Assembly (NCBI RefSeq): GCF_000428825.1 | Contig: NZ_AUAR01000007.1 | Location: forward strand, 1-64,000 | Length of the DNA: 64,000 nucleotides | Origin: Desulfomicrobium escambiense DSM 10707 | Lineage (GTDB): Bacteria > Desulfobacterota > Desulfovibrionia > Desulfovibrionales > Desulfomicrobiaceae | Direction of reading: 5' to 3' | Shown: piece by piece, positions 1-64,000 of the stretch | Position numbering within the stretch: position 1 is the first letter of the stretch | Layout of the letters: each line of letters starts with the position of its first letter | The notes under the pieces: model-generated | The model's input: only the letters and a program-made list of their open reading frames with translations | What the model was told of the DNA's origin: nothing | Database searches by the model: none | Made by a program: the position numbers and the translations under genes

Positions 1-399
1 ATCGCCGGTGAAGTTCTGCTCCTTCAGAATCTGCTCGATGATCTGCGGCACGCTCATGTTCTGGAAAATGCGGTGGTCCGTGACCAGGCCAAGGAACCAC
101 AGGCGCGGGACGAGCAGGCAGCGGTAATGAGTGCGGAGATTGGAGGTGTGCAGCTGAACGAAGTGCCGGATGACGCCATGGACATGGCGTATGCCGCCGC
201 TTTTGTCGGCGATGGACAGGCAGGCGGACTGGCCGAGAAGCCCGGCGAAATCGACGGCCGCGGAATCGAGGACCAGTTCGATGTCGAATTCATAGGGCCG
301 GTGGACTTCCTCGGCCCCCGTAAAAGCGTAGACGCGGAAATCCTGATTGGACGGGGACTCGAAGGTGAACCACGAACTGTCTGCTGTCGGATGGGGCAT
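1..399 (-). CDS. VgrG (TssI) type VI secretion spike protein, N-terminal part only
   Basis: The reverse strand reads open from an ATG at 399 to the window edge, giving 133 residues with no stop, so the 3' end lies outside. The N-terminus has typical VgrG features: FRVYAFTGAEEVHRPYEFDI, then RHVHGVI, LVPRLWFL, and the segment TDHRIFQNMSVPQIIEQIL. This is the gp27-like beta domain of the spike that caps the Hcp tube of a type VI system. A good ribosome site (GGAGG, 6-7 nt before the ATG) fixes the start. No other T6SS gene is visible here. Any C-terminal effector domain cannot be judged. Confidence 0.88.
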   Translation of the reverse strand, partial: MPHPTADSSWFTFESPSNQDFRVYAFTGAEEVHRPYEFDIELVLDSAAVDFAGLLGQSACLSIADKSGGIRHVHGVIRHFVQLHTSNLRTHYRCLLVPRLWFLGLVTDHRIFQNMSVPQIIEQILKEQNFTGD

Positions 400-719
400 G
401 GATCCTCCCGCTGCTGTGCCTCGAAGGTTATCGTGGCAGTCTGCCAGCATCGGACGGAGAATTACATGCGGGAAAATGCTGAATTATGCAGCCATGGCTT
501 TGGGAAGGAACCGTAGCCCTGAAATGAGGACGAATAGGGTTTCGGATCATGAACCGCCGTCCCCCGACCGCGATGTCGGCTCGGTCGGTTACGGGAAGAG
601 AATCTGACAGGACCGCAAAAAAAAAGGGAGCCCAGCAGCTCCCTTCCACTCAATCCGCCAGGCGCCCCCCCTGAACGGGGTGCAGGGGATGTGTCCCCTG
701 CCCGCCGGAGGCATTCTTC
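400..719. other. Intergenic region between vgrG and gltA
   Basis: About 320 bases without a convincing gene. It holds the vgrG ribosome site and presumably its promoter, a Rho-independent terminator for gltA (617-643, reverse strand), and closer to gltA a second perfect stem (682-689 with 694-701, loop TGTG) without a T tract on either strand. The short ORFs across it show no family features. Confidence 0.6.
617..643 (-). terminator. Rho-independent terminator after gltA
   Basis: On the reverse strand a six-base-pair stem GGGAGC/GCTCCC (626-631 with 638-643, six-base loop) is followed directly by nine Ts (617-625). It lies about 80 nt beyond the gltA stop. Confidence 0.8.
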
Positions 720-2006
720 CTATCTGTCCTTCATCGGCACATACTCCCGCACATTGGGCCCGACGTAGATCTGGCGCGGCCGGTGGATGCGGGTGTTTTC
801 TTCAAGGTGCTGTTCGTGCCAGTGGGCGATCCAGCCGGGCATGCGTCCCATGGCGAACATGACGGGGAACATGTTCACGGGGATGTTCAGAGCGCGCAGG
901 ATGAGGCCGGAGTAGAAGTCCACGTTGGGGTAGAGCTTGCGCGAGACGAAGAAGTCGTCCTTCAGGGCGATCTCCTCGAGCTCTTGGGCGATATCGAGAA
1001 GCGGGTCCTTGATGTGCAGGGTGGAGAGCAGATTCGTGGCGCACTCCTTCAGCACCTTGGCCCGGGGGTCGAAGTTCTTGTAGACGCGGTGGCCGAAGCC
1101 CATGAGTCGAAATTCCTTGCGTTTGACCCGCTCGATGCACTCCTTGACGGAGATGTCGCCCTCGTGGATCTGTTCGAGCATGTGGACCACGGCAGAGTTG
1201 GCGCCGCCGTGCAGGCGTCCCCACAGGGCGCAGATGCCGGCCGAGACCGAGGCGAAGAGGTTGGCCTCGGAGGAGCCGACCATGCGCACGGTGGAGCAGG
1301 AGCAGTTCTGCTCGTGGTCGGCGTGGACCAACAGGAAGAGCGAGAGGGCCTTCTGGGCCTCGGGCGTTGGCACATGCTCCTTGTAGGGCACGGAGAACAT
1401 CATGTGCAGGAAGTTCTCGCAGTAGGAGCGGCTCGGGTCAGGGTACATGATGGGCAGGCCGACGGACTTGCGGTAGGAGAAGGCGGCGATGGTGCGCACC
1501 TTGCTGATGAGCTTGGCCGCGACCTTGCGGAACTCGCGCTCGGTCTGGATGTCGAGCAGGTCGGGGTTGTAGGCGCCCAGGGAGTTGATCACGGCCGAAA
1601 GGATGGCCATGGGGTGCCCGTTGGGCGGGAACCCTTCGAAATGGTGCATGAGGTCTTCGTGCAGCAGGGCTTGGTCGCCGAGCATGGTGCGGAAGGCGGC
1701 GCGCTCCTCGCGGGTGGGCAGCTCGCCGAAGACCAGCAGCATGGCCGTCTCCACGAAGGAACTGTAGCGCGCCAGGTCCGCGATGTCGTAGCCGCGGTAG
1801 CGCAGGATGCCCTTCTCGCCGTCCACGAAGGTGATGGCGCTGAAGCACGAACCGGTATTGGCGTAGCCCTGGTCCAGGGTGATGGCCCCGGACGTGCCGC
1901 GCAGAAGGCTCACATCCACCGCGACTTCGCCCTCGGTGCCGCGCACCACGGGCAGTTCGTAGGTCTTGCCGTCGATGGTCAGGGTGGCCGTATCGTTCAT
2001 CGTCAT
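720..2006 (-). CDS. gltA: Type II citrate synthase
   Basis: Condenses oxaloacetate and acetyl-CoA to citrate. The 428-residue product matches the hexameric Gram-negative citrate synthase family along its whole length. Catalytic positions are visible: the His of LHGGANSAVV near residue 266, the His of FGHRVYKNFDPRA near 305 and the Asp of LYPNVDFYSG near 362. HADHEQNCSCSTVR is also typical. There are two in-frame starts, at 2006 and 2000 (MTMND or MND); an AGGAGG at 2011-2016 lies 4 nt from the first and 10 nt from the second, so the choice is open. It neighbours pat and acs, which fits acetyl-CoA metabolism. Confidence 0.97.
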   Translation of the reverse strand: MTMNDTATLTIDGKTYELPVVRGTEGEVAVDVSLLRGTSGAITLDQGYANTGSCFSAITFVDGEKGILRYRGYDIADLARYSSFVETAMLLVFGELPTREERAAFRTMLGDQALLHEDLMHHFEGFPPNGHPMAILSAVINSLGAYNPDLLDIQTEREFRKVAAKLISKVRTIAAFSYRKSVGLPIMYPDPSRSYCENFLHMMFSVPYKEHVPTPEAQKALSLFLLVHADHEQNCSCSTVRMVGSSEANLFASVSAGICALWGRLHGGANSAVVHMLEQIHEGDISVKECIERVKRKEFRLMGFGHRVYKNFDPRAKVLKECATNLLSTLHIKDPLLDIAQELEEIALKDDFFVSRKLYPNVDFYSGLILRALNIPVNMFPVMFAMGRMPGWIAHWHEQHLEENTRIHRPRQIYVGPNVREYVPMKDR

Positions 2007-2310
2007 ATATCCTCCTGAAATCTTTCCCCTCGCCAGGAAAAAGACCAGTGCTGAAGCGACCCGGATCGGCCCCGGGCGCGAGTGAAGAGAATCGTTTAAC
2101 GGAAATCGATTGGATTATCCAGATGTCCGTAGGGGCGGAAATTTTGGGGGGACGCGGAGGCGCGGGGATTTGTGGACGAAATCGAAGGAGGCCGTCCAGA
2201 ATTCATTCTGGCAAGGCGCGAGTCGATGTTCAAAGGTGAAGTGTAGCCGACTACATGAACCTTTGAAAATCGGGGAGCAACGCAGTCCAGAATGGATTAT
2301 GAGCGGCCTC
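2007..2310. other. Intergenic region between pat and gltA
   Basis: About 300 bases. It must hold the gltA promoter (not clearly recognisable) and the pat 3' end. The main structure is a long imperfect inverted repeat at 2224-2272, described separately. No gene is supported. Confidence 0.5.
2224..2272. repeat. Long imperfect inverted repeat, REP-like hairpin
   Basis: The left arm CGATGTTCAAAGGTGAAGTG reads on into TAG; the right arm is CTACATGAACCTTTGAAAATCG. They pair with a few mismatches around a short CCGA loop. The flanks also echo each other: CCAGAATTCATTCTGG near 2196-2211 and GTCCAGAATGGATT near 2286-2299. It sits between the convergent-to-tandem ends of pat and gltA. It has no T tract, so it resembles a dispersed palindromic element more than a terminator. 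Only one copy was seen in the window. Confidence 0.55.
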
Positions 2311-5001
2311 TTAACGGCCGGGCTCCCATTCCCAGAGGGGCAGGCGCATCTCGACCAGCTCTTCCTCGTAGTTGTGGGTCACGGCCAGGCCGAAGCGCTT
2401 GGCCAGGCCGATCATGCCCTTGTTGCGGGGCATGGTCTGGCCTTCGAGGTAACGGGTGCCGCGGCTCTTGCAGTAGCGGATCATCTTTTCGAAGAGCATG
2501 GAGCCCAGGCCAGTGCCCTTCATGTCCGAACGCACGATGATGGCGAACTCGGCCGAGGAGTTGTCGGGCTTGGTGGAGGTGCGGACCACCCCGAGGGTCT
2601 CGGGCTTGCCGTCGACGAGGCGCGTGGCGATGAAGGCCATCTCGCGGTCGTAGTCGATCTGAGTGAACTTGGGCATGTCGCTCAACACGAAGTTCTGGAC
2701 CAGGCCGAAGAAGCGCAGGCGCAGGTCCTCCTCGGACAGGCCGTGGATGAAATCGAGATGGGCCTGAGCGTCCTCGGGACGGATGGGCCGCAGGAGGATC
2801 TGGTCGCCGTTCTTGAGGCGCACGCACTCCTCCAGTTCGCGCGGGTAGGGGCGGATGGCCAGACGTTCGGGGCCCGTGAGCGTGGCCGGCTGAATCCAGA
2901 TGCGTGCGCCCAGGGCCAGTACTCCCTGGTCGTCGGCGAAGATGGGGTTCATCTCCAGGGTGGTGATCTGGGGCAGGTCGATGACCATCTGGCTGATCTG
3001 GATGAGGGCCAGGCAGATGTCGTCGATGTCGGCCGCGGCCTGCCGGCGGGAGCCCTGTAGCAGCTTGGAGATGCGCGTGCGGTAGATGAGCTCCCGGGCC
3101 AGCCCCATGTTCAGGGGCGGCAGGGTCATGGCGTGGTCGTTGATGACCGGGGCCGAGACGCCGCCGTGGCCGAAGCGCAGGATGGGCCCGAAGACCTTGT
3201 CCGTGAAGACGGAGATGAACAGCTCGTGGGCGCCGGGGCGGCGGCCCATCTTCTGCACGGTGAAGCCCTCGATGTAGGCGTTGGGCACCTGGGAGTGCAC
3301 GCGGGCGGACATGTTGGCCGCGGCCTCGAAGACGAGGTCCGGGGTGGTCAGGTCCAAGGCGATGCCGCCGATGTCGAAGGGCTGGGCGATCTGCGGCGAG
3401 CGGATCTTGAGGGCCACGGGGAAGCCGATCTCCGAGGCGGCGTCCACGGCCTGCATGGCCGACTTGCAGATGCGGGTCTCGACCACGGGCACGCCGTAGG
3501 AGGCCAGGACCTGGCGGGACTCCTCCTCGGAGAGCTGGGTGCGGTCCTCGCTCAAGGCCTTTCTGATGATGTCCAGGGCGTGCTCCGTGTCCGGGAAGAA
3601 GTCCGCGGGCAGGGAGTCCGGGGTCTGCATGAGGATCTTCTGGGTGCGCTTGTAGCGCAGCATGTGCAGGTAGGCCATGATGGCCTTGCCCGGCCGGTCG
3701 AAGACCGGGATGGCCGCGTCCTCGAAGACGTCCTTGGTGTCGCGCACGGTCTCCTCGCCGAGCCAGTTGGCCAGCACCAGGCAGCGGCTGGTCTTGGCCA
3801 CCTGGGTCACGGCCTGGGCGATCTCGAGGCTCGACGTGCCCTGGAAGGGAACGTGCAGGATAAGCACGCAGCCCACGTCCTTGGCCCGCACCAGAATGCT
3901 CAGGACACGGGCGTAGTCTTCGGGCGAGGCGTTGTACGGCAGGGTGACCGGGTTGTCGGAGCAGCGTTCGGGGCCGAGGATCTCCTCCAGCTTGAGCTGG
4001 GTCTCCTCGGTGATGGCGGCCAGTTCCCCTCCCCCCTGGATGAGCGTGTCGGCGGCCAGCAGGCCGATGCTCTGCCCGTTGGTCACGATGGCCAGGCCGT
4101 TGCCGCGCAGGGGCTTGTAGTTGGCCAGGGTGCGGGCGCCCTCGAACAGGGAGTCGATGTCGTCCACGCGGACCATGCCGGCACGACGGAAGGCGGCGTC
4201 GTAGATCTGGTCCTGGTCCATCTCGGTCAGCTCGCTGGCCGCGTCGCGCAGTTCGCAGGGCAGGCGCCGGGGGCGGATGACGAGGATGGGCTTGTTGCGG
4301 GCGCTGGCCCGGGCCGCGGACATGAAGCGCCGGGCGTCCTGGATGTTCTCGATGTAGAGCAGAATGGCCTTGGTGGCCGGGTCGGAGCCGAGGTAGTCGA
4401 GGACCGAGCTGAAGTCGATGTCCAGCTGGCGGCCCAGGGAGACGCAGTGGGAAAAGCCGACGTTGTTGGTCCGGGCCCAGTCGAGAACGGACTCGAAGAG
4501 GCTGTCGGACTGGGTGACGAAGGCGATGCGGCCCTCCTTGGCGCCCACGCGCGACAGGCTCGCGTTGACGCCCGAAGCGGGCACGATCATGCCCAGGCTC
4601 CCGGGGCCCAGGACGCGGATGTCCTTGTCGCGGGAGACCTGGCGGATGCGCTCGTCTATCTGGGCCTTCTGCGGGCCGTCCAGGAGGGCGTAGCCCGGGT
4701 CCATGATGACGGCCACGTGGGTGCCGTTATCGGCCAGTTCGGACAAACGGTCCGGGGCGTCGAAGACTGAGGAGCAGATGATGGCCATGTCCGGGGTCAG
4801 GGGCAGGGACGTGACGCTGACGTAGGACAGCACTCCGAAGATGGCCTCCTGGGCTCCGGACACGGGCAGCACCGGGCCCAGGAATTTTCCGGACATGAGA
4901 TTGCGCATGAGGATGGCGCTGACCGAGTTGGGGTCGCGCGAAGCGCCGATGATGGCCAGGGAATTGGGCTTGAACAACAGATCCAGGTGTTTGACGCTCA
5001 T
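2311..5001 (-). CDS. Pat-type protein lysine acetyltransferase: NDP-forming acyl-CoA synthetase-like domains plus GNAT
   Basis: An 896-residue protein with the acyl-CoA synthetase (NDP-forming) layout: CoA-binding Rossmann domain (SLAIIGASRDPNS near residue 10), ligase domains, ATP-grasp (about 500-700), then a C-terminal GNAT domain from about 735 with KGTGLGS near 830. The catalytic phospho-histidine of active ADP-forming enzymes, normally in an SHTGALAG-like segment before the YDAAF motif, is absent: around residue 253 the sequence reads AASELTEMDQDQIYDAAF. This matches Pat/YfiQ regulators, which acetylate the catalytic lysine of Acs. The start at 5001 (MSVKHLDLLF) was chosen because family similarity begins there; the reading frame extends upstream without recognisable homology. 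The divergent neighbour is acs, its probable substrate. Confidence 0.9.
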   Translation of the reverse strand: MSVKHLDLLFKPNSLAIIGASRDPNSVSAILMRNLMSGKFLGPVLPVSGAQEAIFGVLSYVSVTSLPLTPDMAIICSSVFDAPDRLSELADNGTHVAVIMDPGYALLDGPQKAQIDERIRQVSRDKDIRVLGPGSLGMIVPASGVNASLSRVGAKEGRIAFVTQSDSLFESVLDWARTNNVGFSHCVSLGRQLDIDFSSVLDYLGSDPATKAILLYIENIQDARRFMSAARASARNKPILVIRPRRLPCELRDAASELTEMDQDQIYDAAFRRAGMVRVDDIDSLFEGARTLANYKPLRGNGLAIVTNGQSIGLLAADTLIQGGGELAAITEETQLKLEEILGPERCSDNPVTLPYNASPEDYARVLSILVRAKDVGCVLILHVPFQGTSSLEIAQAVTQVAKTSRCLVLANWLGEETVRDTKDVFEDAAIPVFDRPGKAIMAYLHMLRYKRTQKILMQTPDSLPADFFPDTEHALDIIRKALSEDRTQLSEEESRQVLASYGVPVVETRICKSAMQAVDAASEIGFPVALKIRSPQIAQPFDIGGIALDLTTPDLVFEAAANMSARVHSQVPNAYIEGFTVQKMGRRPGAHELFISVFTDKVFGPILRFGHGGVSAPVINDHAMTLPPLNMGLARELIYRTRISKLLQGSRRQAAADIDDICLALIQISQMVIDLPQITTLEMNPIFADDQGVLALGARIWIQPATLTGPERLAIRPYPRELEECVRLKNGDQILLRPIRPEDAQAHLDFIHGLSEEDLRLRFFGLVQNFVLSDMPKFTQIDYDREMAFIATRLVDGKPETLGVVRTSTKPDNSSAEFAIIVRSDMKGTGLGSMLFEKMIRYCKSRGTRYLEGQTMPRNKGMIGLAKRFGLAVTHNYEEELVEMRLPLWEWEPGR

Positions 5002-5171
5002 CGTCCGAAAAGCTCCGTTTACCGATGGGGGAAAGTCGCGGCTTCCGTTAACCGCCAATATCAGCCATTTACCAGAAAAGGCGGGAAAACAAAATTCATT
5101 TCTTCTAGACGTAATTCCTGATAGTACCCGGTCACGAAGAATCACCAGCTTTATCAAGGAGGAACCACCAC

Positions 5172-7145
<1,974 letters not shown>

Positions 7146-7173
7146 CCCCACGGATTGCCGGCACATCTCCCTC

Positions 7174-7205
7174 GGGGCGCGTCCGCACGGACGCGCCCCT
7201 TTTTC
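7174..7205 (+). terminator. Rho-independent terminator after acs
   Basis: An eleven-base-pair GC stem, GGGGCGCGTCC pairing with GGACGCGCCCC around GCAC, is followed by a T run (7200-7204). It begins 28 nt after the acs stop. Confidence 0.9.
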
Positions 7206-7250
7206 TTGACGCGGGCGCAAAATGAGTAAATAAATACTTACCTACGTAAG
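7206..7250 (+). promoter_or_regulatory. Candidate promoter and self-operator for the TetR gene
   Basis: TTGACG at 7206-7211 could be a -35; the AT-rich TAAATAAAT at 7227-7235 holds possible -10 hexamers, though spacing is not ideal (15 or 19 nt). Just downstream an inverted repeat CTTAC-CTAC-GTAAG (7237-7250) overlaps the ribosome site, a position where a TetR dimer could repress its own operon. Inference only. Confidence 0.4.
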
Positions 7251-7261
7251 GAGGAAGCACC

Positions 7262-7837
7262 ATGTCACGACCCGTCATGAAACGCGAAATCATAGAGGAA
7301 TCGGCCATCCGCCTTTTCGCCACCAAGGGGCTGGCGCGCACGACCATCAAGGACATCGCCGTAGCCGCGGGGGTGACGGAAGGTGCCCTGTACCGGTGGT
7401 ACGACGGCAAGGAGGAGATGGCCTGGAAGCTCTTCAACCGCGAGCTGGACCAGTTCACGCACCTCGTGTCCGAGATGCTCTTCGACGACCGCCTGCCCTT
7501 CGCCCTGCGCCTGGGCCAGGCCGTGCAGACCATCTACGACTACTATCATTACAATAGCGACCAGTTCGCCTTCATCCTGCTGACCCAGCACGGGTTCCCG
7601 GAAGACAAGCTGCTGTCCCGCGAGACCGAGCCCCACGGGCTGGCCGAGCGCTTCGTGGGTCAGGCCGTGGGCCTGGGCGAAATCCCGCCCTGCGACGCGG
7701 ACCTCTTCGCCGGTCTGATCATGGGCGCCATCATGCAGCCGCTGGTCCTGCACCGCTACGGCAAGATCGAACTGACGCCCGACACGCCCGAACTGGTCAC
7801 GGCCGCCTGCCTGCGCCTGCTGGGTGTGAGGGCATGA
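7262..7837 (+). CDS. TetR family transcriptional regulator
   Basis: A 191-residue TetR/AcrR repressor. The N-terminal helix-turn-helix is clear: IEESAIRLFATKGL, then TTIKDIAVAAGVTEGALYRW (about residues 24-43). The C-terminal ligand domain is unspecific. Start fixed by AAGGAGG about 7 nt upstream of ATG. The stop overlaps the start of the LplT-Aas gene by 4 nt (ATGA), so the pair is an operon and the regulator probably senses an acyl or lipid signal for phospholipid acyl repair. The ligand is unknown. Confidence 0.9.
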   Translation: MSRPVMKREIIEESAIRLFATKGLARTTIKDIAVAAGVTEGALYRWYDGKEEMAWKLFNRELDQFTHLVSEMLFDDRLPFALRLGQAVQTIYDYYHYNSDQFAFILLTQHGFPEDKLLSRETEPHGLAERFVGQAVGLGEIPPCDADLFAGLIMGAIMQPLVLHRYGKIELTPDTPELVTAACLRLLGVRA

Positions 7838-10800
7838 GCGCCGGCCGCCGGCTCCTCGGCATCCGCGGCTTCCTGCCCTACCTGACGGTGGTGCTGGTCA
7901 ACGCCATGATCGACCTGGGGCACAAGATCGTCATCCAGAACACGGTCTTCAAGGTCTACGACGGCTCGACGCAGATCGGACTGACAGCGCTGGTCAACGC
8001 CTGCATCCTGCTGCCCTTCATCATGTTCTTCACGCCGGCCGGCTTCCTGGCCGACCGCTTCTCCAAACACCAGGTCATGCGCTGGACGGCCTTCTTCGCC
8101 GTGCCCCTGACCGCCCTCATCTACGGCAGCTACCTGCTGGGCTGGTTCGAGGCGGCCTTCGCCCTGACGCTCATCCTGGCGGCGCAGTCGGCCTTCTACT
8201 CGCCGGCCAAGTACGGATACATCAAGGAGATGGCCGGCAAGGACAACCTCGGCATGGCCAACGGCGTGGTCCAGGCCGTGACCATCGTGGCCATCCTTCT
8301 GGGCGGCGTGCTCTTTTCCGTGGTCTTCGAGGCCCTCATCGGCGAGGCCTCCACCAAGTCGGACATCCTGCAGGCCATCGCACCCAGCGGCCTGCTCCTC
8401 TTCGCCGGCGCCGTGGCCCAGACCCTCGTGGCCTTGCGCATCCCCAAGCACAAGGACGGCGACGCCACCCTGCGCCTGGATCGCACGGCCTATGTCCGCG
8501 GCGAATACTTAAAGAAGAACCTGAAGAACATCTGGGACAACCGGACCATCCGTCTCTCGGTCCTGGGCCTGTCGCTTTTCTGGGCCGTGAACCAGGTGCT
8601 CTTCGCGGCCTTCGGGGCCCACCTCAAGGAGTCGGCCGGCGTGACCTCCACCGTCATCGCCCAGGGGCTTCTGGCCATCGGCGGCGTGGGCATCATCGTC
8701 GGCTCCGTCACGGCCGGGCGGCTCTCGAAGACCTACATCGAGACGGGTGTCATCCCCCTGGCGGCCGTGGGCATGACGGCCTGCCTGGCCCTCATCCCGG
8801 CCATACACGACACCGTGGCCCTGGGGCTCCTGCTGACCGTCTACGGCTTCTTCGGCGGGCTCTTCGTCGTGCCGCTGAACGCGCTCATCCAGTTCAACGC
8901 CGAGGACTCGGACCTGGGCACCATCCTGGCCGGCAACAACTTCATCCAGAATGTGGCCATGCTGGCCTTCTTGTGCGGGACGGTCCTCGCCTCCCTGACG
9001 GGCCTGGCCAGCGTGCCCATCATCCTGACCCTGGCGGGCGTCATGGCCTTCGGGACCTTCCACACCCTGCACCACCTGCCTCAGTCACTGATGCGCTTCC
9101 TGCTGCGCGTGGTCTTCGCCCAGCATTACCGCCTGACGGTCAGCGGCCTGCAGAACATCCCGTCAAGGGGCGGCGTGCTGCTCCTGGGCAACCACACCAG
9201 TTGGATCGACTGGGCCGTGCTGCATCTGGCCGTGCCCCGGCCCGTGCGCTTCGTCATGACGCGGCGCTACTACGACCGCTGGTACCTGCGCTGGTTCCTG
9301 GACCTCTACCGGGTCATCCCCATCACGTCCTCGGCTGCCAGCAAGTCGGCCCTGCGGACCATCACCGAGACCCTCAAGGCCGGGGAGTGCGTGGTCCTCT
9401 TTCCCGAAGGCGCCATCAGCCGCAACGGTCAGCTCGGCCCCTTCCGCCGCGGCTACGCCATCCCGGCCACCCAGGCCGACTGCCCCATCGTGCCCTTCTA
9501 CCTTCGCGGCCTGTGGGGCAGCCGCTGGTCCGCCGTGAGCCGCCATTTCCGGCGCAACACCGACGGCGCCCTGACCCGCGACGTGAATCTCTGCTTCGGA
9601 CCGGCCCTGCCGCCGTCGGCCTCGCCCATGGAAGTCAAGGACGCCGTGCACCGCATGTCCATTCTGGCCTGGCAGGAGTTCGCCGACTCCCAGCCCTCCA
9701 TCCCCGTCAAATGGCTGCAGGCCGTGTGCCGCGCCCCGGGACGCCTGGCCGTGGCCGACTCCGCCGGCGTGCGCCTGACGGCCGAGGAAATGGCCCTGTG
9801 CGCCCTGCGCCTGGCCCGCGTCCTGGCCACACGCCCCGAGCGCTCGGTGGGCGTCATACTGCCCCCCGGAGCCAGGGGGGCCGTGGCCAACATGGCCGCG
9901 CTCATGGCCGGCAAGACCGTGGTCAACCTGGACCCGGGACTGGGCGAGGAAGAACTGCGCGGCTGCCTGCGGCAGGCCGGAGCCGGGCTGGTGCTGGGGG
10001 AAGAGGGCGCGCGGGCCGTGGACATGGTGGACTTCATGGACTGCGTGGACTTTGTGGACGCGCGCAAGGGCATGCGGCAGGAGTGGGCGGCTCGTGCGCT
10101 GCTGCGGCTGTTGCCGGGGCGGCTGGTGCGGCTGGCCCTGCCCGGGCGGGCGGCCGGCGCGGACACTGCTGCCGTGGTCTTTGTCGAGCGCGGCGGAGAG
10201 CGTGTGGGCGTGCGGCTCAGCCATGCCAACATCATCACCAACGGCCGCCAGGTGTCCTCGCTCTTCACGCCGCGCGGTGACGACGTGCTGCTGACGGCCA
10301 TGCCCCTGCACGAGGCCCTGGGGCTGACCACGACCATGTTCCTGCCGCTGCTGGAGTCCGTACCCGTGGTCTGCCACCGCGACCCCATGGACGCGCGGGC
10401 TGTCGGCCGCCTGTGCGCGGAGTTCGAGGCCACGCTGCTCTGCGCCGCACCCGAGGCCCTGGCGGCCTATGCGGCTGCCGACGCCCTGCACCCGCTCATG
10501 TTCAGCTCGCTTCGCTTCGTGCTCTCGGGCGGCGAGACGCTGGACTCGGCCACGGTCCGCGACTTCCGCCAGAAGTTCGGCCTCATGATCCACGACGGCT
10601 ACGGCACCACCGAAACCACGCCCGTGGCCACGGTCAACGCCCCCGACGTGTTGAACCCCGCCGACCTGAGCATCCAGCAGGGCCGCAAGCCCGGCACCGT
10701 GGGCCTGCCCCTGCCCGGTTCGGCCCTGCGCATCGTGGATCCGGGCACCCTGGAGGACCTGCCCCACGGCGAAACGGGCCGCATCCTCATCGGCGGCACC

Positions 10801-10941
10801 CAGGTCATGCAGGGCTACCTGGGCCGGGATGCGGCCGACGGCGTGATCGAACGCGACGGCATCCGCTGGTTTGCGACCCAGGACCTGGGCCGGCTTGACG
10901 AGGACGGCTTCCTTATCCTGGCAGGCCGCGGCACGGACTAA
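7834..10941 (+). CDS. aas: LplT-Aas fusion: MFS lysophospholipid transporter, acyltransferase and a degenerate acyl-ACP ligase domain
   Basis: One 1035-residue protein joins three parts. Residues 1 to about 405 form an MFS carrier like LplT. Residues about 420-620 are a PlsC-type acyltransferase with NHTSWID (His454, Asp459; HX4D) and FPEG near 522. The rest resembles the Aas AMP-binding ligase (YGTTETTP near 922). In E. coli LplT flips lysophospholipids inward and Aas re-acylates them. Two ligase elements are missing: the phosphate loop TSGSxGxPKG is replaced by VERGGERVGV near 783, and the protein stops at QDLGRLDEDGF...GRGTD, about 110 residues before the usual end, so the subdomain with the catalytic lysine is absent. 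Transport and acyl transfer look intact; adenylation probably is not. Translationally coupled to the TetR gene. Confidence 0.88.
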   Translation: MSAGRRLLGIRGFLPYLTVVLVNAMIDLGHKIVIQNTVFKVYDGSTQIGLTALVNACILLPFIMFFTPAGFLADRFSKHQVMRWTAFFAVPLTALIYGSYLLGWFEAAFALTLILAAQSAFYSPAKYGYIKEMAGKDNLGMANGVVQAVTIVAILLGGVLFSVVFEALIGEASTKSDILQAIAPSGLLLFAGAVAQTLVALRIPKHKDGDATLRLDRTAYVRGEYLKKNLKNIWDNRTIRLSVLGLSLFWAVNQVLFAAFGAHLKESAGVTSTVIAQGLLAIGGVGIIVGSVTAGRLSKTYIETGVIPLAAVGMTACLALIPAIHDTVALGLLLTVYGFFGGLFVVPLNALIQFNAEDSDLGTILAGNNFIQNVAMLAFLCGTVLASLTGLASVPIILTLAGVMAFGTFHTLHHLPQSLMRFLLRVVFAQHYRLTVSGLQNIPSRGGVLLLGNHTSWIDWAVLHLAVPRPVRFVMTRRYYDRWYLRWFLDLYRVIPITSSAASKSALRTITETLKAGECVVLFPEGAISRNGQLGPFRRGYAIPATQADCPIVPFYLRGLWGSRWSAVSRHFRRNTDGALTRDVNLCFGPALPPSASPMEVKDAVHRMSILAWQEFADSQPSIPVKWLQAVCRAPGRLAVADSAGVRLTAEEMALCALRLARVLATRPERSVGVILPPGARGAVANMAALMAGKTVVNLDPGLGEEELRGCLRQAGAGLVLGEEGARAVDMVDFMDCVDFVDARKGMRQEWAARALLRLLPGRLVRLALPGRAAGADTAAVVFVERGGERVGVRLSHANIITNGRQVSSLFTPRGDDVLLTAMPLHEALGLTTTMFLPLLESVPVVCHRDPMDARAVGRLCAEFEATLLCAAPEALAAYAAADALHPLMFSSLRFVLSGGETLDSATVRDFRQKFGLMIHDGYGTTETTPVATVNAPDVLNPADLSIQQGRKPGTVGLPLPGSALRIVDPGTLEDLPHGETGRILIGGTQVMQGYLGRDAADGVIERDGIRWFATQDLGRLDEDGFLILAGRGTD
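10019..10059. repeat. Degenerate 9-nt periodic array, TGGAC-N4, five copies, inside aas
   Basis: TGGAC recurs at 10019, 10028, 10037, 10046 and 10055 with four variable bases between copies. In frame it encodes VDMVDFMDCVDFVD in the linker of the degenerate ligase domain. A five-copy array of the same unit lies at 16784-16824 on the other strand. Confidence 0.75.
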
Positions 10942-11092
10942 TTCCGACACCATCAGTCCGAAAAATCTTGATCTCCGCCCCGTGCCGTCTTAGGGCTCGG
11001 GGCGAGGGCCGCGAGGCTTACATCCCGTGCGCTGCGCCGGCGGGTACCGGCATCGCCCCTCCCCAGAAACCACCAACCACAATCCGACACGC

Positions 11093-11290
11093 ATGATCAC
11101 CGTACGCATCGAACCCGAGAACCGGGAATTCACCATGGACCGTCCAGGCACGGTCGCCCAGCTTCTGCTCAAGGTCGGCCGCAAGCCCGGCCGCGCCCTC
11201 GTCATCCGCGACGGAGGCCTGCTCACACACGACCTGAACCTCAAGGACGGCGACCACATCACCGTGCGCGACGTCGGGTCCAGGGGGTAG
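11093..11290 (+). CDS. ThiS/MoaD/TtuB-like beta-grasp protein without a GG tail
   Basis: A 65-residue protein beginning MITVRIEPENREF, with beta-grasp sulfur-carrier features: GTVAQLLLKVG and ALVIRDGGLLTHDLNLKDGD. Such carriers are thiocarboxylated on a C-terminal Gly-Gly and deliver sulfur. Here the end is DVGSRG, a single terminal glycine. The gene ends 2 nt before the TtuA-like thiolase, the genuine partner type for a TtuB-like carrier. No Shine-Dalgarno sequence is evident; an upstream in-frame ATG at 11027 adds residues that do not look like the family. The preceding gap contains an imperfect GC hairpin (10976-11004) without a T tract. Confidence 0.7.
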   Translation: MITVRIEPENREFTMDRPGTVAQLLLKVGRKPGRALVIRDGGLLTHDLNLKDGDHITVRDVGSRG

Positions 11291-11292
11291 CC

Positions 11293-12204
11293 ATGAAGTG
11301 CAAACGCTGCCACGTCCCGGCCGTCGTCGCCCTGCCCAGCCACCACACGGCCTTCTGCAGGGAGTGCTTCCTGGTCTTCGCCCGCCGTCTGGTGGAGCGG
11401 GCCATCAAGGAGCACGACATGTTCACCTTCGAGGACCGCATCCTCATCGCCATCTCCGGCGGCAAGGACTCCCTGGCCCTGTCCTGGATGCTGCAGGATC
11501 TGGGCTACAACATCGAAGGGCTGCACATCGACCTGGGCATCCCCGAGTCATCGCCCATCGCCCGCGGCTACACCGAACGCTTCTGCGAAAAGCACGGCAT
11601 CCGGCTGCACGTCATCGAAACGGCCTCCATGGGCCTGGCCATGTGCGACGTGAAGAAGCGCGTGAAGCGCCCCATCTGCTCGGTCTGCGGCCAGACCAAG
11701 CGCTACCTTTTCAACCGCTTCGCCATGGACAACGGCTTCACGGCCCTGGCCACGGGCCACAACCTCGACGACGAGACCTCGCGCCTCTTCGCCAATGTCA
11801 TGCGCTGGGACGTGGAGTACCTGAGTGACCAGGGCCCGGTCATGCCGGCCGAGGGCGGCTTCGCCAAGAAGGTCAAGCCCCTCTTCCGCATGTCCGAGTT
11901 CGAGACGGCCAACCTCTGCTTCCTGGCCGGCATCGACTACGGCTACGCCCCCTGCCCCTACAGCTCCAAGGCCAGCTTCCCCATCTACAAGAAGCTCCTC
12001 TCGGACCTGGAGGACATCCAGCCAGGCCGCAAGATCCGCTTCTACGACGGCTTCCTCAAGGATGGCCGCCCCGGCTTCGCCCCCCGCGGCGAAACCTCCG
12101 TCGCCATCCAGCCCTGCACGACCTGCGGCTACCCCACCTCAGCCGGGGAATGCGGCTTCTGCAGGCTGAAAGCGATGATGAACGAGGGGAAAGAGGAAGG
12201 TTAG
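11293..12204 (+). CDS. TtuA/Ncs6-like PP-loop tRNA 2-thiolation protein
   Basis: A 303-residue adenylating sulfurtransferase of the TtuA/Ncs6 (CTU1) group. Visible parts: N-terminal zinc finger CKRCH...CREC (residues 3-28), PP-loop ISGGKDS near 55, central cysteines ICSVCGQ near 130 and PCPYSSKA near 220 (in TtuA the central Cys residues hold an Fe-S cluster), and a C-terminal finger CTTCGYPT...CGFC. The enzyme adenylates a tRNA uridine and replaces oxygen with sulfur. The gene starts 2 nt after the beta-grasp gene, so carrier and enzyme are one unit. Which uridine is modified cannot be read from sequence. Confidence 0.88.
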   Translation: MKCKRCHVPAVVALPSHHTAFCRECFLVFARRLVERAIKEHDMFTFEDRILIAISGGKDSLALSWMLQDLGYNIEGLHIDLGIPESSPIARGYTERFCEKHGIRLHVIETASMGLAMCDVKKRVKRPICSVCGQTKRYLFNRFAMDNGFTALATGHNLDDETSRLFANVMRWDVEYLSDQGPVMPAEGGFAKKVKPLFRMSEFETANLCFLAGIDYGYAPCPYSSKASFPIYKKLLSDLEDIQPGRKIRFYDGFLKDGRPGFAPRGETSVAIQPCTTCGYPTSAGECGFCRLKAMMNEGKEEG

Positions 12205-12265
12205 AGGCGGCGAGATAGGCGGCACTGTCGGTTGTTTGCGGAGAGTCCCAGGCATCGGGACGCAC

Positions 12266-13273
12266 TCACCGGCAGACTGTCGTGTTCCGACCGCATTTCT
12301 TGGCGGCGTACATGTTCTGGTCGGCGCGGTCCACGAAGTCCGAAATGGACTCGCCCGGGACGTAGCTGGTCACGCCCAGGCTGATGGTCACGTGGGCCTC
12401 GGTCCCGGGACGGGGGAAGAAGGCGTGCTCGTGGAAGGAGCAGCGGATGCGCTCGGCCACGCGCGCCGCCTCTTCGCGGTTGGTGGCCGGCAGGACGATG
12501 ATGAACTCCTCGCCGCCGTAGCGGTAGGCGGAGTCCGAATCGCGGATGAGCTTCTGGATGACGCGGCCCAGCTCCGAGAGGACCGAGTCGCCGCAGAGGT
12601 GCCCGTAGGAGTCGTTGTATTCCTTGAAATGGTCGATATCGAGCACGCACAGGGACAGCGGGCTGTCGTAGCGCATGGCCCGCTCCACCTCGGCCTGGAC
12701 CTGGCGGAAGAAGTGCCGGGCGTTGTAGAGGCCCGTCAACTCGTCGGTCAGGCTCAGTTCGCGGTAGCGCATCTCGCTGCGCCGCAGGTCATCCTCGATG
12801 CGCTTGCGGGTCAGGATCTCCTGCCTGAGCTCCTGGGTGCGGCGCTGGACCTCCTCTTCGAGGTGTTCGCGGTACAGGCGGTTCTCCTGCCGCAGACGCC
12901 GCTTCTCCAGGGCCTTTTCCACGGCGTGCATGACCAGTTCGAGGTTGATGAAGGGCTTGACCAGAAAGTCCCACGCGCCGCGCCGCAGGGCCTCGATGAC
13001 GTCGTCCAGGGAGCCGACGCCGGAGATGACGATCATGGCCGTCTCCTCGTCCCGGGAGGTGATGTGCCTGAGGATGTCGAGACCGGACACGTCCGGGAGC
13101 TTCAGGTCGAGGAGGACCAGGTCGGGCAGTTCCGTGTTGTAGAGATCCAGGGCGCCGGCCCCGTTCTCGGCCGTGACGACATCGTGCCCACGGTCGCGGA
13201 GATAGTCCCCGAGAAGTTCGAGGAGGGTGAGTTCGTCATCGACGAGCAGGATGCGTGCGGAATGTGACGTCAT
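12266..13273 (-). CDS. Response regulator diguanylate cyclase (REC-coiled coil-GGDEF)
   Basis: A 335-residue cytoplasmic protein. Residues 1-125 are a receiver domain (ILLVDDE; phosphoacceptor Asp in LVLLDLKLPD near 55; KPF near 107). A charged coiled coil follows (about 125-165), then a GGDEF domain with active site YGGEEF near 255. An inhibitory I-site RDSD lies five residues before it, so c-di-GMP feedback is expected. It should make c-di-GMP on phosphorylation, a plausible input to exopolysaccharide production nearby. No kinase gene adjoins it. Start at 13273 has only a weak ribosome site. Confidence 0.93.
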   Translation of the reverse strand: MTSHSARILLVDDELTLLELLGDYLRDRGHDVVTAENGAGALDLYNTELPDLVLLDLKLPDVSGLDILRHITSRDEETAMIVISGVGSLDDVIEALRRGAWDFLVKPFINLELVMHAVEKALEKRRLRQENRLYREHLEEEVQRRTQELRQEILTRKRIEDDLRRSEMRYRELSLTDELTGLYNARHFFRQVQAEVERAMRYDSPLSLCVLDIDHFKEYNDSYGHLCGDSVLSELGRVIQKLIRDSDSAYRYGGEEFIIVLPATNREEAARVAERIRCSFHEHAFFPRPGTEAHVTISLGVTSYVPGESISDFVDRADQNMYAAKKCGRNTTVCR

Positions 13274-13426
13274 GCTCTGGCCAGGGTTGAATTCATGTTT
13301 ACATTGCCTTCATACCCCCGGAACGCGGCCGGGCACAAGCATCTTTTTGATCCGGGTATGTCTTTTCCGTCCCGCGTGTTACGGACACCGGGGCCATGAA
13401 TCGGCAAAAACCTGCCCAAACGGACA

Positions 13427-13455
13427 TTGACATCGATTTAATCAATAACTACCAA
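13427..13455 (+). promoter_or_regulatory. Candidate sigma70 promoter for the selenoprotein gene
   Basis: A perfect -35 TTGACA (13427-13432) and a weak -10 TACCAA (13450-13455) with a 17-nt spacer, 25 nt before the start codon. Only the -35 is a strong match. Confidence 0.4.
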
Positions 13456-13479
13456 CGATCCCACACAAAGGAGGATTCC

Positions 13480-13785
13480 ATGTTTGAACTGACCAAGGCT
13501 GCCAAAGAGCAGCTCGACATGCACTTCGCCGGCAAGGAAGTGTCCCCGATCCGGGTCTACATGGCGGCTGGCTGAGGCGGGCCTCGCCTGGCGCTTGCTC
13601 TGGATGAGCAAAAAGACAACGACGTGGTTCACGTAATCGACGGATACACCTTTCTGATTGAAACCAACCTGATGAGCGAAGCTCAGCCCATCTCCGTGGA
13701 ATTCCACCCGCACATGGGCTTCAACATCAAGTCGAACATGAAGGCGAGCTCCTCCGGGTGCTCTTCCTGCACTTCCTGCGGCTAG
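13480..13785 (+). CDS. HesB/IscA-like selenoprotein with in-frame UGA (Sec32)
   Basis: Reading from ATG 13480 (AGGAGG 5-6 nt upstream) gives RVYMAAG, a TGA at 13573-13575, then GGPRLALALDEQKDNDV and on to a cysteine-rich end CSSCTSCG and TAG at 13783. Total 101 residues with codon 32 UGA. Sequence on both sides is one continuous HesB/IscA-type fold, in which the position after AAG is normally the first cluster-ligand cysteine, so UGA replaces Cys. HesB-like selenoproteins are a known family in deltaproteobacteria. A GC-rich stem-loop follows the UGA. The terminator downstream is in the same direction. Function is probably redox or Fe-S related; the exact role is unknown. Standard gene callers would truncate or miss it. 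Confidence 0.92.
13573..13598 (+). promoter_or_regulatory. UGA-Sec codon and candidate bacterial SECIS hairpin
   Basis: Immediately after the UGA, GCGGGC (13577-13582) can pair with GCTTGC (13593-13598) using two G-U pairs around a ten-base loop; a competing GCC/GGC stem is possible. Bacterial SECIS elements occupy this position. Pairing was judged by eye. Confidence 0.55.
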
Positions 13786-13807
13786 ACTGCAGCAGCTTGA
13801 AACGCAC

Positions 13808-13838
13808 GGGGGCCGTCCGCGAGGATGGCCCTTTTGCG
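13808..13838 (+). terminator. Rho-independent terminator after the selenoprotein gene
   Basis: GGGCCGTCC (13810-13818) pairs imperfectly with GGATGGCCC (13823-13831) around GCGA and is followed by TTTT. Confidence 0.8.
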
Positions 13839-13896
13839 TTGGAAGCTCCGGCCGCAGCGGCGCCGCAACTTTTTTGCGGACAGGTGAAAAAAGCCT

Positions 13897-13923
13897 TTGA
13901 CAGCGACGGGCTGCGTCTATAGA
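13897..13923 (+). promoter_or_regulatory. Promoter of the tRNA-Val/tRNA-Asp operon
   Basis: Perfect TTGACA at 13897-13902 with TATAGA at 13918-13923; the spacer is 15 nt, slightly short. The tRNA begins 24 nt later. Confidence 0.55.
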
Positions 13924-13947
13924 GACAGTTTCTCGTTGGACGGGACA

Positions 13948-14023
13948 GGGCGGTTAGCTCAGCTGGGAGAGCGTCGGCCTTACAAGCCGAATGTCATAGG
14001 TTCGATCCCTGTACCGCCCACCA
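13948..14023 (+). tRNA. tRNA-Val (anticodon UAC)
   Basis: A 76-nt cloverleaf. Acceptor GGGCGGT pairs with ACCGCCC, discriminator A, encoded CCA at 14021-14023. Anticodon loop CTTACAA gives TAC. The T arm contains GGTTCGATCC. Confidence 0.97.
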
Positions 14024-14035
14024 AGAAGACCATGC

Positions 14036-14112
<77 letters not shown>

Positions 14113-14123
14113 TTAGAAAGTAA

Positions 14124-14155
14124 GGGATTTCAGCTGAACGCTGAAATCCCTTTTT
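14124..14155 (+). terminator. Rho-independent terminator of the tRNA operon
   Basis: GGGATTTCAGC pairs perfectly with GCTGAAATCCC around TGAAC and is followed by TTTTT (14151-14155). Confidence 0.93.
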
Positions 14156-14177
14156 CTTTTGCGGGCAGTGCTACGAG

Positions 14178-14297
14178 TTAAGCCACAACCACCTGCCGCC
14201 TCTTCGCGCCCGACTCCTTTTCCTGCACGTTTTCAATACGAGCGACGACGCGATCTGCCTCGACTGTCAGATTTTTCGACAGCAATTTAGCCAGAAT
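14178..14297 (-). other. Coding-like 39-codon remnant next to tRNA-Asp
   Basis: On the reverse strand an open frame bounded by stops ends at TAA 14178-14180 and reads as a charged helical tail, including LTVEADRVVARIENVQEK and SGAKRRQVVVA. It has no clear start and lies between a tRNA terminator and a PEP-CTERM gene. It could be the end of an eroded mobile-element gene, since tRNA 3' ends are common integration sites, but no att repeat was seen. Not assignable to a family. Confidence 0.2.
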
Positions 14298-15077
14298 TTA
14301 CATTCCGAGCTTCGATGCGCTTCGACGTACCAAGCCGATGCCAGCCAGCCCGATCCCCACGAGAAGCATGGTTGTCGGTTCGGGGACGGCGTTGTTCGTA
14401 CCCAGATCGCCTTCAAGCCGGAACGCCACATCTCCCCCCCTGAACCCTATAACAGACAAGTCCTGCCACCCGGTTCCGTAGCTGAATCCCCCACCGGGAT
14501 TGATGAAAAGGGCCGCTTCTTCGTTCGTCGTATCAGAGGGTTGACGTCCATATTGGCCATATGAACCAAAATTCATTTCCGGCCAGAACACGAGCCACCA
14601 ATGGCCCGCAGCCACATTCACGTCGGTGCTCAGGTTCAAGGTAACATTGGACAAATAGCCGTCCGCGCCGGTTGAAAGGGCAATCTGCGCATCGTCAGGT
14701 GCGATGGAGAGATTCCACGTTCCGGCAGCCGGGGGAATGCCGGCGGGAAGGCCGGCGGCGTCTGCGTAAATGGCGAAATTGAGCGATGTGGCGAGTTCCA
14801 AGGACGAGAATCCGTTCCATCCGCTTCCGGGAATGAATATCGTACTGATATCCCACGGAACGGTGTTGACGAAATCGTCGGCAATGTAGCTACTGAATGT
14901 TGTAAAATCTTGGAATTCCTGATCAACGTAAGCATTCGTGTCCGAGGTGCTTAATGGCTGGTCCCAGAGCACGCTCGCCCGCGCCGGACTGGTTCCCAGC
15001 ATTGAGAAGATCAACACGGCACTGCATATCACTTTGGTTAGGTGCAGAAAAATCTGTGTGATGAGTCGCGACCGCAT
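14298..15077 (-). CDS. PEP-CTERM protein 1, exported exosortase substrate
   Basis: A 259-residue secreted protein with an N-terminal signal segment (hydrophobic VICSAVLIFSMLGTSPARA, cleavage probably after ARA) and a C-terminal sorting signal: VPEPTTMLLVGIGLAGIGL followed by a basic tail. The exosortase should cut near PEP. The middle is a Ser/Asn/Gly-rich beta-type domain without a recognised enzyme motif. Start at 15077 (MRSRLITQIF) is fixed by AGGAGG about 8 nt upstream; the frame continues further upstream without meaning. It is transcribed on the same strand as prsR just upstream but has its own sigma54 promoter. Confidence 0.9.
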   Translation of the reverse strand: MRSRLITQIFLHLTKVICSAVLIFSMLGTSPARASVLWDQPLSTSDTNAYVDQEFQDFTTFSSYIADDFVNTVPWDISTIFIPGSGWNGFSSLELATSLNFAIYADAAGLPAGIPPAAGTWNLSIAPDDAQIALSTGADGYLSNVTLNLSTDVNVAAGHWWLVFWPEMNFGSYGQYGRQPSDTTNEEAALFINPGGGFSYGTGWQDLSVIGFRGGDVAFRLEGDLGTNNAVPEPTTMLLVGIGLAGIGLVRRSASKLGM

Positions 15078-15138
15078 GGGATGATCCTCCTTTGATTTTT
15101 TGCAATGGTGAAGATCGAAACCGATCCACATTCGCCCA

Positions 15139-15154
15139 TGCAATCTTGGTTCCA
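15139..15154 (-). promoter_or_regulatory. Sigma54 (-24/-12) promoter for PEP-CTERM gene 1
   Basis: The reverse strand reads TGGAAC-CAAGA-TTGCA, with the invariant GG and GC 10 nt apart. It lies about 60 nt before the start codon. Confidence 0.75.
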
Positions 15155-15281
15155 TCCTCTCAGCCCGGACTCTGGTGTATGGAATCCCGATACGTGAACG
15201 ACAGCACATCGCGGAGACCGGCCAGGTTGCCTGGCCTAGTCGGTCCCTGCGCATTTGGCGGCCCAACCTGTCGAAAAATTT

Positions 15282-15298
15282 CGAAAGAATCGCCGACA
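15282..15298 (-). promoter_or_regulatory. Candidate PrsR-binding box upstream of PEP-CTERM gene 1
   Basis: The reverse strand reads TGTCGGCGATTCTTTCG, about 130 bp upstream of the sigma54 promoter. It shares 12 of 17 positions with the box at 63477-63493. An adjacent inverted repeat GTCTGA-N7-TCAGAC lies at 15303-15321. Confidence 0.45.
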
Positions 15299-15332
15299 TA
15301 CAGTCTGACAATTTATCAGACACGGACGGTCC

Positions 15333-16709
<1,377 letters not shown>

Positions 16710-16783
16710 GGCATCCCTCGATTCCTGCTAGGAGAACACTCTCACCCAGGTGCGCACGCCCATCGAACGCCGGCTCCCAGCCT

Positions 16784-16824
16784 GTCCACACCGTCCATAT
16801 GGTCCATTTCGTCCATCCAGTCCA
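16784..16824. repeat. Degenerate 9-nt periodic array, GTCCA-N4 (reverse TGGAC-N4), five copies
   Basis: GTCCA recurs at 16784, 16793, 16802, 16811 and 16820 in the 129-nt gap between prsK and prsR. Same unit and copy number as the array in aas (10019-10059), on the opposite strand. Confidence 0.75.
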
Positions 16825-16838
16825 CTCGATACTCCCCC

Positions 16839-18890
16839 TCACGCCTCCGCCCCCGGCAGCCAGACCGTGAACTCGGCCCCCTCCCCAACCGTGCTCCTGA
16901 CCTCGATGCGGCCGCCGTGGGCCGAAACGATCTGCTTGCACTGGTAGAGCCCGATGCCCATGCCCTTGGCCTTGGTGGACTTGAAGGGCTCGAAAAGCGC
17001 GGTTCTGATGAACTCCGGGTCGATGCCGCCGCCCTGATCCGAGACGCGCACGAAGGGCTCCGGGCCGTCCCCGGTTGTGACCGTGACCGGCCGGCCGTCG
17101 GGGGAGGCCTCCAGGGCGTTGAGGCAGAGGTTCAGGATGACCTTGCCCATCTCCTCGGCGTCGACCATGGCCACGGCGTCCTCGCCCCCGAAGTCCAGCC
17201 GCTCCTGGTGCAGCAGCCGCGTCGACTCCCTGGCCAACGTCAGCAGGCCGACTGGCGCGCGCTTCAGAGTCTGGCGGTCGGGCAGCCCTTTGAGCTGGGA
17301 AATCAGAATCTTCATCTTGCCCACGGTGCTGCCCAGGGAGTCCACCAAATCCCGCTGGAAATCGGGGTTGCCGATGAACTTGCGCGCGTTCTCTGCCATG
17401 AGGGACAGCGTGTAGACGTGGTTCTTCAGGTCGTGCAGCACGAAGGCCGAAACCCGCCCCATGATCTCCATCTCCCGCGAGCGCGCCAACTGCTCCGTGA
17501 GACGCATGTTCAGGAGGGCCGAGGAGATGTGCCGGGCCATGGTGTCCATGAGCTCGAAGTCCTCCTCGTCGTATTCCTCGCTCTCATTGATGGCCGGCCC
17601 CAGAAGCACGAAACCGTCGAGGCCGTCGTCACGGAAGATGGGGATGGCGAACCGCGCGGCCTTCAACCACGGGGAGGGGTCGTTCACGTCCGCGGTGCGG
17701 ACCACGCTGCGGCGGGTGCGCAACGCCGCCGCCAAGTGCGAACCCTCGTCGAAACCACCCTCCTGCGGGTCCGTTTCCACGAGGCTGACGGGCACGTAGG
17801 TGCGGCTGCCGTGGTCCAGCAGGAACAGGGCCGCCCCGACGATGCCGAAGGTCTCGCAGCAGGCCGACAAGGCCGCTTGATGGAGTTCGGTCTGGCTGCG
17901 GGCCGAGATGAGCCTGTCCGTGAACTGCACCCACTGGATGCGGTAGTCATACTTCTCCCCGTAGAAGTGCAGCTGGAGAAAAAGTCGGACCCTTCGCCTG
18001 ACCGTGTCCGAGAGGAAGAGCATGAGCAGGCCGATGCCGGCGGCGAAGCAGACGCCGAGGAGCACGGCACGTCCCAACTCGTCCCCGAAGACCCGAGCCC
18101 CCTCGCCCGCGAAACCCAGGACGACCAGGTACAGTCCCGCCGTGACGAGGGCCACGGACTTGAAGGCCATGCGCCGGGAAAAGCTGATCCTGACTTCCGG
18201 CCCGCGCCGCGCGTCCGAAAACCACATCATGCCCACACCCGCAAGCACCGCCAGGGAACGCAACCAGGCGAGGCGCATGTCGAGGGAGCGGTACAGCACG
18301 CCCTGACTGTAATAGAGGATAAGGGCCACCAACACGCAGACGCCACCCAGCAGCACGAACTTGATCTTCCAGCGCCGGAAGTGCGTCGCGCCGGCCATGG
18401 TCCCTTCGATGTTGAAGAGCGCGGCCATGCAGCACAGGACGAAGGCGATGCAGAAATGGAACGTCCCGGGAAGCAGGAAGAGCAGGCGCTCACTCGCGAA
18501 ATCAGGGGCGTAGTAGGCCCCCCGGAAAGCGAGGAACGCGCTCCAGGGCAACAAAAGGCCAGAGAGCAGAACCAGCAGGCGCTGCATCCGCGGCAGTCGT
18601 TCGCCTTCGTACTCCCTGGCGAAAAACGCCGTGAACAGCACCCACGTCGGCCCCAACGCGCCTTCGATCACGAGGCCGGCCGCACGCCACGCCCGCACCC
18701 GCTCCGGGTCGAACATGCAGGCCAGGTCCACCGTTTCGAGGCCAGCGAGCAGGATCAGCGCCACGGCCCAAACCGCAGACGCGCGGGTGCGCGTGCCGTC
18801 GAACACGCCTGCGGCCAGGCGGGAGGCAAAGGCCAGGGCCGCAATGATGGCGGCCGCGGGGGCCAGGGCGAAAAGAAGATGGCTGTTCAT
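16839..18890 (-). CDS. prsK: PrsK: PEP-CTERM-system membrane histidine kinase
   Basis: A 683-residue sensor kinase. The N-terminal 300 residues contain about nine hydrophobic segments (for example LLFALAPAAAIIAALAFASR), followed by a GAF-like region (about 340-470) and a kinase core with the H-box FVLHDLKNHVYTLSLMAENA near 485 and ATP-binding motifs VILNLCLNALEA, DQGGGI and GMGIGLYQCKQI. This is the PrsK architecture of XrtA systems; it should phosphorylate PrsR. The stimulus is unknown. It starts at ATG 18890, four bases after the EpsI stop, so it is translationally coupled. Confidence 0.94.
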   Translation of the reverse strand: MNSHLLFALAPAAAIIAALAFASRLAAGVFDGTRTRASAVWAVALILLAGLETVDLACMFDPERVRAWRAAGLVIEGALGPTWVLFTAFFAREYEGERLPRMQRLLVLLSGLLLPWSAFLAFRGAYYAPDFASERLLFLLPGTFHFCIAFVLCCMAALFNIEGTMAGATHFRRWKIKFVLLGGVCVLVALILYYSQGVLYRSLDMRLAWLRSLAVLAGVGMMWFSDARRGPEVRISFSRRMAFKSVALVTAGLYLVVLGFAGEGARVFGDELGRAVLLGVCFAAGIGLLMLFLSDTVRRRVRLFLQLHFYGEKYDYRIQWVQFTDRLISARSQTELHQAALSACCETFGIVGAALFLLDHGSRTYVPVSLVETDPQEGGFDEGSHLAAALRTRRSVVRTADVNDPSPWLKAARFAIPIFRDDGLDGFVLLGPAINESEEYDEEDFELMDTMARHISSALLNMRLTEQLARSREMEIMGRVSAFVLHDLKNHVYTLSLMAENARKFIGNPDFQRDLVDSLGSTVGKMKILISQLKGLPDRQTLKRAPVGLLTLARESTRLLHQERLDFGGEDAVAMVDAEEMGKVILNLCLNALEASPDGRPVTVTTGDGPEPFVRVSDQGGGIDPEFIRTALFEPFKSTKAKGMGIGLYQCKQIVSAHGGRIEVRSTVGEGAEFTVWLPGAEA

Positions 18891-18894
18891 ACGG

Positions 18895-19527
18895 CTACGA
18901 TGGCAGATACTCCCGTATCAGCGGATAGAACTCTTTCAGGAACGCCTCGACGACCTGCTCTGCCCGCTCCGTGTCCTCTTGGGCCGTCATGGATATGCGC
19001 ATGAAGCTCTGATCGCGACGACGGTGAAGGACGGACCCCGTGATCTCGGCAAGCTTCAGGGAATATTCGTCGGATATGGTCCGACCGCGCATAAAGAACC
19101 AGTAATAGATGACCTCACGGGTCGCCCCCATGGCGTAGACAGCCTTGACCAGGTTCACAGCCTCGCCGCCGAGGTTCATGGTGGTGCGCTCCGAGGAGAT
19201 TTCCGTCCACCCCCCCCCGGCCACGCAGTGCTTGGGGGAATGGATGCGGCCCGAGGCGGCGCCACCGTCGAAATAGCTCAGGTACATGTCCACCACGGCG
19301 CCGTCCGGACGAGCATAACGCCTGGAGAGATATTCCGTGGGCATGAGGACCTTCATGACCTTTTCGCTCAAGGAAGACTGCCCCACCATTTTCCAGCCGG
19401 AGTGCGAAGGGGGAAAGTCCCCGAAGGGCCTGGCCAGGGGCACCACCAGGTCGCTGTGCAGGTGCATGTACAGCCCGGCCCCGGCCAGCAGGGCGATGAG
19501 CACGGCGATGCGGATGGACGTGTTCAT
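18895..19527 (-). CDS. epsI: EpsI family exosortase-associated protein
   Basis: A 210-residue protein of the EpsI family (DUF3485): one N-terminal membrane or signal segment (IRIAVLIALLAGAGLYMHL), then an outer domain with GWKMVGQ, SYFDGGAASGRIHSPKHCV and YYWFFMRGR. In many XrtA systems this domain is fused to the exosortase; here it is a separate gene whose ATG overlaps the exosortase stop by 4 nt. The ATG at 19527 has AGGAGG 5 nt upstream and is preferred over an upstream GTG at 19533. Biochemical role not established. Confidence 0.92.
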   Translation of the reverse strand: MNTSIRIAVLIALLAGAGLYMHLHSDLVVPLARPFGDFPPSHSGWKMVGQSSLSEKVMKVLMPTEYLSRRYARPDGAVVDMYLSYFDGGAASGRIHSPKHCVAGGGWTEISSERTTMNLGGEAVNLVKAVYAMGATREVIYYWFFMRGRTISDEYSLKLAEITGSVLHRRRDQSFMRISMTAQEDTERAEQVVEAFLKEFYPLIREYLPS

Positions 19528-20357
19528 GGCCACCTCCTGAGAACGGCCCCCAGGGCCATGAACATGACGACGGCCCCGGCGAAGACGAAAAGTCCGGCAA
19601 ACTCATGGAAAAAGCCCTCCGCAGCGGCGGCCCCGAAATATTGCGCCAGAATGCCCGTGGCGATGACCCGCAGGCAGTTGGAAAAGACCGCGATGGGCAG
19701 GGTGGACGCGACGAGGATGACCCGGTCCCTGGTCCTGGAGTGCAGCACCATGGCGTACGCCACGCCCAGGGCCAGGAGGGACATGATGGAGCGCAGGCCG
19801 CTGCAGGCGTCGGCCACCTCCAGGGTGACGTTTGGGAACATGAGGATGTTGCCCTCCTGCCAGACGACGACACCCAGGAACTTGAGGGCCAGGACGGACA
19901 CCTTGGTCACGAAGAGCTTCAGGGGAAAGGCGGCCGCGTCGTACAGGATGTACGGCAGGGGAACCATGAGCAGCAGATAGGCGATCGGGACGAGCAGCGC
20001 GCGGAAGACCTCCCACCCCAGGAGGTAGAGCGTGGACCCGGCGATGACGACGACCAGGGAGGCCCGCATGGTGTAGTACTCCGTCGCCAGCCAGCCGAGC
20101 AGGAGAATGACGAGGCCGGCGACGACCACGGCCAGGCCCGCGGCGCAGGGGCGGACTTTCGCGGCCAGGAGATCCTCCCGGCGCATGTACGCGAGATAGG
20201 CCGAGACGAAAGGCACGAGGAATCCGTGGGAATAGTTCTCATCCTTGGCCCATTGCTTGACCATGGGCACGATGACAGGCCAGTACACGGCTCCGAGGGT
20301 TCCCAGCAGCAGAGCCGCCCCAAACAACACAAGCCTTCGATCCTGCAATTTTTCCAC
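19524..20357 (-). CDS. xrtA: Exosortase (XrtA type), transmembrane cysteine transpeptidase
   Basis: A 277-residue protein with about eight membrane helices and the exosortase catalytic set: Cys in DACSGLRSIMS (near 184), Arg in NCLRVIATG (near 229) and His in FFHEFAGLFVF (near 251). It removes the C-terminal PEP-CTERM helix from exported proteins and probably transfers them to an envelope acceptor. The start is assigned to GTG 20357, which has GAGG 8 nt upstream; the frame extends to 20459 without plausible sequence. First gene of the operon exosortase-epsI-prsK-prsR. XrtA is inferred from the PrsK/PrsR/PrsT context. Confidence 0.94.
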   Translation of the reverse strand: MEKLQDRRLVLFGAALLLGTLGAVYWPVIVPMVKQWAKDENYSHGFLVPFVSAYLAYMRREDLLAAKVRPCAAGLAVVVAGLVILLLGWLATEYYTMRASLVVVIAGSTLYLLGWEVFRALLVPIAYLLLMVPLPYILYDAAAFPLKLFVTKVSVLALKFLGVVVWQEGNILMFPNVTLEVADACSGLRSIMSLLALGVAYAMVLHSRTRDRVILVASTLPIAVFSNCLRVIATGILAQYFGAAAAEGFFHEFAGLFVFAGAVVMFMALGAVLRRWP

Positions 20358-20508
20358 GCAATTCACCTCATTATCCAATTTCTCGAGAAAATACACCCGA
20401 ACGTGGACATTGTAAAAAGAGACGTGGAAAACGAAATCTCCGAAAATGCAGTCAGCCAATTTTTCATGTACGCGGAACGAGAAGAGCCGTATGCTCTTTG
20501 CATTCTGT

Positions 20509-20524
20509 CGGTGTTAAAGATGCT
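20509..20524 (+). promoter_or_regulatory. Candidate sigma54 promoter for the VanZ-like gene
   Basis: CGGTGT-TAAAG-ATGCT keeps GG and GC ten nucleotides apart and lies 37 nt before the start codon. A partial PrsR-box match, TGTAA-N7-CG, is at 20411-20424 in the same divergent region. Weaker than the PEP-CTERM promoters. Confidence 0.4.
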
Positions 20525-20560
20525 TTTTCCCGATTTATTCCTCCGGTGGAGGACAAGCCC

Positions 20561-21475
20561 ATGCATCTTCACTCCGTTGTCCTGGCGCTGCTCATGCTGG
20601 CCTCGCCCATGTTTTTCCTTGATCTCGGCGGGGGGGCGGGGGGTCCCTCGCCCTTCGCCAACCTTGCCCATGCGGCGTTCTTCGCGCCCTTGGCGTGGGG
20701 ACTCGCCAGAACAACCCCTTTCGCGCGCCTGCCTGCACAAGTGCGCTCCGCATGCGTCCTGGGCCTCGTCCTGGCCCTGGGCGGGCTCATCGAGACGATC
20801 CAGCCCCATTTCGGCCGCACAGCCTCGTGGCAGGACATGGCCGTCGATGCGCTGGGGGGGCTGGCCGGCCTTCTCTTCCTCCCCCCCGTGGGATCCGGCC
20901 TCCCATCCGTCGCGTGCAAGGCGCTCAAGACCGCGGCTGCCGCGGGGCTGGTCTGGTTCGTAGTCTTCGAACCGTTCTTGACGCACCAGGACGAACTCCG
21001 GGCTCGCAGACAGTTTCCGCTGCTGTGCGATTTTGAGAGCCGTCTGGAGGCGGACCGCTGGACCAGAGGCGAGATCGTGCGGTCCGTAGCCAGACACGGC
21101 GACGCGTCCCTGCGCGTCCGGCTGGATTCCGGCCCGTACCCGGGGACAGCCCTCGTACGCAGCCTCGGCGACTGGCGGGGCTACGCATGCCTCTCCCTCA
21201 GCGTCTTCAACCCCGACGCCGAGCCCCTGGTCCTGACCGTGTCCGTTCGCGACAGGGACCACGCCAGACGCGGAGGGAGATACGAAGACCGGTACAACGG
21301 CGAGTTCGAAGTCCGGCAGGGCTGGAACGACCTGAACATCCCCGTGGAAGCGGTCAGGACCGCCCCGAGAGACAGGGTCATGGGGCTGGACAGCCTGGAA
21401 AGCGTTGTCGTTTTCGCCTCGCATCTTCCGAAACCTCGCGTCATCTACCTCGACTACATCCGTCTGCGCCCGTGA
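20561..21475 (+). CDS. VanZ-like membrane protein fused to a beta-sandwich (carbohydrate-binding-like) domain
   Basis: A 304-residue protein. Residues 1 to about 145 have four hydrophobic segments with the VanZ pattern (LAHAAFFAPLAWGL, GLIETIQPHFGRTASWQDM, DALGGLAGLLF). After a membrane helix the C-terminal 150 residues look like an extracytoplasmic beta-sandwich: FESRLEADRW, GDASLRVRLD, GWNDLNIPVEAV and VIYLDYIRL, as in CIA30 or carbohydrate-binding modules. Start at ATG 20561 has GGAGG 7-8 nt upstream. Divergent from the exosortase and convergent with the polysaccharide operon. Function unknown; a role in anchoring or sensing polysaccharide is a guess. Confidence 0.75.
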   Translation: MHLHSVVLALLMLASPMFFLDLGGGAGGPSPFANLAHAAFFAPLAWGLARTTPFARLPAQVRSACVLGLVLALGGLIETIQPHFGRTASWQDMAVDALGGLAGLLFLPPVGSGLPSVACKALKTAAAAGLVWFVVFEPFLTHQDELRARRQFPLLCDFESRLEADRWTRGEIVRSVARHGDASLRVRLDSGPYPGTALVRSLGDWRGYACLSLSVFNPDAEPLVLTVSVRDRDHARRGGRYEDRYNGEFEVRQGWNDLNIPVEAVRTAPRDRVMGLDSLESVVVFASHLPKPRVIYLDYIRLRP

Positions 21476-21490
21476 TCGGCATGCCGGACG

Positions 21491-22672
21491 CTATTCCCAA
21501 ATACCGTCCAGCGACTCCCGCGACACCTTCCCCCCCGCCAGCCTCCTGACCCGCCGCACGATCTGGCTCACGCCCCAACCCACGAACGGCAGGGGGTCCG
21601 TGCCGTAAAAATCGTCCATTCCCTCGACACGGCGCGGCAGGCCATCCTGAGCGGCCCCGCCGGACGCGCTGCGGGACGTCAGACCCACTATCCTGCGCAT
21701 CAGGTCGCCGCCGAGCCACTTCGTCGCCACCACCGGAGGCGAGGATGGCGCCGCAAAGCCCCCAAGGCCCATGGCGCACCTGTAATAATAGTAGGGAAAC
21801 TCTATGCCCCGGGCGATGCTTTGCTCCACGGAACCCCAGAAGCGCGGGTTGACATCAATGAGAAACGTCTCGTCGCGCGACCTGTCGTACAGGAAATCGG
21901 CCTGGCACGGGCCGTTCCATTGCAGGGCATCGAGCATCGTCTTCAGGGCGTCGCGGGCCCGGGGGTACTCCCTGCTCACCCTCAGCGTCGACTGACCGAA
22001 CGGGTGCGGATGCACCGCCAGAGTCTGATACGTGTCTCCGGCCACCAATTTTCCGCCGTCGTAGAGCATGGCGACATTGGCCATCTCGGCGTCGATCTTC
22101 TCTTGGACAAGATAGGCGCCAGCATTGAGACGCGCGGCCCGGACATGGCGGCGCAGGTGCCCGGCGTCGCGGATCTGGACGATGGCCCCCCCGCCGCCGC
22201 CCTGCTTCGGCTTGAGGACCGCGGGATAACGGAAGCCGTCGGGCAAGCGGCCATCCAGAGCGTCCGCCAGTTCCGCCGTCCGCGGCGTGGACACGCCGAA
22301 ACGGGCGGCCACATCCAAAAGGGAGCGCTTGTCGTGCAGGGCAAGGATGCCTCGGTAATCAGGCACGAGAGTCCGGACATGGGGCGCGAAGGCCGAGCGG
22401 TTTCGGGACACGAAGTAGGTCTCTTCGAGCACCGGGATGAGGACATCGATCTTCTCCTTTTCGATGATCCGCAGCACATCGGCAATGAAGGCGCCCTCAT
22501 CCCTGAACGGGGACGCGCAGATGTGCCGCCCGGACACGAACCTGGACCAGAACGACATGGCCAGCGGGTCCGGGTCCGCCGCGACCACATGAAGCCCGTG
22601 ACGGCGCAAGTTCCTGCAGATGCAGTACGCCACCCTGGAGCACGCCGATGTAACAAGCACCCTGCCCTTCAT
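21491..22672 (-). CDS. ATP-grasp ligase, last gene of the exopolysaccharide operon
   Basis: A 393-residue ATP-grasp enzyme: N-terminal Rossmann-like part (VLVTSACSRVAYCICRNLRR), ATP-binding region with YPAVLKPKQGGGGGAIVQI (near 150) and a metal-binding end DETFLIDVNPRFWGSVEQS (near 270). Such enzymes join a carboxylate to an amine or thiol through an acyl phosphate. The substrate is not apparent. Its ATG overlaps the stop of the preceding gene by 4 nt. Its position suggests amide decoration of the polymer or of a precursor. Confidence 0.85.
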   Translation of the reverse strand: MKGRVLVTSACSRVAYCICRNLRRHGLHVVAADPDPLAMSFWSRFVSGRHICASPFRDEGAFIADVLRIIEKEKIDVLIPVLEETYFVSRNRSAFAPHVRTLVPDYRGILALHDKRSLLDVAARFGVSTPRTAELADALDGRLPDGFRYPAVLKPKQGGGGGAIVQIRDAGHLRRHVRAARLNAGAYLVQEKIDAEMANVAMLYDGGKLVAGDTYQTLAVHPHPFGQSTLRVSREYPRARDALKTMLDALQWNGPCQADFLYDRSRDETFLIDVNPRFWGSVEQSIARGIEFPYYYYRCAMGLGGFAAPSSPPVVATKWLGGDLMRRIVGLTSRSASGGAAQDGLPRRVEGMDDFYGTDPLPFVGWGVSQIVRRVRRLAGGKVSRESLDGIWE

Positions 22673-24030
22673 GATTGCCCCGCCGCATCCGGCCCGTTCC
22701 GTTCACCCCTCGTCCGCGTATGTATGCCGGGGTTGCCTTGCGTCCCGCCGATCACGAACCTTTCGCCGAGCACGCCGTGAATCAGCTCGCCGAGTTGCGC
22801 GCACGCCCTGGAGACCTGGGCCTCCTCGCCAGCCTCTACGGCCCGGTAGTGCGCGCCCTTGGAATAATTGACGATGAATGGCGCGTCGTCCTCGAGTATG
22901 CCCAATGGGATTCTGCGCGGAAGGGGAGCGTCGCTCACGACCCGGTGGCACGAGAGCATGGCCGAGACGTCCGGGCAAACGAGCATGTGTGCGCGGATTA
23001 TCCGCGCCTTGCCGGCCTGGTCCGTGTCGGGCGGGATGAATTTCTGAAAGACCAACTCATGATGCCCGCCGCACCAGCCCCGCAGGCGTTCAAACAGGCC
23101 GAGCCCGAAGATCGAACGCAGCTCTCTGGCAGTAAAGGCGGCGTAGCGATCCCGCAGCTCGGCATCGAATCTGGCGATCCTGACCAGGTTTCCGGACCAC
23201 CCGCCGCCCAGCTTGATGACCACATTCGGCAACTCGTCGCTGTCGTCCAGATCGATCTCGCGCACGGACCCGAACGACGCCACGCTCCCCAACGCGTCCG
23301 TCCGTGACCCGCCGGCGCCTATCCCCCGGTTCAGCCACCGGCTGGTGCAGTGCTGGTTCGTCATGAAGTAATCCAGCGCGCAATGCTGGTAGTGGAAAAC
23401 AACGGACAGGGTGTCGGCTTCCGGCTCCTGCGCGAGAGCCACCAGGCGGGTGACGCCGGGCAGGCATCGACGTCCGGGGCTCGCCGGGACGAATGCGGGC
23501 GGACCGTCTTTGCTCAGGCGCATGAACTCCTGCACGTAATCTGCTGACCAGGACTCGGCGAAGCAAACGACCTTGCGGTAGCCGCGTTTCGTCGCCAGAT
23601 CCCTCAACGTCAGCAGCATCGGGTCGACCGCCCCGGCATAAAGCGCCCTGCGCTGCTGGCGGATTGCCGCGTTCAGGTTCAGGTCCACAGGATACAGCTT
23701 CCCGTCGTGCATGATGAAATCGACTCCGAGATGCATGCCGAAAGCCGCATTCGCACCGTCATCGCGATAATAGGTCCTGTATCTCGGGTGCTGGACAATC
23801 TTTACGCCGGCTTCGGGGACATGAGCGACCGGCCGCCCGAATCGGGGGACGACACGCCTGGTGCGCACGCTCTCCGCCAGATCGCAGCCCAATTGCGCGG
23901 CGAGTTCAGCCCCTCTGTAGACGACAGGTCGCTCCACCAGTGCGCCGAGGGCCGAATGCAGCCCGTAGCGGAAGCCGGCGGCGAAAAGCAGCCTTCGATT
24001 GATGGATTCCCGACAAAGGGATGCGTTCAT
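22669..24030 (-). CDS. Uncharacterised protein, possibly ATP-grasp related
   Basis: A 453-residue cytoplasmic protein. FGMHLGVDFIMHDGKLYPVD followed by LNLNAA resembles the metal-binding end of an ATP-grasp fold, and GGGWSGNLVRI plus VFQKFIPPDT suggest a second nucleotide-handling half, but no complete motif set is visible. Start at ATG 24030 (MNASLCRESI) with GGTGAG upstream; the frame extends 113 codons further without plausible sequence. Overlaps the downstream ATP-grasp gene by 4 nt, suggesting a functional pair. Not confidently assigned. Confidence 0.6.
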   Translation of the reverse strand: MNASLCRESINRRLLFAAGFRYGLHSALGALVERPVVYRGAELAAQLGCDLAESVRTRRVVPRFGRPVAHVPEAGVKIVQHPRYRTYYRDDGANAAFGMHLGVDFIMHDGKLYPVDLNLNAAIRQQRRALYAGAVDPMLLTLRDLATKRGYRKVVCFAESWSADYVQEFMRLSKDGPPAFVPASPGRRCLPGVTRLVALAQEPEADTLSVVFHYQHCALDYFMTNQHCTSRWLNRGIGAGGSRTDALGSVASFGSVREIDLDDSDELPNVVIKLGGGWSGNLVRIARFDAELRDRYAAFTARELRSIFGLGLFERLRGWCGGHHELVFQKFIPPDTDQAGKARIIRAHMLVCPDVSAMLSCHRVVSDAPLPRRIPLGILEDDAPFIVNYSKGAHYRAVEAGEEAQVSRACAQLGELIHGVLGERFVIGGTQGNPGIHTRTRGERNGPDAAGQS

Positions 24031-24062
24031 GCCACTCACCGTCACGGTCGCGTGTTCATGGT

Positions 24063-24692
24063 TTACGGAATGAGCGCCGTGTGCGTTCTTCGCGACACGC
24101 GGACGCCGCACAACTTGACGAACCTCGTCCTGCCGACACGCCGGAAACCGGCTTTCTCCATCGCCCTGATCGACGAGCCGTTTTCCTGCAGGACGCAGGC
24201 GAAGAGACGCTTCACGCCGTTTCGCCCCAGATGTTCGAACACGGCGCACAGCACGCGCGGCCAGATCCCCCGGCCCCGTGCATCCGGCACTGTCAGCACG
24301 TGCTTGATTTCCGCATCGCCATGATCGAGAAGCAGGATCCTGTTGGTGTGTTCTCTGTAATAAATCCAACTGATATGCTGAATCACCCCGGCTTTTTCCG
24401 CGATGAAAAAGTCGTCGACGCCATCATACTCATGGCAGAAGAACTGCCAGGGAAGCCCCTTCGTGCTTGATGTGCCGCAGCGCAGATCGCTCATGACGCC
24501 CTTTCTCACTTCGATATCGGTTTCAGGGCACACTGCCCGTGATTCGCGCCCGTCAATATCTTTCTTATAAACGTAGTATGCATCATTGAGATACAAAAAT
24601 TTCATAAACCAGATCATGAATTGCGCAAAACCCATGTTTCGCAACTGCGTATCTAAAACCCGACATATTCGTGTGCGCAGCATACGCGTCAT
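24063..24692 (-). CDS. GNAT family N-acetyltransferase
   Basis: A 209-residue protein with a GNAT core: VIQHISWIYYREHTNRILLL, then motif A VLTVPDARGRGIWPRVLCAV (R-G-R-G-I near 150) and NGSSIRAMEKAGFRRVGR, the motif B signature. It should acylate an amine, probably of a sugar or amino-acid building block. ATG 24692 lies one base after the stop of the secreted hydrolase gene, so the two are coupled. The N-terminal 45 residues (FMIWFMKFLYL) are hydrophobic and may contact the membrane. Confidence 0.82.
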   Translation of the reverse strand: MTRMLRTRICRVLDTQLRNMGFAQFMIWFMKFLYLNDAYYVYKKDIDGRESRAVCPETDIEVRKGVMSDLRCGTSSTKGLPWQFFCHEYDGVDDFFIAEKAGVIQHISWIYYREHTNRILLLDHGDAEIKHVLTVPDARGRGIWPRVLCAVFEHLGRNGVKRLFACVLQENGSSIRAMEKAGFRRVGRTRFVKLCGVRVSRRTHTALIP

Positions 24693-24693
24693 G

Positions 24694-26742
24694 TCAGTTG
24701 CCGGTTCCAGAGTCGGAGATGATGTAAACGTGGGCCTCAGACGGCGCAAAAACATCCGTGAATGCATTCGCATTTCCGGCAATGGCCCTGTTCTCGCCAT
24801 ATACGGTCACCTCGCCGACGGGGTTCGCACATGTGAAGGACACCTTGCGCGTTTCCCCGGAAACGTTGCTGGCGATGATGTAGCTCGCGCCGCCGGCGCG
24901 CTTGACCCGCACGTGTATCGCGTCCGTCGAGTCCCACGCGGCGAGCGCATCCGGCGAGTCCGGCGCGCACAATGCCGGCTCGAGGCCCTTCAGTTCCCTC
25001 ATCACGGCCGCGAGATCCTCAAAGCGGGCGACACGGACGGGGTTCCAGCCTCCTTCGCCGCCGGTCGTGGCCAGGGCCTTGACGCCCAGTGACCAGTAGA
25101 GAAGGCCGTTCGCGCCCTCGGCGATGGCCATGTAGCTCATGTCCCGCAGTTCGTCCCGCGTCGGCCAGGTGCTGACCGAGGTCTGCTGGAAGACCTGCAG
25201 GACCGTCATGACGGGCCTGCTGTCCATGACCGCCTCGCGGACCACCCTGGTCCAATCGGCGACCTGCCGCAGAGGAAACCCGCCGGTCGGCCTTTTGCCG
25301 ACAATCGGGTACGGGTCCATGGCCAGGGTATCGAACACGTTCCGCCAGTAACGCACCTCCCGAGGATACAGCAGCGCGCCGAAAACCAGCCCGTCGGCCT
25401 TGGCGGCCTTGAGGCGGCGTGCCTGATCAAACATGACCGGGGCAAGAGTGCCATGCGGTTCGTCCGCAGTATAAAACCCGGCCAGCCCTGGATGTTCGGA
25501 GATCGCGGACAGATAATCCGGATCCGTGTCTATCTTGAATTTGTCCGGCTTGTAATGCGATGCGAAAGCATTTCCTGTTTGCAGGTAATATATCCCATTT
25601 CTGTGCAAGACGTTCATCAATGTCCGCATCGATTCCAGCGACGCCTCGCCGTACCAGTAATTCACGTAAAGATTCACGGGCAAATCAAACAGACGTCTTT
25701 TTTCATTCAATTGCGACGCCCATTGTCTCTCACTCGCCACGTATCCCATCCCGGCGTCGTACGCACCAAGGAAGAACGTCGGGGTGTCATGGACGAGAAA
25801 ACGATTGTGCTCATCTGCACAGACAACCATGTTTTTCCGCGATGCCCCCGGGACTTTCACAATTTCATAATCCGGATAGTCGTAAACCGATTGCCCGTCA
25901 GCAGTCCGCAGCAATCGCACCTTTAACGCGTAACGTTTTCCCGTATCCATTCCTGAGCAATCCATATCATGAACGAAATTCGTTGTTGCGCCGACTTCAT
26001 GGTCGTAAAACGAAACGCCGGACTCATCCTCCACAATGCTCACGCGAACCCGATATTCCGAGACATCGCCCGAAGGGGGGTCGACAGTGACGGAAAATTT
26101 CATCCGCTGGGGTTTGTCGTCGAAAAGCATGCCTCGATAATTCGGGTACATCACGAAAACATCGAGCGGGTACACGTCCCGCCTGACGTAGACCTGCCCG
26201 AAGCGGGCCTCGCCGTCGGGCTTGTTGTACGCCTCGATGCGGAAGTCATACTCCTTCGCCTCCTCGACGGTCACGAACTCCCGCCCCGAGTCGGCCCAGG
26301 ACGTTTCGCCCTTGATGCCCGGCGTGGCTGCCACGCCGGGCATGTAGAACCTGACGCTCTCGATCCCCTTGGGCGGTATCTGCAGGCTCGTCTGGATTTT
26401 TCCGCCGATGCGGTACGTGCCGGGCGCCAGGAATAGTCGCTGGATGGCGTTCTGCGCGCCCGCGAACCTCTTGCCGTCGCGGTACACGAGACTGGCGTCG
26501 GGAGGGCTGGCGAAGAAGGCCGGCCCCATGCTCCACCCGACCGGCTGGCCGGTGACCGGATCCGTCTCACTGAAGTCGGGATTGCGCAGCAGATTCACTC
26601 CGGTCAAAGGCTGCGGGAAAGATGTCAGCCCGCCGCAGCGGAGTTCATCCCCGCCGAACGCACCGCCCGACGTAAGTACGACCAGACACGCCGCCGCGAG
26701 GACGAAACATATCCGAAGCCACATCTTCGCTATCGCGCCCAT
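24694..26742 (-). CDS. Secreted putative glycoside hydrolase with N-terminal carbohydrate-binding-like domain
   Basis: A 682-residue protein with a signal peptide (ICFVLAAACLVVLTSGGAFG). The N-terminal 150 residues look like a jelly-roll binding module (NLLRNPDFSE, GQPVGWSMGP, APGTYRIGGKIQ). A later part looks like a TIM barrel, with PTFFLGAYDAGMGYV, LYVNYWYGEAS and, near 435, GFYTADEPHG, where the Glu of DEP is a likely catalytic acid. No numbered GH family is assigned. A secreted hydrolase in an exopolysaccharide operon usually trims or releases the polymer. AAGGAGG before ATG 26742; overlaps the preceding glycosyltransferase gene by 13 nt. Confidence 0.7.
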   Translation of the reverse strand: MGAIAKMWLRICFVLAAACLVVLTSGGAFGGDELRCGGLTSFPQPLTGVNLLRNPDFSETDPVTGQPVGWSMGPAFFASPPDASLVYRDGKRFAGAQNAIQRLFLAPGTYRIGGKIQTSLQIPPKGIESVRFYMPGVAATPGIKGETSWADSGREFVTVEEAKEYDFRIEAYNKPDGEARFGQVYVRRDVYPLDVFVMYPNYRGMLFDDKPQRMKFSVTVDPPSGDVSEYRVRVSIVEDESGVSFYDHEVGATTNFVHDMDCSGMDTGKRYALKVRLLRTADGQSVYDYPDYEIVKVPGASRKNMVVCADEHNRFLVHDTPTFFLGAYDAGMGYVASERQWASQLNEKRRLFDLPVNLYVNYWYGEASLESMRTLMNVLHRNGIYYLQTGNAFASHYKPDKFKIDTDPDYLSAISEHPGLAGFYTADEPHGTLAPVMFDQARRLKAAKADGLVFGALLYPREVRYWRNVFDTLAMDPYPIVGKRPTGGFPLRQVADWTRVVREAVMDSRPVMTVLQVFQQTSVSTWPTRDELRDMSYMAIAEGANGLLYWSLGVKALATTGGEGGWNPVRVARFEDLAAVMRELKGLEPALCAPDSPDALAAWDSTDAIHVRVKRAGGASYIIASNVSGETRKVSFTCANPVGEVTVYGENRAIAGNANAFTDVFAPSEAHVYIISDSGTGN

Positions 26743-27920
26743 GCCCGTACCTCCTTGGATGACGCCTTCGCCATCAGTTCCAGATAGAGGGCTTCGGTCT
26801 CGCGCACCTGCCTGCCGAGCGGGAAACGCCTCTGCACGAACGCACGCCCCTTTACCCCCATGGCCTCCATTTCCTCCCTGTGGGCCAGCGCGTAACCCAT
26901 GGCGTTTGCGAGCATCCGCGGGTCACGCGGCGCCACGAGCAGGCCCGTCTCGCCGTCGACGACCACCTCGGGGGTTCCGTCGACCCGTGTCGCGATGACC
27001 GGACGCGCCATGGCCGACGCCTCGATGAGCCCCAAGGGGAGGCCCTCATAATGTGAAGGCAGGATGTCCACGTCGAGAATGCCGTGATAGCCCCTGATGT
27101 CGGACTGGAAGCCCGTGAAAATGACATGACGGTCCAGGCCCAGATGGCGGGCCCTGCTTTCGAGTTCCCCCCGGAGCGCTCCGTCCCCCACCACCAGGAC
27201 CTTGAAGTCGCCACGCGACTCCAGCAGCATCCGAACGGCCTCAAGAAGATCGCCATGGCCTTTCTGGAAATCGAGCCTGGCCATCACGCCGAAAACGAAT
27301 TCGTCCTCGCCAAGTCCCCACCGCTGCCTGAGCTCCCGCCTCCGGGCCGCAGGCAGGTCCGTGAATTCCCGCAGATCCCTGCCGTTCAGGATCACGGAGA
27401 TCTTGTCGCCGGGGATCTTCTTGATGGCTTTGAGGTCGTCACGGCAGGCGCCGGACACGGCGAGCACCCGGGTCTGCAACAGGGTCACCAAGCGATCGAC
27501 GACAAAGGACTGCCGTTTCCAGAACCCCTTGGAGAGACGCCACTTCTCCACCCCGTGGGAGGTCTCAAGGAGAACGGGTACGCGGGCCAGCCATGCAATG
27601 GGCGTGTAATGCAGGCTCGTGATGAACATATGCGTGTTCACGATGTCGATACCGTGCGTCCTTAGAAATCGGAAAAAGGCGATCATACCGCCATAGTCGA
27701 AGGCATTGGCGATCATGATCGGCATCGTGACGACGTCAAGATCCGCCAAATCATCGCGTAGAAGATGGAGCAATTTGTCAGAACCAACGATGAACGGTTT
27801 GAACACATTCCTATTTATATTCTTCACAAGAGAAAGTACGTGCTCCTCGACACCTCCGTGCTCATCGGAGCGCACGATGTAGGCGATCTTAATTCTTTTC
27901 TTGTGTCGATATGCGTTCAT
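26730..27920 (-). CDS. Glycosyltransferase family 4 (GT-B)
   Basis: A 396-residue GT-B enzyme typical of group 1/GT4: N-terminal acceptor half (IAYIVRSDEHGGVEEHVLSL), donor half with FGVMARLDFQKGHGDLLEA, then DVDILPSHYEGLPLGLIEAS, the E-x7-E signature. It should add a sugar to the lipid-linked repeat unit on the cytoplasmic face. One base separates it from the preceding phosphodiesterase-like gene. Donor and linkage cannot be predicted. Confidence 0.92.
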   Translation of the reverse strand: MNAYRHKKRIKIAYIVRSDEHGGVEEHVLSLVKNINRNVFKPFIVGSDKLLHLLRDDLADLDVVTMPIMIANAFDYGGMIAFFRFLRTHGIDIVNTHMFITSLHYTPIAWLARVPVLLETSHGVEKWRLSKGFWKRQSFVVDRLVTLLQTRVLAVSGACRDDLKAIKKIPGDKISVILNGRDLREFTDLPAARRRELRQRWGLGEDEFVFGVMARLDFQKGHGDLLEAVRMLLESRGDFKVLVVGDGALRGELESRARHLGLDRHVIFTGFQSDIRGYHGILDVDILPSHYEGLPLGLIEASAMARPVIATRVDGTPEVVVDGETGLLVAPRDPRMLANAMGYALAHREEMEAMGVKGRAFVQRRFPLGRQVRETEALYLELMAKASSKEVRAWAR

Positions 27921-27921
27921 A

Positions 27922-29091
27922 TCACATGTACATTTTCAGGGCATCTATTTCATGTTTCATGATGGAAAAGAAGTCGCAAATTGATTTTGGCGAATACTGC
28001 TCCACATTGCTGATGAAGGCAGCGTCGGAATGGGAGTCGTCAGGGTGGAATCCGTGCATTCCCGCCGGAGCGTACCTGCCGAACCAGTTGGGGAAGATCA
28101 GCGTGCCAGGCTGCATCAGGAAGATCATGTCCCCATAGCGATGGTCGGGAAAGTGCACGCCGAGCTCTCGCAGTTCCTCCTCCGGCAACCAACGGCCGGC
28201 CGTACACCGCTCTAGGGCGAGCCGAATCCTGCTTTCAACGCCCATCTGCGTCACCCAGAAACGGGCCATCGTCGAATCGAATGCGGCCATGCAATCACGT
28301 TCGAGGTCGATGCCGTGTGTGGTGAGATCCGAAATCAAATCGTAGTGCATTACGATAGGTGTCATTCCGTGGTCGGAGAAAAGGAAAAGACGTACGGACT
28401 TTCCATTTTCGATCGCAGCACGATAGATATTCGATATCTTATCGGCGTACCAATCCATTTTATTCGCGACCTCAGACGTCATCCCGCACTTTTGATGCAG
28501 AAACGCGTCCATGCCTGAAAGATATTGAAAATAGACATATGCATCATTGGAGGCGACGTCATGGCCCATCCTGTCCAGAAGTTCCTCGTCCGTTCCGTCA
28601 TGATACGAATACACGCGATACGAAACACCCGCGTCACGCATGTAATCAATGATTGTTTCACAGCCGGGAATTCCTCCAGGCTTGTAGATATTTTTCTTTT
28701 CGCAGACATCGAAGCGGTGCAGGTGGCAAAAGGGAACGCCGTAGCTGGAGAAATAGCCTTCCGAACGGGAGATGATCTTGGACACCGTATTGACCACTTT
28801 TCTCGCCCCCCTGTTTTCGACGAAACTGCGCGGGAGGCCTCTGAAGGGCTTGACCCAGAAGAATGGGGAGCGACCCTGTGCGAGGGACAGAAGATTCCAG
28901 CGGCCGTGCTCGCTGGGGAGTTTCCCGGTCAGGATCGTGGGGATGGCTGCGGAACTGAAACCCAACACGGTGCGGTTGCGACAGCGATGGGGCGCGATGG
29001 ATTCGAGAAATGGGTGCGCCTGGAGGATGTTCCATCCCAAAGCGTCGATGAGAATGAAGAAGACAACCGTGTCGCCCGGAGAGGCTCCCAT
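27922..29091 (-). CDS. Alkaline phosphatase superfamily protein (type I phosphodiesterase-like)
   Basis: A 389-residue protein with alkaline phosphatase superfamily metal sites: first Asp in FILIDALGWN (near 18), nucleophile region SSAAIPTILTGKLPSEHG, paired Asp-His in LFLFSDHGM (near 240) and a late His in GMHGFHPDD. No signal peptide, so it appears cytoplasmic. Members hydrolyse or transfer phosphodiesters; in polysaccharide loci they can act on phospho-sugar or phospholipid donors. Its step here is unknown. It lies between the flippase and a glycosyltransferase with 1-4 nt gaps. Confidence 0.82.
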   Translation of the reverse strand: MGASPGDTVVFFILIDALGWNILQAHPFLESIAPHRCRNRTVLGFSSAAIPTILTGKLPSEHGRWNLLSLAQGRSPFFWVKPFRGLPRSFVENRGARKVVNTVSKIISRSEGYFSSYGVPFCHLHRFDVCEKKNIYKPGGIPGCETIIDYMRDAGVSYRVYSYHDGTDEELLDRMGHDVASNDAYVYFQYLSGMDAFLHQKCGMTSEVANKMDWYADKISNIYRAAIENGKSVRLFLFSDHGMTPIVMHYDLISDLTTHGIDLERDCMAAFDSTMARFWVTQMGVESRIRLALERCTAGRWLPEEELRELGVHFPDHRYGDMIFLMQPGTLIFPNWFGRYAPAGMHGFHPDDSHSDAAFISNVEQYSPKSICDFFSIMKHEIDALKMYM

Positions 29092-29095
29092 CCCG

Positions 29096-30571
29096 CTACC
29101 CCCTTCCGCCGACTTTGGCGGAGTTCCTCAGGTCGCCGAAGATTTCGGCGACGATCTCCCGGATGACGGGAAATGGACAGAACAGATTCCAAAAAACGAT
29201 TACCGTCGCGCCGGTAAGAATCTCCAACGAGAGGCACGGCAACGGCCTCCCCCCCTGGCAGGCGGCCCGGACCAGCAGCACGGCCGCGGTCATGAACGCG
29301 CTGCCGATCAGGCCGGGCGCAAGCATCGCGAAGAAATCCCGCCGAGTGGAGTTGAAATGCGATGCCGCCAGATGGATGTTCACGGCCAGCGAAAGGAAAG
29401 CCGACAGGACGACACCGACGGCAATGCCGATCATTCCGAACTTCAACCCGGCCAGGCAAAGACACAGTTTGGCCGCGGCCTGAATCAATTCCACCATCGA
29501 CTGTTTCTTGTAGTTCTTGCACGATATGTTCAAGTTTCCAAAGAAGCCGGAAAGCATTTTCAACGCCGCATACAGAGACAATATTTGCAGCACTGGAATC
29601 ATATCAAGCCACTCGTTTCCGAGAAATATGCGGGTAAATTGATCCGAAACGAGAGCTATTCCAGACATGACAGGAAATATTATCGACGCGTACGCAGCCA
29701 ATGACTTGTTGAATACGCGAACTATCCGTTCTCTGTCGTTTTTTATGCGGCTAAATACGGAAAACATAATGGCACTGAACTGAAGATGCATTATTTTGTA
29801 CGGAAGATTCGTAAAAGATGACGCCCTGTCGTACAAACCAAGATGCGTCGGGCTTATCCCTCCGGAAACGACGAAGTACGACGCATAATTATTGATGTAG
29901 ACGACATTGTAGCGCAGCAATTCCCAGACGCCGAACTCCAGCAGTCCTTCGAGCGGTTTCATTTCAAACCGCAGGCGCGGCCTCCAGCCCGAATACACGA
30001 TCAGGGCCACGGCCGACAGCGCATAGCCAGCCAACTGCGCTATCACCAGGGACCAGATTCCGAATCCGCTCATGGCCATGACCAGGATGACTGCGCTGAC
30101 CGCGACGTACTGGAAAAAGTCGACGAGCGAATGCCCCTTGAAATCCATGTTTCGACGCATCAGCGCCATCGGCAGATTATAGAAGGTCGATAATGGTATG
30201 ATGAGGGAAAGGGCCGGGAACACGGCGGCGAGTTCGTTGGAATTGAACAATGCCGCTATCTCTTGGGGAAAAACGAACAAAAGCAGAACAAACAGCGCGG
30301 ATGCGGACAGGTTCAGGGTGAAGAGCGCATCGATCTGGCGGACGTCGATGTCGTCGCTGTTGATCATCGCCCCGGTCATGCCGAAGCTTGTCAGGCCGTT
30401 CAGGTACACGACGATGGCCATGCCGAGCGCCATGACCCCGAAATCCTTCGGACCGAGCAATCTGGCCACATAGAGGGTGACAACAAGCGAAAACAACTGC
30501 TGAACGCATTTTGCAGAAAAACTCCAGTACGCCGAGCGTCGTGTTTGCTGTCCGTAGGATTTCATTGCCAT
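29096..30571 (-). CDS. Polysaccharide flippase (Wzx/MOP superfamily)
   Basis: A 491-residue integral membrane protein with about 12-14 helices and the polysaccharide-transporter N-terminus (YWSFSAKCVQQLFSLVVTLYVARLLGPKDFGVMALG). It should flip undecaprenyl-linked repeat units to the periplasm for polymerisation by the O-antigen-ligase-like protein encoded further upstream in the operon. Spacing to neighbours is 4 and 9 nt. The first ATG at 30571 is used; a second at 30565 is possible. Confidence 0.92.
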   Translation of the reverse strand: MAMKSYGQQTRRSAYWSFSAKCVQQLFSLVVTLYVARLLGPKDFGVMALGMAIVVYLNGLTSFGMTGAMINSDDIDVRQIDALFTLNLSASALFVLLLFVFPQEIAALFNSNELAAVFPALSLIIPLSTFYNLPMALMRRNMDFKGHSLVDFFQYVAVSAVILVMAMSGFGIWSLVIAQLAGYALSAVALIVYSGWRPRLRFEMKPLEGLLEFGVWELLRYNVVYINNYASYFVVSGGISPTHLGLYDRASSFTNLPYKIMHLQFSAIMFSVFSRIKNDRERIVRVFNKSLAAYASIIFPVMSGIALVSDQFTRIFLGNEWLDMIPVLQILSLYAALKMLSGFFGNLNISCKNYKKQSMVELIQAAAKLCLCLAGLKFGMIGIAVGVVLSAFLSLAVNIHLAASHFNSTRRDFFAMLAPGLIGSAFMTAAVLLVRAACQGGRPLPCLSLEILTGATVIVFWNLFCPFPVIREIVAEIFGDLRNSAKVGGRG

Positions 30572-30580
30572 GGCCGTGCC

Positions 30581-31669
30581 CTACCCCATCAGATTCGCGA
30601 ATCGAACGAACGAATTCGAAGCCCGCTCGCGCGCCTCGTGAAGACTCACGCCGTAACCGGCCATGCCGGTATCCAGCATTGTGCCAAGCTTGCTGCGCAT
30701 TTCGGATTCCCGGTGCGAGAATACGAGCCCGTCCTCCCCAACCCCCACTTCCTGGGCAAAGCCTTCGCACTTGTCATGATACCTGATCAGCACAAACGGG
30801 ATGCGGCACATGTACGCGAAGATCGCCGAGTGCAGTCTCATGGCTAGGTAATGGGAACACGTTCGGACGCTGGAAAGCACCTCGCGCGGGTTGTCCGAGT
30901 ACGCGGGAAAGTCGATATGTTTCGGCCTGTCGATACGGGCGGCCACGTCCTGCATGACGTCCATGTCGATTCTGTTGAACGGTATGAAACGAATTCGCAC
31001 GCCGCGCCGGTCGATGCACCATCTCAAGGTGCGTGCGACGTTGGCGCTGAGTTCGTCCTGGTCCGCAAAGAGGTGTGACCTCCCGACCGGCATCAAGGAA
31101 ACCCCCAGCACCCCGTCCCGGGCACCGCCCTGACAGCCTCCCGTCCCCTCCTCCAGCAGGACTGCCAGATCGAATGACTTCACGATGTTTTCCGTGACCG
31201 AGAGAGCGCCCGCCGCAAACCGGCGCGACTTTTCGTCGCGGACGGTGACCAGATCCGCAGCGTCGAGAATCCTCCGCGTTAGCACCAGCCCCCGTGGAGT
31301 CCGCACGGGGCCTATGCTCACGCCGAGAAAAGCGACCTTTACCCTCAGCAGCCGGGCCAGCAGCACATACCACCACCGCTCACGCAGGTCTGCCAGGCCG
31401 CTTGCCGTATAATCCTGAAATATCCCCCCCCCGCCGAAGACAATCGCCTTGGATGACGCCAGCGACCGCATCCGCGCACATGTCCGCGACAAATCGGTAT
31501 ATGTAACGGCTTGGGCGTTCTCATACCGCACAGGCATTGGGCTCATCACCTCAATGCGGCACTCGCGGCCAAGAAGTCGTGACAGCTGCTCTATGCATAC
31601 GCAACACAACGCTTCGTCCTCGACGTTATGCTTTCCGTAATAGCCATAGAGAAATGTTTTCTTTTTCAT
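30581..31669 (-). CDS. Polysaccharide pyruvyl transferase family protein
   Basis: A 362-residue member of the pyruvyltransferase family (CsaB/WcaK type): KKKTFLYGYYGKHNVEDEAL at the N-terminus, IVFGGGGIFQDYTASG near 85, VAFLGVSIGP, RDEKSRRF and MRLHSAIFAYMCRIPFVLI near 290. It should add a pyruvate ketal to a sugar, giving a negative charge. The start at ATG 31669, 7 nt after the preceding stop with GTGAG upstream, is preferred to the longer frame, which overlaps the neighbour. Confidence 0.9.
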   Translation of the reverse strand: MKKKTFLYGYYGKHNVEDEALCCVCIEQLSRLLGRECRIEVMSPMPVRYENAQAVTYTDLSRTCARMRSLASSKAIVFGGGGIFQDYTASGLADLRERWWYVLLARLLRVKVAFLGVSIGPVRTPRGLVLTRRILDAADLVTVRDEKSRRFAAGALSVTENIVKSFDLAVLLEEGTGGCQGGARDGVLGVSLMPVGRSHLFADQDELSANVARTLRWCIDRRGVRIRFIPFNRIDMDVMQDVAARIDRPKHIDFPAYSDNPREVLSSVRTCSHYLAMRLHSAIFAYMCRIPFVLIRYHDKCEGFAQEVGVGEDGLVFSHRESEMRSKLGTMLDTGMAGYGVSLHEARERASNSFVRFANLMG

Positions 31670-31676
31670 AATATGC

Positions 31677-32804
31677 TCACACGTGTTCAAGCGCTTTCGC
31701 AGCAACCGTTTTCCACGACCAGTCTTCCAGAATTTTATTTCTGATCCGCTCATCGACGTTCGCATGTCGAGCGATGACGGTTTCAATTGCGTCGACAAAC
31801 TCACCGCCTGTGTTCGCCACACAGACAAGACCGTCGTAATCCCGCGCACCGCCATATCTGGTGCTCAACACCGGCTTGCGCATCGCTATGTATTGCAACG
31901 CCTTGAGCGGATCGCACGACCTGGTCACGTCGTTGTCGAGAAACGGGATCATGCACAGGTTGGCAAACCGGATGTACGAAGGAACCTCGCGATACCCCAC
32001 CCTTCCGGGGAAAACGACATTGCCCATGGATCTCAGGCCGGAAACGTTTGTCCTGACCGGACCCAGAAAAACGAACGTATCGTTTGGGTATCTTGCTGCG
32101 GCCGCTCGCACGACCCCCTGATCAATCCATGACTCCACTGCCCCAGCATAGAGGAATATCCTTCCGCGGAGGTTCGCGTAGAAAGGCGGCCTGACATATT
32201 CCCTGTCCGGGTCGAACGTGTCGAGATCGACCCCATTCGGAACTATATGGATGCTGTCATGCAGCTTTCGCTTAATTCGCAGCAAATTTTCATTTATCGA
32301 CGCCAAGCACGAGCATATATCTGAGACTTCTCTTTCCAGCGCATCCACGAAAAATCCGCTTTGCATACCCCTTGAGGCTGTAGCCAAAGCAACCCTGTCG
32401 TCTGCAAGGTCGTATATTATTTTTCTAACATCGAATTTTTCAGCTATATTTTTTGCTATTTTTGGATCGTATGGAGAATATATCCATAGAACTGATGGCA
32501 TATATGAATTATCATTCAAATATGTTTTTATTTGATGAAATATAATTTCTGAATTCACTCCTCTCAAAAAACGCAGGCGCCCATATGGCAGTCCAAGTTT
32601 CGGCGTGAACACATCGAAATGAGCATCCAATTTCCCGACATGCATCGATGCTGACATCCGTCCGAATGTGAATATCGGGTCGGGAAGATTGACGTACGCG
32701 ACATCATGCCCGTTCTGCGCAAACGCTTTGGCGAGCTGGAAAGACCTGCCCCATTCAAGGCGGGAATCGGCGCCAAAGAGGACCAGGACTCTTTCGCGTT
32801 TCAT
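31677..32804 (-). CDS. Glycosyltransferase, GT-B type
   Basis: A 375-residue putative GT4-like enzyme: RVLVLFGADSRLEWGRSFQL at the start, IYDLADDRVA mid-way, VPNGVDLDTFDPDREYV, and a C-terminal donor half including FLGPVRTN, MIPFLDNDVTRSCDPLKALQY and KPVLST. The Asp-Pro-Leu-Lys pattern replaces the common E-x7-E. Overlaps the wecB stop by 4 nt. A stretch around 32,250-32,560 is visibly richer in A+T than its surroundings, which hints at separate acquisition. Confidence 0.85.
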   Translation of the reverse strand: MKRERVLVLFGADSRLEWGRSFQLAKAFAQNGHDVAYVNLPDPIFTFGRMSASMHVGKLDAHFDVFTPKLGLPYGRLRFLRGVNSEIIFHQIKTYLNDNSYMPSVLWIYSPYDPKIAKNIAEKFDVRKIIYDLADDRVALATASRGMQSGFFVDALEREVSDICSCLASINENLLRIKRKLHDSIHIVPNGVDLDTFDPDREYVRPPFYANLRGRIFLYAGAVESWIDQGVVRAAAARYPNDTFVFLGPVRTNVSGLRSMGNVVFPGRVGYREVPSYIRFANLCMIPFLDNDVTRSCDPLKALQYIAMRKPVLSTRYGGARDYDGLVCVANTGGEFVDAIETVIARHANVDERIRNKILEDWSWKTVAAKALEHV

Positions 32805-33952
32805 GGCTGCATCCCCCGCACGCGCACCCCCAGAATTTTCGCGATGCGTCGCGAAGCCATCCCGTCGCCGTAAGGATTGTGCGACCTGGCCATCTTCGAG
32901 TATTCATCCTGGTCGGACAGAAGCAACGACGCCTGCTCGACGATCGCACTCCGCGACGTCCCCACGAGCCTGACCGTCCCCGCAAGGACGGCCTCGGGCC
33001 TTTCGGTGACATCGCGCAGCACCAGGACTGGCTTACCGAGAGAAGGCGCCTCTTCCTGCACACCGCCCGAATCAGTCATGATCATGAACGACCTGTCCAT
33101 GAGGTAGGTGAATGGAAGATAGTCGAGGGGTCCGATCAAGTGCACGTTGGAGGGCCTGTCCGAACCGAGAATCCTGTACACGGGCTCCCGCACGTTCGGA
33201 TTGAGATGAACCGGGTAAACCACCTCGACGTCGTCGAACCGCACGGATATCTCTCGTATGGCGTTGCAGATGTTCTCGAATCCCGCCCCGAAATTCTCCC
33301 GCCTGTGCCCGGTCACCAGGATCAGCCGTTTCGAGGTGTCGAGAAATCCGAACCTTTCCTCCAAGCGGCGCTTCATGTCGGCGCATTCAAAGATCATGTC
33401 ACGAACAAGAAGCAACGCATCGATCACCGTATTTCCGGTCACATGGACACTCGACGGATCAACTCCTTCATGCAGAAGATTATTCTTTGATTCTTCCGTT
33501 GGCGCAAAATGCATGTCCGAAATCATGTCGACAAACCTTCTGTTGATTTCTTCAGGAAACGGCGAGTACTTATCGTACGTCCTGAGTCCTGCCTCGACAT
33601 GCCCAACTTTCGTCTTGTTGTAATATGCAGCGAGAGAAACAGCCATGGATGTCGTCGTATCGCCATGAACGAGAACAATATCCGGGGACATGCTGCACAG
33701 CAGATCGCGCACCCCCACCAGAACACGACTGGTGACGTCATACAAGTCCTGCCCTGGCTTCATGATGTCGAGATCGCAGTCCGGCGTGATCTGAAACAAT
33801 CTCAAGACTTGGTCGAGCATCTCTCTATGCTGAGCAGTCACGCAGACATTGACCACGAAATCATCCACCCTTTTCCGCAACTCATTTACCACGGGGGCCA
33901 TCTTGATTGCTTCTGGACGCGTACCGAATGCGACAAGTATTTTTGTTTTCAT
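32801..33952 (-). CDS. wecB: UDP-N-acetylglucosamine 2-epimerase (non-hydrolysing)
   Basis: A 383-residue enzyme interconverting UDP-GlcNAc and UDP-ManNAc. Family signatures: ILVAFGTRPEAIKMAPVVNE, VHGDTTTSMA, HVEAGLRTYD, VTGHRRENFG and MTDSGGVQEEAPSLGKPVL. It would supply an N-acetylmannosamine-type donor for the repeat unit. No dehydrogenase (wecC) lies beside it, so ManNAc itself or a later product may be used. Start at ATG 33952 (MKTKILVAFG); an ATG at 33964 is an alternative. Confidence 0.96.
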   Translation of the reverse strand: MKTKILVAFGTRPEAIKMAPVVNELRKRVDDFVVNVCVTAQHREMLDQVLRLFQITPDCDLDIMKPGQDLYDVTSRVLVGVRDLLCSMSPDIVLVHGDTTTSMAVSLAAYYNKTKVGHVEAGLRTYDKYSPFPEEINRRFVDMISDMHFAPTEESKNNLLHEGVDPSSVHVTGNTVIDALLLVRDMIFECADMKRRLEERFGFLDTSKRLILVTGHRRENFGAGFENICNAIREISVRFDDVEVVYPVHLNPNVREPVYRILGSDRPSNVHLIGPLDYLPFTYLMDRSFMIMTDSGGVQEEAPSLGKPVLVLRDVTERPEAVLAGTVRLVGTSRSAIVEQASLLLSDQDEYSKMARSHNPYGDGMASRRIAKILGVRVRGMQP

Positions 33953-33998
33953 ACATACTCGCATATATGAAAAACAGGCGTTTGAATTAATGTGAATT

Positions 33999-34961
33999 TT
34001 ACCTGTATTCATCCTTGCAAAAGAGATGATTCACCATCTTCCTCGCCAAGGACGGCTTGAAGGCATGCATTTCGAGCAATTTTTCAAACTCGTTCTTGTC
34101 GAGGGGATCTCTCCGTTGCCCCTTGGCCTGAGTCACGCCATGCAAGACGCCCTTCCAGAACGGAATGATATTGCCGTCCCTCATGGCATAGAACAACGCC
34201 ATCCCAGTATACAGCAATGCATACTTCAATGCGTACCAGCCAGGATAATGTCTGTATGCAAGCCAGATATTGTTGCGCGTATTGTAGTAATATGCCCGCC
34301 ACCCGGGACGAGCCTCGTGGGAAGCGTGATGAACGACACGCACTGCCGGCGTGTACCATGTCTCAAAGCCCAATTTGATGAGCCGCAGACACAGATCCGG
34401 GCCTTCGTGACCGATGAAGAACGGCGCATAGTAACCCCCCGCCTCCGTGAACGCCCGCTTCCGGAACGCGCACGCCCCTTCGGAGATGTGGTCCGTCTGA
34501 AACTCCGTGTCCGCCCAGGCGCCGCGATCCCGGGGGTGGCACCAGTCCCGGCGGGAGACGGCGCCTGCCGGGTCAAGGACCGTGAAGCTTACGCAGCCGG
34601 CCTTTTCGCGCCGCCGGAAAAAATCCCGTATGGCATCCGCAAACCCGGCTCCCTCGACGTTCACGTCATTGTCGAGAGTCACTACGATATCCCCGGAGCA
34701 CGCCGAAACACCGATGTTTCTCGCCTCGCACCCGATGTTTCGTCCGGTCTCGAGGCACCGGACGTGCGGGAACTCCCGCGCGATCAGCGCCTTGGTGTCG
34801 TCCTCGTGGTTGTTGACGACCAGCACCTCGATCCCGGCCGGAAGGTGCGTCTGAAGGCCTGTCAGCGTGCGCACGAGTTCATCCTGGCGCCTGTATGTCA
34901 GCACGACGACGGACATCGACAGGGGGGCAGAGCGCCCTTGCGATTCCATGTCCTCACTCAC
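33999..34961 (-). CDS. Glycosyltransferase family 2
   Basis: A 320-residue GT-A enzyme: SVVVLTYRRQDELVRTLTGL, LVVNNHEDDTKALI, NIGCEARNIGVSACSGDIVV and the DxD-like TLDNDVN, then SEGACAFRKRAFTEAGGY and FIGHEGPDLCLRLIKLG. This resembles rhamnosyl- or galactosyl-type GT2 enzymes; donor unknown. The GTG at 34961 overlaps the FemAB stop (GTGA); an ATG at 34949 is the alternative start. C-terminal hydrophobic stretches may associate it with the membrane. Confidence 0.9.
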   Translation of the reverse strand: MSEDMESQGRSAPLSMSVVVLTYRRQDELVRTLTGLQTHLPAGIEVLVVNNHEDDTKALIAREFPHVRCLETGRNIGCEARNIGVSACSGDIVVTLDNDVNVEGAGFADAIRDFFRRREKAGCVSFTVLDPAGAVSRRDWCHPRDRGAWADTEFQTDHISEGACAFRKRAFTEAGGYYAPFFIGHEGPDLCLRLIKLGFETWYTPAVRVVHHASHEARPGWRAYYYNTRNNIWLAYRHYPGWYALKYALLYTGMALFYAMRDGNIIPFWKGVLHGVTQAKGQRRDPLDKNEFEKLLEMHAFKPSLARKMVNHLFCKDEYR

Positions 34962-35992
34962 AGCGATATCCCCCCCCGCAGACGCGGGCCGATGTAGTTG
35001 GCCACAGCCAGGGGCAGTCTTTTCCACAGGGAAGCCAGAGCCCGCCTTCTTTCGCCCTTGGTGTCCATGGGCGCGCCGGCCTTCCCTGACGGACGGGGCC
35101 GGTGATACCAGTACAGGGGAACGGGTTCCGCTCCCCACTGGCGCTTGTATTCGAAAGTTCCGGAACCGACTGTCGAACGCCCGAAGTCAAACACATGGGC
35201 TCCCGTTTGACAGCCCATGCTGATGAGTTCCCAGTAAAGGACGATGTTCGGATTCAGCCGAAAGGTGTCCCGCAGGCTTGACACCCAAGGCAAGGCCAGA
35301 AGCCCTTTGAACCTGAAATACAGTCCGGCTCCGATGGGCGCGCGCGATGCGTCGCGGACAATGACAAGACCGGTCCGCTCGGGGAATGCGGACATGATTT
35401 CGGCAAAAAACAGCTGGCTGTGGGCCGGTGAGCCGAGATCCCGCATGTTCTGCGCGTAAATCCCGTAAAAATTCGACAGCCCTTCCTGGCCCTCGAATGT
35501 CACGCTCAGTCCGTGCCGTAGCCCCTTCTTGATCCTGTTCCGGCGCTCCGGCGAGAATCTCCGCAGCATCTCGCCCGGATCGGGCACGAGCCGCAGATGC
35601 ATGGTCACCTTGTCCGTTTGCGTCTCCCAGTCCAGCAAGCTTTGGCGGCAACTCCGTACGCACACGCCTGCCCCCAGCTTCTCGGCCTTCTCCGTGCAGG
35701 CTTCCATCAGCTCCCGGAATGCGGCCGCGTCGACGAAGACCGGCCCGCCGATGTCGAGATAGGGCATGGAGACGAGATTGTTGCCGAAGAGCAGGCTCTT
35801 CAGATGGACCACCGGCAGGATGCCGGCCAGATGGCCGCCCCTACGGCATTCGAGCAACGTGCATGGGTTGCCGTACGCCCTCTCGACGACGCGCTTCCAT
35901 CCGTCGAGATGCGCATAGGAGGCGTCCGGCAACGTCTCGACCGCCTGGCTCCAGCTTTCACCGGGGGTTCTTGGGGCTGTTCCGTCGCTCAT
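34958..35992 (-). CDS. FemAB family protein of the XrtA/PEP-CTERM system
   Basis: A 344-residue GNAT-fold protein of the FemAB type associated with XrtA loci: DASYAHLDGWKRVVERAYGN, LAGILPVVHLKSLLFGNNLV, RFSPERRNRIKKGL near 180, then PIGAGLYFRFKGLLALPW and FDFGRSTVGSGTFEYKRQWG. FemAB proteins transfer an aminoacyl group from aminoacyl-tRNA or act as related acyltransferases. Here it probably adds an amino acid to the polymer or a PEP-CTERM-linked acceptor. The longer upstream frame overlaps the neighbouring gene, so ATG 35992 was chosen. Confidence 0.9.
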   Translation of the reverse strand: MSDGTAPRTPGESWSQAVETLPDASYAHLDGWKRVVERAYGNPCTLLECRRGGHLAGILPVVHLKSLLFGNNLVSMPYLDIGGPVFVDAAAFRELMEACTEKAEKLGAGVCVRSCRQSLLDWETQTDKVTMHLRLVPDPGEMLRRFSPERRNRIKKGLRHGLSVTFEGQEGLSNFYGIYAQNMRDLGSPAHSQLFFAEIMSAFPERTGLVIVRDASRAPIGAGLYFRFKGLLALPWVSSLRDTFRLNPNIVLYWELISMGCQTGAHVFDFGRSTVGSGTFEYKRQWGAEPVPLYWYHRPRPSGKAGAPMDTKGERRRALASLWKRLPLAVANYIGPRLRGGISL

Positions 35993-35997
35993 GGCGG

Positions 35998-37113
35998 TCA
36001 CGCCCCCCCGCGCGGGTTCCAGGTCACCGCCCTGCGGCCGCGCAGATGGTCTATCGCTCCGAGGAGATAGGCAAAGTGCACGAGCTGAAATCGGTAGAGC
36101 ACGCCTACTGCGCGAGGCAGGTCGTGGCGCCGGATGCGGGCATGGATCGCCGCGAACATGGCCGGATAGGCCGCTGCGGCGGCGAGAATGGGCCAGGACC
36201 CGAAGGCTGCAGCCCAGGCCAGAAAAAGAAGAAGCAGCGGAAAATGCAACCAACGCAGGATCTTGTGGGACACCAGCACCCACGCGGCGAGAAAACGGCC
36301 CTGCGCCAGAAGCCGCGGCAGCATGTCCCTGGCGACAAGCAGCGCCTGGTTGACCATCCGCTTCTGCCGCGAGACCTCCCGCTCTAAATCGCCCTCCGTC
36401 TCCTCACGGGCCACGGCATCCGGCGCGAAACGGCTGCGAAGGCCCTGCAGCGCCACGGACCAGGGGTGATGAAAGTCGTTGATGGTGAATGGCGGCAGCG
36501 GGCGGTAGAGGTTCCGCCGCAGTGCGTAAATTGCCCCGTCCGCTCCGGCGATCACGCCCAGCCTGCTCTCGCGCTCCTTGAGAAAGGACTCGAAGCGCCC
36601 GAAACCCGACTCGCGCGTGCCGGGGTCGAGGGGAAGCACGCGCCCACTGACCAGTCCGACGCCGTGATCGAAAAAAGGGGCCGTCAGACGACGCAGAGCG
36701 TCGGGACGGAAGAAAGCGTTGGCGTCGGTGAAGACGAGGAGGTCGGACCTCGACGAGGCCGCCGCCCTGTTCAGGGCCGAAGTCTTGCCCTCGCGGGCCT
36801 GGACGAGCAGCCGGACGTTTGGCGCGGTGTAGGCTCGGATCAAGTCCTCCGTGCGGTCGGTGGACCCGTCGGACACCACGACGAGTTCGAGCCTGTCGGC
36901 GGGGTAATCGAGGGTCATGACGTTCTCCATTTTGGCGTGGATGGTGCTCTCTTCATTGAACACGGAGAGGAGAACGCTCACGGAGGGCAGACTTCCCTCC
37001 GCGACCGGCGGCTGCGCCACGGGGAGTGCGCGCGAAGCGACCGCCAGAACCAGCGGATACACCGCATACGGATAGGCCAGCAGGAAGACGATGGTCACGG
37101 CAAGGGCTGTCAT
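35998..37113 (-). CDS. Membrane glycosyltransferase family 2
   Basis: A 371-residue protein: N-terminal helix (VTIVFLLAYPYAVYPLVLAV), GT-A domain with SVSVLLSVFNEESTIHAKME, VVVSDGSTDRTEDLI, LVFTDANAFFRPDAL (DxD-like) and GADGAIYALRRNLY, then QKRMVNQALL (a Q/R-x-x-R-W-like position) and C-terminal helices. Resembles processive beta-glycosyltransferases such as EpsF or IcaA but lacks a full QxxRW. ATG 37113 overlaps the stop of the O-antigen-ligase-like gene by 4 nt. Confidence 0.88.
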   Translation of the reverse strand: MTALAVTIVFLLAYPYAVYPLVLAVASRALPVAQPPVAEGSLPSVSVLLSVFNEESTIHAKMENVMTLDYPADRLELVVVSDGSTDRTEDLIRAYTAPNVRLLVQAREGKTSALNRAAASSRSDLLVFTDANAFFRPDALRRLTAPFFDHGVGLVSGRVLPLDPGTRESGFGRFESFLKERESRLGVIAGADGAIYALRRNLYRPLPPFTINDFHHPWSVALQGLRSRFAPDAVAREETEGDLEREVSRQKRMVNQALLVARDMLPRLLAQGRFLAAWVLVSHKILRWLHFPLLLLFLAWAAAFGSWPILAAAAAYPAMFAAIHARIRRHDLPRAVGVLYRFQLVHFAYLLGAIDHLRGRRAVTWNPRGGA

Positions 37114-38345
37114 CCCGGAACCCTCCCTGCGGCGCGGGTCTGCCGGAGTTTTCCTGTCGCCGCGACCTCGCTCCCGTTCGATGCCGTGACGAAGGTGAAG
37201 CGTGTGACGGCCGCCGTCACGAAACAGTAGAGCCAGAAAAGTTTCTCGTATTCCGCCGACAGAAACAGGGCTCCGACAAGATACCCGATGAGTCCAATGC
37301 GCATGCCCGAGGCGATGAGGGAAACGGGCGCATCGACCGCATCCCCGGCGGACAGGCGTTTCAGGCTGCCAAGGACGCGCAGGGCGATAAGCGCGAACAC
37401 GATGATTCCGGGCAGCCCCAATTCCGCGGCCAGGGATACGTAGGAATTGTGGGCGATCTGGTTGCGGGCCACCATCTCGTTGTAGAGTGCGGAATTCACC
37501 TTGAAATTGCCGGGTCCAACCCCGAAAAGCATGTGGCGTTTCGACATGTTCCATCCGGCCACGATCAGCTCGTACCTAGAGTCCGTAGACCTTCTGACCC
37601 CGGTACGCTCCAAGTCGAAACGTGACGAGAGATCGACGGGCATGAAGGCCAGGACCACCCCGATGAGCAGGGACAGGACGGCAATGGTCCTGGGTTGGAA
37701 TTTCAGAGCGAACATGAGCGGGACAGTCATCACCCCGAAGGCGACGAAAGCGCCCCTGGACTGCGTCAGGCCCAGGGCCGTGAGATACAGAAACAACGAG
37801 ACATACGAGAAAAACCTGACCTTGCCGTTCTGGCTCTTTCTGCACAGGAGAACGGCCACCGGGATGACTGTCAGCAGATTGAGCGCCGAATAGTTCGGGT
37901 CACCGAAGAGGCCGGAAGGCCTGAAATTTTCGTATTTCCACCCATAGAGTATATATTCGCGGATAACATACGCAGACGCAACATTCATGCACGCAAGAAG
38001 AACATATATCACATTTATGAATCTTTCCTTGTTATTTACAAGAATGACAGTAGTAACAAAGAAAATAACTATCGAATTAAATCGAAGAACGTCTTGAGGA
38101 TTATAGTTATTTGAATGATTGGCGATCAATGCGGCATAGTAGGCAATGATGAACGCCATGAACAGCTTGCTGATCGGTGTCCTGAACTGTCCCTGTCCCC
38201 AGCCTTTTCCGAAAATTTCGACAAGGGCCACGCATAGGGCGAGTCCACCGAAAAATTTCACTGGAGTTATTCCGTTCATGTTGTACGATAAAATAGGATG
38301 ATTGTTGAACGGAAGAAGAAAAAGCATGATGTAATAAAAAATCAT
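37110..38345 (-). CDS. O-antigen ligase/polymerase-like membrane protein (Wzy type)
   Basis: A 411-residue protein with 10-12 predicted helices and the periplasmic-loop signature of the Wzy_C family: GAFVAFGVMTVPLM, then ELIVAGWNMSKRHMLFGVGP and AHNSYVSLAAELGLPGIIVF (His of AHNSYV). It should polymerise flipped repeat units in the periplasm. The 5' third (about 37,980-38,345) is notably A+T rich compared with its flanks. It sits 12 nt after the nucleotidyltransferase-like gene. Confidence 0.9.
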   Translation of the reverse strand: MIFYYIMLFLLPFNNHPILSYNMNGITPVKFFGGLALCVALVEIFGKGWGQGQFRTPISKLFMAFIIAYYAALIANHSNNYNPQDVLRFNSIVIFFVTTVILVNNKERFINVIYVLLACMNVASAYVIREYILYGWKYENFRPSGLFGDPNYSALNLLTVIPVAVLLCRKSQNGKVRFFSYVSLFLYLTALGLTQSRGAFVAFGVMTVPLMFALKFQPRTIAVLSLLIGVVLAFMPVDLSSRFDLERTGVRRSTDSRYELIVAGWNMSKRHMLFGVGPGNFKVNSALYNEMVARNQIAHNSYVSLAAELGLPGIIVFALIALRVLGSLKRLSAGDAVDAPVSLIASGMRIGLIGYLVGALFLSAEYEKLFWLYCFVTAAVTRFTFVTASNGSEVAATGKLRQTRAAGRVPG

Positions 38346-38357
38346 AACAATCCTTTG

Positions 38358-39539
38358 TCATGAGTTCCTGAAACAATGCCTCCACGTGTCGATCAACGTA
38401 TCGATATCGTCAAAATGATTCCGCAACTCGGAGCGGATATCGCCGCCACAGGACTTCATTGCCAACGCAAGTCCTTTGTACATGGACACTGCATCGGCGT
38501 AGATCCGTTGGCGAGGGTCACCGCACAGATAGCGCAAAGGGGGGAGAGGCACACCCCCGCCTTTCAGAATGCGGCGAAGATACCGCGCCTGCGATCTGAA
38601 CATTTCCGCGAGAACCTCGAAACGCCCCGCGCCCGCTGCAGGCACTCCGGAACCCGCGCTGCCGGAGGCGGCAAGCTGTTCCGCCTCCCAGGCCCACACC
38701 GACAGCGCCATGCCGGCAAGCTCCCGCCACTCGGCCAACGCCTCTGCATCGTCATCATACCGAAGGTCCTGCAGCGTCGGCGCAAGCTTGACCTCTGTCC
38801 ATGCGTCGATTTTCCCCACCAGTTCCTCGTGCCTCGGCAACGCCTTGACCCGGTTCCAATCGAGGACGCGTATCGCGTCCCGTCTCTGCTGGTATCCGGG
38901 TACGTATTGGCCGACAAAAACAAGGATTGATGTCGCCATGTCGATATAAAATTTGACTATGGCATATCTGAAAATACGCATTGTTCGATCATCATGGAAT
39001 AACGAAATTTGCTTTAACGACTCAAGCTGCTCTATAACTCTGTTGCAAATCATGTTGAAAGCGTCGATGCGCGGAATCTGTTCTGGAGAATACGTTCTCA
39101 TGAGACTGATAGGTTCATCCGATCCCGCAACAACCTTACCGCATGATCTCAATTCATGCGAAAATATGCTTGGTTTTGCTTCGGAAAAATATCGATGCAA
39201 GGCATATGTGAATTCAACGTGACAGCAGAAACCCTTCTCTCGGACCGCCCTGTTCACTTCGGCCTCGATGTCCGCCAGTTCACCACCGGGCGACAGCGAC
39301 CGGGGCGGGTTTTTCAGGGTGACCAGGAATTCCATGTCGCTCAGCGATTCGTACCCATCGGCGCACAGGACCACGGACGCTTCCCCCCGGGCAAGGCTCC
39401 CCGTGAGAATGACGGTCGCATCGCGGAACGTCGGGGCGCCGCCGAGAATGTCCAGCGCCATCACGAGCACGTCCCGCAGATACGCGTCCCTGCGCGGGTC
39501 CCGGCTGCAAAGCGTTGGAAGTGGTTCGTGCCTGTTCAT
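38358..39539 (-). CDS. Putative nucleotidyltransferase-fold protein of unknown function
   Basis: A 393-residue protein without a clear named family. Residues 40-80 carry a possible polymerase-beta/nucleotidyltransferase motif: VILTGSLARGEASV (the GS of helix N), then SDMEFLV with the D-x-E metal pair, as in MNT/KNT-like enzymes. The rest is helical (VIEQLESLKQISLFHDDRTM) with no further motif. It adjoins the methyltransferase directly and a uridine-kinase-like gene lies just beyond. It might charge or modify a sugar precursor. Substrate unknown. Confidence 0.6.
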   Translation of the reverse strand: MNRHEPLPTLCSRDPRRDAYLRDVLVMALDILGGAPTFRDATVILTGSLARGEASVVLCADGYESLSDMEFLVTLKNPPRSLSPGGELADIEAEVNRAVREKGFCCHVEFTYALHRYFSEAKPSIFSHELRSCGKVVAGSDEPISLMRTYSPEQIPRIDAFNMICNRVIEQLESLKQISLFHDDRTMRIFRYAIVKFYIDMATSILVFVGQYVPGYQQRRDAIRVLDWNRVKALPRHEELVGKIDAWTEVKLAPTLQDLRYDDDAEALAEWRELAGMALSVWAWEAEQLAASGSAGSGVPAAGAGRFEVLAEMFRSQARYLRRILKGGGVPLPPLRYLCGDPRQRIYADAVSMYKGLALAMKSCGGDIRSELRNHFDDIDTLIDTWRHCFRNS

Positions 39540-40334
39540 CTATTTGTACGCCGTGACCAGGAGCGCCGACCCCTGTCGGGATGGAAAGTGGACATCCAGG
39601 AACGCCAAGCCCATCAGCACAGGAAAAAGCAGCAGGAAGACCACTGGGTTTGGACGATTGTCGCCGGCCGCAAAGAACAGGTCGAAGCACAGCGTCCCCC
39701 ACAGGCCGAACGTGTACGCGCACGCGACGTCCCTGAAGCCGATCCCCGTGAGGATGCCCCGGATTTGGTCGATCGAATACCCGTCCCTGACATGGCCGTA
39801 GTCTTCGTTGCTGAATCCGATGCGTCGCTCCCTCCATTTGACCAGCCCGAGATGCCTTCGCTGCGGGATTGACGGGAACGTCAGCAGCAGCACCCCGCCG
39901 CGCTTCAGGCTGCCATGGAACTTTTTCATGACGGAGACGTCATCTTGTATGTGTTCAAGGACATCGCAGCATGTAACCATGTCGTACCGCCCGTCGTGGC
40001 TCAGTTCCAACACGGAACCTTCGATATATTCCGCATTTTTCAACCCGATCCTGTCCCGCACCGCCCGGGCGATCGCAATCCGCTCGGGTTCGAGGTCGAT
40101 GCCCGTCACCTGCCAGGAAGGATTGGCCTTCGAAAAGCTCACAACCAGGTCGCCGCGCCCGCAGCCCGCATCGAGAACGCGCAATCCGTCCTCGGGCGCG
40201 AAACCGAGTTCCCGGATCTTCCGCTGCACATGGTAGGCGCGCAGGCGCCCGGGAACGTGAAGCTCTCCCAGTAGGGCATACCCAATCTTCTTCAACAGGT
40301 TGCTTTCGGCATGTCGTTTTTCTGAACCGTACAC
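39540..40334 (-). CDS. Class I SAM-dependent methyltransferase
   Basis: A 264-residue methyltransferase with motif I VLDAGCGRGDLVVSF (near 55), GIDLEPERIAIAR, YDMVTCCDVLEHIQDDVSVM and LKRGGVLLLTFPS. A hydrophobic C-terminal segment (NPVVFLLLFPVLMGLAFLDV) suggests membrane association. Probably O-methylates a lipid-linked sugar. Start is uncertain: GTG 40334 has AAGGGGG at good spacing and is used; GTG 40367 would overlap the kinase stop by 4 nt. Confidence 0.87.
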   Translation of the reverse strand: MYGSEKRHAESNLLKKIGYALLGELHVPGRLRAYHVQRKIRELGFAPEDGLRVLDAGCGRGDLVVSFSKANPSWQVTGIDLEPERIAIARAVRDRIGLKNAEYIEGSVLELSHDGRYDMVTCCDVLEHIQDDVSVMKKFHGSLKRGGVLLLTFPSIPQRRHLGLVKWRERRIGFSNEDYGHVRDGYSIDQIRGILTGIGFRDVACAYTFGLWGTLCFDLFFAAGDNRPNPVVFLLLFPVLMGLAFLDVHFPSRQGSALLVTAYK

Positions 40335-40363
40335 GAGGCGCCCCCTTACACGCGCATATCGCG

Positions 40364-40978
40364 TCACAAATCAGATATGGTTTTCATTATTTTTTGGACG
40401 CATAGCTCCGAATCATCAAACAAAACATCGACATCTGCCCACTTTCTGCTCGGCACTACATAATCATAGTACATTGTTCTTACCGTTGAAAAATATTGGT
40501 CAATGACCATATCCAACGATCTACCTCTTTCTTGTACATCACGCATGATCCTTCTCGTGAGCAGTACATCTGGCTCCTGATGGAGATACACTTTCAAGTC
40601 CAGCAACCTGCGGACGGGTTCCGCATGAAAAATCAAGTGTCCTTCGAGGATGACGATCCGGGATGCCTGAATTGCTGCCTCGCCGTTTCGTGTGTGCGTG
40701 GCGAAGTCGTATGCGGGCGCGCGGACATCCCGACGCGATTTCAGTTCGCACAAATGATCGCGCAGCAGTTCCCACTCCAACGCGTCGGGATGGTCGAAGT
40801 TCACGCCCGCTCTTTCCCGTGGCAGGAGATGGGAAAGATCCCGGTAGTAACGATCCTGCGACACAAGGGCGACCTGCTCGGGCAGAAAGGCTCGGGCCAG
40901 CATCGTGGCCAGGGTGGTCTTGCCCGCCCCTGACCCGCCGCAGATTCCGATGACATAGCAGTCGTCCTTCATTGCCAT
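40364..40978 (-). CDS. udk: Uridine kinase-like P-loop kinase
   Basis: A 204-residue protein with the uridine kinase/phosphoribulokinase layout: GICGGSGAGKTTLATMLARA (Walker A, near 12), VSQDRYYRDLSHL, VNFDHPDALEW, APAYDFATHTR (nucleoside-binding motif), IVILEGHLIFH and RRIMRDVQERGRSL. It matches Udk closely, yet it lies inside a polysaccharide operon, where it might recycle uridine to UMP or phosphorylate a related substrate. Start ATG 40978 with GAGGAA upstream; the longer frame runs into the deacetylase gene. Confidence 0.87.
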   Translation of the reverse strand: MAMKDDCYVIGICGGSGAGKTTLATMLARAFLPEQVALVSQDRYYRDLSHLLPRERAGVNFDHPDALEWELLRDHLCELKSRRDVRAPAYDFATHTRNGEAAIQASRIVILEGHLIFHAEPVRRLLDLKVYLHQEPDVLLTRRIMRDVQERGRSLDMVIDQYFSTVRTMYYDYVVPSRKWADVDVLFDDSELCVQKIMKTISDL

Positions 40979-41030
40979 GACACATTCCTCTTTCGTCTTT
41001 CGTCCGCCCCTGGCCGAATTTTTCAAACCC

Positions 41031-41894
41031 TCAAGTTCTGTCCGATTCAACACCGCCCAGGCGAAGGACCCCGGCCATGGTATCGAACTCCAACATCTTG
41101 AAAAGATGCCGTATCTTTCCTTCTGTCGCGTCAAGGTTGACGTAATGTCTAAACCTTGACTTGAACTTCGCCTTGATGCGCGGTTGATCCGGGTCGATTT
41201 CCCAAGGATGGAAATACAAGACCGCGGGCTGGCCTTCGACCTGATTGATACGCCGCATGCCCCAGGAAATGAGGTTGACGGGCAGGAAGCGCAGGTATCC
41301 TCCGCCCGCTATGGGCAAGGTGATCCTGCGCCCTGGAAGTTGAAATGCCAGAGTCGACAGGGGGAACTCGCGTATGCTTCCGGCGTCCCTGCGCAGCGTG
41401 TGCGGAAAGCGCTCCGCCCCGGGAATGCCGTAATGGTCGTGCAGGATCGGGAAGATGCTCGAATCGTACGAGAAACCTTCCTCGATGAGGATGTCCAGCG
41501 CCCACAGGGACTTGCTGGTGATGGAGTAGCTCGGAGCCCTGAACCCCATGACGGGCGTGCCGGACAGATTCTCGAGGAGATCCTTGGACTTGCGGACGTC
41601 GGCGCGAAAGCCATCGGGTGCGAGGTTGTAGATGCGTTCATGGCCGTAGCCGTGACAGGCGACCTCGTGCCCCCGCCCGATGATGGCTCTCACGATCTGC
41701 GGGTGCCGCTCGGCGATCCAACCTAGTACGAAGAAGGTGCCCTTGAGTCCGTGTTCGTCCAGAAGATCGAGCACCCTGTCGGTGTTGGCTTCGACCCGGG
41801 AAGGGTACATGCCCCAATCCCGCCGTTCCACGACGCCCTCGAAAGCCGTCACCTGATAGTAATCTTCCACGTCAATGGTCAGTGCATTTTTCAT
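41031..41894 (-). CDS. XrtA-system polysaccharide deacetylase
   Basis: A 287-residue carbohydrate esterase 4 (NodB-like) protein of the exosortase-associated type. NALTIDVEDYYQ carries the metal-binding Asp pair, GTFFVLGWIAERHP and HEVACHGYGHERIY supply the His ligands (HxxxH), GFRAPSYSI is motif 3, and VLYFHPWEIDPDQP motif 5. It removes N-acetyl groups from the polymer or precursor. There is no signal peptide, a feature also common in the exosortase-associated group. ATG 41894 is preferred over GTG 41903 because of ribosome-site spacing. Confidence 0.93.
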   Translation of the reverse strand: MKNALTIDVEDYYQVTAFEGVVERRDWGMYPSRVEANTDRVLDLLDEHGLKGTFFVLGWIAERHPQIVRAIIGRGHEVACHGYGHERIYNLAPDGFRADVRKSKDLLENLSGTPVMGFRAPSYSITSKSLWALDILIEEGFSYDSSIFPILHDHYGIPGAERFPHTLRRDAGSIREFPLSTLAFQLPGRRITLPIAGGGYLRFLPVNLISWGMRRINQVEGQPAVLYFHPWEIDPDQPRIKAKFKSRFRHYVNLDATEGKIRHLFKMLEFDTMAGVLRLGGVESDRT

Positions 41895-42082
41895 CCATCC
41901 CACCCGCCCATGGCATCACAACGCTGTCTGGATCATTCAACGAGCCTGCTTGCTGCACTGACGCAGATCTTTGCGCAAAACCGTCAACAAGAACACCGTT
42001 GGCGCGGAACAGAAAATGAAATCTGCGTGAACATTTCGATCTCAACACGGTTTATGGCGACAACATGTGCAGAAAGCTCCTC

Positions 42083-43342
42083 TTAAAAAATCATGGTCAA
42101 CTGCACCCCAACCCTGTTCACCGTAAATTCCTCGTCCGGATCATCCGACGAAGAATCCTTGAACCTGTAGTAGCATCCGATGTTCATCCTTTCAGTCACG
42201 GCATACGCCAGAAGCAGGTTCGCGTACCATCTCCTGGTGTCGTCGGAATCGTCCCTGAAGTCGCGGCTGAGTCCGACCGTCCCGGTCAGCCGCGATGTCA
42301 ACTCCCGGACGACGTTCAGTCCCAAGACCGTGCGGCGCACGGACTCCCCGTCGTCCCCATCCCTTTGATCCCTTTCGTCGTAGTCCTCGTCGTAGTTCTC
42401 GTCGTAGTCCTCGATGGTGGTCCAGATGCTCGCGGTGGTGCGGGTCCAGGCCTTGGTCAGGCGGACCGTGCCGAAACGGCGTTCATATGTGTCCGCGGTG
42501 TCGGGATCGTCCTCGAAGGAGACGCCCGTCAGAATCTGCAGGGCCACCACCCCGAAATCGTGATTGAGTCCCGCATCCCAGTACAGGCCCGATGTGGACG
42601 ATCCTTCGTCGCGATAGCGCGTGAAGTGCGGACCGATTTTCGCGAAGACCTCTCCGTTTTCGGAATATGCGTACCGGCCGCCGGCATAGACGATGTGCCT
42701 GTCCACGGTTTCATCCTCGGACACCTCCACCGTGTAGGAATACCCGCCGAGCAGCGCCGCGGTGGAAGAAAGCCCGTATTCCCCGTCCACGAAGCCGCGG
42801 TGGATGTCCTTGGAATCCATGTCCTCGTCGTCGTACCAGATGTTGCTCAAGGCATACCCGATCCTGGCGCTGCCGCGTTCGCCGAACCGCGGCGCGATAT
42901 ACGGAGAGATGGTGAACATGTTCTGCTGCACGAGCCTTGTCGTACCGTCATCCTCCGACGCGTCCCCCAAGGTGCGGTCCCTGTTGACCAGGCGATAGAC
43001 GTCCGAGGCTTCCAGGAACAGGAAGCTGTCCATGGCGTCGAGCAGGGCATGGGCCCTCAGGTCGTGGTTGAACTCCTCGTCCCGGGTCTGCCGTGCGTAA
43101 TATCGGTAGTCCCCCCTGTAGGCGGCGTCGAATTCCAGTCTACCCCCCTCGTTTTTATAGGAGAGCGCGGGTCGCAGGGCGGTAACGTAATCCTCTTCGC
43201 CGTGACGTTCCTCTTTCGTGTTGTCGTTGAACTCCTCACTCACGCTCACGGAAGCCTGCCAGGCCGGCTCGGCCCAGACACCTGAGGCGACGGCCACGAA
43301 ACACACGGTGATCGCCAGCTGAATTCCCGTAATCGCTCTCAT
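42083..43342 (-). CDS. XrtA-system outer-membrane beta-barrel protein
   Basis: A 419-residue protein with signal peptide (ITGIQLAITVCFVAVASGVWA, cleavage before EPAWQ) and alternating aromatic/polar strands to the end, finishing in a C-terminal phenylalanine (VQLTMIF), as outer-membrane barrels do. It matches the PEP-CTERM-locus barrel family (TIGR03016 type) and probably forms the outer-membrane export pore. An Asp/Glu/Tyr-rich loop (DEDYDENYDED-like, antisense of 42380-42420) is notable. Start ATG 43342 lies 7 nt after GGGAGG; an earlier TTG is unlikely. Confidence 0.88.
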   Translation of the reverse strand: MRAITGIQLAITVCFVAVASGVWAEPAWQASVSVSEEFNDNTKEERHGEEDYVTALRPALSYKNEGGRLEFDAAYRGDYRYYARQTRDEEFNHDLRAHALLDAMDSFLFLEASDVYRLVNRDRTLGDASEDDGTTRLVQQNMFTISPYIAPRFGERGSARIGYALSNIWYDDEDMDSKDIHRGFVDGEYGLSSTAALLGGYSYTVEVSEDETVDRHIVYAGGRYAYSENGEVFAKIGPHFTRYRDEGSSTSGLYWDAGLNHDFGVVALQILTGVSFEDDPDTADTYERRFGTVRLTKAWTRTTASIWTTIEDYDENYDEDYDERDQRDGDDGESVRRTVLGLNVVRELTSRLTGTVGLSRDFRDDSDDTRRWYANLLLAYAVTERMNIGCYYRFKDSSSDDPDEEFTVNRVGVQLTMIF

Positions 43343-43385
43343 CCCCATGCCTCCCGATAGATGAAGATTCAAACCCGCAACGCCC

Positions 43386-44570
43386 CTAGTTGCCCCACAG
43401 GTACCGCCACAAGGCCTTCATGGCTCCGGGCTGCGTCTTCGCGTCCGGTTCGTCCTGGGGAGGCCGGTCCCGCATGGATATGTCGCTGCGCAGCTGCTGG
43501 TGCGCCAAGCGGAAGTCCCTGAGGCTCGATTCCACATGCGCCTCCAGCTTCTCCATGCGCTCACGCAGTTCGAGCAACGCGGCGTGGTCCCATACGGGCA
43601 TGAACTCCAGTGTTTCGATGCGCTTGTTCATGGAGCCGATGACGCTCAGGATCTTGGCCTGCCCCGTAACAAGGGAAACGCCCTGACCACCGTCAGCCGC
43701 AAAGCCCTTCTCCCCTGCCCCGTCCTCCGGGACGGGCTGCGGAGCCTTGGCCTCCCAATACTGGGACTCGAAGGACAGATCCGCGGCGAGTTCGTGCACG
43801 ATCTTTCCGTCGACCGCGTTGTTCCGGGCCGAAAAGGCGTCGATCATGATGTAGTCGCACAGGATGTTGACCAGACGCGGAACTCCCCGCGTGTAGGAGG
43901 CGATGGCCGACACGGCGTCGTCGCTCAGGACCAGGGCGTCCCGGTTGCCCGCCTTTTCCAGCCTGAACTGGATGTACTCGCGCACCTCCGCCGCATTCAG
44001 GGGCTGCAGATGGCAGTTGATCTGGATGCGCTGACGCAGTTGCAGAAGCTCCCCGCGAGCCAGGATGTCTCGGAGTTCGGGTTGCCCGACGAGGATGATC
44101 TGCAGCAGCTTGTCCCGGTCCGTCTCGAGGTTGGAGAGCATGCGCACCTCCTCCAGGATTCCGGCCGAAAGGTTCTGCGCCTCGTCGATGACGAGTACGG
44201 CCGGACGACGCCGCGCGTACTGCTCGACCAGAAAATCGTTCAGTTCCCGCAACAGGGTGGATTTGTCCTTTCCATCCGTGACCAGGCCGAAATCCGCGTT
44301 GATCTGCGCCAGCAGCTGGAGGGAGTCCACGCGGGTGTTGAAGACCTTGGCCAGGACGCTGTCCCTGAGTTGGCTGCGGATCATGTTGCGGATCAGCGTG
44401 GTCTTGCCCGACCCCACCTCGCCCGTCAGCAGGATGAAGCCGGCGCGTTCCCTGATCCCGTGGGTCAGATACGTCAGTGCACGCTTGTGCGCCCTGCTCG
44501 GATAGAGAAAGTCCGGGTTGGGCAGCAGGTCGAAGGGTTTTTCCCGCAGTCCGAAGAATTCCGCGTACAC
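43386..44570 (-). CDS. XrtA/PEP-CTERM-associated AAA ATPase (ExeA-like)
   Basis: A 394-residue ATPase. MYAEFFGLREKPFDLLPNPD at the start is characteristic. Walker A GEVGSGKTTLIRNMI lies near 50, Walker B AVLVIDEAQNLS near 125, and a sensor region TRGVPRLVNILCDYIMIDAF near 230. The C-terminal 110 residues are a coiled coil (LLELRERMEKLEAHVESSL). This family always travels with XrtA polysaccharide loci; it may energise export or assembly. The start is GTG 44570, 1 nt after the stop of the tyrosine kinase. Confidence 0.92.
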   Translation of the reverse strand: MYAEFFGLREKPFDLLPNPDFLYPSRAHKRALTYLTHGIRERAGFILLTGEVGSGKTTLIRNMIRSQLRDSVLAKVFNTRVDSLQLLAQINADFGLVTDGKDKSTLLRELNDFLVEQYARRRPAVLVIDEAQNLSAGILEEVRMLSNLETDRDKLLQIILVGQPELRDILARGELLQLRQRIQINCHLQPLNAAEVREYIQFRLEKAGNRDALVLSDDAVSAIASYTRGVPRLVNILCDYIMIDAFSARNNAVDGKIVHELAADLSFESQYWEAKAPQPVPEDGAGEKGFAADGGQGVSLVTGQAKILSVIGSMNKRIETLEFMPVWDHAALLELRERMEKLEAHVESSLRDFRLAHQQLRSDISMRDRPPQDEPDAKTQPGAMKALWRYLWGN

Positions 44571-44571
44571 G

Positions 44572-45378
44572 TCAGGCCTGCCCTTGGTAAGAGTACGAGT
44601 AATACGACGCGCGCCCTTCGATCTGGGCCCCGTTGTAGACGATCCCCAGAACCTTCCCGTCCAGGGCTTCGATGGTCTCCTGGATCTGGTCCAGGGACGC
44701 CTGCCCTTCCCTGACGACCAGCAGCACCCCGTCGGCTATGCCTGCTATGGAGCGCGTCTCGGCAAACGGCAGTACGGGCGGGGTGTCGATGATGATGTAG
44801 CGGTCCCCGTAACGGTTCTTCATCTCCCGGAAAAGGCGGCGCATGGTCTCGGAGGTGAAGAGCTCCACCGGGTTTGCGATGGGCGTGCCCGCAGGCAGGA
44901 CGGACAACCTGCCGATATCGGTCTTGACGAGGAGTTCGCCCACGTCGAGGCCTTCCCGCAGGCAGTCCGAAAGCCCCCGCGACGCCGTCAGTCCGAGGTA
45001 CTTGTTGACGCAGGGACGGCGCAGATCCGAGTCGATCAGCAGGACGGTATGGTCGTATTCCCCCGCCAGACTGACGGCCAGATTGATGGCCGTCATGCTC
45101 TTGCCTTCGCCCACGGTGGCGCTGGTGACGGCGATGAGGTTGTCGAATCGCTCCCGCCTGGTCATCTTGACCAGCGCTTCCTTCAGCTTGCGGTATTCCT
45201 CGGCGACGGGCGACAGGGGGGCGTTGACCACGACCATGGTTTCCTCGGGCAGCCGCGCAACACGCAAAGACCCGCTGTCCACCAGAGGTCTGCGCTCGAT
45301 GCCGGGCAGCCCCCCGCCCCTGCCGCCGGAGTGCTGAAATCCCGCCGCCTTGGCCAATGCGTCTTCGATTCTGCTCAT
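44572..45378 (-). CDS. XrtA-associated cytoplasmic tyrosine autokinase (BY-kinase)
   Basis: A 268-residue bacterial tyrosine kinase: MSRIEDALAKA at the start, Walker A TSATVGEGKSMTAINLA (near 90), Walker A' VLLIDSDLRRP, Walker B YIIIDTPPVL and a C-terminal tyrosine cluster YYSYSYQGQA that would be autophosphorylated. The membrane activator part is supplied separately by the Wzz-like protein encoded immediately upstream. Together they set chain length and polymerisation rate. Confidence 0.94.
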   Translation of the reverse strand: MSRIEDALAKAAGFQHSGGRGGGLPGIERRPLVDSGSLRVARLPEETMVVVNAPLSPVAEEYRKLKEALVKMTRRERFDNLIAVTSATVGEGKSMTAINLAVSLAGEYDHTVLLIDSDLRRPCVNKYLGLTASRGLSDCLREGLDVGELLVKTDIGRLSVLPAGTPIANPVELFTSETMRRLFREMKNRYGDRYIIIDTPPVLPFAETRSIAGIADGVLLVVREGQASLDQIQETIEALDGKVLGIVYNGAQIEGRASYYSYSYQGQA

Positions 45379-45436
45379 ATGGTCTTCCTGTTTTCCTGCA
45401 CGTGTTTGGAAACCGTCCTTTCGCGCCCCGCGCCGC

Positions 45437-46903
45437 TCACGACCGCCACCCTGAAATCCGACCGATCACCTGCTCCAGGTACGGGCTGCCCATGGCCTCC
45501 AAGATTCCCACCGCCAGAAGCAGGGAAAAATAGACCAGGGCCCCCGCCATGAAGATCCGGTCGGCCTTCCTGCGCCTCCGCTCCTCCTCGGGTTTGGGGA
45601 TCACGGGCAGCACCGCCAGAACGCGCTGGTTCAGCACGCGCAGGTCGGCCACGCTCCTGACCGCCCCGCCCATCATGTACGGCAGGATGACCAGGGCCAG
45701 GCCCGTGCCGATACCGAGCACTAGGCTGCCGAAGATGATCAGGGGACGGTTGGGGAAGACCGGTATTTCGGGAAGTACCGCCGGGTCGACGATGCGGAAG
45801 GTCATGGACTTGTTCTCGATCTCCATCTGCTTGGACACTTCGGACTGGCCGTAACGGGTCACAAGCTGGTTGTAGATCTCCGTTTCGTTCTGCTTCTTGC
45901 GCAACAGCTCTTCGAGCCCGGTGCGGATGGTCGGCATCTCCCGCAGCAGCAGCCTCTTGTCCTCGATGGTCCGCAATTCCGCCTCTTCCTGCATCCTGAT
46001 GCCTTCGAGTTCGGCCCTGATCATCGCCCTGGTCTGGGTTGCCGCGCCGCTTCCGCCCCGCTGCGGGTTGGCCCGGGCCACCGCGATCTGATCCTTCAGG
46101 CGCACGACCTTGGGATGGCTGTCGGTGTACGCGGTCTTGAGCACCTTCAGCTGGCGCTCCATCTCGGCGACATTCCCGCCATCCCCGCCGCCCGAAGGCA
46201 GGAGCTGCTGCTGCGTCTCCAGGGCGAAACGGCGGCCGCGGATGGCCTCCAGCTTCTTCTCCGACTCGGCGATCTCGTAGCGGATGATGGTTTCGTCCAC
46301 GGCCAGCTGCATGCCGTGTTCCGCCTTGTAGCGGTTGACCTCGTCCTCGACGGCGTCGATGCGCTTCTTGAAGCTTTCGATCTGGGCGCTCAGAAAGCGC
46401 GTCGCCTCCAGGGACTCGTTGCGCTTGGCCGCGGTGTTGGACTCGATGTAGACTTGGGTGATGGTGTTGACGAGATCCCGTGCGAAAACCGGGTCCCAAT
46501 CCGCATAAGTGATGAAGAAAACACCCCGCTTCTCGTCCAGCTTGATGGATATCCTGTCCCGCAGCTTGGCGATGTATTCCTCGCGCTCGGCATCCGTGTT
46601 CAGATAGACGTCCTTGTCCAGGATGCGCAGCACCTGGGACAGGGATTCACGGCTGAGCATGGCCAGGGCCAGAACCTTGATCTTCGCCTCCATGGACGGG
46701 GTGACTGCGATGCCCTTGACCAGATCGCCGATAACGCTCTGCTCGATGAACACCGTGCTCGTGGCTTCATACTTCCTGGGCAGAAGGAAACTGGCAGCCA
46801 TCCCCAGGGTCATGACCAGCAGCACCGCCACAACGACCACCCGCTTGCGTGAAAGCAGCAGCCGGGTGTACCGCCGCACTTCCAGATACAGTTCGTGATT
46901 CAT
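45437..46903 (-). CDS. Wzz/GumC-like chain-length determinant of the XrtA system
   Basis: A 488-residue inner-membrane polysaccharide co-polymerase. N-terminal helix VVVVAVLLVMTLGMAASFLL, a periplasmic domain with long coiled coils (about 160-330), and a C-terminal helix pair (LIIFGSLVLGIGTGLALVIL near 400 and FMAGALVYFSLLLAVGILEA near 455). No fused kinase domain; the BY-kinase follows 58 nt downstream. This is the layout of TIGR03007-type proteins. Confidence 0.92.
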   Translation of the reverse strand: MNHELYLEVRRYTRLLLSRKRVVVVAVLLVMTLGMAASFLLPRKYEATSTVFIEQSVIGDLVKGIAVTPSMEAKIKVLALAMLSRESLSQVLRILDKDVYLNTDAEREEYIAKLRDRISIKLDEKRGVFFITYADWDPVFARDLVNTITQVYIESNTAAKRNESLEATRFLSAQIESFKKRIDAVEDEVNRYKAEHGMQLAVDETIIRYEIAESEKKLEAIRGRRFALETQQQLLPSGGGDGGNVAEMERQLKVLKTAYTDSHPKVVRLKDQIAVARANPQRGGSGAATQTRAMIRAELEGIRMQEEAELRTIEDKRLLLREMPTIRTGLEELLRKKQNETEIYNQLVTRYGQSEVSKQMEIENKSMTFRIVDPAVLPEIPVFPNRPLIIFGSLVLGIGTGLALVILPYMMGGAVRSVADLRVLNQRVLAVLPVIPKPEEERRRRKADRIFMAGALVYFSLLLAVGILEAMGSPYLEQVIGRISGWRS

Positions 46904-46924
46904 AGGAACGCGCGCTCCCGTGGG

Positions 46925-47764
46925 TTAAAAGAAACCTTCGCTGGCGATGATGTAGTCCCCGCGCTGCAGAAGCACGTTCTGCGTCAGGTCCTTGCCTTCC
47001 GCCAAATCCTGGGCCCGGACCCTGATACGCTTCTCGCCGCCATTTTCCCTCCGCACGATCACGGTGTCGTTGCGCTTGGCGAACTTGTTGAACCCACCGC
47101 TCTCGAGCAGGGCGTCCATGACCGTCATCCCTTCCTTGAAGGCCAGGGCGCGCGGGGCGTTCACTGCGCCGAGCACATAGATGTACGGCTCCGGAAGCGC
47201 GGGGAAAAATATGACGTCATTGTTCTCCAAGGCGATGTCCTGGCTCATATCGCCCTGGTGCAGCAGCCGGTCGAAGTCGCGATCGAGTCGCGTCGGACCG
47301 CGCATGACATGCGCCCCCTTGAGGTCGGCCCGGGTCAGATCCATCCCCGCAAGCAACTGCAGCAGCGTCGTTTTCTGCCTGAGGTCGAACGTCCCCGAAG
47401 GAACTCCGCCGCCGATGATGTAGACTTTGCTGTTGCAGATCTCAGCCATGGAAACGGTGACCAGCGGGTTTTTGACCAGGGAGGCCAGCTTGGCCGTAAC
47501 CTCCTTCTGCAGGTCCTCCGGCGTCAGCCCCTCGGCCATCAACTCCCCGGCGCCCGGCAGGGAGATGCGCCCGTCAGGCCGCACCAAGGCCAAAACGGAA
47601 AGGTCCGGTTCTCCCCAGACGAAAATCTGGAGCTTGTCGCCCCCGCCGATGACGTACTCCTTCGCCAGACCAAAATTCGCTGAAAACGCGACGGCCAAAA
47701 TCAGGGCCAGGGCAAGCACGGAAAGTTTACGTACACTTATTACAATACGAGAACATAAATACAT
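46925..47764 (-). CDS. Polysaccharide export protein (Wza-like, XrtA system)
   Basis: A 279-residue secreted protein: signal segment LSVLALALILAVAFSANFGLA, Poly_export domain (YVIGGGDKLQIFVWGEPDLS), then SLBB domains (VTVSMAEICNSKVYIIGGGV and IYVLGAVNAPRALAFKEGMT). It forms the periplasmic/outer-membrane export channel with the barrel protein. No lipobox cysteine at the cleavage site is obvious. GGGAGG upstream of ATG 47764 supports the start. Two bases separate it from the sugar transferase. Confidence 0.94.
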   Translation of the reverse strand: MYLCSRIVISVRKLSVLALALILAVAFSANFGLAKEYVIGGGDKLQIFVWGEPDLSVLALVRPDGRISLPGAGELMAEGLTPEDLQKEVTAKLASLVKNPLVTVSMAEICNSKVYIIGGGVPSGTFDLRQKTTLLQLLAGMDLTRADLKGAHVMRGPTRLDRDFDRLLHQGDMSQDIALENNDVIFFPALPEPYIYVLGAVNAPRALAFKEGMTVMDALLESGGFNKFAKRNDTVIVRRENGGEKRIRVRAQDLAEGKDLTQNVLLQRGDYIIASEGFF

Positions 47765-47766
47765 AC

Positions 47767-49134
47767 CTACCTCCCATTTCCGGCAAAAACGACCTTAAAT
47801 GTTTTTAAAATTATGTATATATCAAACAAAATCGACATATGTTTTATATAATATAAATCGTATCTTAATTTCTCAAGAGAGTCTTCTATTGAAGATCCAT
47901 ATGGATAGCATACTTGAGCCCATCCAGTAAGCCCTGGCTTAACATAATGTCTTTCGGAATAATACGGTATGCTTTTCTTCAACTCATTGATGAACTCCGG
48001 CCGTTCAGGTCGAGGACCGACAACAGACATTTCACCCCATAAGATATTGAATAATTGCGGAATTTCATCGAGGCGTGTCTTGCGAAGAAAATTGCCGACG
48101 CATGTGATCCTCGGGTCGTTTTGTTGGGACCATACGGCCCCTGTCCTGGATTCCGCGTCCTGGTACATGGAGCGGAACTTCATGAGACGGAAGCTGCGGT
48201 CGCCGCGGCCGACGCGGGTCTGGCGGAACAGGACGGGCCCCGGCGAATCGAGTTTGATGGCGAGACAGATGAACGGCACCAGCGGCATGAAAACCAGCAG
48301 ACCCGACAGGGACGCCGCGACATCAAGGATGCGCTTCCCCAGACGCAAGAGCCAGGTCACCTTGAACCCCTGGCCGAAGATGAACCAACTGGGGGTGATG
48401 TTCTCGATGAGAAGCTTGCGCGTGGCCAGTTCGAAAAATGAAGGGGCGTCAACAACGTCGATCCCGTGCAGCTTGCAGCTCAGCAGATCATCGACGGGGA
48501 AGACTCCTCGGCGTTCCCCCAGGGAAACCACGATCTGGTCGGCCATGAAATTCTGCGCCAGACGCAGCAGGCCGGACTTGTCCTCGACAGCGGCGCTCCC
48601 GCCGTCCCCGTCCGGGGCGCACTCCCTGGCCGGGCAGGAAACCCAGCCCAGGAGAGTCAGGTCCCGCCTGTGCAGCTTGATGTACTCCTCGACGAGCCGG
48701 GCCTGCGCGCCACCCCCGACAATGAGAATGCGCTTGCCCAGGCCCAGGAACGCCCGACGGAACTTGGCGAAAAGGAACTCCGCGACCTTGAAGCCGGAAA
48801 AGACGCAGAAGCCGAGCAGGGCGATCTGTTCGTCCCCGGAGGTCATGCGGCTTGGACTGAGGAGAGCGTGAAACAGAGCCATGGAGATCAAGGTGACGCA
48901 GATCTGACAGAGGATGGCTGATGGAATGCGGAGCCTGAGATGGCGCAGCCCGCAATAGGTCCAGACGATCACCGACGGCAGGATGGCCAGGACCAGGAAA
49001 CCGCCCGCCTCCGGCAACAGGGTGTTGTTCAGGATCACCTTCAGCGGCGGAGCCAGCACCGCCAGCGACGTTGCCAGCGCCAGCACGGCCCAGACTATGT
49101 CGGAAGCAAGGTTTCTCAATACCAGGTCAGCCAT
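47767..49134 (-). CDS. XrtA-system initiating sugar transferase (undecaprenyl-phosphate glycosylphosphotransferase)
   Basis: A 455-residue membrane enzyme of the WbaP/WcaJ type. Four to five N-terminal helices, a CoA-binding-like central domain (RILIVGGGAQARLVEEYIKL), then the bacterial sugar transferase domain: KRILDVAASLSGLLVFMPLV, SPGPVLFRQTRVGRGDRSFR, LMKFRSM, and RKTRLDEIPQLFNILWGEMS with VGPRPERPEF. It transfers the first sugar-phosphate onto undecaprenyl phosphate. AAGGAGG precedes ATG 49134. Confidence 0.95.
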   Translation of the reverse strand: MADLVLRNLASDIVWAVLALATSLAVLAPPLKVILNNTLLPEAGGFLVLAILPSVIVWTYCGLRHLRLRIPSAILCQICVTLISMALFHALLSPSRMTSGDEQIALLGFCVFSGFKVAEFLFAKFRRAFLGLGKRILIVGGGAQARLVEEYIKLHRRDLTLLGWVSCPARECAPDGDGGSAAVEDKSGLLRLAQNFMADQIVVSLGERRGVFPVDDLLSCKLHGIDVVDAPSFFELATRKLLIENITPSWFIFGQGFKVTWLLRLGKRILDVAASLSGLLVFMPLVPFICLAIKLDSPGPVLFRQTRVGRGDRSFRLMKFRSMYQDAESRTGAVWSQQNDPRITCVGNFLRKTRLDEIPQLFNILWGEMSVVGPRPERPEFINELKKSIPYYSERHYVKPGLTGWAQVCYPYGSSIEDSLEKLRYDLYYIKHMSILFDIYIILKTFKVVFAGNGR

Positions 49135-49305
49135 TCGTCCTCCTTCCGGCAGGACTCGGAAGCCGGATTGTGCGGATCGCGGGATGGGGCCTCATTCGTC
49201 AGCGTCGTCCGCCCCCGTTCCGCCTTCATGCCGCTTGATGAGCGGCAGCACGAATTCTGAAAACCTCTTTTGCAGCCCCCTCCTTTTCGAGCGCCTGTCC
49301 GCGAC

Positions 49306-51963
49306 TCAGGAGCCGGTTTGCAATTTCTTCAGCAAGGCTTCAGCCTCGGGCTTTGCGCCAAAGTCCTCCCCGCGCACCGCCTCCTCCAGTGCCAGTCTGG
49401 CCTCTTCCCTGCGCCCCAGCTGTTCCAGGGCCAGCCCCTTGTGGTACATGATCTCCCTGTTGCCGGGCGCCAGAGTGGATGCCCTTTCCAACACGCCGAG
49501 AGCCTCCTCCGAACGGTTGTTGCGCAACAGGACGTACCCCAGGGTGTCTGTAACCGACGCGTCCGTTCCGGCGCGGGCAAAGGCGGCCATGGCGAGATGC
49601 ACCGCCTGCATGCGGGTCTTCTCGCCATCGGCCCAGAGCATGGCCAGGTTGTTCAGAGCGGGAACAAAGTCGTTCCTGGCCTGCACGGCCTGCAGGTACA
49701 GCCTGGCGGCCTCGTCTTCGTTTTTCTGCTGCTGCGCGATCATGCCCTTGCCTGTCAGGGCATGCGGGTTTGCGGGATCCAGAGCGAGCGCACTGTCGAA
49801 AATGGCTTGGGCCTTATCCGGCTCCTTCATGCGCACATAGAGTTCGCCGAGCATGGTCAGGACAGAAACGTTTCCGGGCTCTTTCTCCAGCCCCTTGCGC
49901 AAGGCGGCCTCCGCCCCCACACGGTCCCCGCGGATTTCGAGGATGGCCGCCAGGGGCAGGTACGACCTCGCCTTGTCGGGCCCCAGGCCGACGAGGCGGC
50001 GAGCGCTGTCCTCGGCCTTGTCGAACTCGCCCAGGGCCATCCAGGCCCTGGTTCTCTCCATGATTCCGGTCCACGGATCAGCCGCTTCGAGCTGGCCATA
50101 CAGCGCCATGGCCTTGTCAGTCTCCTTGCGCGCGATGTGCAGCTTCGCCTTGGCCAGGATCAGATCCTGATTCGAAGGCTGCTTCTGCAACCCCCGATCG
50201 AGTACGGCCACCGCTTCGTCACTCATTCCGTGACGCTGCAGGAAGACCGAAAGCAGCAGGGTCGACCCGAGGTCGCCGCCGGCCTGCGCCTTCTCCAGCC
50301 GCTCCCTGGCCGCCTCGATCTTGCCCTGCCTTTCGAGCACGGCGGCGGAAGCCGTCAGGGCCCGCACGTCGTCGGGGGAAATGCCGAGAGCCAGGTCGAG
50401 CTGCGCCATGGCCTCGTCAGGCTTGCCCTGTACGAGCCGGAACACGGCGGCGTTGTAGTAGGTCGGAAGATATGACGGGTTCGCCTCCCGCGCTTTGAGG
50501 AGGTAGGCCTCGGCGCCTTCGGCGTCTTTTCGCCCCAGGGAGACCTTGGCCAGCGCATTGTACAGGATTGCGTCGGACCTGCTCCCATCCAGGCCGTCGG
50601 CAAGAATCTTCACGGCTTCGTCAACGCGCCCGGCGCGCAGATAATAGTCGTGCAGCGCCAGCCTGCAGTCGGTTCCGTTGGGCGAGACCTGAAGCGCCTT
50701 CAAAAGCTCCTGCTCCCCCCCCTTGTCCCCCAGGGCCAGCATCAGAAGGCCGGACTTGAGCAGCAGCCCGTAGTGCGACGGCGCGATGCCCTTGGCCTTG
50801 GCGTATTCGGCCAGAGCCTCGCGCGGCTTGCGCTCCAGCATCAGCCCGTCGCCCTTGATGGCGAATCCGCGAAAATCCTCGGGAGAGGTGTCGATCATCC
50901 TGTCCGCCACGGTCACGGCTTCCGCGCCCCGCCCCTGACGCAGGAATATCTCGGCGAGGACGATGCGGGCCTGGGCAAAGCCCGGACTGTAATCCAGAAC
51001 CGTCTGGAACTGGGTTACGGCCAATTCCAGATTGCCGCGGTAATAATGGGCCAGTCCGAGCAGGTAATAGGTTTCCAGATCCGGCTCGATGCGGATGGAG
51101 GTGTTCAGCGCCGTCACCGCGTCTTCGTATTTGCCCTCGCGCAACATGCACAGGCCCAGCAGGCGATAGCCCTCGGGCTTTTTGGGGTAGTCCCTGACCA
51201 TGCTTTCGGCCGACGCCCGGACCTCTTCGGCGCGTCCCTTGCCGATGAGCAGACTTCCCTCCTTGTAGCGCGCAAAAAGGTCTCCGGGGTCAATGGAGGT
51301 AATGCGGGCATAGACATCGAGCATACCCTCCGGATCCCGCTCCTGGGCCTCGAGACGCGCCAAGGCGTGCAACGCGGCCTGGTTTTTGGGATCGTCGGCC
51401 AGCAACTTGTCGATGGCTTCGCGGGCCTTGGCGCCCTCGCCCAGGGTCATGAAATTGTGAATCAATCCGAGCCGCGCAGAAACCCGCCCGGGTTCGATGG
51501 CCAGCGCCTTTTCGAGATATTCCCGCGATTGGACCGCGTCCCCGGAAATGGAGGCCGAAAGGGCGAGCTGTTCATACGCGCCGGCATCATCGGGGTGCTT
51601 CTCGAGAAAACTCATCAAAAGCGGCACAGCCACGGCCGGCCTGCTCTGGTAATTGGCGATGCGCGCCAGTTGGAACCGCACGCTGTCGTCGTAGGGGTTC
51701 TGTAGCTGGACCTTCTGAAATTCCCGCTCGGCCTGCTCCAGCTTCCCGGATTCGACATAGGCCATCGCAAGGTTGAAACGCGCCTCGACGAAGTTTGCAT
51801 CCTGCTCCAGGGCATTCTTGAAGTGGATGATCGCCCCGTTGAAGTTCCCTTGTTCAAGCAGGCTTTTCCCGTCCTGGTTCAAGGACTCCTTGGTATGGCT
51901 TTTGCAAGAAACCGTGATAACCAGAAGCGAAAGAGCGAACACTGTTGCGACTAACCTGACCAT
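49306..51963 (-). CDS. prsT: PrsT: XrtA/PEP-CTERM-system TPR-repeat lipoprotein
   Basis: An 885-residue protein: lipoprotein signal (LVATVFALSLLVITVSC, cysteine near 20) then about 20 or more TPR repeats to the end, with typical units such as NFVEARFNLAMAYVESGKLE and SVLTMLGELYVRMKEPDKAQ. This is the very long PrsT family that marks XrtA loci and probably scaffolds assembly in the periplasm. First gene of the reverse-strand operon; ribosome site GAGGAGGGAG precedes ATG 51963. The gap of 171 nt to the next gene has no obvious terminator. Confidence 0.94.
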   Translation of the reverse strand: MVRLVATVFALSLLVITVSCKSHTKESLNQDGKSLLEQGNFNGAIIHFKNALEQDANFVEARFNLAMAYVESGKLEQAEREFQKVQLQNPYDDSVRFQLARIANYQSRPAVAVPLLMSFLEKHPDDAGAYEQLALSASISGDAVQSREYLEKALAIEPGRVSARLGLIHNFMTLGEGAKAREAIDKLLADDPKNQAALHALARLEAQERDPEGMLDVYARITSIDPGDLFARYKEGSLLIGKGRAEEVRASAESMVRDYPKKPEGYRLLGLCMLREGKYEDAVTALNTSIRIEPDLETYYLLGLAHYYRGNLELAVTQFQTVLDYSPGFAQARIVLAEIFLRQGRGAEAVTVADRMIDTSPEDFRGFAIKGDGLMLERKPREALAEYAKAKGIAPSHYGLLLKSGLLMLALGDKGGEQELLKALQVSPNGTDCRLALHDYYLRAGRVDEAVKILADGLDGSRSDAILYNALAKVSLGRKDAEGAEAYLLKAREANPSYLPTYYNAAVFRLVQGKPDEAMAQLDLALGISPDDVRALTASAAVLERQGKIEAARERLEKAQAGGDLGSTLLLSVFLQRHGMSDEAVAVLDRGLQKQPSNQDLILAKAKLHIARKETDKAMALYGQLEAADPWTGIMERTRAWMALGEFDKAEDSARRLVGLGPDKARSYLPLAAILEIRGDRVGAEAALRKGLEKEPGNVSVLTMLGELYVRMKEPDKAQAIFDSALALDPANPHALTGKGMIAQQQKNEDEAARLYLQAVQARNDFVPALNNLAMLWADGEKTRMQAVHLAMAAFARAGTDASVTDTLGYVLLRNNRSEEALGVLERASTLAPGNREIMYHKGLALEQLGRREEARLALEEAVRGEDFGAKPEAEALLKKLQTGS

Positions 51964-52807
51964 TCTCCCTCCTCAAAACAGTCGTCCGACGACATGACGA
52001 AGCGGTCAAAGAATACGACTCCACGTGATTACGGAATGTTCTGATCTCCGTGACCACGAAAATCCAACACGATCTCGGGGCCAGTCTCCCCCACCCGCCG
52101 ACCCGGAATCGGAGAAGGAGGTGCAACGGACTGAATTCAATCTGAAAAACACTCTCATTACGCCACCAAAATTTGTTTTGTGCCAAAATTTTAATCTTTG
52201 CACATGACGAGAAATTCATTCACACAAACCCAATTCATGACCAAAACGGTACACATTCCACCTAGTAGCTTAATATAATTTGCCAATAATTAAACTTCAC
52301 TGTCGATGGTTGAGTTTATCATCTCAATACATCATTTTTTTTATTGTGAATACACAAAATGATTTTTTTTTATTGTATGACTGAATAATTTTATGATATG
52401 AGGATAACTACATGACATAAACAACGACATATGTAGTACAACTATCAGCAATGCTTTCAACATGATATCACCGGATCGATTTACCTCCGTATGGCACGCC
52501 TTCCGAGAAGATTTTTTTTGGCCATACGCGATTTCGCAAGACAGTGTAGGACTTCCCGTTTCACCGAGACGCCACGTCGCCACACGGTTTCACGTGCCCT
52601 GCGGCGCTCAGGAGGCAAAGTTCGGGCCGTCCGGCCACAAGCGGAGCCCCTGGAGGCGCGGGCGTGTAAGCATTTCCCGAATCCATGTCGCGAATCCTTA
52701 CAACGCAACCGAACCCGGCGCCGTCAAAACGCCTCCACCCTGCATCCAACCGGCACAATCCCCTGCGCCACCCGACGACAGGCAACCGCAACCAATGAGA
52801 GCGAATC
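51964..52807. promoter_or_regulatory. Divergent regulatory region between the exopolysaccharide operon and the LolA-barrel-FeeM cluster
   Basis: An 840-base stretch without a convincing gene. About 52,140-52,480 is strikingly A+T rich, with two near-copies of an ATTTTTTTTATTG motif 27-28 nt apart near 52,333-52,378. TGTAGGACTTCCCG at 52545-52558 matches 13 of the first 14 bases of the box upstream of PEP-CTERM gene 3. GG (52603-52604) and GC (52615-52616) in CGGCGC-TCAGG-AGGCA have sigma54 spacing 57 bp beyond it, but the hexamers are weak. A 40-codon reverse-strand ORF with a lipobox-like start (LIVVLHMSLFMSC, about 52,341-52,463) is not supported enough to call. Confidence 0.5.
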
Positions 52808-53602
52808 ATGGACATCCTCCCGAAGAACCCTGTCCGTCTCCTGCCAGTCCTCCTCGGTGCCCTGTGCGTCGCGGCCAACGCAGCCATCTCCTACGCAGCG
52901 CCGTCGGGCCAGGAATTGGCCCGCATGGTCCACGACAGGTACGTCGGCGAGGACATGACATCGCGCCAGACCATGGAACTCGTGCCCGCGTCCGGGGAAA
53001 AGAGGGTCCGCGAACTTACGGTGACCGCAGCGGACAGGCAGGGCGTGCGCAAGAGCATCATCCGGTTTACGTCACCGGCGGACATCGAAGGCACCGGCTT
53101 CCTGGCCCTCGAAACAGACCAGGGCGAAACCGAGCAGTTCCTCTATCTTCCGGCTCTCAAGCGGACGCGGCGCATCGTGGCCGGCCAGAAGGGGCGCAGC
53201 TTCGTCAACACCGATTTCACCTATGAGGATATGGAAAGACGGGCCGTCGAGGATTCCGAACATGCCGTGACGGGCGAGGAAACCCTGGGCGGGGTGGCCT
53301 GCTGGATTCTGGAAAGCCGACCCAAGGCCGGGACCGATTCCCAGTACTCCATGGTGCGCGCCTGGGTGGCCAAGGACATGCTCTTGTCGTTGCGGGTGGA
53401 CTTCTTCATCGACGGAAAGGAACCGGTCAAACGCTTCAACGTGAAACAGATGGAACGCATCCAGGACATCTGGACCGAAACCAGCGTCGTCATGGAGGAT
53501 TTGCACTCAGGGCACAGAACGCTTCTCGAAACGAAGGAGATCACGTACAATTCGGGCATCCCGGACTCCGCCTTCACCCAGCAGGCTCTGGAGAGTTGGT
53601 GA
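52808..53602 (+). CDS. LolA-like outer-membrane lipoprotein-sorting family protein
   Basis: A 264-residue secreted protein: signal peptide (LLPVLLGALCVAANAAISYA), then the LolA-like fold with ELARMVHDRYVGEDM, RKSIIRFTSPADIEGTGFLA, QFLYLPALKRTRRI, GRSFVNTDFTYEDM and ITYNSGIPDSAFT at the end. In this family the hydrophobic cavity carries lipids, and genes are often grouped with MMPL exporters and barrel proteins, as here. It probably shuttles a lipid across the periplasm. First gene of the forward cluster; ribosome site is weak. Confidence 0.85.
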   Translation: MDILPKNPVRLLPVLLGALCVAANAAISYAAPSGQELARMVHDRYVGEDMTSRQTMELVPASGEKRVRELTVTAADRQGVRKSIIRFTSPADIEGTGFLALETDQGETEQFLYLPALKRTRRIVAGQKGRSFVNTDFTYEDMERRAVEDSEHAVTGEETLGGVACWILESRPKAGTDSQYSMVRAWVAKDMLLSLRVDFFIDGKEPVKRFNVKQMERIQDIWTETSVVMEDLHSGHRTLLETKEITYNSGIPDSAFTQQALESW

Positions 53603-53760
53603 GAAAAGGCTTTCGCCGTTAAAGAAACGCGAGAAACCGCCGAAAGAGCGTGAAAGAATCCACGCACGACGCGGGACTGTTCGACCTCCCGGCGGCAGCG
53701 CGGATTCCGCAAGGAATCGGGAAGCGGTTTCTGGACCGCCTGAAAAGCGACGGGGAAACG

Positions 53761-55641
53761 ATGCACACAAAAGCTCCAGTCCAAAGACGACAGCCGTTCC
53801 CCTCACGTACGCCGAGGGCGACGCGAGCGCGACGGGCGGTGCTCCTGGTCGCCCTGGCCGCGATGTTCCTCGCCGCCACCCCGCTTTTCCCAAGTGCGAG
53901 GCACGTGCTCTCGGACCTTTCCCTGACCACGGAAAAGGACGCCCTGACCCTGACCATCGCGGCATCCGGCGCGCCCCGGCAGACGAAGCATTTTTCTCTG
54001 ACCGACCCGATACGGCTGGTCGTGGATATCGCCCCGGCCGTCCTGCCCGGCGCGCCACGCAGCATTCCTGCCAACCATGCGCTCGTCGAACGCGTCCGGG
54101 CCGCGCAATTCGATGCGCAAACGGTACGGGTCGTCTTCGATCTGAAACAACCCGTCAGCCACCGTCTCGATATACGGCAGCCAGTTGACGATTCCGCCGG
54201 GCGGTCGCTCGTGTTCACCCTGACCGCGGAAAATGGCGGGACGGCCCAGGCCGAATCGCCAGCGACCGGACAGGCTGGTCCGGCCCCAGCCGCCGACTCG
54301 ACGGCGCACAACGAAAAAATCGTACTGCTCGGGGAATCCCCGGCCACCGGCTCGACGGTGCACAACGAAAAAATCGTGCTGCTCGGGGAATCCCCGGTCA
54401 CAGAGCGCACACGGCCGGACGCTTCCGGATGGGGCGAGGCATCCCTCTCGGGCTTCCTCATGGCCAAGGTTGCACAGGAACTCGACGAGGAAAAAAGTCC
54501 TGGTCAGCCCAGGATGTTCCGCAACACCGTCAGGGTTGAAGGGAAATGGGTGCCCGCGGGCTTTTCCGGTGGCGAAAACGCGAAAACGAACGCCGAAGCC
54601 GCATATCTGCTGGGCTCCGTGCAGTCCGACTACCTCTCCTTCGGCCCTGACCCGGCTTCGGACGAATACGACCTGGACCTTTTCGAGGCCTACCTCTTCC
54701 GCTCCACCCCCGACTGGGATCTGCGCCTGGGAAGGCAAATCGTGCGCTGGGGCAAGACTGACCAGATCAGCCCGGTGGACAACGTGAATTCCCAGGACAT
54801 GCGCGAATACCTCATTCCCGATCTCGAGGACCGCAAGCTTCCCAACTGGATGGCGCGGCTGCGCGCCTTCATCGGGAAAACGACCCTCGAAGCCGTCTTC
54901 ATTCCCTTCTTTGAACCCAACGAATTCGACTATACCGGCAACACTTGGGCGCTCCTCGGGACGGAGCCCGTCGGCCTGCGCGTGGAGGAAAGCGAACCGG
55001 AAGGATTGGACAACGCCGACTGGGGAATGCGCGCATCCCTGTCCCAAGGCGGGTGGGATGTTGCCGCGAGCTACCTGCGCGCAACGGAAAAGACGCCTCA
55101 CCTGGATCTCGACCCGTTCGACCCCGCCGGTCCGACGCTCCATGCCAACTACAGGCGCCAGAACATCTTCGGCGCCGAGTTCGAGACCACTGCCGGCTCG
55201 TTCGGTTTCAGGGGCGAGGCAGCCTATGTCGACCTGCAATCCTTTCCGACGGAAAGCCTCGACTCCGTCTCGAAATCCATGGTCCACACCGTCCTGGGCG
55301 TGGACTACCTGGGACAGAATGACTGGTACGCCAACATCCAGCTCTCCCATCAGCACATCTTCGGGTACGAAACAGACATCCTCTTTCTCAGCCGCGACAA
55401 CGTCTTCCTCAATGGCGAGGTCAACCGGGAGTTCCTGCGCGGCAACGCCAAGCTCAAGCTGCGCTACGCCGTGGACCTGACCAACGGAGGGGCCTTCCTG
55501 ACCCCCGAAGCCATACTGACCTCCGTCAGGGATCTCGAACTCTCCCTCGGAACCAACCTGTTCTTCGGTCCTGAGGACACCCTTTTCGGACGCTACCGCG
55601 ACGACAGCCAAGTCTTCCTCAGGGCGACCCGCTTCTTCTGA
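53761..55641 (+). CDS. AMIN-domain protein fused to an outer-membrane beta-barrel (DUF1302-like)
   Basis: A 626-residue protein. Signal segment RRAVLLVALAAMFLAATPLF (residues about 21-40). Residues about 45-150 resemble an AMIN domain (LTLTIAASGAPRQTKHFSLT, RLVVDIAP, VRVVFDLKQPVSHRLDI), which binds peptidoglycan or targets septal wall. An 18-residue unit is repeated twice (180-215). Residues about 220-626 form a barrel ending in FLRATRFF, with RLGRQIVRWGKTDQISPVDN typical of DUF1302-like barrels that accompany LolA/MMPL proteins. Start at ATG 53761 with GGGG upstream; the GTG-started longer frame is unlikely. The AMIN-barrel fusion is unusual. Confidence 0.82.
   Translation: MHTKAPVQRRQPFPSRTPRATRARRAVLLVALAAMFLAATPLFPSARHVLSDLSLTTEKDALTLTIAASGAPRQTKHFSLTDPIRLVVDIAPAVLPGAPRSIPANHALVERVRAAQFDAQTVRVVFDLKQPVSHRLDIRQPVDDSAGRSLVFTLTAENGGTAQAESPATGQAGPAPAADSTAHNEKIVLLGESPATGSTVHNEKIVLLGESPVTERTRPDASGWGEASLSGFLMAKVAQELDEEKSPGQPRMFRNTVRVEGKWVPAGFSGGENAKTNAEAAYLLGSVQSDYLSFGPDPASDEYDLDLFEAYLFRSTPDWDLRLGRQIVRWGKTDQISPVDNVNSQDMREYLIPDLEDRKLPNWMARLRAFIGKTTLEAVFIPFFEPNEFDYTGNTWALLGTEPVGLRVEESEPEGLDNADWGMRASLSQGGWDVAASYLRATEKTPHLDLDPFDPAGPTLHANYRRQNIFGAEFETTAGSFGFRGEAAYVDLQSFPTESLDSVSKSMVHTVLGVDYLGQNDWYANIQLSHQHIFGYETDILFLSRDNVFLNGEVNREFLRGNAKLKLRYAVDLTNGGAFLTPEAILTSVRDLELSLGTNLFFGPEDTLFGRYRDDSQVFLRATRFF
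54298..54405 (+). repeat. Tandem duplication of a 54-nt unit within the AMIN-barrel gene
   Basis: Two nearly identical copies (54298-54351 and 54352-54405) each encode an 18-residue unit of the form STxHNEKIVLLGESPxTx. Differences are a few silent or conservative bases. They sit in the linker between AMIN and barrel. Confidence 0.88.
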
Positions 55642-55831
55642 GCGCCTCCGCGCCCGCGCCTCGCCCTCCGACGGGAACGTCCGGGGTGCCGATCGATGGC
55701 GCAGAAAATGCACGGCATCATTCAATCACGCCGCATCGAAACCCGGCACGAAGCACAGCCCCAGGGCAAACCTTGAACGGCAGGGCAGAGCATGTTTGCT
55801 GAATCGGGAGCCAGAGCGTTTCGTCGCCAGC

Positions 55832-55901
55832 AGCGCCACGTCGCGCCGCGTGGCGCTCGGCATTCCCGCACGCGCACCCCGGCGCAGCTCACTCGTGAGC
55901 T
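55832..55901. promoter_or_regulatory. Two inverted repeats upstream of the FeeM-like gene
   Basis: A nine-base-pair stem AGCGCCACG/CGTGGCGCT (55832-55840 with 55849-55857) and, 25 nt before the FeeM start, a perfect palindrome AGCTCAC-TC-GTGAGCT (55886-55901). No T tract, so more likely operator sites or a translational hairpin. The 284-nt gap holds nothing else clear. Confidence 0.45.
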
Positions 55902-55925
55902 CAAAACACGAAGCGAGGACCGACC

Positions 55926-56804
55926 ATGAGCGCCGAATCCGATCACGTCATCCTGGAACGGCGCAGATCCGTCCGTCTGCGACGTTCAGCCATGCTCCAG
56001 TCCAAGCTGGAGGAGATCGACCGCCCGAACATCAAGATCGCCGAGAACCGCGACGAGTTCGCCCAATCCTTCGCCCTGGTCTACCGCGAGTACCTTGCCT
56101 CGGGATACATCAAGAACCCGCACCCCACCGAATTGCACCTGAGTGCCTTCAATTTCCTCCCCACGACGTGCGTCTTCATCTTCCGAAGCTACCTGACCGT
56201 CATTTCGACCCTGACCCAGATCTTCGACAGCAGACTGTTCGGGCTGCCCATGGACGCCCTGTATGGTCCGGAGCTGAACCAGTTGCGCGATCAGGGGCGC
56301 AAGCTCACGGAACTCTCGGCGCTGGCCACGCCCCGGGAAATCCGCTGGTGCAACCTGATGGTCTTCCTGTCCAAAACCATGTTCGAGTATTCGCGGATCA
56401 ACAACGTCGACGACATCTGCATCATGGTCAATCCGAAGCATGTCAGTTTCTACAAAACCATGTTCCTCTTCGATGACTTCGGCCCAGAAAGATTCTATGC
56501 TGGGGTTGGAGCTCCTGCAGTGGCGCTGCGTATCAACATGGACCACATCGAGCAGAACCTCCTGGAAAAATACCAGACGTTCGATGTGGACGGAAACCTT
56601 CACGAATTCTTCTGCAAAATGAGCACGACAATGTCCGAGCTACAGGACGGTTGGACCTTCCACGAAAAGAGACATGCCATGGAGACGGAGGCGGCGAAAT
56701 TCTTCTTCGGTGCGAGGCCCGACATCTTCAGCAACCTCAGCAAGGAACAGCTCAATTACATGCGCCATCTGTACCCGTTCATCGACACCGGAGCCGGGGT
56801 GTAG
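55926..56804 (+). CDS. FeeM-like N-acyl amino acid synthase (LuxI/GNAT-fold)
   Basis: A 292-residue protein of the FeeM/exosortase-associated acyltransferase type. RPNIKIAENRDEFAQSFALVYREY and ELHLSAFNFLPTTCVFIFR match the N-terminal acyl-synthase region; RQGRKLTELSALATP-like LRDQGRKLTELSAL (near 125) and MVFLSKTMFEYSRINNVDDI give the GNAT-like core, with MVNPKHVSFYKTMFLFDDFG after it. FeeM makes N-acyl amino acids from acyl-ACP and an amino acid. Here it overlaps functionally with an exporter that starts 3 nt after its stop. Start fixed by GAGG 7 nt upstream. Amino acid and chain are unknown. Confidence 0.82.
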   Translation: MSAESDHVILERRRSVRLRRSAMLQSKLEEIDRPNIKIAENRDEFAQSFALVYREYLASGYIKNPHPTELHLSAFNFLPTTCVFIFRSYLTVISTLTQIFDSRLFGLPMDALYGPELNQLRDQGRKLTELSALATPREIRWCNLMVFLSKTMFEYSRINNVDDICIMVNPKHVSFYKTMFLFDDFGPERFYAGVGAPAVALRINMDHIEQNLLEKYQTFDVDGNLHEFFCKMSTTMSELQDGWTFHEKRHAMETEAAKFFFGARPDIFSNLSKEQLNYMRHLYPFIDTGAGV

Positions 56805-56807
56805 GCC

Positions 56808-59099
56808 ATGAGCCTCCTGCCATCCTCCGTCAAAATGCTCATCCCGAAACTGGTGACCCGCCGCCCCACCGTCTGCCTCATCCTGTCGGCGCTGCTGGCG
56901 CTCCCGTTCCTCATGCAGCTCCCGGCCGTCAGGACCGTGGACAACGTGGACTATTTCACCCTCGAAGGGGACCCGGACGTCGCCTTCTACGACTCCATCA
57001 AAAAGACCTTCGGCGATGACGAGTTCTTCCTGATCGCCTTCACGAGCGATTCGCTCTTCACGGCCCAAAGCCTGCGCGCCATCGTCGACATTACCGCCGG
57101 CCTCAAGGGCATCCCCGAAGTGCGCAAGGTACAGAGCCTGGCCAATGTGGACTACATCCACGGCTCGACCGACTACTTCGAGGTGCGTCCCTTCCTGGAG
57201 CGCATCCCCGACGACGCCGAAAGCCTGGAGAAGCTTAGACGCGACGCCGTCGAGAACCCGCTGTATGTAGGCAACCTCATTTCCGCCGACGGCCGCTCCA
57301 CGGCCCTGGCAGTCTTTCCCAAAGCCCACGCCTCCGAGGACGGCAGCTTCCGCAAGCGTCTCCTCGACAAGGCCAGGCAAATACTGGCGGAGCACGCCGG
57401 CCTGGGCGATTCGTTCCATCTCGCCGGATGGACGGTGACCAACCTGAGTCTCAGCCAGTACATGAAGTCCGACGTGGCGGTCTTCATCCCCGTGACCTAC
57501 CTCTTCATCGCCCTGACCATCTGGCTGGTCTTCCGCAGCGTACGCCTGACCATCCTGGCCGTGATCAACATCTCCGTCTGCACGGGTACGACCATGGGGT
57601 TGTTCCCGCTCATGGGCGTCACGCTGAACAACGTGACGACCATCGTGCCCCCGCTGGTCATGGCCCTGGCTCTGGCAGACTCGGTGCACATCTTCTCCCA
57701 TCTGGACAGGAGCCTGCTCGAAAGCGGACTCGACCCGGCCGGGGCCATGGAGCACGTGCTGCAGAGGGTCATCGTCCCCTGTTTCCTGACCAGCCTGACC
57801 ACGGCCGTGGGTTTCATCTCGCTGATCGTGAGCGACATACCGCCCATCAAGGAGTTCGGCTGGCTGGCCTCGGCCGGCATGCTCTTCGAGTTCGCCTTCT
57901 CCTTCCTGCTGCTGCCTCCCCTGCTGCTCTTGTGCAGGCCCGAATCCGTCTTCATCCACAGCCTCAAGGCAAAGGGGCTTAATGTCTTCCTGTCCCGGCT
58001 CTCGGATTTCATCGAAGCCCGACCCCGGCGCATAGCCCTGTCCGCGGCGTTGCTGGTGACCGTGGCCGTCGGCTTTGCAGCGACAATTCGGGTGGAAACC
58101 AACCTGCTGGAGTATTTCAAGGAGTCAAGCCGGTTGCGGCAGGATTTGCGCTACGTCGAAGAGCACCTGAGCGGAGTGGGCACCGTGGACGTCTCCATAC
58201 GGTCCCCGCGGCGCGACGCGTTCCGTGAACCGGAGAGCCTGGCCGTGATCCAGGACATTCAGGGCTTCGCAAGCGCGTTGCCGGGGGTGGACAAGACCAT
58301 GTCCATGGTGGACTTCCTCAAGGACATGAACATGTCCTTCCACGACGAGGACAGCCGGTTCCACGCCATTCCGGAAAGCAGGGAACTCGTCTCCCAATAC
58401 CTGCTGCTGTACGATTCGGACGAACTCGGCGAGTTCGTCACCTCCGACTACGACCACGCCCGCATCCTCCTACGCATCTCCGAGCACAGCTCCGCGGGGC
58501 AGGCCAGGATCATCGACGCCCTGCGCGGGTTCCTCGCCCGCTACGCAACAGCAGACTTGAGTATACGCATCACCGGGCGGGCGGTTCAGGACGTCAACAC
58601 CATCGACGCGCTGGTCTGGGGACAGGTCGAGAGCCTGGCGCTGGCCGCCGCCGTGATCACGCTGATCATGTTCCTGGCCCTGGGTTCGGCGCGCAGCGGT
58701 GCGCTGAGCCTCGTGCCCAACATCTTCCCCATCGTGCTGAACTTCGGCCTCATGGGCGCCCTCGGAATCCCCCTGAACACGTCGACGGCCCTCATCTCCG
58801 TGGTCGCCCTGGGCATCGCAGTGGACGACACCATCCACTTCCTGACCGAATACAACGCGCAACGCGGCCGGGGTACGCCCATACCCCAGGCGCTGCGCAC
58901 GGTCACGCTGGAGAAGGGTCTGGGCATCTGCTCCTCGTCCATCATCCTGGTCATCGGCTTCGGCGTCCTCGTCCTGAGTAGCTTCGTACCCACCATCAGC
59001 TTCGGCGGTCTAAGCGCCGTGATCATGCTCACCGCCTGGGTCGGCGACATGGTCGTGCTGCCCGCCTTCATCCTCTCCAGGCGTCCCGCATCCTCCTGA
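56808..59099 (+). CDS. MMPL/RND-superfamily lipid exporter
   Basis: A 763-residue membrane protein with the duplicated RND layout: helix 1 (PTVCLILSALLALPFLMQLP), a periplasmic domain, helix bundle with GVTLNNVTTIVPPLVMALAL and DSVHIFSHLD, a second half starting RRIALSAALLVTVAVGFAAT, and GIAVDDTIHFLTEYNAQRGR near 680. Both DxxH-type signatures are MMPL features. These exporters move lipids or acyl compounds from the inner membrane; the adjacent synthase, LolA-like protein and barrel suggest a dedicated route to the outer membrane. ATG 56808 follows the FeeM stop by 3 nt. Confidence 0.9.
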   Translation: MSLLPSSVKMLIPKLVTRRPTVCLILSALLALPFLMQLPAVRTVDNVDYFTLEGDPDVAFYDSIKKTFGDDEFFLIAFTSDSLFTAQSLRAIVDITAGLKGIPEVRKVQSLANVDYIHGSTDYFEVRPFLERIPDDAESLEKLRRDAVENPLYVGNLISADGRSTALAVFPKAHASEDGSFRKRLLDKARQILAEHAGLGDSFHLAGWTVTNLSLSQYMKSDVAVFIPVTYLFIALTIWLVFRSVRLTILAVINISVCTGTTMGLFPLMGVTLNNVTTIVPPLVMALALADSVHIFSHLDRSLLESGLDPAGAMEHVLQRVIVPCFLTSLTTAVGFISLIVSDIPPIKEFGWLASAGMLFEFAFSFLLLPPLLLLCRPESVFIHSLKAKGLNVFLSRLSDFIEARPRRIALSAALLVTVAVGFAATIRVETNLLEYFKESSRLRQDLRYVEEHLSGVGTVDVSIRSPRRDAFREPESLAVIQDIQGFASALPGVDKTMSMVDFLKDMNMSFHDEDSRFHAIPESRELVSQYLLLYDSDELGEFVTSDYDHARILLRISEHSSAGQARIIDALRGFLARYATADLSIRITGRAVQDVNTIDALVWGQVESLALAAAVITLIMFLALGSARSGALSLVPNIFPIVLNFGLMGALGIPLNTSTALISVVALGIAVDDTIHFLTEYNAQRGRGTPIPQALRTVTLEKGLGICSSSIILVIGFGVLVLSSFVPTISFGGLSAVIMLTAWVGDMVVLPAFILSRRPASS

Positions 59100-59165
59100 C
59101 TCGTTTCTGCCGATCAACGTGCTTCCGACGCTTCCGGAGCGGTGTAAAATATCGCGACCCCGGCT

Positions 59166-59182
59166 TGTCGACGGACCTTACA
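59166..59182 (+). promoter_or_regulatory. Candidate PrsR-binding box upstream of PEP-CTERM gene 2
   Basis: TGTCGACGGACCTTACA, 64 bp upstream of the sigma54 promoter. It shares TGTCG-N6-CTTACA exactly with the box at 63477-63493 (read on the reverse strand). Confidence 0.5.
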
Positions 59183-59245
59183 GAAGTCCTGGATCGCCGC
59201 ATCAAATTCAAAATTTTATTCAATGAATATCGAATATTGAGCAAA

Positions 59246-59261
59246 TGGAACAGAATATGCT
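59246..59261 (+). promoter_or_regulatory. Sigma54 (-24/-12) promoter for PEP-CTERM gene 2
   Basis: TGGAAC-AGAAT-ATGCT with GG and GC ten nucleotides apart, about 68 nt before the start codon. Confidence 0.7.
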
Positions 59262-59328
59262 GATTCGTGACAAAGGCGCTTGGCTTAAGCCGGATATTAA
59301 CTTTTTTTTCAGATTTCAGGAGGGTTTT

Positions 59329-60189
59329 ATGCTGAAATTCAAAAAAATAGCATTCCTGGCCCTTATGGCCACCCTGTTCTGCGGAAGTGCGTGGGCGTAT
59401 TCCTCGGTGATGTGGGATCTGAGCACCATCGGCTATAACGCTTATGTCGGAGGCATCACACCTCTGGACAACATCACCTACGATGAGGTCATCGGCATCA
59501 CCAACGCCGGGGAGGACTTCCCCTTCAAGTCCCACATCCTGCAGGATCTCGGTGCCGACCATATGCTCTCCAATGGTGACACCTTCACCGAATACGGAGC
59601 GTTAGGCATCGTCACCAAGGACGGCACCGCGTCATTTTTCGGAAAATTCGTGACCATCGACGATGTCCTTCAGAATATCCCTGCATACATCTACTATGAA
59701 TTCGAAGGCCTTGCCGGCTACATCGACAATGTGGTGGGCAACACCTACGACATCATCTTCACTCCTGGGGTCGGCAGCGTTTCCCTGTACGCCTCCACGG
59801 ACCTTGCAGGCGCCCCGGAATACACCCTGGCCACGTTCGACCTGATCAAGGCCGGCGCCACAGGATTCCTTCTGGACGAAGGCGCTGAACTCAACGGCGC
59901 GTTCAGCTTCACCATGGGATTTGCCAGCGTCCTCGACAACTTCTGGTACATCGACGGAAAGGAACTCACGGATCTGAGTTCCATCCTCGGGTATGCCGAC
60001 ATCAACGCCAACCTGCTGACCGCCGTCCCGATCCTTAACGGCGACCAGATTCCGATCGCACTCAACCTGACCGTTGAGAATTCCGGAACGGTCCGCCATG
60101 CGCCTGTCCCGGAACCGACGACCGTGATACTCCTCGGTGCCGGACTGCTGGGGCTGGGCTTCATGGCCCGCCGCCGCAAAGCTGAGTAA
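59329..60189 (+). CDS. PEP-CTERM protein 2, exported exosortase substrate
   Basis: A 286-residue secreted protein: signal peptide (KIAFLALMATLFCGSAWA, then YSS) and C-terminal VPEPTTVILLGAGLLGLGF followed by MARRRKAE, a textbook PEP-CTERM signal. The interior is acidic and beta-rich (TLATFDLIKAGATGFLLDEG) without an enzyme motif. The start at ATG 59329 has AGGAGG 5 nt upstream; the longer frame from 59245 overlaps the promoter. It lies between the RND exporter and the ThiF fusion but has its own sigma54 promoter and terminator. Confidence 0.93.
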   Translation: MLKFKKIAFLALMATLFCGSAWAYSSVMWDLSTIGYNAYVGGITPLDNITYDEVIGITNAGEDFPFKSHILQDLGADHMLSNGDTFTEYGALGIVTKDGTASFFGKFVTIDDVLQNIPAYIYYEFEGLAGYIDNVVGNTYDIIFTPGVGSVSLYASTDLAGAPEYTLATFDLIKAGATGFLLDEGAELNGAFSFTMGFASVLDNFWYIDGKELTDLSSILGYADINANLLTAVPILNGDQIPIALNLTVENSGTVRHAPVPEPTTVILLGAGLLGLGFMARRRKAE

Positions 60190-60210
60190 CGTTGCCTCAT
60201 CGCTCTGCCG

Positions 60211-60240
60211 AGCCGGGAAGAGACTCTCTTCCCGGCTTTT
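60211..60240 (+). terminator. Rho-independent terminator after PEP-CTERM gene 2
   Basis: GCCGGGAAGAG (60212-60222) pairs perfectly with CTCTTCCCGGC (60226-60236) around ACT and is followed by TTTT. Confidence 0.92.
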
Positions 60241-60297
60241 CGTGCTCACAATTCCCGGCATTTTTCGTACGCCGACAGCAAAACCAGGGGGCCGACC

Positions 60298-62337
60298 GTG
60301 AAGCGAAACGAGCATCTGGAACATCTGAGCGCCCTGGGCTACCTTGACCCCGCCGCCTACCATGACGTCGCATTTTCCCGCAACATAGGCCTGCTCTCGC
60401 CCGGAGAACAGGAACGCCTGGCCGGGGCCAGGGTGGCCATACCCGGCATGGGCGGGGTCGGCGGCGTCCACCTGCTCAACCTCGTGCGCACTGGCATCGG
60501 AAATTTCAACTTGGCGGACTTCGACGTCTTCGAGGCGGCCAACGTGAACCGGCAGGCCGGGGCCAAGGTGCCGGCCTTCGGCCGCCCCAAGCTCGAGGTC
60601 ATGATCGGCGAGGCCCTGGCCATCAACCCATTCGTGTCCATCGACCCGTTCTCCGACGGCCTGACCATGGATAACATGGCCAGATTCCTGAGCGGAGTCG
60701 ACGCGGTCCTCGACGGCCTCGATTTTTTCCAGTTCGAAATCCGGCGCACGCTTTTCAATACGGCCCGTTCCATGGGCATCCCGGTCATCACCGCCGGCCC
60801 CCTGGGCTTCAGCTCCGCGTTGCTGGTCTTCACCGCGGACGGCATGTCCTTCGATGAGTACTTCGACGTACGCGATAGCCTGTCCATGGAGGAGAAGTAC
60901 CTGCATTTCGCCATGGGCCTTGCGCCCAGGCCGACGCAGATCGGCTACATGGACCTCTCCCGCGTGGATCTGCGCGGCGGCAAGGGGCCGTCCTTGAGCA
61001 TCGCCTGCCAGCTTTGCGCCGCCCTCGCCGCGACCGAGGCCGTACGTGTCATCCTGGGCAGGCCGGGCCTGAAGCCTGCGCCCTCTTTCCTGCAGGTCGA
61101 CCCGTATCTCCGCACGCTGCGCCAGGGCAGGCTGCCCTGGGGCAACCGCTCGCCCCTACAGCGCCTCAAGATCTGGTACGTGCGCAACGTGCTCCTCGCC
61201 GCCGCGGCCAAGGCCCGGCCGGAAGTACCGCCAATGCCGGCCGCGGTCGACACGCCATCCGCCGTTCCGTCGCCCGAGATGGCGGACTACCTGCTCCAGG
61301 CCGCCGTGCGCGCCCCCTCGGGCGACAACGTCCAGCCATGGCGCTTTCGGCTGACAGACAACGCCATCCAGGTCTTCATGGATTCCGACGCGGACAGGTC
61401 ATTCTTCAACATCCGCCAGACCGCATCGGTCATCGCTTCCGGGGCTGCGCTGGAGAACATCTCCCTGGCAGCCGCGTCCGCTGGGTTGCGCGCGACCGTG
61501 ACGATACGGCCGGACGCCGCGCAGGAGAATCTCATGGCCGAGGTGCGATTTGAACCCGGCGCCCCCGACCCATCACCCCTGGCGCGCTGCATATGGACGC
61601 GCTGTACCAACCGCCGTCCGTACTCGCGACGGCCGTTGCCGGCCTGGCTGCAGGAAGATCTCAAAGCTCGCCTGACTGACATGCCCGGTGCGGACCTGCA
61701 CCTGCTGACGACGCGCAGCCAGCTGCGCAGGCTGGCCAGGGTGGTCTACCTGGCGGACAGAATCCGCACGGAGCACAGGGGACTGCACGAACATTTCGTC
61801 TCCATGGTCCGCTTCAGCGCCCACGACGCACAGCGGACGCGGGACGGCCTGCCTTTGCCGAACCTTGAGGCCGGCCGGGCCGGTGACGTCTTCCTGCGTC
61901 TGACCAGGCCGTGGCAGGCCATGCGCATCGCCAATGCCCTGCGCCTCGGACGGCTGGCCGCCCTGCACTCGGGCCGCGGCATCCTCGCCAGCGGGGCTGC
62001 GGGGCTGGTTGTCGTCGATGGTTTCGAAGAGCGCGACTTTCTGCTCGGCGGGCAGGCGCTGCAGCGGATCTGGCTGGCCCTGGACCATCACGGCCTGCAG
62101 ATGCAGCCCATGACGGCCGTTACGCTGTTCTGGCTGCGCTGGCTGTGGGAAGGGGAGGATGCCTTTGCCGGCGGCCACAGGTCAATGCTTGAAGTGGTCT
62201 GGGACGAGTTGCAGGCGCTCTTCACAGGCGTGAATTTCAACCGTCAGGGTCTGGTCATGCTGTTCCGCACCGGCTATGGCCCAGGGATACGCCACCGTAC
62301 CCTGCGCAAGGGCGTCGACACCTTTCGCATGCCATGA
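60298..62337 (+). CDS. ThiF/E1-like adenylyltransferase fused to a nitroreductase-family domain
   Basis: A 679-residue two-domain protein. Residues 1 to about 300 are E1-like: ARVAIPGMGGVGGVHLLNLV (GxGGxGG, near 50), FDVFEAANVNRQAGAKVPAF with the Arg-Gln pair, and DAVLDGLDFFQFEIRRTLFN. Residues about 330-679 resemble a nitroreductase: LQAAVRAPSGDNVQPWRF near 345, SVIASGAALENISLAAASAG, and a late GGQALQRIWLALDHHGLQMQ. The first activates carboxylates by adenylation; the second is an FMN oxidoreductase fold. Together they may activate and oxidise or reduce a peptide or acyl-amino-acid product. GTG start with AGGGGG 6 nt upstream. Substrate unknown. Confidence 0.85.
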   Translation: MKRNEHLEHLSALGYLDPAAYHDVAFSRNIGLLSPGEQERLAGARVAIPGMGGVGGVHLLNLVRTGIGNFNLADFDVFEAANVNRQAGAKVPAFGRPKLEVMIGEALAINPFVSIDPFSDGLTMDNMARFLSGVDAVLDGLDFFQFEIRRTLFNTARSMGIPVITAGPLGFSSALLVFTADGMSFDEYFDVRDSLSMEEKYLHFAMGLAPRPTQIGYMDLSRVDLRGGKGPSLSIACQLCAALAATEAVRVILGRPGLKPAPSFLQVDPYLRTLRQGRLPWGNRSPLQRLKIWYVRNVLLAAAAKARPEVPPMPAAVDTPSAVPSPEMADYLLQAAVRAPSGDNVQPWRFRLTDNAIQVFMDSDADRSFFNIRQTASVIASGAALENISLAAASAGLRATVTIRPDAAQENLMAEVRFEPGAPDPSPLARCIWTRCTNRRPYSRRPLPAWLQEDLKARLTDMPGADLHLLTTRSQLRRLARVVYLADRIRTEHRGLHEHFVSMVRFSAHDAQRTRDGLPLPNLEAGRAGDVFLRLTRPWQAMRIANALRLGRLAALHSGRGILASGAAGLVVVDGFEERDFLLGGQALQRIWLALDHHGLQMQPMTAVTLFWLRWLWEGEDAFAGGHRSMLEVVWDELQALFTGVNFNRQGLVMLFRTGYGPGIRHRTLRKGVDTFRMP

Positions 62338-62410
62338 AATAAAGCCCGCGACGTTCACCCGGGCCGGAGGCTTCCGAATTCTGCAGGGTGTCGGAAAAGT
62401 TTACAGCCCC

Positions 62411-62451
62411 AAAAAAATGAAGGGTCCGAAACGGTAGTTGTTTCGGACCCT
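62411..62451 (-). terminator. Terminator after PEP-CTERM gene 3, possibly bidirectional
   Basis: AGGGTCCGAAAC (62421-62432) pairs perfectly with GTTTCGGACCCT (62440-62451). On the reverse strand it is followed by TCA and seven Ts (62411-62417). Confidence 0.88.
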
Positions 62452-62476
62452 CCCTGTAAACGGCGCGCTTGAGCGT

Positions 62477-63361
62477 CTACCTGCGCAACCTGCGTCCCAT
62501 GAAGGCCAGGGCCGACATGCCAAGCCCCAGCAGGATCAGGGTCGAAGGCTCAGGTACGATGTTGCGCTGGAACGCACCGGAAAGATAGATTTCTTCCGGT
62601 CCGTCATTGAGGTTCGTGAAGTATGGGGTGAAGGAGATGATCCGTCCGGTGGCGTTGTAGAGCGCCAGGTCCAGATCGGGCGCATAGAGCAGGAAGTCTG
62701 CGAATCCGCCGCCGATGTTGCTGTTCACGGTCGAACTATTTGTCGCGGATATCGGGAAGGTGATCTCTTCCGGGACTTTGACCAAATCCATCTGGTTGTA
62801 GACTCCGTTGGTCGAATTATCGAAAGACCAGGACCTGACCACGTCGCCGTTGGCCTCGGTGATGGTGACGATGCCGCTCACGTACTCGGTGCCCTCGCCT
62901 TCCTTCATGTCCTGGTTCAGGTCATAAATGATCACCGGGATGGAGGTCTGGTAGTTTTCCAGCAGGAACGCGAGCAGGTTACTGACAGACGCGGACCACG
63001 TCGCGGTCTGGGTTAAAACCTGGTCCGTACTTTTTCGTAAATCGAGTTCCGATGTTGAATTCATGAAGTCGGTTCCGTCGACATCGGGATTGTCGCTAGA
63101 TGGTCCTGACCACATCACCAAATCCAGCGTTCCGGAACCGGCTTTGTACTTGTACAGGTCCGCGTACTGCTTGCTGACATAATAGTCGGATTTGCTATTC
63201 CCGTAGAGTTCCTGCAGCACGGCTGTCGAATACGAATAAAACTGGTCGTACTGCATGGCGAACGGCAACACGGGCTCGGGCAGATAGATGGCCGCCCACG
63301 ACGGCGCCGCCAGCAGGATCAGGCATGCCGCCCCTAAAATCCTCTTAAGCATGATTCGCAT
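62477..63361 (-). CDS. PEP-CTERM protein 3, exported exosortase substrate
   Basis: A 294-residue secreted protein: signal peptide (ILGAACLILLAAPSWAA), a Tyr/Ser/Asn-rich body (QYDQFYSYSTAVLQELYGNS, IPVIIYDLNQDMKEGEGTEY) and the C-terminal signal VPEPSTLILLGLGMSALAFM followed by GRRLRR. Start ATG 63361 has GGAGG 8 nt upstream; a second ATG at 63352 is possible. It has a strong sigma54 promoter upstream and a strong terminator downstream. Role unknown; presumably a matrix or surface protein. Confidence 0.92.
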   Translation of the reverse strand: MRIMLKRILGAACLILLAAPSWAAIYLPEPVLPFAMQYDQFYSYSTAVLQELYGNSKSDYYVSKQYADLYKYKAGSGTLDLVMWSGPSSDNPDVDGTDFMNSTSELDLRKSTDQVLTQTATWSASVSNLLAFLLENYQTSIPVIIYDLNQDMKEGEGTEYVSGIVTITEANGDVVRSWSFDNSTNGVYNQMDLVKVPEEITFPISATNSSTVNSNIGGGFADFLLYAPDLDLALYNATGRIISFTPYFTNLNDGPEEIYLSGAFQRNIVPEPSTLILLGLGMSALAFMGRRLRR

Positions 63362-63410
63362 GGATTGTCCCTCCGTTGATATTCGTTCATTACGAGTTTG
63401 ACAGAAGGGC

Positions 63411-63426
63411 AGCAATAACAGTGCCG
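63411..63426 (-). promoter_or_regulatory. Sigma54 (-24/-12) promoter for PEP-CTERM gene 3
   Basis: The reverse strand reads CGGCAC-TGTTA-TTGCT, one mismatch from the TGGCAC-N5-TTGC[AT] consensus, about 50 nt before the start codon. Best match of the promoters in this window. Confidence 0.82.
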
Positions 63427-63476
63427 AACGCAATTACCTGATTTTAAAATAAAAAAATATCTTATGGCACATAAAA

Positions 63477-63493
63477 TGTAAGACTTCCCGACA
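63477..63493 (-). promoter_or_regulatory. Candidate PrsR-binding box upstream of PEP-CTERM gene 3
   Basis: The reverse strand reads TGTCGGGAAGTCTTACA, 51 bp upstream of the sigma54 promoter. It lies in the divergent region shared with the CAAX-protease-like gene. Confidence 0.5.
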
Positions 63494-63584
63494 TCTGATC
63501 GAAATGGTTCACAGGCGCATCCGCACCGACGCGCCCCCCTTCCACGAATCCGAAAGTCCTTTGGCACGCTTCTTACATACGGCC

Positions 63585-64000
63585 ATGGCTATGAGCGAAA
63601 AAGCCTGGCCCCGTATTCTGCCCTTCGCACTGTTCATGGCCTTCATCGGCCTCGACGAGGGACTACATTTCCTTAACGAACGGGGCTGGATCGACATCTA
63701 CGCCGCCGACTTCTTTCTTCTCTACCCATTGCGTCCCATGTCCGCGCTGCTCGCGCTTCTTCTGCTGCGCCGGGCGTACACGGAACTGGACTGGACCGAA
63801 CTGGGCAGACCCGCGCAAACCTTGGGCAGCATCGGCCTGGGGCTCGCGGTCTTCGCACTCTGGATCAACATGGACTGGGCTCCGCAGGCGCTGGGGCAGC
63901 CGGCTGGATTCGACCCGACAACCTTCCCCGACGACGGCACGAGGCTGTCCATGATCGCGGCCAGGATCGCGGGGGCCGTCGTCGTGGTGCCGATCATGGA
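63585..64000 (+). CDS. CAAX prenyl protease-related membrane protein, N-terminal part
   Basis: The frame is open to the window end (138 residues seen). It begins MAMSEKAWPRILPFALFMAF and continues with hydrophobic helices (FFLLYPLRPMSALLALLLLR, LGSIGLGLAVFALWINMDWA). The opening segment RILPFALFMAFIGLDE is typical of the CAAX-protease-related proteins found with PEP-CTERM systems (TIGR03008 type); the catalytic Glu-Glu motif would be downstream. No clear ribosome site. Starts at 63585 or 63591; an ATG at 63504 is also in frame. Confidence 0.7.
   Translation, partial: MAMSEKAWPRILPFALFMAFIGLDEGLHFLNERGWIDIYAADFFLLYPLRPMSALLALLLLRRAYTELDWTELGRPAQTLGSIGLGLAVFALWINMDWAPQALGQPAGFDPTTFPDDGTRLSMIAARIAGAVVVVPIM

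Follow-up and report, generated by a model that had tools for sequence, protein, structure and literature searches.

The window, the whole 64,000-nucleotide stretch of DNA analyzed here, carries on its plus strand a reading frame that opens with an ATG at 13480, closes with a TAG at 13783-13785, and contains a single in-frame TGA at 13573-13575. The read-through product, MFELTKAAKEQLDMHFAGKEVSPIRVYMAAG-U-GGPRLALALDEQKDNDVVHVIDGYTFLIETNLMSEAQPISVEFHPHMGFNIKSNMKASSSGCSSCTSCG, matches the NCBIfam family NF038090 (IscA_HesB_Se) with 100.3 bits over positions 1 to 101 of the 101-position profile (curated cut-off, 85 bits), and a profile search of the whole genome returns the locus 13480-13785 with "1 TGA" inside. 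An earlier note on this DNA had described a frame broken only by this TGA; the frame is indeed open elsewhere and the family match spans the TGA. The note's observation is right, and chance is no credible explanation of it. The features of the locus are as follows.

13427..13455, plus strand: likely promoter, with -35 TTGACA (13427-13432), a 17-nt spacer, and a weak -10 TACCAA (13450-13455); TTGACA is conserved upstream of orthologues
13470..13474, plus strand: ribosome-binding site GGAGG, read from the sequence and kept in relatives
13480..13785, plus strand: selenoprotein gene of the IscA/HesB family (NF038090) encoding 101 residues, Sec being specified by codon 32; from frame, profile match, and genome search
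13573..13575, plus strand: TGA read as selenocysteine (Sec32), in frame and kept in relatives
13595..13611, plus strand: SECIS hairpin, stem TTGCTC/GAGCAA (13595-13600 with 13606-13611) and apical loop TGGAT (13601-13605), which folds in the window and is confined to Sec copies
13756..13782, plus strand: Cys-rich C-terminal tail GCSSCTSCG (Cys94, Cys97, Cys100), candidate partner ligands of Sec32, read from the sequence and of low model confidence
13801..13840, plus strand: strong terminator-like hairpin (-30.8 kcal/mol, z -5.9) with a short T tract (4 T)

The motif AAG-U-GG and the CSSCTSCG tail followed by TAG are present as the earlier note described them, and at the position of the first HesB ligand relatives have U or C aligned to Sec32. 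The related profiles TIGR01911 (HesB_rel_seleno; 31 bits, cut-off 66) and TIGR00049 (22.7 bits, cut-off 58.8) matched the product below their cut-offs, and PF01521 gave no match to it. Three further candidates were rejected: an antisense 91-amino-acid open reading frame at 13438-13713, as a reflection of the conserved frame on the coding strand, and weak matches to Pfam DUF6587 and to an NCBIfam thiopeptide precursor, both on the Cys/Ser-rich tail, as effects of composition. The likely promoter is not among the results of the consensus scan, and beyond it no Fur or IscR box is apparent by eye upstream of the gene. The terminator that the note had placed after the gene stands in that the hairpin is very stable, but its T tract is only four T long and it is absent from the output of the terminator scan.

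Upstream in the window, 11072-12204 contains two genes: a small one resembling ThiS/MoaD, assigned by eye and without a match in the NCBIfam search, and one for a TtuA-like tRNA thiolation enzyme, whose NF049949 score of 273 bits is below the cut-off of that model. A response regulator/diguanylate cyclase gene on the opposite strand stands between the TtuA-like gene and the Sec gene; it is missing from this position in three relatives (L001, L002, and L072). Downstream are tRNA-Val and tRNA-Asp. A Desulfomicrobium metagenome-assembled genome (MAG; L008) shares a neighbor gene at 96% identity, which makes Desulfomicrobium the probable genus, and neighbor order is conserved within the genus only. 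A conserved operon partner was therefore rejected, and across the order no linkage of the Sec gene to an Fe-S target gene was found. Farther along the window, on the minus strand, 14298-15323 encodes a protein whose C terminus resembles a PEP-CTERM sorting signal; adjoining it, 15333-20459 holds genes resembling PrsK/PrsR and the exosortase group (both by eye).

Selenocysteine machinery, conserved UGA, and SECIS hairpin

Profile searches of the genome identified selA (621 bits), selB (361 bits), selD (325 bits, itself with one in-frame TGA), and tRNA-Sec (86 bits; anticodon tca by ARAGORN). The presence of these components indicates a Sec-decoding genome with at least two UGA-containing genes; selA, selB, selC, and selD, by which a bacterial SelB-decoded gene is recognized, are all in the genome. 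Across its TGA, selD (G000:C3:238834-239754) reads TVTAAGUASKLSPGDLEQ, a Sec-containing SelD.

The UGA is conserved. The nearest relatives (72 to 88% identity) carry TGA at the same codon, as do a Clostridium and a Tissierellia relative. The NF038090 family is present in 116 of 120 genomes of the order; about 107 of the 120 have a copy with an in-frame TGA, a count that joins a first, hand-typed listing to a second search of the remaining genomes and in which the TGA position is confirmed for the fetched copies only. Nine genomes have only TGA-less copies. Among these, selA was not found in five (G030, G067, G079, G090, and G111; the assemblies of G067 and G079 are incomplete) and was found in the other four. 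The orthologue in G067, a genome of the same family, reads TVGCGGPRLVLSVDEQKDSD with TGC at the Sec codon, and its hairpin has lost the 5′ arm while retaining the 3′ arm GAGCAA, which looks like a natural loss of Sec. Past the UGA, close relatives differ mostly by silent changes per site (pN of 0.06 to 0.15 versus pS of 0.22 to 0.82), as expected if this region is translated; the purifying signal is less clear in the distant relatives L006 and L082 (pN of about 0.25).

The conserved RNA element is the smaller hairpin at 13595-13611 and not the GC-rich stem adjoining the UGA. The latter, which the earlier note had singled out just after the UGA, folds as a whole no better than shuffled sequences (z -0.94) and varies between relatives, and we rejected it as the SECIS. 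Counted from the UGA, the five inner pairs of the smaller hairpin fall within exactly +20 to +36; 67 of 68 distinct Sec copies have them there and 0 of 35 Cys copies do. These counts are descriptive because related sequences are not independent; versions of the hairpin slid along the sequence did not pair. In a larger set, 80 of 82 Sec copies pair and the two exceptions retain four of the five pairs; some Cys copies in that set are out of register (e.g., L053 and L054), and Cys totals are accordingly taken from the set of 68 Sec and 35 Cys copies. The apical loop is TGGAT, TGGAC, or TGGAA across Sec copies; here it conforms to the G near the start of the loop that marks SelB-decoded genes (UGGAY, with G at loop position 2). 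A conserved apical-loop G is mentioned in the legend to figure 4 of PMC1794560. An Rfam search of the SECIS region returned no match.

The pair +21/+35 varies in a compensatory manner (T-A, G-C, or C-G) and links a silent Leu position with the residue found 12 codons past Sec: Gln accompanies T-A, Pro or Ser accompanies G-C, and Arg accompanies C-G. Sec copies have only Q, P, S, or R at this residue, and Cys copies have A, K, H, and others; the SECIS thus dictates a protein residue at a position that is much freer in Cys copies. Copies with the identical peptide LALDE[QPR], which differ from one another in silent codons, pair in 70 of 72 cases when they carry Sec and in 0 of 9 when they are correctly registered Cys copies. 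As the peptide is the same and the pairing is confined to Sec copies, the constraint acts on the RNA and not on the protein.

Computation establishes the reading frame and its family, the conservation of the UGA, the SECIS, and the Sec machinery. The UGA almost certainly encodes Sec in an IscA/HesB-family protein, as the earlier note had proposed; family score, machinery, and conserved UGA agree. Of the note's two suggested checks, the one for Sec machinery turned up selA, selB, selD, and tRNA-Sec (tca) in the genome, and the one for homologues having Cys or Sec at this codon turned up such proteins within this genome as well as throughout the order.

Sec and Cys forms in the order

The genome also encodes an unlinked Cys paralogue (C5:31902-32192 in G000; L022, L092), which is 56% identical, scores above the NF038090 cut-off, and has a longer Cys-rich tail. 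A search of the whole genome with the PF01521 profile gave no match. The same search, positive in E. coli, Bacillus, and other controls, gave only borderline matches, in 5 genomes, among 61 genomes of the order; four of these lie at Sec/Cys-family genes and the fifth (G054) lies inside a listed NF038090 locus. Canonical A-type carriers (PF01521) are thus essentially absent from the order, leaving the Sec/Cys family as the only A-type-like protein found there. Matches to an IscU/NifU-type scaffold and, over a short stretch, to an Nfu-type protein were obtained in the genome.

A tree of 109 copies, built from few columns and with many unresolved forks, contains 16 changes of Sec/Cys/other label, so that switching between Sec and Cys has been repeated; at least eight Sec changes are forced by well-supported branches. 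Many genomes of another family of the order (f5) have the Sec and Cys forms as tandem neighbors separated by a few hundred bases. We tentatively suggest that in the Desulfovibrionales a selenolate-ligated Fe-S carrier might have replaced canonical A-type carriers, and that selection might re-make the Sec/Cys pair by repeated lineage-specific duplication and switching, with the two forms doing different or selenium-dependent work.

Two further arrangements were observed among the copies. A third tandem copy in L049, L051, L053, L054, and L057 has Glu, Asp, or Ala at the Sec/Cys position; these copies form their own clade on a long branch and keep a CGGxC tail, as a ligand-less derivative. On the minus strand of L083 (G044), 3453-4700 from that strand's 5′ end, three family members form an array: one has Lys in place of Sec, another is a normal Sec copy, and the remaining one is a divergent copy with a UGA that lacks the standard hairpin and is possibly decaying.

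Predicted fold, proposed role, and comparison with known systems

An AlphaFold2 model built on a 20-sequence alignment (pLDDT 84, pTM 0.71) has a disordered tail at residues 91 to 101. Its closest structures are E. coli IscA (1s98, 1r94), holo-IscA with a [2Fe-2S] cluster (1x0g), and SufA (2d2a), with Z scores of 10.8 to 12.1 (1s98, Z 12.1 over 91 residues at 3.0 Å; 2d2a, Z 10.8); Foldseek of the model against IscA gave an E value of 1.8e-5. The protein is therefore predicted to have the IscA/SufA (A-type carrier) fold. Sec32 aligned to the Cys of AQ_1857 (1nwb) and to the first ligand Cys of E. coli IscA. Because overall identity to canonical IscA is low (20%), ligand assignment comes down to this one position and the fold. 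The canonical CGCG ligands of IscA have no exact counterpart; the CSSCTSCG tail stands in their stead, flexible and with three or more Cys that are conserved in relatives.

As a whole, the locus is probably best explained as a SelB-decoded, monocistronic selenoprotein gene whose product acts as the A-type carrier of this lineage. SelB would deliver Sec-tRNA(UCA) to the codon-32 UGA, guided by the hairpin 20 to 36 nt downstream, to yield a 101-residue protein with the IscA/SufA fold. Sec32, at the tip of a β-hairpin, and the thiolates of the flexible Cys-rich tail might then bind iron or an Fe-S cluster (or sulfur/selenium species), which the protein would hand on. In a lineage without a canonical A-type carrier, such binding and transfer would make it serve as one, and the Cys paralogue may act as a backup.

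Within this explanation, the odds are about even that the protein carries Fe-S clusters or metal and does not serve in redox chemistry. A carrier is favored by the fold, by the position of the ligand, and by the lack of other A-type carriers; counting against it are the replacement of the CGCG pair by a CxxCxxC tail that is unstructured in the model, and the phenotype of a distant relative. In Methanococcus maripaludis, where a HesB-like selenoprotein was detected by mutagenesis and 75Se labeling, a hesB-like disruptant is viable and unimpaired in nitrogen fixation (PMC11097638).

The same selenoprotein could instead work in redox chemistry, forming a selenenylsulfide between Sec32 and a tail Cys and being thiol/peroxide-active or redox-sensing on an IscA-like scaffold. 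Sec usually sits in redox sites, as is said of most uncharacterized selenoproteins (PMC13188914), selenium would give a pure metal ligand little obvious advantage, and the conserved tail with its several Cys would suit such a role. Yet the fold is that of an A-type carrier with no thioredoxin-like UxxC motif, Sec occupies a cluster-ligand position, and Cys copies have repeatedly replaced Sec; we consider a redox function possible but unlikely. More doubtful is that the protein handles a non-Fe-S metal or chalcogen, for example in selenium/sulfur delivery or soft-metal sequestration. The Cys/Sec-rich tail is consistent with this, and some members of the genus have the gene immediately after the ThiS/MoaD-like and TtuA-like genes on the same strand, a sulfur-transfer neighborhood; that linkage, however, does not extend beyond the genus and is interrupted in the window by the opposite-strand response-regulator gene, and the Sec gene has its own promoter-like sequence. 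Very improbable, and already refuted at the sequence level, is that the UGA is a true stop ending a 31-residue peptide, or that the locus is a pseudogene or a sequencing error: UGA is a stop under table 11 and the GC-rich fold beside it is no better than shuffles, but the UGA, the downstream coding sequence, and the hairpin recur across the order, the genome encodes Sec machinery, and the same-family genome without a detected selA has a TGC orthologue whose hairpin is lost.

The wider importance of the gene may lie in where it occurs, in a sulfate-reducer order rich in Fe-S enzymes that appears to have only the Sec/Cys family in place of IscA, SufA, and ErpA; in such an order the contribution of selenium at an Fe-S ligand position can be addressed directly.

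Compared with canonical IscA, SufA, and ErpA (PF01521, TIGR00049), the protein shares the fold and the first ligand position but has Sec for Cys and a CSSCTSCG tail versus their CGCGESF, and it falls outside their profiles. Like the TIGR01911/HesB-like selenoproteins, it has a HesB-like domain in which Sec (UxGP) takes the place of the conserved Cys, but NF038090 is the nearer model. HesB-like proteins were one of 25 bacterial selenoprotein families in 2006, with Desulfovibrio vulgaris and D. desulfuricans listed and Sec-to-Cys conversion reported (PMC1794560), and a 2026 review lists the family (TIGR01911, UxGP) (PMC13188914). As such selenoproteins have been published since at least 2006, the gene is correctly read but ordinary in kind. 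From NF038090 it differs in nothing of substance, with a whole-length match above the cut-off, Sec as first ligand, and a Cys-rich tail; it is textbook Sec recoding in an already catalogued family, to which it adds a new member sequence.

Follow-up and report, generated by a model that had tools for sequence, protein, structure and literature searches.

What the run of genes at 52808–62337 of the window (the whole analyzed stretch of 64,000 nucleotides from Desulfomicrobium escambiense DSM 10707) might produce, and why it lies among genes of an exosortase/PEP-CTERM system, is the question raised by this locus. Judged from its gene content, this island of a sulfate reducer probably holds a complete gene set for the synthesis and export of an oxazolone lipid, a class of compounds whose physiological role in mycobacteria is considered a major unresolved question by its discoverers (PMC12856293). 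The cassette is located within a full XrtA island with island genes flanking both sides, as XrtA genes are found upstream and the XrtA-associated CAAX protease (TIGR03008) is situated at the window end and extends beyond it. Upstream, a PEP-CTERM protein (14301–15323), the sigma54 activator PrsR together with the kinase PrsK (15333–18890, minus strand; TIGR02915 and TIGR02916 above cut-off), exosortase A (XrtA, 19524–20459, minus strand; TIGR03109 above cut-off) and the XrtA-system TPR protein PrsT (49306–51963, minus strand; TIGR02917 with 498 bits at a cut-off of 312) are encoded, the latter divergently from the cassette. The island also comprises XrtA-type glycosyltransferase, chain-length, tyrosine-kinase, ATPase and export genes. 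Hence, all components by which an XrtA/PEP-CTERM system is recognized, XrtA, PrsK, PrsR, PrsT and PEP-CTERM substrates, are present.

Open reading frames and domain profile searches bear out the gene order, the plus strand and the positions which a preliminary description had assigned to the cassette. It starts with a gene for a LolA-like periplasmic lipid-carrier protein (52808–53602; PF17131 with an E value of 9e-60, related by profile to PDB 9tp6, 4z48, and 3bk5), followed by a predicted outer-membrane beta-barrel with AMIN (PF11741) and DUF1302 (PF06980) domains (about 53755–55641). The AF2 model of the latter protein is of low confidence (pLDDT 61), showing many long beta strands and weak matches to porins and AlgE, and is too poor for placing the fold any further than, tentatively, beta-rich and porin-like. 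The next gene, feeM (55926–56804), encodes a FeeM-type N-acyl amino acid synthase (PF21926, 3e-45) whose domain reaches 154 bits at a curated cut-off of 27 and can be aligned to PDB 2G0B (4e-21). Then, genes for an MMPL/HAE3-type RND exporter (56808–59099; PF03176 with 2e-26 and TIGR00921 with 2e-50, the latter below its cut-off), for a PEP-CTERM protein (59329–60189; TIGR02595 above cut-off) likely starting with the ATG at 59329 behind a GGAGG motif rather than at 59245, and for a ThiF-like adenylating cyclase fused to an Acg-type flavin-dependent oxidase (FDO) resembling OxzB and TrzS (60298–62337; PF00899 and PF00881) complete the series. Convergent with the ThiF-FDO gene, a second PEP-CTERM protein is encoded on the minus strand (62477–63361; TIGR02595 above cut-off).

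The ThiF-FDO protein of 679 residues is composed of a ThiF part (about 27–300) and an FDO part of the Acg kind (about 320–676), and is covered by NF011424 over 676 residues with a score of 1064 bits. In line with this, its AF2 model (pLDDT 84) gives Acg (2YMV) as best Foldseek match, followed by ThiF, MoeB, PaaA, MccB, and AclA. Residues R85, K98, and D142, aligned to the ATP site of ThiF, are invariant in ten homologues as well as in 12 actinobacterial members of the Rv1355c (TrzS) family, obtained from a genome search, and R490 and the APSGxNxQPW motif of the FDO part are invariant in Desulfovibrionales and actinobacterial Rv1355c-family proteins alike. The residues probed by mutation in TrzS from Mycolicibacterium smegmatis, D217, R540, and Q651 (PMC12856293), correspond to D142, R490, and Q603 of the window protein, a matching established via alignment and spacing with the actinobacterial family members and not with the M. 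smegmatis sequence itself. Of these three positions, D142 and R490 show no variation, whereas several Actinobacteria have His or Arg in place of Q603. Because the score for the Rv1355c/TrzS equivalog NF005901 (274.8 bits, E value of 1e-81) is below the cut-off of 476, the protein is best classified as a TrzS-kind enzyme from a different subfamily and not as TrzS itself. In a plasmid search for actinobacterial TrzS, matches were obtained only from Nitratidesulfovibrio and Bdellovibrio.

According to the preliminary description, no pathway with such a set of genes had been described. This does not hold for the biosynthetic part, as a FeeM-type synthase combined with a ThiF-FDO fusion represents the acyl-oxazolone-making architecture of OxzAB and TrzAS, and the TyzACB pathway likewise leads to acyl-oxazolones with ThiF and FDO on separate proteins (PMC10404671, PMC12856293); moreover, a link between FeeM and exosortases was published in 2011 (Craig et al., as cited in PMC4897644 and PMC7293339). 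The distinguishing features of the acyl-oxazolone pathway, a FeeM/LuxI-like N-acyltransferase gene near ThiF and the fusion of ThiF to an Acg-like FDO, are both found in the cassette. By analogy with OxzAB, TyzACB, and TrzAS, FeeM would join a fatty acyl residue from acyl-ACP or acyl-CoA with an amino acid, and the N-acyl amino acid previously proposed as first product is indeed likely. Subsequently, the ThiF half would adenylate the carboxylate for closure of the oxazolone ring, which might then be desaturated by the Acg-like flavin half. The MMPL pump, the LolA-like carrier and the DUF1302 barrel may convey the product as far as the outer membrane or across it, an export path already envisaged in the preliminary description and plausible in view of the Ame efflux system (PMC6394551). 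Overall, we consider synthesis and export of an acyl-oxazolone-type lipid within the XrtA exopolysaccharide program to be the likely function of the cassette.

Comparison with 61 related genomes corroborates that the genes form a set, as had been proposed. Strong FeeM matches are present in 20 and ThiF-FDO in 14 of these genomes, and in all of the latter, ThiF-FDO is encoded within about 8 kb of feeM and the genome bears an exosortase. One relative (G004) has a ThiF-FDO gene with a split reading frame. The LolA-like/DUF1302/MMPL set is interleaved in most of the 14 ThiF-FDO genomes. Six close relatives share the order LolA-DUF1302-FeeM-(second FeeM)-MMPL-ThiF-FDO with PrsT divergent upstream, and in three further families the cassette genes are partly rearranged but still recognizable, down to about 45% identity. 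This recurrence in related genera of several families argues against a chance arrangement. Three genomes (G024, G049, and G052) show FeeM-LolA-DUF1302-MMPL, with ThiF-FDO not found nearby. On plasmid pDVUL01 of Nitratidesulfovibrio vulgaris, FeeM and ThiF-FDO even form a single chain of 989 aa (DVUL_RS15680, 2970 bases), whose gene is divergent from the XrtA export operon and has PEP-CTERM genes behind it, and a single-chain FeeM-ThiF-FDO is also present in Nitratidesulfovibrio liaohensis. This fusion supports the assumption that both proteins act in a common pathway. The description of the cassette as interleaved with PEP-CTERM genes was overstated, since the gene at 59329 is missing at that place in relatives; it was consequently dropped as a pathway member and appears to be a local insertion between the MMPL and ThiF-FDO genes, outside the conserved cassette. 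The second PEP-CTERM gene is a conserved neighbor with orthologues in five relatives.

The presumed link to the exosortase system proved real, both from the island context and from counts across relatives. Of the 20 FeeM genomes, 19 encode an exosortase, versus 6 of the 41 others, and for ThiF-FDO genomes the numbers are 14/14 versus 11/47 others, values not corrected for kinship and obtained from related genomes, which are non-independent samples. An even draw across the phylum gave 7/9 versus 44/149 (p = 0.005), likewise not corrected for kinship and with most of the matches representing the ThiF part only. Of the 79 loci compared, which belong to Planctomycetota, Desulfobacterota, Alpha-, Beta-, and Gammaproteobacteria and one actinobacterium, 62 possess a FeeM/LuxI-like gene, and in several of the proteobacterial ones the acyltransferases fit Acetyltransf_5 or Autoind_synth better than FeeM. 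Of 61 loci, 22 have a convergent PEP-CTERM gene at most 3 kb downstream, and PEP-CTERM genes are about threefold denser within this distance than beyond it. Two Methylomonas genomes other than that of LW13 (see below) encode ThiF and FDO together with acyltransferases and a PEP-CTERM protein. Exosortases are not mentioned in the oxazolone papers searched, and no paper combining the terms "exosortase" and "tyrazolone" was found in the searched literature.

Candidate sigma54 promoters suggest shared regulation of cassette and PEP-CTERM genes. With a simple matrix built from general knowledge of the consensus, good-scoring sites were located 50–70 bases upstream of both PEP-CTERM genes (59246–59261, plus strand, TGGAACAGAATATGCT, and 63411–63426, minus strand, CGGCACTGTTATTGCT, the latter belonging to the second gene) and 213 bases upstream of feeM (55697–55712, plus strand, TGGCGCAGAAAATGCA). 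Searching the whole window for the pattern resulted in 25 sites at 28 expected, which is no better than chance, and such sites are informative only by their position relative to genes. A sigma54-like site precedes 26 of the 32 PEP-CTERM genes from related loci, compared with an occurrence in 5.5% of random 300-base stretches, and the orthologous sites of the second PEP-CTERM gene in five relatives read TGGCAT-N5-CTGCT, to be compared with the mapped RpoN-dependent PEP-CTERM promoter of Aquincola, TGGCAC/CTGCTT (PMC9850573). Five relatives have a similar site in front of their feeM orthologue. The putative feeM promoter is less sure than those of the PEP-CTERM genes and has moderate statistical support, with a site in 6 of 17 lineages at a threshold chosen after looking. 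For the LolA gene, no convincing upstream sigma54-like site was detected in the window or in relatives. Going by these motifs, the cassette would be expressed within the PrsK/PrsR/sigma54 regulon along with PEP-CTERM proteins.

Some observations speak against an acyl-oxazolone as the product. The desaturation catalyzed by TrzS and TyzC is O2-dependent and the known FDO step consumes O2, yet the relatives are sulfate reducers, the close ones anaerobes, which is a puzzle. Besides, producers of stieleriacines and kyonggic acids, equipped with ThiF and nitroreductase, yield open dehydro-acids. The end product could accordingly be an open-chain N-acyl dehydro-amino acid of the stieleriacine or thalassotalic type, secreted as surfactant or antibiotic, with the oxazolone being only transient. 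We regard this alternative as less probable. In its favor, the N-acyl dehydrotyrosine producers have the same three enzyme types with no oxazolone seen there, and oxazolone rings are readily hydrolyzed. Against it, release of oxazolones is proven for ThiF-FDO fusions (OxzB, TrzS), the form also encoded here, and the missing oxazolones elsewhere may stem from extraction. Rather improbable is a diffusible, AHL-like signal switching on the XrtA/PEP-CTERM program via PrsK, although the acyltransferases are LuxI/FeeM-like and a sensor kinase and a sigma54 activator are encoded in the same island. PrsK and PrsR also occur in XrtA systems without the cassette, which counts against such a signal, and the cassette includes a multi-part envelope lipid exporter but not a ligand-binding regulator.

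It is also conceivable, albeit unlikely, that the LolA-like, DUF1302, and MMPL proteins belong to an unrelated envelope lipid or efflux system and are mere neighbors of the oxazolone genes. In favor of this, relatives have LolA_like genes away from feeM or without it, and the fused N. vulgaris gene is not adjoined by the LolA-like/DUF1302/MMPL set. On the other hand, the interleaving is conserved in the genus and, rearranged, in other families, the cassette copy is the only LolA_like gene of the window's genome, and in 15 of the 20 relatives with FeeM a LolA_like gene is no more than a few kb away. Since just 8 of 46 well-flanked loci have all three components, export by this set would be lineage-limited. 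The best reading is an exported acyl-oxazolone, or a dehydro- or N-acyl amino acid derived from it, that shares its regulation with the XrtA matrix.

As to its function, such a product may aid formation of the polysaccharide matrix, for which the genetic evidence comes from a Methylomonas synthase: in Methylomonas LW13, a polysaccharide band requires a PEP-CTERM-linked N-acyl amino acid synthase. Together with the location of MmpL9 beside the tyz genes in Mycobacterium tuberculosis (PMC10404671), this result would by analogy suggest an envelope function. The idea of the preliminary description that the product decorates or anchors PEP-CTERM proteins would be conjectural. As the oxazolone ring undergoes alcoholysis in vitro, the matrix might be acylated covalently, which is no more than a chemical possibility. 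It is a highly speculative thought that the exported oxazolone serves as a ready-activated acyl donor whose strained ring reacts outside the cell with amino or hydroxyl groups on the exopolysaccharide or on exosortase-processed proteins and so lipidates the matrix, requiring neither extracellular ATP nor enzyme, and that in anaerobes desaturation, as it needs O2 in the known cases, perhaps proceeds only at the oxic edge and couples matrix building to O2 exposure. More generally, the association ties the acyl-oxazolone pathway to exosortase/PEP-CTERM matrix islands in several phyla, offers a candidate exporter for acyl-oxazolones in Gram-negative relatives and a lead on the role of oxazolone lipids, namely helping to build a sticky cell matrix, and raises the new question of an O2-using desaturase in anaerobes.

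Among the known systems, TrzAS (M. tuberculosis, M. smegmatis, and Rhodococcus jostii) and OxzAB (Pseudoalteromonas rubra) resemble the cassette in combining an N-acyltransferase gene with one ThiF-FDO fusion, with matching ATP-site residues and, via alignment and spacing, matching tested FDO residues. In contrast, the respective papers give no exosortase or polysaccharide context, while the present cassette has an envelope exporter set interleaved and its host is probably an anaerobe. TyzACB from M. tuberculosis has the three activities in common with the cassette and mmpL9 as an adjoining MMPL gene, but ThiF and FDO are separate proteins and a LolA-like or DUF1302 partner is not described. 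The clusters for N-acyl dehydrotyrosines (stieleriacines, thalassotalic and kyonggic acids) likewise combine N-acyl amino acid synthase, ThiF, and nitroreductase, and the one from Stieleria includes a PEP-CTERM gene; they differ in having separate ThiF and nitroreductase genes, open-chain products and no such exporter set described. With the AmeABCD monoterpene efflux system of Castellaniella, the cassette shares the combination of a DUF1302 outer-membrane protein, a LolA-superfamily periplasmic protein and an HAE3 RND pump. However, its LolA-like protein corresponds to PF17131 and not to full DUF1329, an AmeC-like COG4447 domain is not found among the genes at 52808–62337, and biosynthesis genes are interleaved. 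Finally, as in the link reported by Craig et al. (2011), which according to the citing papers is about the synthase, FeeM adjoins XrtA and PEP-CTERM genes. Oxazolone chemistry and the FeeM-exosortase link are already known, and the variant found here is an oxazolone-type pathway whose genes are interspersed with an exporter set within an exosortase island.

In close relatives of D. escambiense (homologous loci L039-L044), feeM, encoding the N-acyl amino acid synthase, is present as a tandem pair of paralogues about 35-40% alike, the second of which is the sole copy kept in D. escambiense (relevant stretch of the window, 55641-55926). From the related genome G014, the first paralogue alone was seen, with the contig stopping shortly beyond. 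The ThiF-FDO gene (ThiF-like cyclase fused to an Acg-type flavin-dependent oxidase) of genome G004 (L052:1122-3102, minus strand) is split into pieces lying in different frames, so that either the gene is disrupted or the draft assembly is at fault. Elsewhere in the window, the PEP-CTERM gene 14298-15323 has a sigma54-like site with one mismatch (TGGAACCAAGATTGCA, 15139-15154, minus strand) close to its beginning, suggesting that the gene starts further downstream than its longest frame.

In the gammaproteobacterial loci L088, L089 and L093, LolA-like and MMPL genes are found about 8 kb downstream of ThiF-FDO (near 19500-22000); hence, the exporter link may extend outside Desulfobacterota. In Kitasatospora, the FeeM-like protein adjoining ThiF-FDO (L103:7380-8540, minus strand) bears a C-terminal cyclic-nucleotide-binding domain (PF00027), suggestive of acylation being regulated by a cyclic nucleotide at this locus. 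In Nitratidesulfovibrio, FeeM, ThiF and FDO are combined in one polypeptide (L138:11077-14046, NC_008741.1, and L079:8669-11980 of N. liaohensis), the N. vulgaris copy being plasmid-borne (NC_008741.1).
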